From Apostichopus japonicus (Eukaryota > Echinodermata > Holothuroidea > Aspidochirotida > Stichopodidae), in NCBI RefSeq assembly GCF_037975245.1, contig NC_092568.1, positions 34,008,501-34,072,500 of the forward strand: a stretch of DNA of 64,000 nt, read 5' to 3'. This document shows, one piece after another, positions 1 to 64,000 of the stretch. A program made the translations under genes and the position numbers. Position 1 is the stretch's first letter; each line of letters starts with the position of its first letter. Below the pieces are notes generated by a model. The model ran no database searches. It was not told the DNA's origin and was given only the letters and a program-made list of their open reading frames with translations.

Positions 1-2940
1 ACCTCTTTCGAGTAAATGGCTCGAGAGAAGATCTCTCGTGAGAAGGGCTCTCTTGAGTTTAATGACTCCTGAGAATATCTCTCGTGAGCCATATTTGGGT
101 CTTACACTGAATTGTGACTAAAACAAGTTTCTTAGTTCATACTATCACTCAATTAAATTAGTAGATCTTTAACATTATCCAAACCAGATATGTAGCCAAA
201 ATATTCATTTTGCCCTAAATTATCAAGACTTACATTCTGATATCTTATCCGTTTGCTGGCTGCCTTCTCTCTTCGCCTGTGTGTTTAAATCATTACAGGC
301 ATGTATGCTAGTCTCACATGGAATTTTCAGTGCTAAAAGAATTCACCAGAAATATCGGGTGATGAAATCAGCCATCTAGTGATTGGATGCATAGCCGCCG
401 TCACAGGTGATGGGTCTATGCAAATTACAGAATTTTGTTTTGGCTAAATTTAACAACTGGAAACAAAATTACAAGCGAGGCGCGCATGAAAAAACTGACA
501 GGGTCAATTTTAGAAGCCATTAGACTTTGCACCTGCTTATTCTGGAAACAAGGAAATGAAAAAAAAACCCTCAATAACAAATACAATTTTTGTCACAATA
601 ATTTGAGTTAGTAGCCCACAGCCTATATCTATGTAGTGTACTGTGTCAAAGATTTATGAATACATGTGGAATATAGAATATGAAATTAAGGTTACATCAT
701 TCACAATAACATGACTTTTGAAGCCTGCTGACAAAGAGTCATGGGTGTGACTATGAGTGAAACAAGCTTTTGCCACGTTATATTTAGTACATATCTGCCT
801 ACATCCTTGACTGATGCCTTGAAAAAAAATGTGACTCAATAATTTGTGTCTTTGCGTAGTGATATAATTTATGTTCTTTTTATATTCTCGTCTTATCTTT
901 ACAGAAGTTAAGTGATATTTAATGAGCCACAGGACTGCGTTGAATAGAAAAGATTCTGAAGGATATCACTACTGTAATTAAGTGGAAAATTTTGTAATTC
1001 TATGCACCCTCAAGGGTGTTACAACTTTGGCAAGTCTAATGCTTGTGAACAAGGTTCCCTATTGTTCAACTATTAACTTTCAATTATTTTGAGAAAAGGT
1101 AGCATGGTATAGTCATATCTCCATCATGGCAAGATCTTTCTGCCAGAGGCTTTGAGATCTGGCCTCGTAATCCCCTTATTTTCTATCTTTTCAACATTTT
1201 TGAGTTGTTAATCTCTCATACACTGTAATATTATCTATACGCGATGATGACGAGATGATGTACTCTCAGAGGCGTGGGTGTCTCGGGTTGTCACTGCTTA
1301 GGTGTCAGACAATAGAGCAATGGTTTGATCTAAGATGGCGGCTGACTAGTAAGCCTATGGTATGCTGTGGTGAAGAGCCAACCAAATTAGCATTGCGAGT
1401 TGTCCATGATCGCACCATGAATATTACCTCTGCGAGTTTTATCACATGATTGGAACTTCTCATTTTTGGAAAGGGTTGAGCAAGTTGTTGGTTGTGATTG
1501 TAATGGTGTTTATCATTTTGTGTCTTGAATGATATAGATGAGTTCAGGTTTACTGAGTTCAGTAAGGCATTTCTCAGAGGTGTATTAAGAGTATTTTTTT
1601 TATACGTTACAATTATATTTTTTTATCATTTCACAACATACCTTAAATTGAAGTTTCATTATTATTTTACATAGATGCATATGAATATACTATAATAACC
1701 TATAAAGAAGTGTGTCTAGAGGCAAGCTTCAGCATGATCAATATTCGTATAACCTTTGACAAAACTCTCCTGCCTTCTATTGTATTATTTGGGAGAAACC
1801 AGGAGTGTTTTATATGCGATCCTGACGTAAAGGAACTCTTGCCAAACTATTTCTTTACACCAGTGTCCCATTTATTTTGCCTCTGTGTCTCCTAAATAAT
1901 GTTCAGAAGTCCCCATATATCCTGAGCATTAGGATTTCTAAAGACCAAATGATGAAAGTCGCATTTATAAGTGAAAAACGAGTCGAAGCGTTTTGGTAAA
2001 AGTCCATGGTGAAATTTTTACAGATCGAGAACATTTAAAATGTTTCGAGTCTTTAAACAGAGAGTGGTATGAGAAAAGTATGGTACATCGTTGATATTTC
2101 TGATAATCTTTGTCTGTAAGAGATTCAACTTAATTATTCTTTTGAGCAGTTACCCAAAGTAATAAACTATAATTAATTTAGGAAGAATTAAAGCATTATA
2201 AATCATTATGAGCTTACTTTTGGAGAGAAAGTTCTTTTGTTTTTGAAGATAAAACCATTAAAAAGGGCTACTGTTTTGTAAAAACGTGAAAATGCTCTAT
2301 TAATTTTAGTTTGTTATCAATGGAAATTCCGCCGGATTTGTTTATTAATATATAGGTCTGACAACTTGTTTGCGTTAAGCCAATGTAAAATGTTTGCAAA
2401 TTTTATCCTCTACACGTATCTTGGAAAATAATTGTATTATCATTACAAAATGAGGTTTTTTTTAAAGGTTGTACATGAAGAAAAGGTAAAGGTCCAAAAT
2501 GAAGTTAATTTGTAACATACTCACCATCTATGCCCATTTTTAAAATCATCTGTGGCCCTACTTAAAATACCTGACTTACATTAACTTTGTTTGTGAGTCT
2601 GTTTTGTATCACTGCATGAATCATGCCTGGCTGTCCACAAAAATTTAATTGACAATGGTTAGCATGACTGAATACAATATTTCTACTCTAACCTAAATCT
2701 TTAAAATATTGTTTTTTTTTAAACTTAAAATGAAATAAAGGTTTTTAAAGGTTTGAAAGAGTATTTTTGAAAAATAATGTGCTGGTTTTAAATGAAAGTT
2801 TAAGGTTGTGGAGATTTCACAAATTTTAGATATGTTGTCGATCATCGGATAAAAATCATGTGAATATAAAGTGTTTAGAAACGTTTCTGGAGTTGAATAG
2901 CAAGATGCTTTTAAAAGGTTAACATTGAAGCAACACCAAT
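1..2940. other. No gene recognised
   Basis: I see no supported exon, RNA gene or mobile element here. The first 110 bases carry short imperfect inverted words built on CTCGAGAG and TCTCTCGTGAG. Reading frames are short and AT-driven. One TACTGTA word lies near 968. The end of the stretch grades into the LINE relic. Confidence 0.5.
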
Positions 2941-2949
2941 AATAATGTT

Positions 2950-4075
2950 ACCACGATTCGCATTCAAGATTTCAATAAAGATAGTATCCGTTATACCCAT
3001 AAACATGCAATTAAAATCATCTCTGATACTCATATTTATATTTTTCTTGACATTAATACGATGAATCTTATTGGCGCAATGAATGGGGAGGTGATATCAT
3101 TTTTAGTCACGGGACTTCATCAAGTAGAGGGGTTTGTATTCTGGTGCGCCCTCGGTTAGAGGTTACCATTTTACACATTTCTGCATCTGCCAACGGCAGA
3201 AGTATTTTAAGCGAATTTAAAATATTCAACAGTAATCTCACTTTGGTTTGTATTTATGGTCCCAACTTCGATGATTTTGAATTTTTCAGTGATATGTGTT
3301 CTAAACTCCATAATTTTTCATATGATTCTTTTATTATTGGTGGGGATTTTAAATTTGTGTTTAATCTGGCTATCGGTAAATCAGGAGGGAATCCTAGGAC
3401 CAATTTTAATGCTCGTGATAAGTATTTAGATTTAATGGCTACATTTAATTTAATTAATATTTGTAGGGAGAGAAATCCCCACAGCAAAGAATTTACTTGG
3501 AGATCAAATAGTTTGTATGATATTTGTTGTAGGCTGGATTTTTTTTTTTAATCTCTCGTAGTTTGGTAACTTCTGGTACCAACTCCTCTATTCTCCCTAG
3601 CCTCCTTTCAGATCACTCCATTATTGATTTAGAAATTAGCATTAATTATGTTAAAAGAGGTCTGGGATACTGGAAATTGCTTGCTGATCATTACCGCATT
3701 CAGTAAATCGAGAACATTATTGCCTCTGCTCTAAATTCCATTCCCCATAGCAACCCAGCACTAAAATGGGAGTAAATTAATTATAAAATCCGTGTTGCTT
3801 CTATTAACTAAAGTAAGAAAAAAGCAAAGGAAAGAAAGCATGAACTTAATCTTCTTAGACACATCGCAGAGTTAGAGAAACAGTTTCATATGAATCAGTC
3901 TACGGAGGTACTTAATAATTTGAAGATTGCAAGGAATAATTTAGAACATATTTTTATTATAAATTAATCTTGCGCGCCAAAGGTGTTGCTTTTGTTTTGT
4001 ATCACCACACTGGTACACACGTAGAGTAAACTTCAAGAAAGAAAATATTGATGAATCTACTGGATAATGATTGTG
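2950..4075 (+). pseudogene. Tx1-type L1 LINE relic: endonuclease domain and start of the RT linker
   Basis: The longest open stretch (about 3144-3551) matches the APE-type endonuclease of Tx1-like L1 elements. It has the YGPN block, a GGDF-like catalytic block (GGDFKFVFN), FNARD, ICRERN, FTWR and CRLDFFF. Upstream in the same frame are WGGDIIFSHG and SSRGVCIL. Downstream, past a stop, come LLSDHSIIDLEI and GYWKLLADHYRI, then stops and frameshifts to about 4.0 kb. The element would nick DNA and prime reverse transcription, but this copy lacks an RT domain and is broken. The minus-strand LINE at 16-25 kb has the same blocks in the same order, which supports the call. It ends just before the 181-bp satellite, so the satellite may have formed in or replaced its 3' part. 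Confidence 0.85.
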
Positions 4076-4092
4076 CATTAGTTATTTGTATT

Positions 4093-6165
4093 AGTCAAGC
4101 ACTCTTTGGACCGGGTAAGACGCATAATGGTACTCTTCAACAATGTCCATAGAATTCATATGACCCATTGGTTGGGTGGTCCGAGGCGTGCTGGTCTTGA
4201 TTAGGGCCTAAAGGGATTTTATCAGGTCCCGTTACATTAATTTAAGAAATGATAAAGTAGTGGTCATTTGAATTGGTCAAGCACTCTTTGGACCGGGTAA
4301 GACGCATAATGGTATTCTTCAACAATGTCCATAGAATTCATATGACCCATTGGTTGGGTGGTCCGAGGCGTGCTGGTCTTGATTAGGGCCTAAAGGGATT
4401 TTATCAGGTCCCGTTACATTAATTTAAGAAATGATAAAGTAGTGGTCATTTGAATTGGTCAAGAACTCTTTGGACCGGGCAAGATGCATTATGGTACACT
4501 TCTACATTGTCATTAGAATTCATATGACCCATTGGTTGGGTGGTCCAAGGCATGATGGTCTTGGTTAGGGACTAGAGAGTTTTAATCAGCTCCCGTTACA
4601 TTCACTTAAGAAATGATAAATGAGTGGTCATTTGAATTGGTCAAGAACTCTTTGGACCGGGCAAGGTGCATTATGGTACCCTTCTACATTGTCATTAGAA
4701 TTCATATGACCCATTGGTTGGGTGGTCCAAGGCATGATAGTCTTGGTTAGGGACTAAAGGGTTTTAATCAGCTCCCGTTACATTCATTTAAGAAATGATG
4801 AAGTAGTGGTCATTTTAATTGGTCAAGCACTCTTTAGACCGGGCAAGACGCATTATGGTACCCTTCCACAATATCCTTAGAGTTCATGTTAACCATCGGT
4901 TTGGTGATCCAATGCGTGCTGCATAGATTAGGGCCCACAGCTTTTTTCGTGACCCTGTTACACTCATTCAAGAAGTCATGATTTAGTGGTCATTTAAATT
5001 GGTCAAGCACTCTTTGGACCGGGTAAGACGCATTATGGTACTCTTCTACAATGTCCTTAGAGTTCATGTTACCCAATGGTTTGGCAATCCAAGGCGTGCT
5101 GCATGGATTAGGGCCCAAAGCTTTTTCGTGGTCCCGTTACACTCATTAAAGAAGTAATGAGTAATGGTCATTTTAATTGGTCAAGCACTCTTTATACCGG
5201 GCAAGACGCATTATGGTACCCTTCTACAATATCCTTAGAGTTCATGTTAACCATCGGTTTGGTGATCCAAGGCGTGCTGCATAGATTAGGGCCCAAAGCT
5301 TTTTTCGTGTTCCCGTTACACTCATTCAAGAAGTATTGATTTAGTGGTTATTTAAATTGGTCAAGCACTCTTTGGACCGGGTAAGACGCATTGTGGTACT
5401 CTTCTACAATGTCTCTAGAGTTCATATGATTCATTGGTTGGGTAATTCAAGGCGTGCTGCATGGATTAGGGCCCAAATGTTTTTCATTCGTTGTCCCGTC
5501 ACACTAATTTAATAAGTGATGATTTAGTTGTCATTTCATTGGTCAAGCACTCTTTGGACCGGGCAAGACGCATTATGGTACTCTTCTATAATGTCTTTAG
5601 AGTTCATATGACACATTTGTTAGGTGGTCCAAGCCGTGCTGGTTTTGATTAGGGCCTTAAGGTGTTTTTCAGGTCCTGTTACTTTCATTTAAGAAGTGAA
5701 TTATGTAGTGGTCATTTTAATTGGTCAAGCACTCATTGGACTGGGCAAGACGCATTATGGTACTGTTCTAAATTGTCATTAGAGTTCATATGACCCATTG
5801 GGTAGGTGGTCCAAGGCGTGCTGGATGTGCTTGGGGCCTAAAGGTTTTTTCAGTTCCCGTTACATTAATTTAAAAAATTGTTGATTTAGTGGTCACTTTA
5901 ATTGGTCAAGTACTCTTTGGACCGGGCAAGACGCATTATGGTATCCTTCTACAATGTCTTAAGAATTCATAAGACCCATTGGTTAGGTGGTCCAAGGCGT
6001 GCTAGTCTTGATTAGGGCCTAACGTGAATTTTTTTCAGGTCCCGTTTCCGTTACATTAATTTAAGAACCGATGATGTAGTGGTCATTTAGTTGATCAAGA
6101 ACTCTTTGGACCGGGCAAGACGCACCATGGTACCCATTTACATTGTCATTAGAGTTTAAATGACC
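4093..6165. repeat. Satellite array, unit about 181 bp, about 12 copies
   Basis: The phrase GGTCAAGCACTCTTTGGACC recurs, with variants, near 4093, 4275, 4457, 4639, 4821, 5001, 5179, 5359, 5541, 5723, 5904 and 6093. Spacing is 178-189 bp, mostly 182. Each unit also carries a CGCATTATGGTA block, an AATGTC block, GACCCATTGGTTGGGTGG and a TCCCGTTACA block. The first two full units are almost identical and the rest diverge, so a recent duplication sits at the left edge. Small frames inside are by-products of the repeat. Confidence 0.95.
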
Positions 6166-6954
6166 CAGATAAACCTCTTTTCCACGACCAAATGTTGAAC
6201 ATCTTGTAAGAATGCATTCGTCTTGCCAGTGTTCCGTCGATACCTTTGTCGAATAAGTAGCTGAATAGGTAGCAGTTACTTATTCGCGAACGAGGAATAA
6301 GTATCTAACTTCACACCGGTACAAAATACAGGGCAAGTAATAATTGGCTGACCAATATTTGGGGGTGTAAGGCTATTTAGTTAGCTGCCATATTTTGGCA
6401 GTAATCTCAAATCCCTCCAGATCAAAGCACGTTCAGGTCGACTTGTGTATATTTGAGTTGCAGCCAACAGTGGCCGCGAAATAGGAAGAGGTCATCAAGT
6501 GAACGGGCATAGATAGGGGAAGGGTAGTGGCGGGGCGGGTATAGGGTGCTTTGGATTTCCCAAGACAAATTTCAATTTTGTAGATACTGCGGTGGCACAG
6601 ATGAAACATCGATGATATCGAGTGTCTCCAAATTTGTACTGTCTTCTTGAAACTTCGATATAATTCTGCAAGTCTCGACTTCTCCCCACCCCCCCCCCGG
6701 CAGTATTTCGACTTTCTATCGCAAAATAAATCCACTGTGATAATTATCTTTCGATAAAAAGAATCCAAATTTTTAGGGACATGCCAAATCTTTGAAGCTT
6801 TTCGAGAACTCAACTTTTTACAACATTTTCGACTTTTGCTGCACTATCTATCCTTTTCTTATTGTTGATATGTTGGTACAGCGCCGAGTTGATAGTAGAA
6901 TCAACTATATTTTTTTTGCATCACGGCGCCTTATAAATGTCATTACTTTATTAT
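6166..6954. other. No gene recognised
   Basis: No supported feature. A poly-C run lies near 6690-6700. The minus-strand frame across 6433-6813 has no recognisable domain and passes through the poly-C run. Confidence 0.4.
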
Positions 6955-7678
6955 CAGGGATGTAAGTCTTCCGTATTTTTACGGAAATCCGTTTTTTTTT
7001 TCAGGGATGTAAGTCTTCCGTATTTTTACGGAAATCCGTTTTTTTTTTTAATTCCAATAAAGTTCCACAAAATTGTTCGAATATCAAAGACACAACGCGG
7101 CAAAAATGCCTGGCCCGTTGCAGCAAGCTAACTTCAACTTTCACTCATCGATCAATCAAAATACCATTCCTGTTTCGCATCATCGCATTGCACTGTACAA
7201 CATTGTGCCATGTGAATATCGTTGCGTACGTGCGAACTTCAAATCGCCATAGCTCATTTCTGTCGTTGAAAAACCTTGCCTAATTGACGTTGATTAGACT
7301 GCTAATTAATATCTTCGTAACTGCTGGTGCTCGACATAACTTTCGGAATTAGCGCTTGTGATATTTGTGAGCGGCGGAAATCTACGGGATACGCATATGA
7401 AAATCGATATTTGTGATCGCATTCGAATGTGAGACTGTTTTTTATTCCGTAGTTCGCTGCGACGTATTCGTAACTTTGAGCTAGCCTAACATAACGATAG
7501 TGTGTAAGTAGTAAGAACTAGGGGTAAGATGTGTTAGCGCTAATACTTCTGAGCTAGCCTAACATAACGATAGTGTGTAAGTAGTCAGAGCTAGGAGTAG
7601 GATGTGTTAGGGCGGCATTCACCCGGGGTCTCCGAATAGTTTTCCGGTTTTTTTTTTTTGGCTGCACTTACATCCCTG
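6955..7678. mobile_element. hAT-like non-autonomous element with duplicated left end
   Basis: The segment opens with CAGGGATGTAAGT (6955-6967) and closes with its exact reverse complement (7666-7678), a 13-bp perfect terminal inverted repeat of hAT style. The left 47 bp are present twice in tandem, beginning at 6955 and 7002, each containing the small palindrome CCGTATTTTTACGG and a T run. Inside, a unit of about 73 bp starting GAGCTAGCCTAACATAACG is also doubled (about 7478 and 7551). Flanks are TTATTAT-rich on both sides, so an 8-bp target duplication cannot be called cleanly. There is no transposase frame. Confidence 0.7.
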
Positions 7679-8242
7679 TATTATTATTTCTCGAAATATG
7701 GACTCATTACCCCTGCATGCATTTGATCTGTATATATATAGGAATTTCAAAGTTGTATTCCAACAATTGGAGAACACATTTTCTTTGGCTTTCATTGAAA
7801 TTGCGAGACCGATTCTAACGAAATTTTCACATAAGCTTGAACATTTAGTGTTTCATCAAACGTTTGACCTTTTTCGTCGACATTTCAACTTTTCGTCAAA
7901 ATTAGGAAATAAAAATAAAAATTTCGACGGGTTATCATTTATGTAACTATGAAATGAAAAAAAAAGTATCGTTTGATTGCCTGGCACTCATTTCGCTATC
8001 ACCGTGATGTCTGCAGCTGAATGATTTTAGCAATGCCGTGGAGTGAATTCTATATAGTTGAAAAAAATGAGTAGCGAAAGTATTATACTGCCCCTGTAGA
8101 CTCTTCCCTGGATGGAGCGCTACCCCTGCCCCCTCCCTTATCATCCGTCTGCGCCTATGGCCATGCCCTAATACCCATTTTCGTCAATGACATTTATTCC
8201 TTGCAATCAATTGCAAGTGTCTAAGCAATTTTAGTTTACAAC
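7679..8242. other. No gene recognised
   Basis: The short frame at 7698-7946 has no recognisable domain and no convincing splice context. Nothing else is supported. Confidence 0.4.
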
Positions 8243-8880
8243 CCAGCCAGCATGCCCAGCTGGGGCCCAATTGGGTTTCACTCGGTTGAATTGGGCCAGG
8301 GCCAGCCCACTCAGTGCCCATTCGGGCACAATACAGTTTGGCCCTTCTGGTTAACATACTTCAAAACATTATTGAGATGTTCAACACATATTTTTTTTTT
8401 TGCTTTGGAAAGCTTAGGTTCTTCCTTAGGCCACCAATCCTTGACAACAGTTAATTCATTAACGTAGTGGCCCAATTGGGACAGACTGGGTTTTTGATCA
8501 GTTTGGCCCTCATGTATGGCCCGCTTCGGGCCCATTCGGGAGCAAGACGGTTTCACCAGGGGCTTTCTGTAACTGCGTCGAGTGGGGGGGGGGGGGGTGT
8601 ACGGACCCAAATTTACCGACCAAAATTGATTGTTAGCAATCTCGCTCGAAAAAATGAGGTTAGTCTGCGAAAAATATGTTAAATTGGTAAGATTGTTAGC
8701 CGAAAAAACTGACAAGAAAAGAAAAAGAAAAGAAAGAAGGTCATCAGTATATTTGATTTTACCGAGGAACTCACGAACACCCCCACCCCCCCCCCCCCCC
8801 GTACGGTACGCCCCTGGGTTTCACTCTTTCGGCTGTTCTACTTCAATGTATATATCTCATTTCCACACTGCACTATCGTT
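8243..8880. repeat. GGGCCC-rich repeat element, copy 1, interrupted by a MITE
   Basis: The left edge begins CCAGCCAGCATGCCCAGC and runs into GGGGCCCAATTGGGTTTCAC. The reverse complement of this edge occurs at about 13480-13533, so two members of one family lie in opposite orientation in the window. The body is built from short words around AATTGGGCCC and TTCGGGCCCATTCGGG. A separate hAT-like MITE (8557-8816) has inserted into it. Long frames across it are repeat artefacts. Confidence 0.7.
8557..8816. mobile_element. 260-bp hAT-like MITE with perfect 8-bp target duplication
   Basis: The element starts CAGGGGC and ends GCCCCTG. It is flanked on both sides by GGTTTCAC (8549-8556 and 8817-8824), a perfect 8-bp duplication as expected for hAT transposition. 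Poly-G near the left end and poly-C near the right end extend the inverted arrangement, but otherwise the terminal repeat is short. It has no coding capacity. It lies inside the GGGCCC element, so it is the younger of the two. Confidence 0.85.
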
Positions 8881-9816
8881 ATGACAAAGCCAACTGGCAA
8901 CACTGATTCCCGAATTAGGCGCGTTTTTTTGCCGCCAATACGTATCGCGCTCCATATGCCCTCACGTGATCATTCTACGGCAATAAAGCTAAAGAAATGA
9001 CTGAGAACGCTTTCCGAAATCCGATATGATTCAACGAAATCCATCAAAATAATTCAATTCACAATTGATAATTCAATCATTCACTAGAAAGGAGTTGGTA
9101 CTCGGTGAGTATTTTGGAACAATTTTTTTTCTGTGAGGGTGTGACTCATTTGGGTGAATTTGTAGCAAGTTTTATTTACTTGCACCCTCATCTCCGGAAG
9201 TGTAAACTTTCTGTGACGGGTTTCCTCGTTTGGAAAATACTCTAAGGGACTCACCAGAGGAATATCTTTACCTCGGGAACTTCAACCCTTAATATCTATA
9301 TTTGTTCGGACATTGACGGCTCGTGTAGTTTACTGCTCCGCGAGCTCTTGGCCTAACGATCACCTCCTGTCCGCGTCGCAGGTGATTATTGTTTATCAGC
9401 GTAGCCTAGCGTGGTTGCTGTTCATAGGATGGTAAGCCTAGGCACCCTATAGTCTACTACTACTTCGCGCCACCTTCTGGAAGTTCCAACCACGGCTTGG
9501 CGTAAAGATTCTCACGCCACCGATCTAAGCTTGGACTGAGCGACGGTGCACTGTGTGTATTTTCGTGTATTGGAGGACCGACCACTTTTCATTTAATTTT
9601 ACTAGACGGACTGATCCAAATTATTAGATCAGAGGTTTGTTTTACAATACCCTTAATCTAGTATAAGTTATAGCATTATCAGGCAACTAGCCTAGACCTA
9701 ATGGCATGTCATTTCGTGTATTACTCGCGACAGCCTATCCTTACGGTCTACATAGACTTAGACTTTTACAGTTGCAGAGCAATCGCGGTTGGTGTATTAT
9801 TATAAACTTTTCATAG
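8881..9816. other. No gene recognised; region upstream of the SGNH-like exon
   Basis: The stretch has somewhat higher GC than its surroundings and could hold 5' exons of the reading frame that starts at 9817. I cannot support any exon or promoter from sequence alone. Confidence 0.3.
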
Positions 9817-10387
9817 ATAAGTCTCCTTGTTCGTTTTCAAATACACCTGTCTCGTAGTGGATCACCACGCATTAATTTTCTCTTTGTAACCGATTCAACG
9901 GCATATTCTTTCGATCACTATCGTAGGCCTGAAGGACCTGTACGTAGCATAGACTTTGTAATTAGAAGAGGAGCCACTGTTGCAGACTTGCTTCTGTATA
10001 CCATAGATAAGCTACGTCACTATCCTACCAACGACTGGGTCATTCTTCGCTGTGCTGCAGGCATTTAACAACCTTACGGAATTCGCCAGCAATTCTTCAG
10101 GTCACAGAGTTCTCCGTCGATCTCCAGTTACTGCTCCTCGGCTAATCTCACGTCTCCAACATTTTAAGGACGCTGTTCAACGAGAGCACCCACCCATTAT
10201 TGTTGCCTTTATTACTATTCCTACAGCCTCCTTTGTTAAGTTCCGGGAAAGTAGGCAGCTGTTTTCGCCAATACTCACTACTGAACAACTCAAGGCCTGT
10301 CAACACGATCTCGACAATCAATTGGACGCAGTCAACCTATTCATCCGTTGTTTCAATCATCAACCGCAAGACAATTTCAACATTCGT
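9817..10387 (+). pseudogene. SGNH/GDSL-hydrolase-like exon with a frameshift
   Basis: A splice acceptor (TTTTCATAG before 9817) opens a frame reading through INFLFVTDSTAYSF, then GPVRSIDFVIRRGATVADLL, then NDWVILRCAAGI. An extra T near 10060 shifts it. In the next frame it continues NNLTEFASNSSG, then a stretch with REHPPIIVAFITIP, then LTTEQLKACQHDLDNQL. A TDS block (GDS-like), a WVIL-AAGINNL block (GxND-like) and a hydrophobic strand followed by IP are the order expected of SGNH-fold esterases. Such domains occur both in host enzymes and in ORF1 of CR1 LINEs. The exon may end near 10387 at CATTC/GTAAAT. The frameshift makes it a pseudogene, or an assembly error. The function is inferred from motif order only. 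Confidence 0.45.
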
Positions 10388-12810
10388 AAATATGTATTTT
10401 TCATGTTCAAACTTTTTTTACATTTTTGTAGATTAAAGGGGGCATTTATTCAAACTGTAGTTCACCTATCTGATACTTAGAGCATTGAAAATCATATCGG
10501 TAGCCCTATTTCCATATTCATAGCATGTTCAGTTACCAAGATATGACTGTTTGCAGTTTGTTATTTAATAGGAGTAGAATGGCCACACCATATTTTTCAT
10601 GTCAATACCTGGCTATTACTAAAAGTATTATATTTCCCTTTGAAATATATATAATATGTTTCCACACATTCCTTACATGTGAAATAAATAATTTTGTGTA
10701 AACATCATCTAAATCCCAAGTGCTGACATAACATGTTAACATTTTAGAACGGATAGGGTTATAACTTCCATGTTTATATGACTATGAATAACAATTTAAA
10801 ACATAGGAATTGCTACAAACTTGGAACTGATGTCATCAAATATTAGTGTTGCCGTTCTATTTGATTTCTTAGGAATTTTCCAAATGCTCATATTCTGTCG
10901 CACTCAATTTTTCCAACTGTCGCACTCTAATTTTCACATATTCTTGTAATTTGTGAGTTTCCTAAAATTTTCGGTCAAAATTGACCTTTAATCAGTCATA
11001 TTTACCACGTTTTCCTTGTCATATTGAGAAATTGTATCTCGCGATCCTTATACTCCACCATAACAAAACTTTGTATGATTTTGAATATTCTAAAAGAAAT
11101 GCCTAGAACTACTGTACAACGTTCAGCTTCAATTTGGTTAATTTACGTATTAATTTTGCTATTAGGTGGGTTGACCCTGTTCACTAGCTTACATTGACAC
11201 TATGGTATGTACAATTGAAACACTCAATGCTAATCTATGGAAGCTTAAAAGTGCCATCAACATAAGAAAAACTTTGCCCCATAAATTGACATTTTTCAGT
11301 CTATTGTTTAGATAGCAAAATAAAATCTTATCAAATATCAGAAAATGTTGGATTGCTCAGTTTGTTTAACTGAGCAATTGAAAAATTTTCTGAAAAACGT
11401 TTAATTGAAAACTAATCATATCTCGTCAATTGGACATTTTTCTGCAAAATGTTTAATTGACAACTTATCATATCTCGTCAATTGGAAATGTTGCTGCGAA
11501 ATGTTCAATTGTTCACTTCATTCCATCTGAGCAATTGAAATATTTTCTGCACAATGTTTAATTAACAACTTATGGTATCTCATCAACTCAACATAAACAT
11601 TTTTCTGCAAAATGTTTAATTGTTCATTTCATTCCAAATTCTCAGCTGGAATGAAGTGAACAATTGAAATGATTTCATGTGAGTGATAAATAGCCCCCCC
11701 CCCCCCACAGGAAAATAATATTAAGCGTGTTAGTAAAAAGCACTGTATTTTTTGGTAATTCACTATGTCGTCGCATATAATTTGTTGAAAAAAAAAGTTT
11801 TCCCTTTCGTTACATTAACATAGCTTTTGTAGTCAGTAGTCTATGTAGCCTTCAAGCAGATAACTATACTCAGTTGCTTACTGTGTAGTGAGGGCCAGTG
11901 GTACAGATGTATCGAAAAATAATTCCGCATAATTCCACATGGTAATGTTGATGAGTAGTACGGGGGGGGGGGGGTACAAGGCAGCAGTTGGAATTTTCTG
12001 GCTCCAAAATCCATCCAGTTGGAATTTCAGCCACTACACCCCCCCCCCCCCCATCATCAGGCCTTAGCTACGTCCCTGTGTAGAGATGGGATGGATAGCT
12101 ACTGGCATGATTTTTAAAGCTTGATAACATACATAAATCACATTTTGAGTACACTTGCCCTTTAATGTGAATTTTTATGCTTAGTACTAAACCATTCCAT
12201 TCTTTTTCATAGTGTCGTATCTACATTAAACGATTATACACCTTAATTCTTGCTCATCAATGTTCTTTATTCTAGAGTACATCCATCCATTTATATTTTT
12301 GTGTTTTCCAGATTTACTGTAGCAATATTTTTTATTACCTATGTCATTATCTTGTCATAAAACATAGAAGATGTTTATTCTCACCTTGCCAGAAAAAGTC
12401 AAAGTTCCGCTTTCGGTCACGATTTTAAATGAGTTCATGTTTTTATGATTCTATTTGATCTAGAGGATACATACTGTTGGCCCTGAGCAACATTAGCATT
12501 GCATTTGCAATGCAAAAGTATGTGCAATATATAGCATCTTGCCCTCATCGTTAACATTTGCAGGGTTTGCCTGGACATTCTATTCTTTCTCCAAATGCCA
12601 AAATGCTCCCTCCAATTAGGATGCATATAGTTTCAGTTCTGAGAGTTTCATATTTTTTCTTTAAATTAAAATGTAATTATGGAGTTTATGAATTATTGTT
12701 TAGTTTTCATTGTTGTCTTCTTAATATATTTCAATGAATGTACACATGAATACATTTGTTTTTATTTGGATTTGTTTCTGAGGCAATTAATCTCTGCTGT
12801 ACCACGACAG
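10388..12810. other. Intron-like or intergenic DNA, no gene recognised
   Basis: Mostly AT-rich single-copy-looking sequence. It contains one minisatellite (listed separately), a poly-C run near 11694-11707, and poly-G and poly-C runs near 11961-11975 and 12040-12053. The second poly-C run is followed by CAGGCCTTAGCTACGTCCCTG, a possible hAT-like right end with no partner that I could find. TACTGTA words lie near 11109 and 12314. Confidence 0.4.
11343..11690. repeat. Degenerate minisatellite with AATTG and TCTCGTCAATTG words, unit about 60-70 bp
   Basis: Words such as TTTAATTGACAACTTATCAT, ATATCTCGTCAATTGGA and TTTTCTGCAAAATGTTTAATTG recur three to four times. CAATTGTTCACTTCATTCC (about 11507-11525) is matched by its inverse GGAATGAAGTGAACAATTG (about 11648-11666), so the array has inverted ends. 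The ATCTCGTCAATT and TTTCTGCAAA words resemble those in the arrays at 25.2 and 43.5 kb, so the three may be distantly related. Confidence 0.65.
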
Positions 12811-13054
12811 TACATGAACGGTTCAAGTGTTATTGATTCAACAACCTACTATAATATGTGGGACACAAGTGCAACCAAGCTATATCCAGCTCTTCTCTCG
12901 TCCTTTGGATGATAGGGGCGACTACACTTTCACGCTGAGACAAACTTATGACTTTTACAAACACTTCCTGCATGCTCCCAGGGCTGTTATTTTACGTCCT
13001 CATCCCATGGTCGTGATTGAAACTTGGCCTTCAGCCACTTTCCCTGAATGCTGA
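12811..13054 (+). pseudogene. Second exon-like fragment, possibly of the SGNH-like gene; frameshifted
   Basis: After the acceptor-like ACCACGACAG the frame reads YMNGSSVIDSTTYYNMWDTS and ATKLYPA. A shift near 12890 then moves it to RPLDDRGDYTFTLRQ, TYDFYKHFLHAPRAVILRP and a stop at 13054. The composition is protein-like over both halves, while neither frame alone is open throughout. Position and orientation fit a downstream exon of the frame at 9817-10387, but linkage is inferred. I do not recognise a known domain. Confidence 0.35.
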
Positions 13055-13104
13055 GAGGTGGTTAACCTGTAGATAACTGAACTATTTTAAGGGACACAGT
13101 GAAA

Positions 13105-13535
13105 CAGCTGGGCTTAAAATTTGGACCACACAGTTGGCCCAGTTGGGCCCAGTGTGGGTTTCACTTGGGTCAAGCCCAATCAACTGGGCCCGAAATGGGT
13201 CCCATTTGGGCCCCATGCAGTTAGCCTGATTGGGCACAGTATAGGTTCTGTGTGGGCCAAAACGATTGGGGCCCAGAATGGGTCCCAGGTGGGCCCCATA
13301 CAGCTGGCCCGGTTGGTCCCCGTATGGGATTGGTTTGGGCCCCAATCAGTCTTGCCCAACTGGGACCAGTTTGGGCCACTCGTGGGCCCCAATCTGTTTG
13401 GCCCAATTGGGTCCTGTGTGGAACGGAATGACAAATCTGAATGGGCCCCAATTGGGAAGCCCAATTGGGGCCCACTTGGCAGCCCGAGTGAAACCCAATT
13501 GGGCCCCAACTGGGCATGCTGGCTGGGAAAGGCCT
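13105..13535. repeat. GGGCCC-rich repeat element, copy 2
   Basis: About 430 bp are built from degenerate words of about 20 bp around AGTTGGGCCCAGT and TTGGGCCCCAA. The right edge (GAAACCCAATTGGGCCCCAA, then CTGGGCATGCTGGCTGG) is the inverse of the left edge of the element at 8243. All six frames are unusually open because the repeat lacks stop codons. They should not be taken as genes. Confidence 0.8.
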
Positions 13536-14811
13536 ATATCAGGTATGGTGGGGTCCACTGAACTGAAGCCAGACTTCTCCCAGTATAGAGCTTATTTCGC
13601 AACAGTCCAATCTTTAACGATACGCTCAAATGATACAAATTCTTTTCAATTGCTGATTCGGCACTGAAAGGCTGCAACCAGCTAGCATATACTCTCATCT
13701 GTTTGGCTGGCTAATTGATTCACTATATGTGCATAAACCTCTGATTGAAAATACACTTTTTCACGGTTACAGGGTGAAGTATCGATCAACCTGGAGCTAT
13801 CTCAAACAGAACTTTATCCTTCTCAGACTTGCTTTATGGGCAATTGCTACGGCGTACAGTTCTATGAATGAATGATATATCTCATTTCAGCAATGTACAG
13901 TGTTATTGCTATATACACATATAATTTGATAGTAAACTTGTTTAAAAAAACGTCCGTGAAACGAATCTTTCCTTGCGCATGGCTGTATTCTATGTGTGTG
14001 CGCCGTTTATCTGCATGTGCATATCATATCATATATTTAGGTATATATGTGGATGAGGCTAAGTTTAGTTTAGAGAAGAAAGCTCGAAAGTTTTTTAAAA
14101 GTTTCCTAATTAAATAAGTAAACTGAAACCATCAATACCCAATATACTTGTCCTTTAAGTGTAGGTCAGTAAGCAAAACTCTGGACGTAATATGTGGTGT
14201 ACCTGAAGGTTTTTCTCAAATAAACTGACTGATGATATGTAACATATTTTGGTCTGTCCAGAGAGCTTAAATAATATTATAGATTAGATGAAGCATTTTC
14301 AAGACGATTTATAAACTGAGAACAGTCGTACTGAGTTTCCCTATTCAAAAGCAAGGCTTCAAAACGGGTCATTTACCTACACGGTATTATACAGCGGAAG
14401 GACCATTCGGTCATCAAAATGTCCACACACCCGCTAGCTCTTCCTGCCCGCTTGTGATGGCAAATTTTACAGGTCGTAATTTCTTCGCAAAGCAAACTTT
14501 TCGTCCCCATATTACGACCTACACTAAGAGCCACTGCCGAGCACAAAATATGACTGAAACACAGTATTTTCCCTTATTTGTGGGTAGAAAACGTTTATTA
14601 TTCACCTATATGGTCACCCAAGTTTCAGTTATTTCAGTCGTCCCCATTCCGTTCCCAAAAATGTTCGTGGGGAGGAGGAGGTGTGGGGGGGGGGGGGGAG
14701 GGGGAGGGTTTGTTGCCTTCCTTGGCTATGCCAAAGTTTCTTCTCGCAGAGAGTTGTGGATTAGTGGAATAGCCTGTCTGATTCGGTTGTTATGTCTGAA
14801 ATTGTAAATTA
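13536..14811. other. No gene recognised
   Basis: Only short unsupported frames. A GGAGG and poly-G run lies near 14670-14705. Confidence 0.4.
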
Positions 14812-15172
14812 TGTAACGCCAAAAGGACAACAGGTGGCGGTACTACTCTAAACAGGACAGAGCCGGGGGTGCTATACTACCCTAAACAGGGGACGTGCTA
14901 CTACTCTTATTAGGAGGTGCTATACTACTCTAAACAGGAGGTGCTACTACTCTAAACAGGAGGTGCTACTACTCCTCAGTGACGATGCTGCTGTAAAAAG
15001 GTGGTGCTACTAGTATTACTCTAAGTAGGCGGCGAAGCTACTGTAAATTAGTGGCGCTACTACCCTAAACGGAAGGTGCTACTACTCCAAATTTGAGACG
15101 TTACTACCCTGTGTCCAAGGCATGTTTCCAAAACAATATGCATATAGGGGTCATCATGAAGGTCAATCTCAA
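14812..15172. repeat. GCTACTACTCTAAACAGG-type minisatellite element, copy 1
   Basis: It begins GTAACGCCAAAAGGAC and continues as degenerate tandem units of about 20-25 bp around GGTGCTACTACTCTAAACAG. It then runs into CCAAGGCATGTTTCCAAAAC and a GGTCATCATGAAGGTCA end. The same start, repeat and end occur in reverse orientation at 44205-44510, so this is a dispersed family with a tandem core. Confidence 0.8.
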
Positions 15173-16214
15173 CGCCGCCTGTGGTTATTGCGTAATCGAA
15201 CCACATTCTTTGAAGACAACACCGACCAATAGCAAGTCATCTATTATGTGTTTCGAGGGGAACAGTCTTATTACAAGAGTCTTTAGCTTTAGACACGCTC
15301 GCTTCGTAAACCTTTCTCGTGCCATACACACGTTTGCAATAACTTTATTTTATCGTTACATTTAGCAACGGAAAAAGGAAAGATGGACGAAATTGTAGAC
15401 TCCGTTGGCATTGCGAATGCAACGGAAGTAAAAAACAACTTCAGGAGGGAACAGATCGGCTTTATTTTCATAATCTATGTGTTTCATTGCAGAGAATGTA
15501 AATTAATTAGCTAGGCCTCACATATACAAATGATAACTTTGAATAGCTTTTTACTATAACAGAAGTGCGGCACTTAAGTTATGCTTAGGTGTAAAGTTTG
15601 TTACAGTAATCAGTCTTTTTATAAACCAGTAATGAAAGCTAATATATGCCCGTCATAAAGTTGGAGGTAACAGTTGTAAATTTTCATCTTCATAAATGAT
15701 GGTCAAAAATTCTTAATGCTGATAGTTAAAGTAGAGTAGCCCAGTATTACAATTAACTGGCGATGAAAACTTGGAAATCCCATTTTCTAACTGCTTTAAA
15801 GAACCGGTATTATGTAAATAGCATGCTGTAGACCACTGTTAACTGTTTCAACGATGACGTCATGATATCTTACTTGCTTTGCTCAATTATTGATAGTTGA
15901 TCATACTTTGTGTCTCAACTAATCCATTGTCGAAAGTATGAAGGAAGAAATGGATACCATTAGAATGTGTTCCTTTTCAAACTCAGCTTCGCTTTCATTA
16001 TTTTTTGTCCACTTTGCAGTGATTGCAATAGTGCTAACATGAATGTTCATGTTATTCTTTGCATTTTCCTAATTGCCTATCAATAATGTGTACTTTAAAT
16101 TTCCTGTTAACAAAATTAGGTATGTAGGCTACCTCTCAATGCTATAGTATGTATATAATGTGTGTATGTGAACTGAACTTCTAATATACAAAGGCATTGT
16201 AGAAAATAATTAAT
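15173..16214. other. No gene recognised
   Basis: No supported feature. A TACAGTA word lies at about 15602. Confidence 0.4.
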
Positions 16215-16540
16215 TTAAATCAAATCAAATCTTTATTATTTCATTATATTATTATTTATATTATTATAATATAATATCATATAACATAATTATAATATCA
16301 TTACATTATTATTTATCTTATCTTCATATCTTATCTCCTCATTTATTCACGATTATTAAACATGTATGCGGTACATCGGATATATTTATAGTTCTGATAA
16401 CAACATAGGTATATCATCTGAATGATACAAAAGAATTATTAACATAATGTGAAAATTGATTCTGAATTGAGTATTTCTTTTTCTCCACTTATACCGAAAT
16501 ACATGTCCAGAAAATCATAGATGATAAAACAGAGGTTATG

Positions 16541-17514
16541 TCAAGAGTCGCAAAGTTCATTGATTGAATGAGAAAAACAAGTCCTTAATGCCATATATTT
16601 TCTACGAGCAGAGCTAGTAGAGTTTCGCTTCGAGGCAATGTGCTTCTCAACGTTAAGAATGAATTTCATTTTATAGAAGAAATTGTAGCAGTCAGGCTTA
16701 ACATTGTTTTGATTACAATTGAAGATGAAGTATTTGATGTTCAGGATAAACAAATTCAATGGGTCGTAACCTGTTACCAGTTTACCGAAGAAAAGATCAT
16801 TTTTTGAGAAGATAAACTGTCTACCCAAAAATTTCTGTTCGCAATCTAAAAGGAAATCAGACGTCACATGACAGGACCAGAATAAATGTTCAATAGTTTC
16901 CTCTTCAATATTGCAAAATGTACAGAGTGGAGAAGCCGCTATTTTTATTGAATTTAAAAGCCGATTGGTTCCTAAGATGCGGTGTAAGAATCTGAATTGG
17001 AAATATTGTATTTTTGCTCCAGAAAGCGTACGGGAAGGCACCTAAAATATCACTAACCAATCGTTTTGAGAGAAGTCAAAGGTAACGCTCCATTTAGAGC
17101 AGGCTTTTGGCTGGAGTGTAATACAGTCTATAAGGCGAGGATAGACTACTTGTGACAATTTAGAAATGCTAGACATAAGATTGACAAGGTGATCTTGCTG
17201 TTCCTCGACGCCGTTTTCTAAACTGACAGAATCTTTCCAACTTCTAGGAATTGCAGATATGATCCCATGAAAACAAGTAAAAAGATACCTTAATATTTTA
17301 AGTTAGGTTAGAAAAGCATTGAAAGCATCTGGCAAAAATATATCCTTAACAAACAGTAAACCGGCAACGTGAAGTTTTTTGTCACAAACAATGTTATTAT
17401 CAATTCTAATAAAATGATTATTCCAAAGGATTTGATCACCAAAGTGATCCGAAGGATTCCTAAAGGTAACATTACTCCAAGCCATGCAAATTTGCTTAAT
17501 GAAAATATTTTTAG
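16541..17514 (-). pseudogene. Tx1-type LINE ORF2 C-terminal part with CCHC-like zinc knuckle
   Basis: The minus-strand frame at 17041-16541 reads RFLHRILGTNRLL, then CTFCNIEEETIEHLFWSC. This is the Cys-Cys-His-Cys segment typical of the C-terminus of Tx1/L1-like and other non-LTR ORF2 proteins. The frame upstream of it (about 17514-17303) reads WSNVTFRNPSDHFGDQILWN and LHVAGLLFVKDI, also typical of this clade. The part joins the RT section across the inserted CR1/L2-type LINE. It carries a stop at 17041-17044 and further frame breaks. Confidence 0.8.
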
Positions 17515-18447
17515 TTGATGTTGCTCCGGAAGCACGGAATCTCGGTGCGTTGATGGACCGACACATGTCGCTCCAATCGCATGTGAACAAAGTGTGTCGC
17601 TCTGCAAGTCTAGGGATATCAAAGATTGGTCGTATAAGGAAATATTTAGTTCGGCCGACTGCTGAACGACTTGTACACGCCTTCGCAACATCTCATCTCG
17701 ATGCCAATAACAGTCTTCTCTATAGCCTACCAAATTCTGCCATTGTCAAGCTACAACGCGTGCAGAATAGTGCAACTCGAGTTGTCCTGGGTGTAAGTGG
17801 TAGGGATGTAAACATAAATGCCTTGCGAAAGAACGAGATCCACTGTGGCTTCCAGTGAAGGACCGCATTGTGTATAAATTTCTATTGCTTACTTACAAGT
17901 CACTCAACGGTCTCTTCTCCTGCTTACATCAGAGATCTTCTCGCTGCTTACACCACGGGACGCTCGCTCCGTTCAGCATCGCAAGCACTCCTCGTGGTCC
18001 CAAAAACCGTCTCAACCAACTATGGAGATCGCGCTTTCTCGGTCGCTGCACCGAAGCTTTGAAACGACCTACCACACGACATAAGGCTGCCAAATCTCTC
18101 GCCATATTTAAGAAAAGTTTAAAAACACATCTTTTTAGTTCCTCTACGTGATTTTGTCACTTTTATATACTCGAGGTTTTATCTAGACTGTTACTTTGGC
18201 ATAACTTTTTTTTAATGTGCATATCCTTTGTTTTATAGTTTTGTTTTATAGGTTTTGGTCTGTTTTATAGCCTTCTCGTGTTTTAAGATTTTTGTGTTCG
18301 TATTTTTCATACTGTTTATTTTTCGTTTTTTTTTTATTCCTTTTGAGTTCTCTGTCTTTTTGTTTCCATTTTTTAGGTTTTGTAAAGCGTCTAGAGGCCT
18401 TTTGGTATTTGGCGCTATATTAAGAACTTATTTATTATTATTATTTT
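17515..18447 (+). mobile_element. 5'-truncated CR1/L2/Rex1-type LINE tail inserted into the Tx1 LINE
   Basis: The plus-strand frame reads LGALMDRHMSLQSHVNKVCR, then KIGRIRKYL, LVHAFATSHLD, NSLLYSLPNS and LQRVQNSATRVVLGV. After a shift come PVKDRIVYKFLLLTYKSLNG and, in another frame, SRSLRSASQ-like and YGDRAFSVAAPKL. This is the C-terminal RT region and tail of jockey-superfamily (CR1/L2/Rex1-like) ORF2. The 3' end has TTTGGCGCTATATTAAG followed by a TTATTATTATTATT tail, as many of these elements do. The host LINE resumes at about 18450 on the opposite strand. The left junction is within a few bases of 17515. A target duplication could not be fixed because both junctions are T-rich. Confidence 0.85.
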
Positions 18448-18449
18448 TG

Positions 18450-20563
18450 ATACAGGAAATACCCTCGACATGAAAATTACATTTGAAAAGCAACTCTTTA
18501 CCGAACGGCGAAAGAGAGGAATGAAAAAAGAGCGTCCAATACCTAGTGTTGGCATTATTACAATAACGCTTGACCCATGAACTTTTAAGAGCTTCCACAA
18601 AGCTGTGAACATGTAATATTTTTAAACCTCCCTTTTCAATTGGGTTATACATAGTAAGTCTCTTAACTTTGTCAGGATTCCCGTTCCTAATGAAGTCAAA
18701 AATAATGCTTTGGATTTTATTAATAAAGTTTTTGTGGGGTCTAGGCAGAACCTGAAAAAGGAAGACGAGTTAGCTGATTGCAAAAGACTTCACTATTGTG
18801 TTTCTGCCAATAGGTGTGAGATCACGCCCATTCCAAACTCTAAGCTGGTGTTTCAGCCTAGATAGCTTCTGCTCATAAGAGATCGTTACTATTGTGAGTG
18901 AAGTTGATAAAAAGATACCTAATAGGAGAGTTAGTAATCAAAATATTGAATTCACTGACATGAGCTGGGTTATTTGAAATGAAAGAACCCAGGGGAAGAA
19001 ACTGGGATTTGCTGAGATTAATTTTGAGACCTGATGCTAGTCGAAAATTCTCTAAAGTATTCAGCACCTTAACAGTGCTGTTGCGGGTACCGTCTAAAAA
19101 TAAAGTGGTGTCGTCGGCATACTGCAGTACTTTAATCTCCCGCCCAAATATGTTTATCCCCTTGACCGTGTTGTCACAAATAATTTTCTAGCTAAAATAT
19201 CTGCACATAGAATAAAGAGGTACGGGCTAAGGGGACAACCTTGCCTTACTCCTCTCTGAATAGGGAAGAAACCTGTCGAATGACCATTCTTTAGAACACA
19301 GGAAGAACTACCTGTGTAGAGTGTTTTGATCCAACGACGAAAACTGTTCCCGAAGTTGAAATAAATAAGAGTGTGGTCAATAAAATCCTAATCGATACAA
19401 TCAAAATCTTTTCAAATTCAATAAAGAACAAAAGACCCGGAATGTTATTTGTGGTAGTGTGATCGATTAGGTCAAGCACAAAACGAATGTTTTCCCCAAT
19501 AAACTTATTTTTGATAAAACCACTTTGGTTATCCCCAACACTTTTTGTCGACGACCCGTTTTAACCGGTTAGCTAATGCTTTTGCTCCTATCTTGTAGTC
19601 AGTGTTAAGTAGACTAATATGCCTATAGTTAGCTATAACATTATGGTCTTTATCCAGTTTAGGAATTAGATTAATGACCCCTCTATTTTGCTCACAGGAT
19701 AATGAATGATGATCAAAACCAAAATTCACGAAATCGACAGCAGGCTGACCAAGAAGAGACCAAAAATGTCTATAAAACTCAGCAGAGAGACCATCACTAC
19801 CAGGAGATTTACCGTTGGCCATTGAGCTTAAGGCTCTATGACATTCATCTAAAGTAATGGGCCCGTCGCAAGAACTGGGGTCCGATTCCTCAGAGTGAAA
19901 GTCAGGCATATCTCTAATAAAATATGAAGGATAACATTGTGAACGAGAGTATAAAGTACTATAAAAAAAAACCTTTTCACGAAGCAGTTCTCTACTGTTG
20001 GTGGTGACATTGTCCCTGTTCATATTTAAGCTAAAAATGCTGTTAATTGCCTTGTTGCGCCTTTCTAAATTCAGAAAATATTTAGTGTTTTTTTTTTCAC
20101 CAGCCTCAACCCAACAAGCTCTCGACCGAACAATAATGTCATGAAGCTTGTCATGATAAAAACCTTTTAACTTATTACGGGCATTATCTAAACTTTGACG
20201 AATGGCATCAGAGTGGTTTTCATACAACTCTCTTTCCAGGTTGGAGATACTGCGTTAAATTTCGATTTCGCTTTTACGTGTACTTTTAGCTATTTGTTTG
20301 GCATTGAATAGTTTTGGAGCGAATGACATATTTGAGGTTCTCCCACTCTGCGGAAGGGTTTAGAGAACGTGTGTTGCGAGTAACAGTAGCAACTAGATTT
20401 TGGATTAGGTCGTTATACGCAGAATCAGCTAAAAGAGAGTTGTTAAACTTCCGATACACTGGACCTCTCTTATCTTCATGAATTTGTATCGATAAAACCA
20501 CCATAGAGTAGTCATATTAAAGAGGAGGCTGAAATTCAATATTGACGATTTTACCAACAAGAC
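18450..20563 (-). pseudogene. Tx1-type LINE ORF2 reverse transcriptase domain, decayed
   Basis: The best frame (20227-19529, minus) carries CWVEAGEKKNTKYFLNLERR, then NGKSPGSDGLSAEFYRHFW, then GVINLIPKLDKDHNVIANYR and TDYKIGAKALANRLKRV. These are RT blocks 0-2 of the Tx1/L1 clade. Further on come GQ-less remnants of FIEFEKILI, a VRQGCPLSP-type block near 19250, and QYADDTTLF on the minus strand near 19130, the YADD catalytic box. LASGLKINLSKSQFLPLGS follows at about 19040. The section begins next to the DNA-transposon insertion, whose removal rejoins it to the endonuclease. Frameshifts near 19500 and 19380 and several stops show it is dead. Confidence 0.85.
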
Positions 20564-20566
20564 TAC

Positions 20567-23500
20567 TAGGCCGTCTTCCATGGCTTGCTTTTCGCTTCCT
20601 TTGCTCACTTTTTAGGGGAATGGAGTTACTGCAGCTTAAAATGCGGAGAATAATCACGAGATTCATAATTTGCTATGCCAACAACACGATTGTTGCACAT
20701 TACTCTGAAAACGCAGTAAAACTGTAGTATTTTAATTGATTATGGGACATGCCTGATTTTGGGCAACTGACCAATCATAGGGCTGCTTCTCGTGACCTCT
20801 TGACCCGGCCCAAACTTATTTTGTTTACATCTACTGTAGCTAGCCTAGGTCACGCACTGTCTGCATATATAGAGCCTGTAGCCCATCCATTGTTCCAATC
20901 TATCGGAGATGGCAGTCCAAATGATCAGAAAACGTTTTGACAAAGGTAAAAATAGAATAACTGTAGAAGCCAAAAAATCGTAAAATATATGTGTTCACTT
21001 GTATGATATTGTAGGCAAATGAGGTCGAAATTTCTGTTGATTAAGTACGTAGGCTTACGCTGCAAAGTTGTAACGCTTAACGCCGGTTGGGATTGCGATA
21101 TTGCATTAGCCTACATTATATATCTGCCTGACCAAAGTCTTCGTTGACGTTAGACTTAGCAAACAATATATATATGCCTATGCTTGGCCTAGTTTATGAT
21201 GTCCTTATAATACGGACGATTGAACGTTGGTACATCCAATGTTGTTTATTCCTAAATTTCTAATCGAGGAATTGCTGCAATGAGCAGGGTTGACTTTCGT
21301 ATCACTTTGTATTGGCGTAGGCCTACGCCTAACGTTAGTTGTTGCTTCTTTTTAGTTTTAACATAATACATAATCAGAACCTTCCTTGGCATGGGCAGGC
21401 CTACTTAACTGATGGTGACGTTAGAACGTAGATGGTATACATGCTCAGACTAACCCTAGTGATTAGCCTTCTGGCATAGACTTATCCTTTTGCCAAATTT
21501 GCTTGATTTATAATTGTAATTACTGTAACTGTACATTATATGCAATAAGGCTAGGCTCTGCACAATTCAATAAGAGACAAAGACGTTTTGATAAAACAAC
21601 CAAGGTTTGTGCAAAGTACCATAAAACCAGGATCTGTTCAAGTGCATTGCACTTGGCCTAGCCTCTATCCTATGGACCAGGAAAGCAGCCACTGTGCTTC
21701 ACTACTCCAGGGTCTCCATATCGACTAGCTATGGTTATGAATGCGTGAACTAGTAAAGTTCCAGCTTTATGTTTTATTTTGCTATTTTCTCTAACAGTTT
21801 GATGATGACTTCTTACAAATGTGCAGTCCATTGTGCTGGGAAGATTGAGTCATTAACAAGGTTCACACCAATCAGTTGGTCTAAAGTTATTTCCTGCGCT
21901 GAGGAATGGTGCAAATTATCTGGCCCACAGTATGATGTTGCTCACGAAGTTCTATCCACCTGCAAAGAACAGCATGACAGCTTTGGGGACATCTTCTACC
22001 ATCGTGATTGCTATGCGGCTTTTACCAACAAAACAGATATTATCAGAGCAAAGAAATGACAGATTTGAGACACACAAAGGAGCGGACACAAGAATGTTGC
22101 TTCACTGTGAATATGCTGCGAAAATGACTTCCAATATCGTCATCAGATGTTTTGGTCATGGCTGTATATTTCTATGATAAGATAGACGCACACCTATACT
22201 TTGAAACAGGATGCGGTAACGGAAAGAGAATTATTGACATTGAGGTGATCTGCAAGGCTTTAGGGACGAGTGTCTCCATGGCCCGCATTGGACCACACAT
22301 CTTCTCTGGGTGTGATTCGGTCAGTGCATTTAGAGGTATCAGAAAGGTAAAGTCATTAAAACTTGCCATTGAAAGTGAGGAGCACTGCACCACTCTACAG
22401 CAACTTGGTGATTGCTTTGATGTGAGCGAATGCTTGGTTGATGCTCTATAGACATTTGTGTGTCACATGTATGGGAAACCCAATTTGGATAAAGTTAACG
22501 AAGCTCGATTTGCTATATTTTGTTCAAGTTCCCGCCTGAAACAAAAATGTCCCCTCCTTGTGAAGCATTTGTAAAGGACTGTAAGAGAGCCAACTACCAG
22601 TCAGCTATTCATAAGAGGAGCCTCGACAACACGCCTGACATTCCATCTGCTGTGGGTCATGGCTGGCTAAAACAAGAAGGAATACTTGTTATTAACTGGA
22701 GGGACAAGAAGCCAGCCCCTCATAGTGTACTAGAGTTGATACGTTGTTCATGCAAGAAACTCACATACAGTGATGGTCAATGTAGCTGTTTCAAACAAAA
22801 TCTTCTATGTACAGATATGTGCCAATGTAGAAATTGTACCAATGAGTTGATTTCACTTTGTCCAGAGCAAATTGAGAGTGATGATGACTCTTGATTCCTA
22901 ACAAAGAAGGGTAAATATATACCAATGAGATGGGTCTAGTCAGGGGCTATACTTGAGGAAAAGGCATAAAGAAATCCCATGAATTATTTATGTCAATTTT
23001 AAAGATTCGAACAAACGCATTTTATTGTAAAATCGGGTAGTTTTGATTTTATTGATAACTGTTGCTTACCATACAGTATCAATTATTTTCATTACTAACT
23101 ATGTAGGCCTTTAGCAAATCTCACTCACTAGCCATGATATTTATTTACAGAGTCATCATCATAATTTGTTTAAAAAAAAGTATCAGCTATTTGCAAGTAC
23201 CCTATGTTGTTGAATTTTTGGCTTTTAAATGTGAAACTAAGTGGGGATATACCTTAATTGGTGAACAAACAGTAATGCACATTGATGAAAACTATTCATT
23301 CTAAATGAAAAACCAACTTCCCACTTCATTTGACTTAAAGCTTTACATGCAGTTGATGTGTTTCAGCTGGAGAACATATGCTCTATAATATGTATCGATC
23401 ATCAATTCCTGACCACCAGAAATCTTATTGTACCACAGAAACCAAAGTAAAGTTGTAATGAAACTGGTCTCAATCAAGAAAAACAAAATCATACCAAGTT

Positions 23501-24110
23501 TCGAGGTCATAGCTCATGTAGAAATAGAAATATCACAGGTAACATTCCTTCCGGTCAATCCTCAAAAACAACAACATGTTTGGTTACCTTGGCAACAGCA
23601 ATACTTTCTGAAGTCATCATAATAGCATTGAATATTCTATGATACCATATTCCACATGTGTATGTAACTTTCAGTCATAAATTATTACATACAACCACTG
23701 TATTGTTTCTTAAACAGGTCTGTGGAGTTTCTTTAAAAAGTCCAATCAACGAGTAAAGGGCGCCCTCTATATGGTTTTCTGTTAATTGTTCCCCCGGTCA
23801 GCATCAGACAAATTTTAAATTCGGTGGGCTTTTTGTTCTCTAGAAGACCCTTCATAAGGATTGTTTTATATTACCCTACTCTTTCACTCTGGCTATTAAA
23901 AAAAACTTCAAATTCATCATAGCCATATATGGGCAAATAGCCGCCATTTTGGTTCTTGGCACAGCCGTGTGCACATTTGGTCGCTGCAAACAAACAGAAA
24001 ACCAAACCTTATATCAAATTGTACTCATTTTCACTCAAATCAAGTATTCCCTAAAAATATGAGCAAAATCCAAAAACTAAGCACTTTTTTGGCACATGGA
24101 AGACGGCCTA
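20567..24110 (+). mobile_element. 3544-bp DNA transposon with 16-bp inverted ends and 3-bp target duplication (Academ-like?)
   Basis: The left end is TAGGCCGTCTTCCATG (20567-20582) and the right end is its exact reverse complement (24095-24110). The flanks are TAC on both sides (20564-20566 and 24111-24113). Removing the element plus one TAC rejoins the minus-strand LINE codons for ISR-SLV. The intact site can be checked against the other LINE copy near 3550, which reads TCTCGTAGT there. The interior holds a decayed transposase (21787-22894) with a Cys8 C-terminus. A 3-bp duplication and a Cys8 motif are features I associate with the Academ superfamily. The superfamily is inferred, while the ends and duplication are seen directly. 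About 1.2 kb on each side of the coding part shows no gene. Confidence 0.9.
21787..22894 (+). pseudogene. Decayed transposase-like gene with GCDSVSAF block and Cys8 C-terminus
   Basis: The pieces in order are: an N-terminal zinc-finger-like part (YKCAVHCAGKIESLTRFTPI, with FYHRDCYAAFTNK); a junction with no middle region; HKGADTRMLLHCEYAAK, a degenerate HEEADTRMLLHA-type block; then, in another frame, IGPHIFSGCDSVSAFRG, a GCDTTSAF-type block. Then come FVCHMYGKP in frame after a stop, and finally ANYQSAIHKRSL and a tail with eight cysteines (RCSCKK, QCSCFKQNLLC, MCQCRNC). This block order recurs in transposon proteins of many marine invertebrates. Here it is broken by at least three frame changes and probably an internal deletion after residue 90 or so. 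It lies inside the inverted repeats, which links it to that element. Confidence 0.65.
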
Positions 24111-24113
24111 TAC

Positions 24114-24750
24114 GAGATATAAGGAAAAATCTAATCTGCAATGAATATCGGCAATGTTAGAATGCCAGCTGAAATCTTTTAAGAGAAGGTTTCTCTCTCT
24201 CTCCAGATATCGACCAGGCTGTGAATATCCATGAGAGCTAGGCATTCATCTCGGGCTTTAAAGTTTGTTCTAGGGTCACCACCGAGCTTATCAATGGCAA
24301 GAGTAAATACAAAGTCGAAATCCCCACCCCAAATGATAGTATTAGTATTGAACGAATTTAAGTTACGAGAAACGTCATTGTAGAAAGCAGGATTATCTTG
24401 GTTAGGGCCATAGGTACAGACAATGGTAAAAGCTCGATGATTGTAGTTTAAGTCAACAATAATGAGTGTACCATGCTGGTCAGTATGCACTTTAACAATG
24501 TCAACAGAAAGATTGTAGTTAAAAAGAATAGCGACCCCCTTTCTTAAAGCAGTATACCATGAGAAAAAATGATTTTCCCTCCCTACTTATTAGTCCAGAA
24601 GCGCTCCACCTCAGGGATACTGTGTGATTCCTGGACAAGAATTATATTAAAATGATGGCGATGAAAATATGTAAATTTTTGCCTACGGTTTTTACTCTGC
24701 CTTAAGCCCCTGACATTACAGGAGCAAATCTTAAGATCAGCAATGGCCAT
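24114..24750 (-). pseudogene. Tx1-type LINE endonuclease domain
   Basis: The minus-strand frame starts at ATG 24750 (IADLKICSCNVRGLRQSK). It continues through IILVQESHSIPEVERFW, GVAILFNYNLSVDIVKV, VCTYGPNQDN, IIWGGDFDFVFTLAIDKLGG and NFKARDECLALMD. After a frame break it reads WREREK and CRLDFFLISR, where the DNA transposon interrupts it. The blocks are those of an apurinic-endonuclease-like nicking enzyme of non-LTR elements. The GGDFDF motif and QES block are preserved. Stops near 24590 and 24180 show it is not functional. Confidence 0.85.
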
Positions 24751-24760
24751 GAAATATCAA

Positions 24761-37191: not shown

Positions 37192-39492
37192 TATTTTGTC
37201 ATATGAATTGTCTATTTGCAGGTGAAATTCAAACCATCTTCAATACCGAAATGCAACCAATGTGGAATATGTGCAGACAGAGAAAGGGATGCTTTCTTCA
37301 TACCATGTGGGCACTCTTTGTGTACACCTTGTGTTTTATTCTTACAGGATGGCAATGATGGATGTCCATATTGTATATGTTCAGTTGACAAAGTAGGAAA
37401 GCTCTTTGATTAGATCAAACCTCTATTCGGAAGGTTCAATGACAAATTGGGTGTCACTTTCCTTGCCATTACAAGCTATACTTTACTGAACATCACCCTT
37501 TAAAGTCGAAAACAAATGTTTTCCATGTAGCTAGAAAGATAACCTTTAGGATTGCATGAAGACATTAACGTTATGATGATATTGTGATCACTGTTTCTTA
37601 ACTTTTGTGCTTGTTTTTGTTTCTTGAGCTATGTTAAAAAGCTTATGCATTCAGTGTATATATGTTCTGTTCGTGTCTTATAATTTGTTAAATACAACAC
37701 AAACAAGGATGACACACGCTTGCAAAAAAAACAAACTACAATAAGAGAGAAAGAAAGGAGACAAATAACTTAACGTATTCACTTATGTCTGATAGGTTTG
37801 CCTTTAGAACATGTGTGGAGGTATTGTGTTAAATTCATTGTCCCTTTGAAAATGATATATCAAGTGAAATCAAGCACATTCGTCAGTCAAGTATTCCATA
37901 TGACTTTTCAAGTACCCTAGGGACAATATGAAAAGTTTACACAAGATATATGTAATGATACTTTACTGTATAACCCCCCCCCCTCCTATGCGGCTTCACC
38001 AACGTGGGGACCTGGCTAGTGCTTATACTATCCATTAACAGGTGGATACACTTTGGAATGGTGCTGTTCTGTTGATGGTTAAAAATGAACCAACAAAAGG
38101 AGAAACATACTCTTCCCCTAGATAAGCCATTGTGTTAGAATGAGGAAGAATTTGTCGAAACTCTTTCATGTTATGATATGTTTCCCAGCTGTAGATTCGG
38201 CATGCTGCCCTATGTAAAGGAAGGGTGATTTTATGGGTTGTGGGAATATTCTCTCCAGACATATTTTTGTTACTTTTGTAACTAAAGATGATATATATCA
38301 TTTGAAAATTAAGAGATTGTATTATTTATTTGATCACAGTTTTCCTAGTACCCTTTGAATGAGATTAAAGATGTTAAACTGGATATATGATGATTTAACA
38401 CAATATTCACTTTGATGTTACCCAATTTTGAAAGTTGATGAACTTCATGATGAAACTTTACATTTGTTAATACTTTGCCTGCTCTCGTATAACCCTCTTT
38501 GCCAGTTGCATTAGATGTTGGACTTCACTTTAAACCTCATATCAGATAGTATGATAATATTATATTTACTTTCAGTCCGGGTTTTATCAGTTTATCAGTT
38601 GTTGAACTTTGCTTTGCTGTGAACTTTGTCTTTAAATTTTACCTGGATGAAGAATATTTAAAGATACTTTACTAGTTGTAAAAACTGACAGTAAATGTTT
38701 ATAAGATTATACAATGATCCTTTGTATAAATTTAAATTTCTGTTATGAGAAATCATGCTATTTATGGAGCGTTATGATATGAAATTAGCAACTACCGGTA
38801 CTATCAAGGAACTATAACACAAATCTGATTCGAAATAGATTTTGAAATTGTACAAGCTTTCAGTTTTGTTGTCTTTTCTAATAGTCTGAAGCCATAAGTG
38901 TGGATTCAATTGTTAAGAGTGGCACACAGGGAGCTGTCTGTACGGAACTAATATTTATTTAGTCAGCACAGGCAAAAGTGTGAGATACTTGTAAACCATG
39001 ATATCCTATCGATCATACTGTAAATCTCGTACTTGGAAATAAAATATGTAAAGTCAGCAAATATCAATATGTGAATTTTTTCAAGTTAAAGATATGTGCA
39101 AATAATATGCATTTGCTAGCAATGCATAATATTAAATGCATCTATGTCGATTAAGCCAATGTCCGCAATATTCCAATATTTGACTACTAAATTATTCAGA
39201 ATGTATTAATAACTCAAGGCATAACTGTGTATTCTGGTATAAGTTTATCACGTCCCTGGCATGAATCCTTCTCTAACAACATAATTCGCTACACCAAATA
39301 AGTGTTTGCTGTTGTAAGCAAAATTGGCTAGGCTTACCAAGACTTTTAATTAAAGTACCAAAATATAACAACCACATGTAAGCCATCATTGGTTTAAAAT
39401 TGCCTGACCAGTTTTTAATATTCGAGAAACAAGCCATAATTTTTCTAAAACAATGTTAGTTATCCTTATACTTAGCCAAACCTAGGAAACGC
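37192..39492. repeat. Segmental duplication copy B (RING exon plus 3' flank)
   Basis: Mirror of copy A (31790-35522), same orientation, lacking the hAT-like insertion and about 70 bp near 38060. It starts immediately after the GAT microsatellite and ends at CCAAACCTAGGAAACGCA. The few single-base differences suggest a fairly recent event. Confidence 0.95.
37222..37413 (+). CDS. Gene 1 last exon B: duplicated C-terminal RING finger
   Basis: It has the same acceptor (TCTATTTGCAG), phase 0 and length as exon A. It reads VKFKPSSIPKCNQ, CGICADRERDAFFIPCGH, SLCTPC, CPYC and KVGKLFD, then stop. The open frame and all eight RING ligands are kept, including the more usual PCGH. Differences from A are about six residues. 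It could serve as an alternative last exon of gene 1, or belong to an otherwise lost duplicate. Preservation of frame and splice acceptor favours use, but the duplication may simply be young. Confidence 0.6.
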   Translation: MKFKPSSIPKCNQCGICADRERDAFFIPCGHSLCTPCVLFLQDGNDGCPYCICSVDKVGKLFD

Positions 39493-39494
39493 AT

Positions 39495-39755
39495 GGCATG
39501 TTGCTTGAGTAACCCACTTCCAAGATGGCAGCCAAAATACAAGATGGCCGCCAGAAAAAAAAGAAATGTCATATACCTGGCTTAAAGTCGGAGATGAACA
39601 AATTAGGGGTCAATCCAGGTATTTCTTGGGACACTGAAACAGATGATGGTCATGCCATGTTGCTTGGGTGCCCCTTCTTTCAAGATGGCGGTCATTATCC
39701 AAGATGGCCGCCTGAAAAAAAAAGGAAATTTCATATATATTCATTCCTCAGACCC
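39495..39755. repeat. Two-copy repeat with CAAGATGGC(C/G)GCC words
   Basis: Two units of about 150 bp each start GCATGTTGCTTG or CCATGTTGCTTG. Each carries two CAAGATGG(C)-type words and an A-run followed by GGAAATTTCATATA or GAAATGTCATATA. CAAGATGGCGGC is a YY1-type binding word. Frames through it are not convincing. Confidence 0.65.
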
Positions 39756-40139
39756 CCTGTGCCCTTTACTGATCGGGACCATCAAACCCTCCGTCCTCAA
39801 ACGTGTAAATGAAACCGGGCTAGCCCCCTTACTATATGTTATGGCTGGTATTCTAATTGTGTCACTTTGGTTCAGGAAGCCACTTAGGACTTATTGGGGA
39901 ACTTTGAGATGTGATCGACCGTGGATAGACACTGTCGCAAAGCCCGTTTTAATATGGGAGTTACGAGTGTCATGATAGACTGATTACATTGAGTCAAGTA
40001 TATAATATGGTAACTTGAGGGAAAAACCGACCAGATGTGAATACCAGACTCATTGGGAGATTTTGTACGATTGTGCACCCTTCATAAACACAACGTCAAT
40101 TCTGCGAGCAACACACGCTAAGTCAGGTCACTAGTCATC

Positions 40140-42353
40140 TGAGGTATTTAGGTCGCTCTTTTCGAACCTGTACTCCAGGGCTGCTGATAGCGAGGATCTC
40201 CAGGAAGACTTTTTGTCTGGTCTAGAAACCACCCGGAGTAAAAACGATAGCTTGGGTTTGAATCTCTCCGTTTGTAAGCTCTGGACAGCGGTAGCAGCGA
40301 TGAAGAAGGGAAAGTCCCCCGGTCCCGATGGCCTCCCTGCGTTTTATAGGACCTTCTGGGAGGTTCTCGGTGGGGACTTGAGAGACGTGTTCGCTACCTC
40401 TTTCCATTTGAATTACATGAACCAAACACAGCGGGTTGGAAATATTGTTCTCCTCCCAAAGTCAGGAGATCTTTTGGACCCTAATAGGCGTCCAATAACG
40501 CTGTTAAATGTGGACTACAAAATCCTGGCAAAGCATTAGGAAATCGCTTAGCCGATGTGATGCCGGATATTGTAGGTCCTCTCCGGACTTTTGCTGTGCG
40601 AGGCAAGTGTATTCAACATAACCTCTGGTTGATGAGAGACTTGATCGAGTTTGTTAAAGGTCGCGATTTGCCATGTGCACTGGTCTCCTTGGCACAGGAG
40701 AAGGCCTTTGACATGGTAGATCACGACTTTCTGTTCAGAACCTTAGAGTCCTTCGGATTGAACCCAGTGTTTATTCGTTGGGTCTCGTTACTATATATAT
40801 ATATAAGGACGTCACGAGCATGGTCACTGTTAACGGATTAACTTCTGGTCCCTTCCCGGTTCGAAGGGGAGTCCGTCAGGGTTGTCCCCTCTCCCCGTTG
40901 TTGTATGTTCTCTTCAGCGAAATGCTCAGTAACTAGCTGAGCAGATGCTTGGGTTTTCGACCCTTCAATGTACCGGGTGAGGCTAGAGTTACAAGCGTGC
41001 AATATGCCGAGGCAGTCATTTGTTTTGTGTCGAACTTCGCCTCCTTCAAGCCTTTATCGAAGGTTTTGGGCACCTTCCAAGAGGCTACTGGTGCCAGACT
41101 TAACAAGTCCAAGACCAAAGGGCTGCGTTTAGGTGGTTGGCGCGGCCAATCCTTCCCGTTCGATGCTACTTGGTCAGTTGTCATTATCAGGGTAAATGGC
41201 ATCTGGCTAGGTTATGGTGCCCCGGAGGCCACAACTTGGGCCGAGAAGGCTGATCAGGTGGAGGCAAGGCTCGACACATTCCGTCGGAGGTGGCTCTCCC
41301 TCCCTGGGAAGGCTACAGTTTGTAATCGTTTTATTGCTCCTCTCCTTTGGTATCCTGCCTGGTACGGTGATCGCTGCACCGGATCATGCCTTGGTGCGAT
41401 TGGAGAGGATCATTTTATATTTCATTTGGGGAAAGCGCAAACCAAACCTTGTCAAAATGATCGTTCTGTAAAAGACCCCCTTGAGCGGTGGGCTTGGTTT
41501 TGGTCCACCTACCATTTAAACTGCGCTTTCTCATTTTGAAAAGTGTTTTCGTTGCGTTTGAGAATCCCTCGTTTCCTTTTGCCCTTTTTGTTAGGTTCTG
41601 GTGTGGGTTTCTTTTTCGCCACCACTGGCCCGGATCCTTTTCCAATAACCGGCCAAAGGCGACACGCCCTTCGGGGTGTATACTCAGATTGGTGACTCAC
41701 TTCGTGGAATCAAAGAGATGTTCTGCTGAACGTGGCCCTCTCTGTGTTATGTTCAATGCCCGTGCATGTGTGCCCGTCGGGTTGCCAAACCGCCATCTCT
41801 CCAGATGTGTGGCGGTATGTGTGTTGTCGGTCACTAGATAGCCGTCTCCGGGACTTGGCGTGGATGATTGCACATGGGTCCTCATCACTAACAAGTTTTG
41901 CCAAGTCAGGTGGCGATAAGGTGATGAGATTTGTCCCCGTGTGGGCTGTAAACCATCGTGACTATGCAACACCTTTTGTTGGAGTGTCCCGTTGTCCGGT
42001 TGGTGTGGGAATGATGGTTTCACGCCTTCGTTATTGTTGTTATTCTTTGCACGCAGTCGACCATTAGTAGTGATCTTTTTTGTATGGTGTGTTGCCCCCT
42101 GTGTACCCAACCTGGGTTAGGGATCTGCTGTTGTTGTTTGCCGCTATCATCAGGAGACACATCTGGAACAGCAGATGCCGCCTAGTTTTCGATGGGGACG
42201 TCTGGATGGCCGCGGTGTGACATTAGTGACATTAGGTTGAGCATGGAGGCGGACCATGCACGGCTTCCCGACACTGCCTTTCGTAGACGCTGGCGCAAGC
42301 CTGTCGTCTACTATCGGGACGGCGTTCCCCGGATGAAATTTGGAGTGAGTTAG
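40140..42353 (+). pseudogene. Second Tx1-type LINE: RT to C-terminus, 5'-truncated
   Basis: The pieces in order: LFSNLYSRAADSEDLQEDFL, KKGKSPGPDGLP, FYRTFWEVLGGDL, GNIVLLPKSGD and PITLLNVDYKILAK. After a shift come MPDIVGPLRTFAVRGKCIQH, NLWLMRDLIEFVKGRDL and VDHDFLFRTLESFGL. Then VRQGCPLSPLL near 40875, VQYAEAVICF (the YADD box decayed to YAEA), TGARLNKSKTKGLRLGGW and WLSLPGKATVCNRFIAPLLW. The C-terminal TAFRRRWRKPVVYYRDGVPR ends at a stop at 42353. A GT-rich 3' region runs to about 42600. It is GC-richer than its surroundings and differs from the minus-strand LINE, so it is another family. Multiple frameshifts show it is inactive. Confidence 0.9.
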
Positions 42354-42622
42354 TTGTTAGGTGTGGGGGGTTTGTGTGGTCGTTACATATTTAAATGGGT
42401 TGGTGGGGGGTTATTTTGTTTGTGGTTTGGATTTGGCTTTTAGGGGGTGGTTTGTGGTGACTTATTGTTTTGGTTCTGTTGGCCTTTGGGTCCGTGTCAG
42501 ACAAGTATATTACTGTAATAGTTTCGTTAAAGACGTATACAATCGAAGGGCTTCAGCGGGACTGTCCGGCATTTGGTACTGATCCACGTTACCTACCAAC
42601 TCTTCTATAATATTTACAAAAC

Positions 42623-43232
42623 CTACGTGGCAACCATAGCGAGGGAAATCTGTACAGTATTCTCTCTCTCTATCTCTAACAACTCATCCTCAGGAAAATC
42701 GAGAGACATTTTACAGTCTGCCACCCTGTACGCCTCCGGGATACATTCAATCTGTTTTTCCGTACGGACATTCTCTGTGCCTCTGTGCCTTATTCGAAGT
42801 TGATTCCACTGAACTGCTATGCTGTCGAGCTCCTTTTGAATTAATGGTATGAAGCAAAATCGCAAGCATTCTCCTTGAATAGGATCACTGTTGTCGAACA
42901 ATCCCGTCTCTGTGGAAACATCTTAGTGCAACGTGTATCCGACGAACTAAAACGTTCTCAGTACCACGACCAGAACGAATGAATTTTGGAACACCATTAA
43001 TGTCACGAATAAAGTCCAAGTAGCACTTTGCGATAAATTTTGGATAAGTGTTGCTATATCCAGCTTTAAGCCATAATACTTTTCTCCATGCACCAGGCCA
43101 AGTGTCTTGTTCCACTGAGAAATGCTGAAAACATAATTTAACGCTATAGCACAAAGTGTATTGCTTTTGTGGCAGCCTTAATAGTAGAGCATATGCTTCC
43201 CAACTTATACCTATATACCTTCGGCTGTACAT
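42623..43232 (-). pseudogene. Integrase/DDE-transposase-like relic
   Basis: Read on the minus strand, the upstream frame (43232-42885) has YLDFIRDINGVPKFIRSGRG followed by TENVLVRRIH. The next frame (42901-42623) has FDNSDPIQGECLRFCFIPLI, then QKELDSIAVQWNQLRIR. Both match blocks of an integrase-fold protein family common in animal transposons (R-x-GTENV around the second catalytic region, then the DPIQ-CL-FCF-LIQ-ELD-WN-HRIR tail). The expected linking part with NQRIE is missing, and the two halves are in different frames, so it is a decayed, internally deleted copy. I cannot assign the exact superfamily. Confidence 0.65.
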
Positions 43233-43444
43233 GCCAACGAACAGAAACTAACAATACTTTCCTAAATTTGGAATCTATACCCAGTCTGAAAAACTGAAAC
43301 TAACAATAAATAGCTGTAGGCCAATAGCAAACAACACGGGCACTAACAACGTGTTTTAAAGTTACAATTCGAAAGACTTACCAAATTTATGGATGGCATT
43401 TTGTCAAGTGTATCATCAAGTGTCACGCTAGCATCCTTCCAGTA

Positions 43445-44150
43445 GAGGACTGTGCAACTGGTAAATTTCAGAAATTTGATGCATTGACGAGATCCACTAT
43501 CTCGTCAACACGTCAATTTTCTGAATTTTGTCATTTGGCGAGATGGTAGTAAGTGTGCAAATCGTAAATTTGCATGAAAATAGATGCATTGACGAGATCC
43601 ATTATCTCGTCAAAGCGAAAATTTTCTGAATTTTGTCATTTTGTCGAGATGGTAGTAACTGTGCAAATGGTCAATTTGCAGAAAATTGATGCATTGAAGA
43701 GATCCGTTATCTCGTCAAAGCGTCAATTTTCTGAATTTTGTCATTTTGTCGAGATAGTAGTAACTGTGCAACTCGTCAATTTGCAGAAAATTGATGCATT
43801 GACGTGATCCGTTATCTCATCAAAGCGTCAATTTTCTGAATTTTGTCACTTTGTCGAGATGGTAGTAAGTATGCAAATCTTGAATTTGCAGAAAATTAAT
43901 GCATTGACGAGATCCGTTATCTCGTCAAAGCGTCAATTTTCTGAATTTTGTCATTTTGTCGAGATGGTAGTAACTGTGCAACTCGTCAATTTGCAGAAAA
44001 TTGATGCATTGACGAGATCCGTTATCTCGTCAAAACGTCAATTTTCTGAATTCTGTCACGTCACCATCTCGTCAACTCGTCAATTTGCAGATAAATGTCG
44101 TTTTGTCAAGTTGGTAACTCGTCAATGCAATGTCCCTTCTACGCTTCCGT
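43445..44150. repeat. GACGAGATCC/ATCTCGTC minisatellite, unit about 106 bp, six copies
   Basis: Unit starts (GCATTGACGAGATCC) lie near 43480, 43585, 43692, 43797, 43901 and 44008. Every unit carries GACGAGATCCGTTATCTCGTC, an 8-bp inverted pair around five bases. AATTTTCTGAATTTTGTCA, GAGATGGTAGTAA and CAATTTGCAGAAAATTGATG follow. The array ends CCCTTCTACGCTTCCG, the inverse of the left edge of the 25.2-kb copy. The long open frame through it follows from the repeat length and is not evidence of a gene. Confidence 0.95.
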
Positions 44151-44204
44151 ACATATGGTAATAACCGTTGATACTCTCAATCTGTACAGACATGACTATG
44201 TATT

Positions 44205-44510
44205 TTTAGGAAAACTGAAGAGTGACCTTCGTTGACCCCTTGTGCATATTATTTTTGAAACACGCCTTGGAAACACGCCTTGGTTACAGGGTAGTAGCAC
44301 CTTCCGTTTAGGGTAGTATCATCGTCGCCTGTAAAGTAGCAGCATCGCCTATATAGAGTAGTAGCGCCGACTTCTTACATTAGCCTCGTCACTTAGGAGT
44401 AGTAGCACCTCCTGTTAAGAGTAGTGGTAGCACATCCTGTTAAGAGTAGTAGCACCTTCTGTTTAGGGTAGTAGCACCACCTGTGGTCCTTTTGGCGTTC
44501 CATAGTAAAT
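44205..44510. repeat. GGTGCTACTACTC-type minisatellite element, copy 2 (inverted)
   Basis: Reverse-orientation relative of 14812-15172. It holds GAGTGACCTTCGTTGACC, CACGCCTTGG (twice), about ten GTAGTAGCACCT-type units, and CCACCTGTGGTCCTTTTGGC at the end. The CACGCCTTGGAAACACGCCT duplication is private to this copy. Confidence 0.8.
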
Positions 44511-44739
44511 GCCTTAATTTCAGAATGCGCTTGACAGGGTTATTTCCTGCAGTGCACTGTGGGAGACTGCTTTCTTTTGAGTATTTAAGGTTTGAGTTGT
44601 TGGTTTTTCGGAGTGTTTTCATGAGGACAATTTCCTCCCTGACCTTTTTTCTCACTAAACAGAATTAAGCCAATAATTCACTTGTCTATAAGGTAAATAG
44701 TGAGCAGACGACTTTGGTAATGGTTTGGTAAGGTCGACG

Positions 44740-45010
44740 GAATTTCCATGCTGGCGCGAGAGATGGTAATTTACTCAGAGACCTCCCATCCAGAGATCGC
44801 TGCTCAAATGCAAACAGAAATCGCCGTTTAACGTGATACACAGATCGTCTACTCAGAGACCGCTACGCAAACACATCCAACCTCTCAGGAACTCTCCATT
44901 CAGCAATGGTCTTGACGGTCTCCGTCGCGACGGAGAAATGGTCGTGATTCAGAAATCGTCCACTTAAAGATGGTTGTCTCAGAGATTGTTCATTTGAGTG
45001 ACAGCCAAAT
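44740..45010. repeat. CTCAGAGACCGCT-type degenerate repeat, left arm
   Basis: Words such as ACTCAGAGACC, CAGAGATCGCTGCTCAAATG and TCAGAAATCGTCC recur at about 30-bp spacing. An inverse piece lies at 47715-47800, so the two may be arms of one interrupted element. Confidence 0.6.
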
Positions 45011-45089
45011 TTGCATACTCATATCGTGGGCGAGGCGTGAACTTTTCAACCACAGAGTCGAGTTGCGTCGACCGCTCGCACTGGACACT

Positions 45090-45270
45090 CAGGGGCGTAT
45101 CCAGGATTTCTAACGGGGGGGGGGGGGGGCGCGAATTACTATCTAAGCGGAGCGCCACCATCGGTTGGCGCATAGCGTACAAGAAAATTTCGGGGTTTTA
45201 TAACCCCCAGATCATCGAAATGGCACTTCTCGGGCTTAAAATGACCAACCAAATGTACACTTTTGCCTGA
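45090..45270. mobile_element. hAT-like left end related to the 32.3-kb element
   Basis: It starts CAGGGGCGTATCCAGG, followed by poly-G, then CTATCTAAGCGGAGCGCCAC and CATCGGTTGGCGC, words shared with the element at 32257. Two possible right ends of CAGGCGCGTATCC type end at about 46648 and 47604. Neither pairs with it through a clear 8-bp duplication, so its extent is unknown. Confidence 0.55.
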
Positions 45271-47714
45271 GAACCAAGAATTTTCCATTAGTTTTTTCCA
45301 CCCATAACCTTTATGAAGATTGTCATCAGTCACATATCATGTTCGACCTTATCGCATCTCCTGTGGAACATTGCTTTTGTAAGTAATTCTACGTTGCGGT
45401 CCACAATACCCGTGCGCACCATTTTTCAAGGTTTTAGGCCTATTATTTGTTCAGAATTTTAAAAATTCACAATTCTCGTAAATAGATTCACTTCAAAATA
45501 TGTTGCACAAAATTTCATCTATGGACACCAATATAGAAAAACCTCCTTCAGGTAGCATTCGCCCATTAAATGCCCCATTGACAAACACACTAAATCACAA
45601 ATGTAATGTGGTCTTTAAGTCTAGATAGAAGTTTTCACCAGCTAAACGCTACCCATCACCGGATAGCTGACAAATTGGCCTTTCATGGCACCATCAATTT
45701 TCCGTATTATGACCATGTAGATTTTTTTGCTATCCGAGCCGGAAGTTTTCGTCACTTGTAAACAAATCTCTTCACTCGGTGGTAAAAAAAAAAAATCCTA
45801 CGCTGCTCCCGGGAGGCCTAAAGGGGTCTAAAATTGCCTCAACTGACCCAATTTTCTCACCATATGTATATCCATTCATGCTCTTCAACATGAAAGCCAC
45901 AAAAAAACTATATCATGATTGATAACAGGTCACAAAAATGTTCTCCTGCTGCTTTTTTGGCACTTTTCATGAAGGAGAACAATCGAGTGGATGGATATAG
46001 ACTCTACTGTATGGAGTATAATGCAGACTACTGTACAAATACAGTTATCAAACCTAAGCATAGGAGCCCATAGGAGTTGGCCCCACATTGTTTTCATTTC
46101 GAAAGACAGTTTCAATTCCATTACACACTGAAGGCTTCGATTCTCTATCTGCCTTCAGTTAAGGGAAGATCTTGGGATTTTCATCCCTAGATATCGCTAG
46201 ATATTGCTATATAGATGTCCATACAGTACAGTGCCCTTTGGATTTTTCGGGGCCTGATCTTGGGAAATTGCAAAAAGTCGAGAGTGGTCTCACTCCATGT
46301 AGGTCAGTGCACGACCTCTAGACGTCACTAATACACTTCCCAATCACTTGTTATCGATGAAGTGGTGTGTTGCCGGATTTTGTCAAGAGGTCTTGGTACT
46401 ACGGGCGAAGGTCATTAATTAAGTTTCGTAACTCATCGCGAAGCGATGAGAGGGGTGGGGCGTAGGGTTATGGGCGCGCGTTTTCATGCAGATGGGAACA
46501 ATCTCAAGAAGTGGTGGGTGCGTCCTCCTTTTTTTCTTTTTCTTCTTTATCTTTTCCCTTCCTTCCTCTCCTTCCTCCTCTTTTCCCTCCTCTTTTTCTT
46601 ACCCGGGGGGGGGGGAGCGGCCCCAACGCCCCCCTGGATACCCGCCTGCATGTGAATCAGTACAACGAATGATTGAAAACAATACATAGGTTATTGGAAG
46701 CTGATATCTAGCATTTTCTGGGGTTTTATTCTGGCAAATCTAGCCAGGCCAGGTCATGACGTCATTCCGCGCCAAATTTGATATCTGTTTTTACATTATC
46801 ACGTACTGCATGTCGGATAGACGTGACTTCCTACTACGTACTACTACGAACTGCACTAGTGAGATTGTTTTACTACAATATAACTGGAGTTGGTGATTTT
46901 AAACGTCAAACAAAATAAAAGCGACTGTGAGTGTTGTCAGTACATTTTACCGCTTGAAGGCACTATGTTAATTAACGTTAAATTGACTCAGTGATAAAAA
47001 ATAATGGCTGCTTAGACCTAGCCTATACATAACATAGTATTGCATACGCAAACAATTAGGCTTACTAATACGTACTAGCGAGCATATTGCCACACAGTAC
47101 TAGTAGTAGTACTAGCTACCACCTGTAGCTGTATAGCCTGGCTTAGGCTACGTAAACTTAAAAAGAATATTGTGTAGCATACAATTAGTTTACTTTTCGT
47201 GTGAGGTTGAATAGTGGTTTGTATACCAGGGAGGAAGCACCCCTCCTTTTTTCTCATGTCACTGACATGCATTGAGCTGTAGCCTATAACAGTTTTGTAG
47301 GTAAGCAGCTAGTGGTATTACATACTACTATTACTAATCAAAGTGGTAGGCCTACTGTACAGTTAAAGACGAAAAGAGATGTCAGTAACATTATAAACGA
47401 TCTTTCAATTTCACTGTGAGTGTCTACTTCCCTCAAGCAACCCCCCATACTCACTGTTTTACCGTTCATTTGATAGTATATATGATCCTTCCTCCTCTTT
47501 TCCTCCTCTTTGTTTTCCTTTTTTTCTTCTCTTTTTTCTCTCCTCTTTTTCTTACCAGGGGGGCGTGCGCCCCCAATCCCCCCCCCCCCTTGGATACGCG
47601 CCTGACACTCGTACTAGTTCATAGAAATTTCAAATTGCAAATTAAAAGATACATGAAAACGATGATATACAGCTCGAGGAATGTGTGAAACCGGCTTCAG
47701 CAACAAAAGACTTA
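45271..47714. other. No gene recognised; unpaired hAT-like right ends
   Basis: Two T/C-rich tracts each precede a poly-G or poly-C run and a CCTGGATACCCGCCTG-like or TTGGATACGCGCCTG end, near 46540-46648 and 47490-47604. They look like two right ends of one family. Otherwise there are only short unsupported frames and several TACTGTA/TACAGTA words. Confidence 0.45.
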
Positions 47715-47800
47715 TAAATGGGACGGCTTCTGCATTTGAGCAGCGATCTCCTAGTGGACGGTCTCTGAGTAGACGGCGCCTCACGTTGACCCTTTAGTGT
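47715..47800. repeat. CTCAGAGACCGCT-type degenerate repeat, right arm
   Basis: It holds GCATTTGAGCAGCGATCTCC and GACGGTCTCTGAGTAGACGG, the inverse of words in 44740-45010. Confidence 0.6.
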
Positions 47801-50025
47801 TCCCATACACAGCTACAGTAGTTTGGGCAGTACTCCCTCTATTTTTATATACTGCCCCTTGGCACCAAATCATATCAGCTGACCAGGAAATATATAAACG
47901 CGGGAAAACTGGACGATTTTAACTGTACAGCACTTACTTCCGTCAGAGGGCCAATAACAACAATCACAAGCATTTTGTTATTTTTCGGTCAGTTTTTAGT
48001 TGATTATTTGTATCCCAATTAAAAATTTTGAAAGCTTGTTTGCACCTATACTTATCGAATAGATAAATTCAATAATCATGATAGAAAGCAAATGGTCTTA
48101 TGTAGGCTAACAGTAACAACACTAACAGTAGCACGGTGTAACACTTTATGAATATGAGGAAACAAAAGGCTACACTTAGACCGAGTGTAGGTTGCAATTT
48201 AGGGTCTTAGGCCGGCTACAGTAGCTTAACCCTAAAGCGCTGTTAAGTTGGGATTCGCCAATAATAAAGTTGGCTCAAATTGAATACATCAACACGATGA
48301 ATTTATGTTTGTAACCTAGTTTAAAAAAAAATCACCACTTAGCCTAGATTTTTGTTACAACTATAGTAGTCTAGCCTTGTACAATAGTACCACTACTAGT
48401 ATTGTGGTAGGCCAAACAGGTTAAACGTGAAATTGTTCATAGTACTACAGTACAGGTATAAGGGCCTTTTTACAAATTTTATGGATATTCCAGGGATGGG
48501 TCTTAACATACAGGCATATTTCTGGGGGACGCATTTCATTTGGGGATGGCACATAAAACACAGGGACAGCCGCGAAATCAGGGACGTCTAGTCCTCTTAG
48601 TCTTACTAAGCCAATTCTATGTAAATTCTTTGGTATAGTTTAGGCTACTGACACATGATACTACAATTGCTTAGAATTAGGTGGGTCTAGATAGCTTTGA
48701 CACAGTGGTAGATACGTGACTATTGTCCCTAGGCCTAGCCTGTATACAGTAGGCTCATCAAATTTGCAACGCGACTATATAGCGGCAATTTTCCCTAGCA
48801 TATGCCGCTTGTAGACATAATCTACACGTAAATATGTGGTCACAGTGCCTAGATAGCTTCAACATGGTACTGTGGATACGTGACATTTGCCTCTAGCAGT
48901 ATGGTAAATGCTAAATATTGGCTGTGAATAGGGTTACCCTAGCTAAGTTAGTGTTTGTATGAAAACACATGATACATATTTACTAATTATCCAAAAAGTC
49001 ACATCTAAATCGTCACTTAAAGACACAATCTATACTAAATAATGCTGTTTAGGCTTGACAACTAATTAAATTGTCACGTGACATCAGCAGTTACCCCCAG
49101 CACTCAGCTTTCAGACATCATCAACATATAATGTACATGGTCACAGTGCCTAGTTAGCTTCCAGTATATAAGTGACAACTGTCTCTAACTGATCCGTATT
49201 AGCAATTTATTGGTCATGAAAACTGTTAACTTAGTTTGTGTATTGACAACACAAGAACAAGATCCATACTAATTATCCACAAAATCAGTGTCTGTAAGTT
49301 TATAGACACAATCTACACTTAACATTGCTCCCTCGCAAATTTCAAGTACTGTATGATCAATGTCACAGAAAGCTTCTTAGGGTGGGCCTAGTGCAGGTTT
49401 TGATGTAACTGTTACAGCAGGCCATGGGGATGCAATTTCAAGAACATTTTCATACAGTAGCTTTATTTCTAGTAGAGCCTAGGCCCCGAAAGCTTCTTCC
49501 AAGATCCAATGTAATGGTGACATTGCAGGCTATAATACAGTATTTACAGTACTGTATGCAATTTGTTGTCACAGATAGTGATTGTTGTCAAGTTGTGGCA
49601 GATTAGAAATGGCACTAACAGGTAGGACTTAGTGGAAGTCATATGATTTCACAGATTCAATGCACATGCAAAAACAAGCAAAATGTTGAAAAATCATGTC
49701 CATTCCAATGCTTGTAAATTCGTTTTTGGCCATCTACAGTAGGCCTACAGTGCAGATAGTGTTCTGGATTTGCTCATCAAGAGTTGGTAACCCTTATTCC
49801 AAAGAATATGGGGTTGTGCTGATAAAGTGAAACACAGTAGGGTTTACTGGGAAAAGAATGCTTGGATTCAATGCTAGTTTTTGGAAATACTTCTGTGGTT
49901 GGCTGAAAACTGAATTTTTTATTTACTATATGACTTTGTATGACGTAATAATTTTATAGGGAGGAATACATAATTAATAATTCAACCAAGCAAAGAAAAG
50001 AAGGATATCAAGCCATGATCTAGAT
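47801..50025. other. No gene recognised upstream of gene 2
   Basis: AT-rich sequence with many TACTGTA/TACAGTA words and GGCCTA words. A promoter or non-coding first exon of gene 2 could lie here, but none can be pointed to. Confidence 0.4.
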
Positions 50026-50428
50026 AAGGGTTGTCCAACCTACGGCCCGCGGGCCACAGTCCGTCCCGCCGCAGGGTTGCGTCCGGCCCATCAGAGATGC
50101 TCTACGGTGCGAAATTTTAGTGAGCAGATTTATTGATAACAATTTGAAGCTATATACTGTAATCAATCATTCGAACCTTCTGGGTCCAAAAAACTGCATA
50201 CAGGTCAGTTTGTGTGACACTCTCTCGGAGGAGGGGGGGGGGCGGCTGAACTTTATTCATCTGTTTTATCAGGAAGGAAAATAAGTCAGTGCGCTCCACG
50301 CGCAGTGCTCACATTTTGTTGCCTTGGGCTTCGGGCAAAAATCGAAAAATCGAGCGTAGGGTTCATGCGGCCCCCTCCATCATAATCATTCCATGTGGCC
50401 CTCCTCTGCAAAAGGTTGGACAACCCTG
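50026..50428. mobile_element. 403-bp hAT-like MITE
   Basis: The left end is AAGGGTTGTCCAACCT and the right end is the inverse of CAGGGTTGTCCAACCT. Flanks are ATCTAGAT and ATCTACAT (50018-50025 and 50429-50436), 7 of 8 bases alike. The interior is GC-rich near both ends (GGCCCGCGGGCC; GCGGCCCCC) and has no coding capacity. Confidence 0.85.
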
Positions 50429-50719
50429 ATCTACATGTAGATATTTCAAAATTTTACTGTAGTACCATGGCAAATCACACAAAAATGCCCACAATCTTAA
50501 ATGTTGCTGAAAGATAAAATTGAGCAATTTGAGTTTAAATTTATCATCAATTGAGCAGATAAGTTCTCAGTTTGTGTGCTGGAAAAACTAATATGATCTA
50601 ATGCAAAAGTTTAAGCCCTACATGTCTTCAAAATTTCACCTGACTACCTTAGTATGTAATATTTTATGTATAACAAGTTGTCTCAGAGAATTGTTCAACT
50701 ATTTGTTGCTGTTTGACAG

Positions 50720-50791
50720 GAAATGGATAACAAGAAAACAGAAGCAGGTGAATGCACAGAAGAAAATGGGAACTCTTTTGATGAGAGACAA
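50720..50791 (+). CDS. Gene 2 exon 1 with start codon
   Basis: The acceptor is TGTTTGACAG and the donor is CAA/GTAAGT. An ATG at 50723 (GAAATGG, a strong initiation context) opens MDNKKTEAGECTEENGNSFD followed by ERQ, ending in phase 0. The peptide is acidic and disordered-looking. Upstream 5' untranslated sequence must lie on at least one earlier exon that I could not find. The next exon starts in phase 0. Confidence 0.55.
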
Positions 50792-51429
50792 GTAAGTCTT
50801 TAATTGAAAATGTTTATAAGCAAACATTATATCTGAAAACTTCCCACTTTAATAACTTTGATAACAAAATTTGTTTACATTTACATATTAACATTTTGAA
50901 AGTAGGGTAGCAGGGCTTGACATACAGTGCAGTACCAGTACAGCACTACAGTACCAGTGGTCCAGGTAGGTACAGTACTGTACCAATAATGTTCAGAAAG
51001 AGTCATCCGACATAGTTCGGTCCAGGTACTGTATCAAAATTTGTTGTGTCTCCTAGCATCCACTTGTGCTAAAGTTGTCATCTGCGATTCTGCGATCTGA
51101 TGGCCTACTGTACACTAGATTTGACAACAAGGTTCAGTCACATTAGTTGGTAAGTTTGCTTGGTTTCTTGAGTAGACTGTGTTCTGACTTCTCCTCCACA
51201 TTTGTTGATGTGGTCATGTTTCCAGCGTAGAAAGGCCTTGTTTGCCAGGGATGGGTTGCACTTAGCTAATACTGGGGCCTCGTTGTTTGGTACAGTAGGA
51301 TCTTGAATTACTCTGTGGAACAGCTATGTTTAAACTTAATTGGGCGGGGCGATGAGGGCAGGCATAAACTTTGATAAGGATAATGTGTCGGGTGGAGGTG
51401 CTTATGGGCCTTTTGATCACAAGGAAAGT

Positions 51430-53315
51430 GGTAGTAATAGTTCTAACATTATCAGGAGGCGATGCTAAGGTACAGAGTTTCAGGGATAAGCTGAAGATTG
51501 TTCTTATCAATGCTAGAAGTATTTTAAAAATTTTGCTGAATTTGCTGTTCTTCGTCAAGATCTGAATCCTGATGTGCTTGGTATCACAGAATCTTGGTTA
51601 AGGGATGACATTCATAGCGCTCACTGCTCAGGTTTCTTACCCAGGGTATGTTGTGTATCGTCAGGACAGGAGGGATACTCATAATGCAATTGGTGGGTGA
51701 GTTTTACTGTATGTTAGGGATGATACAGTATTGTAAGTGTTGAGAAGTCTCAGTTACAAGGTTCTTTTGTCAATTCTGTCTGGTGCGAGGTATCCACAGA
51801 CAACTTCAAGAGATCCAGTGATGTTACTGTATAACTATTGGTGTTGTTTGCTCCTAACAGTGGTGAAGATAACGATGGCTTGCTGTTTGATTCAATTAGA
51901 AAGGCTGCTAAAAGTGATGTTGTTATAATGGGTGACATTAATTTTCCTGACATTAATTGGATAGATGGTTCCAGTGGTAGGAACGGTAGTACCTTTCTAG
52001 ATGTTGTGCAAGATTGCTTTTAACATCAGCATGTTACTTCCCCTACGTAATGTTGTTGATTTGACAGGTCTAGGAAAACTAGCGATCATGATATACTGTA
52101 CTAGCTTCTGATGTTGTTTACAAGGTCGTAAATTATTCTGTTAGGTCTAGATTTCCAGAAGACTTTGATAAAGTTCCCTATTAGCATCTTTTACATAGGC
52201 TGAAGAGTGTGGGTGTCAATGGGAATTTACTGGCTTGGATGAAGAATTGACTTGGTAATATTTAGGAAACAGAGGGTGGTAATTAAAGGCTGTGCTTCTT
52301 TTTGGCAGGACATTACTACTGTAGTGAGTTCCAGAAGGGTCTGGTTTGGGTCTCTTGTTGTTTGTTGCCTATATATGACATTGACGGGATATTTTGTGTA
52401 GAGCCAAGAAGTTTGCTGATGACAGCAAACTGTATTCTGAGGTCTCTTCTAAAACAATTCTGAGAAATTTCAAATGGATAATGGATTTGGGTAAGGTTTT
52501 TTCCTGGTCTCAGGGATGGCAAATGCTTTTTAATATTGGTAATTGCAGGGTGATGCATATTGGTAGTAGTAACCAAAAGTATACTGTACCTACACTCTTA
52601 GGTTGGTGAGGAGTTGCAGGAGGTCTTTGTTGAAAGAGAGCTAGGTACAGTATCTACATTGACTTACCTCTGCAACTTCTAAACATTGTCTTGAAGCTGC
52701 TAAAAGAGGTAATAGGGTTTTAGATATGATCAAGAGGAAGGTCAGTGTCAGAAAGATGACATAGTTGTTACTGTAGGCTTTATAAGCAGTTGGGTAGGCC
52801 TCATCTGAAGTATGCTGTGCACTGCAGGCCCGCTTGTAACCCATATTTTGCTAAGGATAAGAAAGTGCTTGAAAAGGTCCAGAGGAGGGCTAATACTGTA
52901 GGATGATTAGTTCCTTAAAGAGTGTTCCTTATTACATGCAGTTACAGCTGCTGAATCTCACCACACTGGAGCTTAGGAGGTTACATGGTGACATGATTCA
53001 GGTTTTCAAGATTGTGTATGGTTTTGACAATTTATCCTTCACTGACTTTTTCATGTTTGCTAATAGTAGGTGTACCACAGGTCATTGTCTTAAACTCCAG
53101 AAGTTACAAAGTAGGACTTATTATATTCGGCTTACCTTTCATTCTAATAGGGCTGTGAATGAGTGGAACAGTTTACCAGAGAAAGTTGTACTTGCAAGTA
53201 GTGTCAATGAGTTTAAGAATGCTTTGCACAGCACTTTAAGCATTGTAATCAGATCTGATTTCTTTTGTGTCTTCTTTTCTTTTCTCTCCTATATGGTCAT
53301 TCATGGGGATTGAGT
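51430..53315 (+). pseudogene. CR1-like LINE relic (endonuclease to RT end) peppered with 5-bp insertions
   Basis: In order: KVQSFRDKLKIVLINARSI, then DLNPDVLGITESWLRDDIHS, SVWCEVSTDNFKRSSDV, KAAKSDVVIMGDINFPDINW, TSDHDI, DFDKVPY, RLKSVGVNGNLLAWMKN, KKFADDSKLYSEVSS, SQGWQMLFNIGNCRVMHIGS and LGRPHLKYAV. The LNLTTLELRRLHGDMIQVFK frame ends near SNRAVNEWNSLPEKVV with a stop at 53315. This is the endonuclease, FADD-type RT and tail of a CR1-like element. The middle RT part is deleted. Nine of the frame breaks are TA(C A/T G TA) insertions, whose removal restores codons. It sits in intron 1 of gene 2. Confidence 0.9.
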
Positions 53316-54248
53316 GTCCCTCCTGATCCTTTTTTTCTACTACTGTAAGCTAAACCAAACTAAGCCTAAAAAATGGCACAGCAAAAATGCCATTTGGTCG
53401 GTTCCAATGGTGAAGGGCATCATGGCAATAAGAAGGGTATGACGGCAAAAATGAGTCCGAGGAAGTGCACTGAATAGGATTTTTTGTCTACGCAGCACTA
53501 TGTCATTTTGGGAGCAGTAAAAATATCTTATTGGACCATTTTATTTTGGAGACAGCAAAAATACAAGTCTCAGACAAGACATGATTGTTCTTTTTCCAGA
53601 ACGAAAGTTTGTTTACAGTTTTATGAAAAAAAAATCATGGCAGTGAATGACAACATTTCTCAAAACTCCATAAAGTTTTGTATATATTGCGATTGATGGT
53701 ATGTAGAAAATGCCTCATAAAAGGAGGTTTTTGGCCACCTTCAGTGTACTATATTGCTATTCTGACATGAAACATTGTTTTCTTCATGTCTTTGTGTTAA
53801 AGAACTTCATACTGTCCTATTGTTGTTAATGTGTGACACTGAAGCCTGGGCGGCTATCACTATATTCGACTGTTTCAGGGTAACAACAAACTTTTTAAAT
53901 TAAGAAATTACTATTTAATACAAGTTTATGAATGCTTTTAAACACATACAGTAACATACTGTGTTTAACCCATTCCCTGTGATAAATGGAGTAAGTTTGC
54001 ATATGGAGGGAATGCTCCGTGAACAACCTCCATAAAAAGTCAATGGGAGTTTACTGTAATTTCCCTCGCATACAGACAACTCCAACAAAATCTCCCCAAG
54101 ATTGTTGGGTAACACTCTATACTTAGTGTAACGTAGTGTACATAGACATGTACAGCACTGAAAGATAGCTAGAGCACTGACATTTAATGTAGTACTAGTA
54201 TCTCATAATATGCAGATAGCTGTCATTGCATTTTCTTTTTTTGTCAAG
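53316..54248. other. Intron-like DNA of gene 2
   Basis: No gene recognised. Several TACTGTA/TACAGTA words. Confidence 0.4.
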
Positions 54249-54339
54249 GAGTCATCAAACAGTGATATGACGATTATTTGTGTGTCCGGAAGGGACAACA
54301 ATGTTTACAGTCACTGCACCTTCATATATCCTCAAGGAT
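54249..54339 (+). CDS. Gene 2 exon 2
   Basis: The acceptor is TTTTTGTCAAG and the donor is GGAT/GTGAGT. Phase 0 to phase 1. It encodes ESSNSDMTIICVSGRDNNVY and SHCTFIYPQG. The MTIICVSGRDNN strand is placed like the opening strand of gene 1. The domain is not otherwise recognised. Phase agreement with both neighbours supports it. Confidence 0.55.
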
Positions 54340-56099
54340 GTGAGTATTATACTACTGTAGATTTACTTTTGTTCTAAACTTTATGTAACCTATTAATTTG
54401 TTGAACATGCAAGCTCTGGGCGGCCATGTGGGCAAAAATTACAACGATGAAACAAGTAAACAAGAAAGAAAATTGAAAAAGAAGAAATATGCAAAATGAA
54501 ACAAACATATTTGATATCAATGTAAAACTTGTGAAAGGCTGCACTTAAAAAGAGAAATAAAAATAAAAATACAATCATGTAGCGAAACATATCAAACACA
54601 TGCAACCGAAGGATAAACATTGAGCACCAGGAAGAAAAAATTGATCCACTTGTCAGAACAAAAAGATCAAATCACCACCATAAAAAAATAGATGTATTGA
54701 AATCAAAAGTTCATTCGCACGAAATCAAAACGAACGCTCACACGCAAAACGAAGAAGTGCTCAGAACAAAAAGAACAAGCGTCACCATAAAAACGAAGAT
54801 GTAACATAATCAAAAGAACATTGGCACAAAATCAAAATGAACGTTCAAGTGAAACGAACGAACGCCTATTAACTAAAAAGGACAGATGCTGCTGTTTTGT
54901 TTACTTTGACTGTGTTATATTACATTAAAATGTAGTTACGACATCTTGTATGCACGACATTGCTGTCTTATGTAAGTTCAGGCCTAGTTAGGCACTTGAT
55001 ACCTAGATGTGAACATATATACAGTATTGTTCACATATATACAGTACATACAAATGACATAACATTGTCTCTATTAAAGCCTATATGTGCTTAAAATACT
55101 GTACACTGTATGCATGTATGTATGTGATGCAAATTTATTTCCAGCACTTGCACAATAGCTCAAACAGTGCAGGTTGTTTGAACATAAGAGTAACTGCAAA
55201 ACTCCAACTCTTGGGTCTACTATGGAGAGACAGGAGCTGTGTTGAGTCAAAAGGGATACGAGAATATACAAATACATTGCCATTGAAAGACTCAGTTGGG
55301 ACAAGATCATCCAAGTGCACTATGAATTTGATTGTGATTTCCCGGGTACTCTGTGCAAAATGCAAACCTTGGTTCGATTTCATACTTACTAGAACACTGT
55401 GCTGGCCTTCCAAGGCCATTGGCAGACCTTGAAATATCTCTTTAGTAAACTTTCGAAAACTATTTACCATCTAAAATTTATCAGAACCCAGTTCTAAGCG
55501 TAAAATTCTTGCAATGGCAATGTCTTTTTAACTATATGTCCGATTTAGTTCATACCTGATACGGTGATGTCAGTTGATGATAGGCACATGGTCATATAAT
55601 CAAGAATTCATTCTCAGTATTATTCATGAATGGGCGTGGCTAGATTGTTATCACAGTGAAATGTAAACATGATATCTCGAAACCAATCAGTTGAATCAAG
55701 GTCATACTGGGTAGGTTACAGTAGGTACAGTAGATGCCTCGTGATGTGTAATGGTGGTTCCCATCTCATGAATATCAATGAGTGGGCCATGCCTGACAAA
55801 ATTCTTAAAATTTCAATTTATCTTCAACAGTACTGTATGTATGATGTAGTTTATGGTATTGTGATGTAATAACATGTTAAGAATATATGCTTTTTACAAC
55901 AACAAGTTTGACCTCATTAATATTCATGAGTTTTTAATGTAATCATTATGCTAGATTGGACCAACCTGTCAAATGTCATGGTATACATAAAATGACAAGA
56001 CACCTGTGATTAATAAGCCCTGGAAGAGCAGGTCTTCCTCATATTATGTGATAATGTAGCAAAACTATTAAATCAATGAAATGTATTTCCCGGTTTCAG
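54340..56099. other. Intron-like DNA of gene 2
   Basis: Contains a stretch near 54660-54860 with loosely repeated AACGAA and AAAATCAAAA words, and many TACTGTA/TACAGTA words. One minus-strand frame is listed separately. Confidence 0.4.
55135..55470 (-). CDS. Unassigned minus-strand open frame, possible exon
   Basis: The frame starts at ATG 55470 directly after an acceptor-like TTTTAG on the minus strand. It reads VNSFRKFTKEIFQGLPMALE, then HSVLVSMKSNQ, then FIVHLDDLVPTESFNG and SWSFAVTLMFKQPALFELL, and ends CKCWK. The 111-codon frame has balanced, protein-like composition, unusual for chance frames here. I recognise no domain. It is antisense to gene 2 and could be an exon of a separate gene or a fossil of a mobile element. 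The plus strand is also open, so a chance frame is possible. Confidence 0.3.
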   Translation of the reverse strand: MVNSFRKFTKEIFQGLPMALEGQHSVLVSMKSNQGLHFAQSTREITIKFIVHLDDLVPTESFNGNVFVYSRIPFDSTQLLSLHSRPKSWSFAVTLMFKQPALFELLCKCWK

Positions 56100-56140
56100 A
56101 TGACCCAACCATTATTTTGGTGGCCAATCACATGTCCTGG
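56100..56140 (+). CDS. Gene 2 small exon
   Basis: The acceptor is CGGTTTCAG and the candidate donor is TGG/GTGCAA. Phase 1 to phase 0. With the split codon it reads YDPTIILVANHMSW. Phases agree with the exons at 54249 and 56325. The donor is weak and the frame stops about 11 codons further if unspliced. Confidence 0.4.
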
Positions 56141-56324
56141 GTGCAAGTCTGGCAATGGGAGGGATGTTGAACGAAATGGAGGTGCACCTAGCTTCTAAAC
56201 ACAGATTTTGGTGGGAGAGATTCTAGTAGAAAGATTCTGCTAATCTGGTATAGAGGGAAAATGTGGTATGAACCAGTGAGAGCCTTGTACATAATTGTAA
56301 ATAGTAGTGTTAGCTGTTTGTCAG

Positions 56325-56367
56325 TTTACACCTCCTACTTCTGGACAAGCAGAATCATTGAAGGCTG
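56325..56367 (+). CDS. Gene 2 small linker exon
   Basis: The acceptor is TGTTTGTCAG and the donor is GCTG/GTACTG. Phase 0 to phase 1. It encodes FTPPTSGQAESLKA. Ser/Pro/Thr-rich, like the linker exons of gene 1. The next exon has a related ending (SSKAG), so the two may have arisen by exon duplication. Confidence 0.45.
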
Positions 56368-56571
56368 GTACTGTTGGTGCATTTGAGGGAAAAGGAAAGT
56401 TACAAATATTTGAGGGAATTGGATCCCAAAATTTGGTATCTAAAGTTTTTTAGTAGGTATACTGTACATTGACTTAACTTTTGTAATGAGATGTACAGTA
56501 AGTAGTGTCTGCAAAGTAATGACAAAATCTCTTGACCTTACCTTTATCGTATTTCCTCTAATTACCATTAG

Positions 56572-56625
56572 ACAGAGAGCTAACACCTTCTCCTTCTTTG
56601 GGACTAGCAGGATCATCGAAAGCAG
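56572..56625 (+). CDS. Gene 2 small linker exon, related to the preceding one
   Basis: The acceptor is ACCATTAG and the donor is GCAG/GTAATG. Phase 1 to phase 1. It encodes DRELTPSPSLGLAGSSKA. The same TPxxSxxxAxSxKAG pattern and the same border phase at the 3' end as 56325-56367 suggest tandem duplication of a linker exon. Confidence 0.5.
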
Positions 56626-57253
56626 GTAATGTTGGTAAGTTTGAGGACAGAGTAACGGTAAGAGGTATTGCAGGTGAATACTGTAGCTTGAAAACCAGAA
56701 TTTTAGCTATGAAGTTGTAGCTAGGGCAGTTTTATTTTGGTGGGCACGCAATTAAAGTTCTGTTAAACGTTGTTACGTAGCAGACATGCCTTAGTAGGGC
56801 AGCTAGTGCCAACAGAAGTTCCTGTGTTTTACAGTTTTTTAGGGTTAAGGAACCCAGAATTTCAAACCTTTTTGCAATTTGATAAAATATGCAACTACAG
56901 CAAGCATCTTATCAAAGGTACATAATAAGTTCTGCTCAGGACAGTGTAGCACGCAATCAAGGAGTAGTCTACATTGAGAGACCATTTGCAAGAAAGCAAT
57001 TATCCAAACAAGAAATATGTATGGCATATGGGGCTCAAATTTAAAGATTGCCGGAGGCGACCAAAAATCATGTCGGACAACTAAAGCCCTGCTTAGGTTG
57101 TCCGACGGACGACTAGCTAGCTTATTTGCCGTAAGTGTTCGACACTTTGAGCAAAACTTGGAAAAAACCCTATTCTTTGAAATAAAAATCCATATTAGAA
57201 ACAACGGAAGAAATAAATCACATTTTGCTACTATCCATAATGTGGGGTAAATA
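56626..57253. other. Intron-like DNA of gene 2
   Basis: Words GGTTGTCCGACGGACGAC and GGACAACTAAAGCCCTG near 57073-57113, and GGTTGTCCCGAGGACAACC with GAGCCCTGG near 58843-58873, look like ends of another hAT-like family. They cannot be paired by target duplication. Confidence 0.35.
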
Positions 57254-58268
57254 TAGTGTTTGCACGGGGTATCCAGGTACCTGCCCGACCAATACTTCCC
57301 GGTTCCTAATTTATTATCTAAATCCTATACAAAGTGTTATTTTTTTGGCAAACCGATGGTTAGGCAAGATTTTCCCATTCACTTAGTTTGGTGTTAGGCT
57401 ACCATGTGGTCGAAGATAATAGCAATAACGAAAGTGTACTATGGATGTTTTATAACTGCGTCACAATTTCAGCGATATAAACGGATGAATAGGCTAGATT
57501 ACCCCATTGACTTAGTGTGGTGTTATGCAACCATGTGGTCGAAGATAATAGCAATAATGAAAGTATTCCATGGATATCTTATAACTGCGTCACAATTTCA
57601 GCGATATAAACAGATGGTTCGGCTAGATTTCCCCATTGACTTAGTGTTAGGCTGCCATGTGGAAAACATTGAAAGAATTCTCACAATTATTTATTCATTT
57701 GTTTATTTCATATTTAAGAAAGATGAAAAAGAATTTTACGAGATGTTACTAATGGATTATAGACTGGATAACTAAAAAATAATAATCGCAAGTTGCATTT
57801 TTACTAAACGTTTATTGCAAATGCCATCAAATTGCGTGAATCGCGCAATCTCGCGGCTACTGCTAACCCAGGGCCTGCATAATAGATAGTAGTAGTAAAT
57901 ACTGTTTAAAGCTAAATTGGATATTTGTATGGTCTGATCCAATAGAAGCGGCGAGCAAACATAAGCAGCAGCGGCAGTGCGATGTTAGTAGTGATGTTAA
58001 TTATATGAAGTTATTATCAAGTTAATGAAAGAAACAAAAGCAAATAGAAATTATTGAGGACGGTTTTATACCTTATCTTACACCTACGTATTTGAACATG
58101 AAAACGTGTCAGTGGAGAATATAATTCATTTATTATAGCATCCAATATGCATTTTCTTGAAAATCGCGATACACAAAGGTAGATATAATTGTTCCGGGTA
58201 CCCGAATACCCGACTGGTAACGGCTCTTGGGTACCCGGTTCCCGATTTTTGGACCTGTGTAAACACTA
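57254..58268. mobile_element. 1015-bp hAT-like element, GGTACCCG-rich family, copy 1
   Basis: The ends are TAGTGTTTGCACGGGG and the inverse of TAGTGTTTACACAGGTCC. Flanks are GGTAAATA and GGTAAATC (57246-57253 and 58269-58276), 7 of 8 alike. The inside has a repeated block of about 125 bp (CCATTGACTTAGTGTGGTGT, ACCATGTGGTCGAAGATAA, ACTGCGTCACAATTTCAGCG), two to three times. Near the right end is the GGGTACCCGAATACCCGAC type. No coding capacity. Copy 2 lies inverted at 62684-63867. Confidence 0.85.
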
Positions 58269-59310
58269 GGTAAATCCTTCACTTTAGCTGTATGTGCATA
58301 CTGTACATATGCCCTTATGTGTGCTTCGTAACACTACAGAGTACAGAACCTGGCGGCCGCGACCAGGATTGCTTTCTACCTCACAGCCGCACGCACGTAA
58401 GACTTGCGAGTTGGAGTACAACGTGTATGCAGAACTATACTGTGCATGTGGGCATACCTTATGCTCGTTTATGTTGCTGCATATATGTGCTGTATACCCT
58501 GGGTTTACCCTCTGTCTCTGGAAATGATTACAGAAATCATTTTTCACTACCAGAGAATTCCCTCAACCCAACAAAATTAATCATGAACAGTGTCATACAC
58601 CACATAAAATGTCTATAACCCTACACTACAAGTTCTGTCCAAGATCTGTCAATCTCCATAAGACTAGTCACTAAGAGTAAGGTCGGTAGACTAGGCCTGG
58701 GTAGCCTAACATTACGGTGCTCGATACATTTGAGTATTATTTATGTACTACTCTTGTGGAAGGCGCGCCATTTTAAAAATCCAAGTGCTTTCATTTCGAC
58801 AAACAAAAGATCCTTCGGACAACCAAATGTGAAGGCAAGGTTGTCCCGAGGACAACCTTAAAATGAGCCCTGGGGCCGGCCTGGGTATGTGGCCATTGTA
58901 GTAGAATGGTCTGCTACAGTGCTACAGATACAACATTTATTATATACCAAACATACCTGGAGGTCGGGATTTGACTTATAGATGTATTTATTAACAGATT
59001 CTGGAAAGTGGTATAAACCAGACACTTATCAACAATTGCACATCCATTGTGACAAGTGTTTAGAATTCACAAGTACTGTACTTCTGGTAATGATAATGTG
59101 ATCTTTTGAAGTAAAAAAAAAAATTGTTTTTGTCCGAATATTTGATGTATGTCCTTGGAAAGTTCTTAATTCTTGTGGTTTTGAATTATTTGGAAGGTTA
59201 TGTTTTTGACTTGTAATCAATTTTTTTTTCATGACTGTCAGTACAAATCTTCAATTTAAAAAATTTAGGTTATGTAGTGAGCTATAGCTGTAAGCCTATT
59301 GTACCTACAG
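58269..59310. other. Intron-like DNA of gene 2
   Basis: No supported feature apart from the possible hAT-like end near 58843-58873. Confidence 0.35.
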
Positions 59311-59381
59311 GAAGCTTACTTGCCAAATTTGTTAACTGGTAAGGTATCCTTACCAGTTAACAAATTTTGCAAGTAAGCTTC
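59311..59381. repeat. 71-bp hairpin 1
   Basis: The two 34-base arms are complementary with one mismatch around the loop TAT. The left arm runs from GAAGCTTACTTGCC to GGTAAGG and the right arm returns to GTAAGCTTC. On RNA it would fold as a long stem of the size of a microRNA precursor. Confidence 0.9.
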
Positions 59382-59453
59382 TAAATTAGGATGGAGGGTT
59401 GGTGAATTAGATGGTGTACACCATCTAATTCACCAACTTCCTATCCTAATTTA
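59382..59453. repeat. 72-bp hairpin 2, directly adjacent to hairpin 1
   Basis: 36-base arms begin TAAATTAGGAT and meet at the palindrome GGTGTACACC. About four mismatches lie between positions 5 and 20 of the arm. There is no spacer between the two hairpins. Confidence 0.9.
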
Positions 59454-59659
59454 GCCATGACCTACAAGCATTAATCTGCTTTTGTTTAACAGATACAGTT
59501 AAAGGAGTATTTGTTACCGTGTTGCTCTTCAAAATTATTCATTTAATTTTAGTTAACTTATTTTGAGCTTGTAACTTAATGGGAATTTGCTATCGAAAGT
59601 GAAAACAAATGTAATGATCTGTTGATCTATTGACAAAACATGTTTCATTGTAATTACAG

Positions 59660-59730
59660 TTAAGGAACCTAAAAGAAGAGCACCTATACAAAAAGAAGAT
59701 GAAGCGCCTCCAAGGAAAAAGAAGAGAGCA
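59660..59730 (+). CDS. Gene 2 exon: basic linker, last one in the window
   Basis: The acceptor is TAATTACAG and the donor is AGCA/GTGAGT. Phase 1 to phase 0. It encodes VKEPKRRAPIQKEDEAPPRK and KKRA. PKRR and PRKKKR look like nuclear-localisation clusters. Position, phases and donor equal those of the gene 1 exon at 28220-28293. If the genes are paralogues, the next exon, beyond the window or hidden by the repeats after 60 kb, should carry the GW-GGG domain. Confidence 0.6.
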
Positions 59731-60158
59731 GTGAGTATTTTGTAGTACTTTTGTGAGATCTAAGAAATTTCAGTATCCCTAATTTATAATTAGTCTTTAC
59801 ACCTTTAGTTCCTTATATAATGAATCATAGTTGTTTTCAAATGCTTCTGGCTGCCGACTATTACTTGATAATGATCCAAGTAAAATACTTTCAAAGGCAC
59901 TTCAAACTGAAGTTCATATCATCACTTGATCACACCTTACAGTATAATCATAAAATTAGCATAATAACAAAGTGCTTGAAGTACGGTATGTGCAAGATAA
60001 CCAAGAGTACATGATCATTTCAAGATTAAGAAAAACCCAAAATAAATTGGTGATGTAGTCCATGCATGACATACAGAAACCGTATTGCACAATGCACCCA
60101 TCCAAATAAAGCTACTGTACAGTTATGTTAATATGGGCAATTCCACAGTAACATTGGA

Positions 60159-62613
60159 GGGCAGGTCCAAGCTACAGTATTGTATCCCTAGAAGCCAAAT
60201 TTCAAACTTTACTGAAGCACCCTAAATGTGGTGTCATGTTAAAGCTGAATTATTGAAATTTCAGATTTTCATAATTTTTTTCAATTGGTTTGCCTATTCG
60301 AACAATTACAGCCGGCTAATTTGCATAAATTCAAATTGCAGTGTGACGTATGGGACATTTGGAAACCTATTTCCCTGCCAGCAATATGAACTTATTGAAT
60401 ATCAGTTATGTGAGACATGATACACCCTTCCTTCCAATAAGTTTGGCATATTATGTTTGGGGGTTCATCAATTAAATATGCTAATTAGCTAGTGTCCAAA
60501 TACTGATGTCCCGTACGTCACAATTTTGGTCACTTTTTTCAAGTTTTGATATGGACGAACAATTTTTTTTGGGTGATATTCTGTAAAGTTCTATTTAAGA
60601 ACATTGTTCAACAAAATCCATCCCAAAAAAAGTGAAATAATATTCACAGCAAATCTAATTATCAAAATTAACGGGACAAAATGTGACGTACGGGACATAG
60701 TGTGGGGGAAACCCTGTATTTATACATAATGAACATGCATGGGCTCCAATGGGGACCTCTACTGGAAACCTTCCAATGCTTACAAATTTATTTGGTTGAA
60801 AGATGGTAGTTGTAACTTATAATCCCTGCATGCCTTGCCTGAAGAGCACATCATGGCTTCAAATAAACTATTGACCAATGACTACCAACAGCCCAGGTGT
60901 TATTAAATAAACTATCTGGAAGTCAATTGTGTGTGTGTGTGGGATACAGAATCATTTACAATGCTATTCATTGAATAGCAGAATAGTATTCAACATTGAC
61001 ATTGAATGAGGACGACTTAAAGTGTTGAGTTTGCATTTCAACATTTCGTAGGCCTATTGTGAAGTGTGACTATCATGACTGTGCAACTATGTTATTGTGT
61101 CCTGAACTTAGATAGTAGACATTGAGATTTTTAGTTACAAGTGTAGAGTTTCGCTCGTCCAATTTTTGCAGAGGACAATCACTCATGAGTTTGTTCAATA
61201 ATCAGTATAAGGTCTATAGAGTTTTCTTTGTTGTACTAGTTTCATAGTTGGACATTACGTGGACGTTACTGTGGACATTTTGATATGTTTTGAATGGGAT
61301 GGATCATATTTCAACTTAAGGGTCAATAGTGGGGAGTATGATACAGTGTTGTACAGTATATACCGAAACAGTTTTTGCATCAAAACTTTGCATCTTGAAT
61401 CATTTGTGGTCTATTAAACAAAGCTAGAATTGATGTTATGAGTATTTGGTCTGGTAACCAGTATTAGGTCTATAGAGTTTTCTTTGTTGAACTAGTTTCA
61501 TAGAGGGACATCAGTGGACGTTACTGTGGACATTTTGGTATGTTTTGATTGGGATGGATCATATTTCAACTTGAGGGTCAATAGTGGGGAGTATGATACA
61601 GTGTTGTACAGTATATACCAAAACAGTTTTGCATCAAAACTTTGCATCTTGAATCATTTGTGGTCTATTAAGCAAAGCTACAGTAGAATTGATGTTATGA
61701 GTATTTGGTCTGGTAACCAGTATTAGGTCTATAGAGTTTTCTTTGTTGTACTAGTTTCATACACAGACATTATGTGGACGTTACTGTGGACATTTTGGTA
61801 TGCTTTGATTGGGATGGATCATATTTCAACTTGAGGGTCAATAGTGGGGAGTATGATACAGTGTTGTACAGTATATACCAAATCAGTTTTGAACCAACAT
61901 TTGCATCTTGGATCATTTGTGGTCTAGCAAAGCTAAAATTGATGTTATGAGTATTTGATGAATGTGTAGAGTAGATTTATACTTTACGCATTCCATGTTT
62001 TATGTAGTGGAATGATCTCACAAGTACAGTCACTGCTCTTTTCGATCCCCGAAAGAAGGAAATATGGCATGAAATTACCAATGACATTGTTCTGGCATAT
62101 CCAAATTAATGTTTTTATGTAGAAATCAGCTTGTTATGGTATATTCAGGAATGAAAATATGAGTTTTCATAGGCAATTTTTATTTGGACAAATTGTCGCG
62201 TACGTCACATGTCCCGTACGTCACAGGACAATTTTCATTTGTGTAATCACTGAACTGGAATGGCTTCATATTTTTTTCTAATATGTTACAGCTTATCCCT
62301 TGGAAGGTTAGGCTATTCACTAGTTATAACAGCTTGATCACTGCCCTCCTAATTTCAGAGGGATTTCAGCTTTGCTCTTTAGTAAAAAAAACACAAAATC
62401 CTCTGGTCCCGTACGTCACACTGTACATTAATTAAGATGGGACCTAATTAAAGCAAGTGTAGTAAATCTTCATGAGTTTGTTATAAAGTAGCAGCAATAA
62501 CAAATATGAAAACCTGAAAAAGTGTCTGGAAAATAGATTTTTTATAACTTTTAGACACATTTAAGTCTCTGAAATGTCCCGTACGTCACAGTGCAAATAG
62601 CTTGGACCTGCCC
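60159..62613. mobile_element. 2.45-kb repeat-bounded segment with seven GTGACGTACGGGACAT motifs
   Basis: The left edge GGGCAGGTCCAAGCTA (60159-60174) is exactly inverted at the right (62598-62613). Within lie motifs at 60343 and 60683 (plus sense), and at 60506, 62195 (partial), 62209, 62405 and 62574 (minus sense). A tandem of about 257 bp occupies the centre. No coding frame and no clear target duplication. It may be a non-autonomous transposon whose motifs are subterminal transposase sites. Its nature is inferred. Confidence 0.6.
61205..61960. repeat. Three tandem copies of a unit of about 257 bp
   Basis: Units start at AGGTCTATAGAGTTTTCTTT near 61210, 61466 and 61725. Each contains GGACGTTACTGTGGACATTT, GGGATGGATCATATTTCAAC and TTGTACAGTATATACC. 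Copy 2 has an extra CAGTA at 61681 (AAGCTACAGTAGAATTG against AAGCTAGAATTG in copy 1). Confidence 0.95.
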
Positions 62614-62683
62614 TGGAACCCTTTGGAACCCAAGTGCAAATAGTTGCAACAATGTAATGATTCATAGCAGAGAACTTTCAAAT

Positions 62684-63867
62684 TAGTGTTTACACAGGTC
62701 CAAAAATCGGGAACCGGGTACCCGAGAGCCGTTACCCGTCGGGTATCAGGGTACCCGGAAAAAATTGTTTACCCTCGTGTATCACGATTTTCAAGAAATT
62801 ACATATTGGATGCTATAATAAATGAATTATATTCTCTACTGACAATTTTTTCATGTTCAAAAACGTAGGTGTAAGATAAGGTATAAAACCTTCTTCAATA
62901 ATTTCTATTTTTTTGCTTTTTTCTCTTTCATTAACTTGTTAATTACTTAATATACTGTAATTAACATTACTACTAACATCGCACTGCCGCCGCTGCTTAT
63001 GCTTGCTCTCCACGTTTATTGGATCAGACCATATAAATATCCCTTTAGCTCAGTTGTTACTACTTCTATCTATTATGCAGGCCCAGGGTTTGCATTAGCC
63101 GCGATTCGCGCAATTTGATCGCATTTGGAATAAACGATTAGTAAAAGGCCACTTGCGATTATTTATTTTAGTTATCCCGTCTATAATCCATAAACATGTC
63201 GTAAAATTTCTTGTCAGCCTTTCCTTCTATGAAATAAACGAATGAATAAATAATAATTTCTTCCACATGGTAGCCTAACACCACACTAAGTCAATGAGAA
63301 ATCTAGCTAGGCCTAACTATCTGTTTATTTGCTGAACTTGTGACACAGTTATAAGATATCCATGGAACACATTCATTATTGCTGTTACGTTCGACCACAT
63401 GGTTGCCTAACACCACACTAAGTCAATGGGGTAATCTAGCCTACAGTAGAGCCATTTGTTTATTAGCTGAAATTGTGACGCAGTTATACGATATCCATGG
63501 AATACTTTCGTTATTGCTGTTATCTTCAACCACATGGTAGCCTAACACCACACTAAGTCAATGGGAAATCTGCCTAACCATCGGTTTGCAATTTTTTTTT
63601 TGTAATCACACTTTGCATAGGATTCGGGTAATAAATTAGGAACCGGGTAGTATCACGTCGGGCGGGTACTTTCGTTATTGCTGTTATCTTCAACCACATG
63701 GTAGCCTAACACCACACTAAGTCAATGGGAAATCTGCCTAACCGTAGGTTTGCAAAAAAAAAAAAAATTAAATCACACTTTGCGTAGGATTCGGGTAATA
63801 ATTTAGGAACCGGGTAGTACCGCGTCGGGCGGGTACCCGGGTACCCGGATAACCCGTACAAACACTA
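62684..63867. mobile_element. 1184-bp hAT-like element, GGTACCCG-rich family, copy 2 (inverted)
   Basis: The left end is TAGTGTTTACACAGGTCC and the right end is the inverse of TAGTGTTTGTACGGG. Flanks are TTTCAAAT and TTTCAACA (6 of 8 alike). The inner block of about 125 bp (CACCACACTAAGTCAATGGG, ATGGTAGCC) occurs four to five times, more than in copy 1. That explains the greater length. It carries two 5-bp CWGTA insertions absent from copy 1. Confidence 0.85.
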
Positions 63868-64000
63868 TTTCAACAGCTCAGCTCTTAATATTACAACATT
63901 CATTTTGAAAATAATATTCACAACAAATTTACATTCTTAATACCAGCAATGTAAAAACTTCCAAAATTTTCATTTAATTCAACTCCAAGTTGACTCGATA

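Follow-up and report, generated by a model that had tools for sequence, protein, structure and literature searches.

TACWGTA words in the genome of Apostichopus japonicus: a genome-wide excess and its likely origin in Tc1-type transposon excision

A dense patch of TACWGTA words in a 64-kb window

The window, i.e., the whole stretch of Apostichopus japonicus DNA analysed here (64 kb; C8:34,008,501-34,072,500 in an assembly of 671,581,487 bp and 35 contigs), contains a dense patch of the seven-letter word TACWGTA (TACAGTA or TACTGTA) as well as a second, smaller cluster (Table 1). The whole window carries 75 such words, compared to a mean of 11.0 and a maximum of 21 in 100 dinucleotide shuffles. 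In the first-pass annotation, about 55 words were counted in 18 kb where a handful was predicted; the count was confirmed, with 55 starts in the interval 45,960-63,450 vs 3.9 expected from a first-order Markov model of the same region, and 47 words are left once neighbours closer than 30 bp are merged. The words at 61352, 61607, and 61867 occupy one place in three units of a 260-bp tandem repeat. The peak 10 kb (approximately 46-56 kb) holds 41 words, or 33 after the same merging, and a negative binomial fitted to 20 sampled 10-kb stretches gives 41 words per 10 kb a probability of about 7e-6, uncorrected for the choice of window. Among TA-NNN-TA words of the cluster interval, CWG is far ahead (z 25.8), TA-GSC-TA is a distant second triplet class (12 vs 1.9 expected), and among TA-NNNN-TA words TAGGCCTA tops the list (5 vs 0.2 expected).

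Table 1. Features of the window (positions counted from its first letter)
Feature	Position	Strand	Basis
Second, smaller cluster, 7 words	25700..27928	.	word count
Cluster core, 44 TACWGTA words, starts 46005 to 56679	46005..56685	.	word positions
Nested word TACAGTACTGTA	49545..49556	.	sequence
Nested word TACAGTACTGTA	50971..50982	.	sequence
Broken remnant, LINE-like	51517..53313	+	frame fragments judged by eye
Thinner cluster part, 11 words, starts 58299 to 63442	58299..63448	.	word positions
TACAGTA; clean 5-bp gain vs TA in two sister 260-bp tandem units (61425, third unit)	61679..61685	.	
TACTGTA; clean 5-bp gain vs inverted copy near 58002	62953..62959	.	
TACAGTA; vs inverted copy (~57494) no clean 5-bp difference	63442..63448	.	

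The nested words reported earlier near 49544 and 50972 are real and start at 49545 and 50971. Pairs of words at most 30 bp apart are not in significant excess in the cluster region (8 vs 5.0 expected, p 0.11), but they are in the genome sample (10 vs 3.4 expected, p 0.0025). Nine words start at 51705-52894 within the broken remnant, which, judged by eye and not by a database match, resembles a LINE-type retrotransposon; a Pfam scan of its last fragment (52894-53313), the sole fragment scanned, gave no match. The patch is unusual for the genome, yet smaller versions of such clustering occur elsewhere, e.g., one 2-kb piece out of 100 sampled contains 9 words. The earlier view of the locus as special was not upheld, as the words are found throughout the genome and the locus is a dense patch among them. 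The cause of the cluster might be, at a guess, a germline site that was accessible for a long time, or old, undisturbed sequence.

Genome-wide excess and 5-bp differences between repeat copies

The whole-assembly count suggested in the first-pass annotation bears out the excess. TACWGTA occurs 361,456 times in 671.6 Mb (0.54 per kb), compared to 75,078 occurrences of TAGWCTA, a mirror-core control of the same composition and symmetry. The reversed pattern ATGWCAT occurs 208,554 times, and the excess over it is only 1.7-fold; however, ATGWCAT is itself 1.3 times its own second-order expectation, and therefore the low end of the excess estimate is cautious. In the 20 sampled 10-kb stretches, 124 TACWGTA were counted vs 17 TAGWCTA and 34.2 expected (first-order), with 0-14 per stretch (mean 6.2, variance 18.5); in 264 kb, comprising the window and these stretches, 199 were counted vs 59.4 expected from a second-order model. 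Subtraction of the first-order expectation (34.2 per 200 kb) leaves a genome excess of approximately 247,000 words, of the second-order expectation (59.4 per 264 kb) approximately 210,000, of the TAGWCTA count approximately 286,000, and of the ATGWCAT count approximately 153,000. TACWGTA is thus in excess genome-wide, by roughly 150,000-290,000 surplus words. In the same 264 kb, the second triplet class TA-GSC-TA is found 69 times vs 20 expected and TAGGCCTA 37 times vs 2.1 expected (both second-order), and TACAGCTGTA, the complete double overhang, is not enriched (1 vs 0.4 expected).

Three internal comparisons had been presented as direct evidence that the words are insertions at TA. Two of them, 61679 against 61425 and 62953 against approximately 58002, are clean; the third, 63442 against approximately 57494, is not, and it was rejected as insertion evidence, as either 7 bp including TA are absent or the adjacent bases also differ. 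The proposed tabulation of indels at TA was made from alignments of at least 80% identity, with a clean partner defined by at most 2 mismatches and homologous copies counted separately. Among 504 TANNNTA sites, a clean partner without exactly these 5 bp exists at 5/75 CWG sites vs 2/429 others (GGC in L013 and GTA in L025), a difference with Fisher p = 0.001, from which the gains in L043 described below are left out. The five clean CWG sites are 61679 and 62953 of the window, C3 10416, C3 11957, and C23 16347 (joined-stretch coordinates). A 9-kb element is present in three copies (C3, C23, and C20) that are 96-98% identical, and its C3 copy contains CAGTA and CTGTA at TA, missing in 2/2 other copies, together with an imprecise CACGTA at TA, missing in C23 and C20. 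Similarly, a 3.08-kb element is present in five copies with identities of 98.1-99.1%, of which the one in L043 carries CAGTA at TA, missing in 4/4 others, which is the sixth and clearest CWGTA gain, and an imprecise CAGGTA at TA, also missing in the other four. The independent CWGTA-at-TA differences are six only, the inserted letters being CAGTA or CTGTA. Considering the fate of 83 aligned words, 58 are shared, 5 are clean 5-bp losses, 8 differ by substitutions only, 4 recur intact in some copies and carry substitutions in others, and 8 are unclear; a word pair in L027, read by eye, differs by a two-base substitution. The alignment of L031 and L039 (C1, C17), which covers 2.9 kb at 99.8% identity and stops short of both ends, offers no indel of at least 3 bp to score. 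As read from these aligned copies, at least some TACWGTA words are 5-bp CWGTA insertions at TA.

For the flanks, words less than 30 or less than 20 bp from the preceding one were dropped and both sides of each site were counted. When the words are collapsed to TA, A is preferred three bases off (0.41 vs 0.31, p 4e-5), T next to TA is avoided (p 2e-6), and ANNTANNT is found at 34/217 collapsed words vs 160/1549 (p 0.027). These are weak base preferences only; a longer ancestral repeat unit containing the word, named in the first-pass annotation as an objection to insertion, is not shared by the flanks.

A TA-duplicating family of elements with CAG and CTG ends

Tc1-like elements with CAG/CTG ends, for which a search of the assembly had been advised, are present as a TA-duplicating family. 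The donor candidate is the 9-kb element at C3:15817585-15826587, with the ends TA-CAGTGGTGTTACG...CGTAACACCACTG-TA; the terminus of the 9-kb repeat reads TA-CAGTGGTGTTACGTCGAGGTTGACA and the opposite end is its inverse. The copies in C3 and C23 have TA on both sides and flanks unrelated to each other, and their terminal inverted repeats are 96.7% inverted-identical over the 30-bp ends. The C23 insertion interrupts a unit of a tandem array, the sister units of which show the empty TA. The C3 copy contains an open frame of 356 aa with a DDE_3 match above the cut-off (E 1.8e-20), a DD34E spacing (34 residues between QDNDPKH and NPIE, counted manually), and a sole PDB match to Sleeping Beauty SB100X (E 1.5e-18). 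The best homologue of this transposase, 70% identical, is named Tcb2 transposase and comes from Holothuria leucospilota; the encoding element here is about 9 kb long and carries additional frames, one of them with a weak BEN-domain match under its cut-off. The profile search of the genome gave at least 45 DDE_3 and at least 33 DDE_1 matches.

The terminus TACAGTGGTGTTACGTCGAGG, with at most 3 mismatches, occurs 107 times genome-wide vs 3 times for the control, and 28 inward-facing terminus pairs, up to 12.6 kb apart, were counted manually among the 100 of 107 matches listed. Both ends were read for 17 insertions, namely the C3 and C23 copies, the five 3.08-kb copies, and a further ten elements, and all 17 have TA on either side and CAG/CTG ends. 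One element, C2:25833571-25837383, occupies a TACAGTA word, being inserted at the first of its two TA, as predicted for the stage that precedes a nested word. The five 3.08-kb copies, 98-99% identical, stand at five different targets, which suggests, as far as sequence identity can tell, that the donor family was recently mobile; L041, the one of these copies checked for frames, has none over 158 aa. Tc1-type transposons are small, with one frame in about 1.3-2.4 kb. The donor, with 9.0 kb and additional frames or with approximately 3.08 kb, does not match this plan, the 9.0-kb form being an enlarged variant and the 3.08-kb copies likely non-autonomous.

The proposal of local hopping from a nearby donor found no support. 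Among the 100 of 107 matches listed, the only termini on the chromosome of the window (at 34.0 Mb) are two 3-mismatch matches at 8.75 and 42.96 Mb; Sleeping Beauty local hopping, according to the available text of PMC4378557, spans megabases. Inverted repeats of the form TA-CAG...CTG-TA were sought in 294 kb with a span of at most 3 kb, which excludes both the 9-kb and the 3.08-kb elements; there were two matches, both in a foldback in L025. This foldback (L025:3050-3340) was rejected as a CAG-ended donor, since its inverted repeat continues beyond the putative CAG ends and the direct repeat that it has is one of 10 bp.

Probable excision scars, alternative origins, and meaning

TACWGTA words are in excess, some of them being CWGTA insertions, and it is very probable that they are excision scars of Tc1-type transposons with CAG...CTG ends. 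The resemblance to Tc1/Sleeping Beauty footprints claimed in the first-pass annotation is well supported by the excess, the indels, the flanks, and the CAG-ended family; the outcomes that the annotation had named as refuting it did not arise. The overhang pairing model comes from Sleeping Beauty. It assumes that a Tc1-type element inserts at TA, which is duplicated, and that on excision a 3-nt stagger would leave a CAG overhang on either side. Base pairing between the overhangs would be C-G and G-C around a central A-A mismatch, and end joining with mismatch repair would then give TA-CAG-TA or TA-CTG-TA. The two outcomes of the A-A mismatch would account for W in the word and agree with the footprint TAC(A/T)GTA published for Sleeping Beauty excision (PMC3432063, available text). 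By the same rule, GGC ends would give GGC or GCC, i.e., the second enriched triplet class, and TAGGCCTA may belong with the GGC-end scars; no GGC-ended element was found. The donor family or its relatives probably made most of the scars, and their production would have been long-running, since scars far outnumber surviving elements. If scars are neutral, then their number would rise with the overall frequency of germline excision, measured per genome and generation, and a few hundredths of an excision per genome per generation over about ten million generations (assumed values) would be enough.

Which elements were responsible is a separate issue. At the 17 donor targets there is no preference for A at the third base (10/34 sides) and ANNTANNT is found at 0/17; the rarity of T next to TA (7/34) is the sole agreement with the scar flanks. 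A target preference is also described for the Tc1/mariner element ZB, namely ATATATAT (PMC7913693, available text). Because the donor targets match the scar flanks poorly, the main source may lie in other relatives with CAG ends. It is quite conceivable, although we lean slightly the other way, that the scars are of Tc1-type but that the CAGTGGTGTT-ended family is minor and most scars were made by other CAG-ended families, perhaps extinct. This is a variant inside the best explanation, and the confidences in the two overlap. It is consistent with the lack, at the 17 CAGTGGTGTT-family targets, of the A preference that scars show at the third base from TA, with an old 1.7-kb Tc1-like copy, L032, that has CAGTATAAA ends and a degraded right TA, and with the presence of other DDE_3 loci, two of which, L031 and L032, match at 66% across 445 aligned columns. 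However, 17 targets are few, and only for the CAGTGGTGTT family were ends, TA duplications, and recent copies fully readable.

The excision step itself would be dispensable if some other enzyme activity, such as an abortive reaction or that of a domesticated transposase, added CWG plus TA where an element was never present. The large ratio of some 150,000 or more scars to 107 termini, i.e., more than 1000 surplus words for each terminus, would suit such an activity, as would the fact that the trio of empty TA, full element, and scar was found at no locus. We nevertheless consider it improbable: the ends of one family are precisely those predicted, and this family appears recently mobile, CWG between two TA is the published Sleeping Beauty footprint (PMC3432063, available text), and low, steady excision over a long time would suffice for the number. 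Still less probable is an origin of TACWGTA as an ancestral or functional motif, with the 5-bp differences explained by deletion from one TA of an old word to the other. Although 58/83 aligned words are common to copies, a word present in a single copy and missing in 4/4 (L043) or 2/2 (C3) others argues against it, as do flanks without strong conservation and the rarity of such losses at other TANNNTA words (2/429). The one-mismatch neighbours of TACWGTA also speak for scars that decay, numbering 1,117 vs 1,000 expected (1.12), chiefly by transitions (1.27 vs 1.04). This excess fits steady scar production and decay, tempered by the scatter of the controls, six words giving 0.89 to 1.07 and a seventh, the neighbours of which include TACWGTA itself, 1.34. 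The least credible reading is that CWGTA is a microsatellite unit spread by replication slippage. It needs a first copy, and only 7 nested pairs were found among the 199 sampled words (3 of the 7 in one run; 1.8 expected if every TA is equally likely to carry an insert), the large majority standing single, despite a pentamer array at C1:39.3 kb that mixes CAGTA, CTGTA, CATTA, and others, and a short CTGTA run in L024.

Going beyond the origin of the words as excision scars, a wider picture can be proposed, for and against which we see the balance as even. The genome would have been overwritten with some 150,000-290,000 scars of one type, more than 1000 per surviving element, laid steadily by rare hit-and-run elements of Tc1-type. 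Scars would be re-hit as TA targets, giving nested words and perhaps pentamer satellites, and a second alphabet (TA-GSC-TA, TAGGCCTA) would come from another family with GGC ends.

The seven-letter word is identical to the Sleeping Beauty footprint, and the candidate donor transposase matches Sleeping Beauty alone in PDB; however, that footprint comes from engineered excision in cells and mice, whereas the words reported here are a permanent component of a wild genome. The mouse genome has over 300,000 TACWGTA places (PMC4378557, available text). The fish elements ZB (Tc1/mariner) and Passer (pogo) duplicate TA, as does the donor, and leave footprints of 0-3 and 0-4 bp, but the element families differ; the available parts of both accounts contain no genome-wide scar census (PMC7913693; PMC9976928). 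In rice, a two-genome survey of DNA transposon insertions and excisions, mariner included, reported 94 putative excisions, only 8 of them perfect, and more insertions than excisions (PMC4423477, available text), whereas here one short scar type dominates and is more numerous than the elements. A search, with coverage mostly outside subscription papers, found no description of genome-wide scar accumulation among the titles and abstract openings listed. The kind of phenomenon is already known; its scale and its dominance over surviving elements are, as far as searched, undescribed.

Cut-and-paste transposons are usually tallied by their remaining copies, and jumps that leave no copy are invisible. 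If the words are scars, then past jumps have left a tally in the genome, open to dating, mapping, and comparison with the surviving elements. It would also mean that a family with about a hundred termini, or similar families, can reshape a genome via tiny 5-bp insertions, which would disrupt reading frames and create new TA targets. The ratio of insertion to excision, the outcome of repair, and germline hot spots would become directly measurable in an animal. If the reading as scars of one type is true, then this genome would be a readable tape of transposon jumps.

DDE_3 matches and the candidate donor

The 9-kb Tc1-type element on contig C3 (C3:15817585-15826587), the candidate donor, also contains a 254-aa frame with a weak, below-cut-off BEN-domain match, and 18 TACWGTA words, the majority of them common to its copies. 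Close to the chromosome end of C9 (37375603-37464739), a run of 16 DDE_3 matches was found among those listed, spaced mostly by ~5.7 kb and most of them within a 384-aa frame; similar matches occur on C12, on C18, and at 28.8 Mb of C9.

Foldback and pentamer array in the comparison stretches

A nearly perfect 291-bp foldback lies at L025:3050-3340. It was rejected as a TA element because the inverted repeat runs past its ends and a 10-bp direct repeat, TGTCTGAAGC, flanks it outside. In L040 (C1:39300-39880), CAGTA, CTGTA, CATTA, CAATA, and CAGAA are mixed in a pentamer array, for which an excision scar may have been the starting point.

A second enriched word class

In 264 kb (the window and 20 sampled stretches), TA-GSC-TA was observed 69 times vs 20 expected from a second-order model, and TAGGCCTA 37 times vs 2.1. 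Alignments of repeat copies gave one clean case of a GGCTA indel at TA, in comparison stretch L013. These words are possibly scars of GGC-ended elements.

Location of the second word class and of other features of the window
Feature	Location	Strand	Basis
TA-GSC-TA / TAGGCCTA class	L013 near 2967 (example); window 45960-63450		word counts; GGCTA indel (L013)
Tandem array, 182-bp unit	window 4084-6167		
Tandem array, 105-bp unit	window 43449-44058		
Frame, Tesmin/TSO1-like CXC domain	window 22499-22894	+	E 2.4e-5, barely above cut-off
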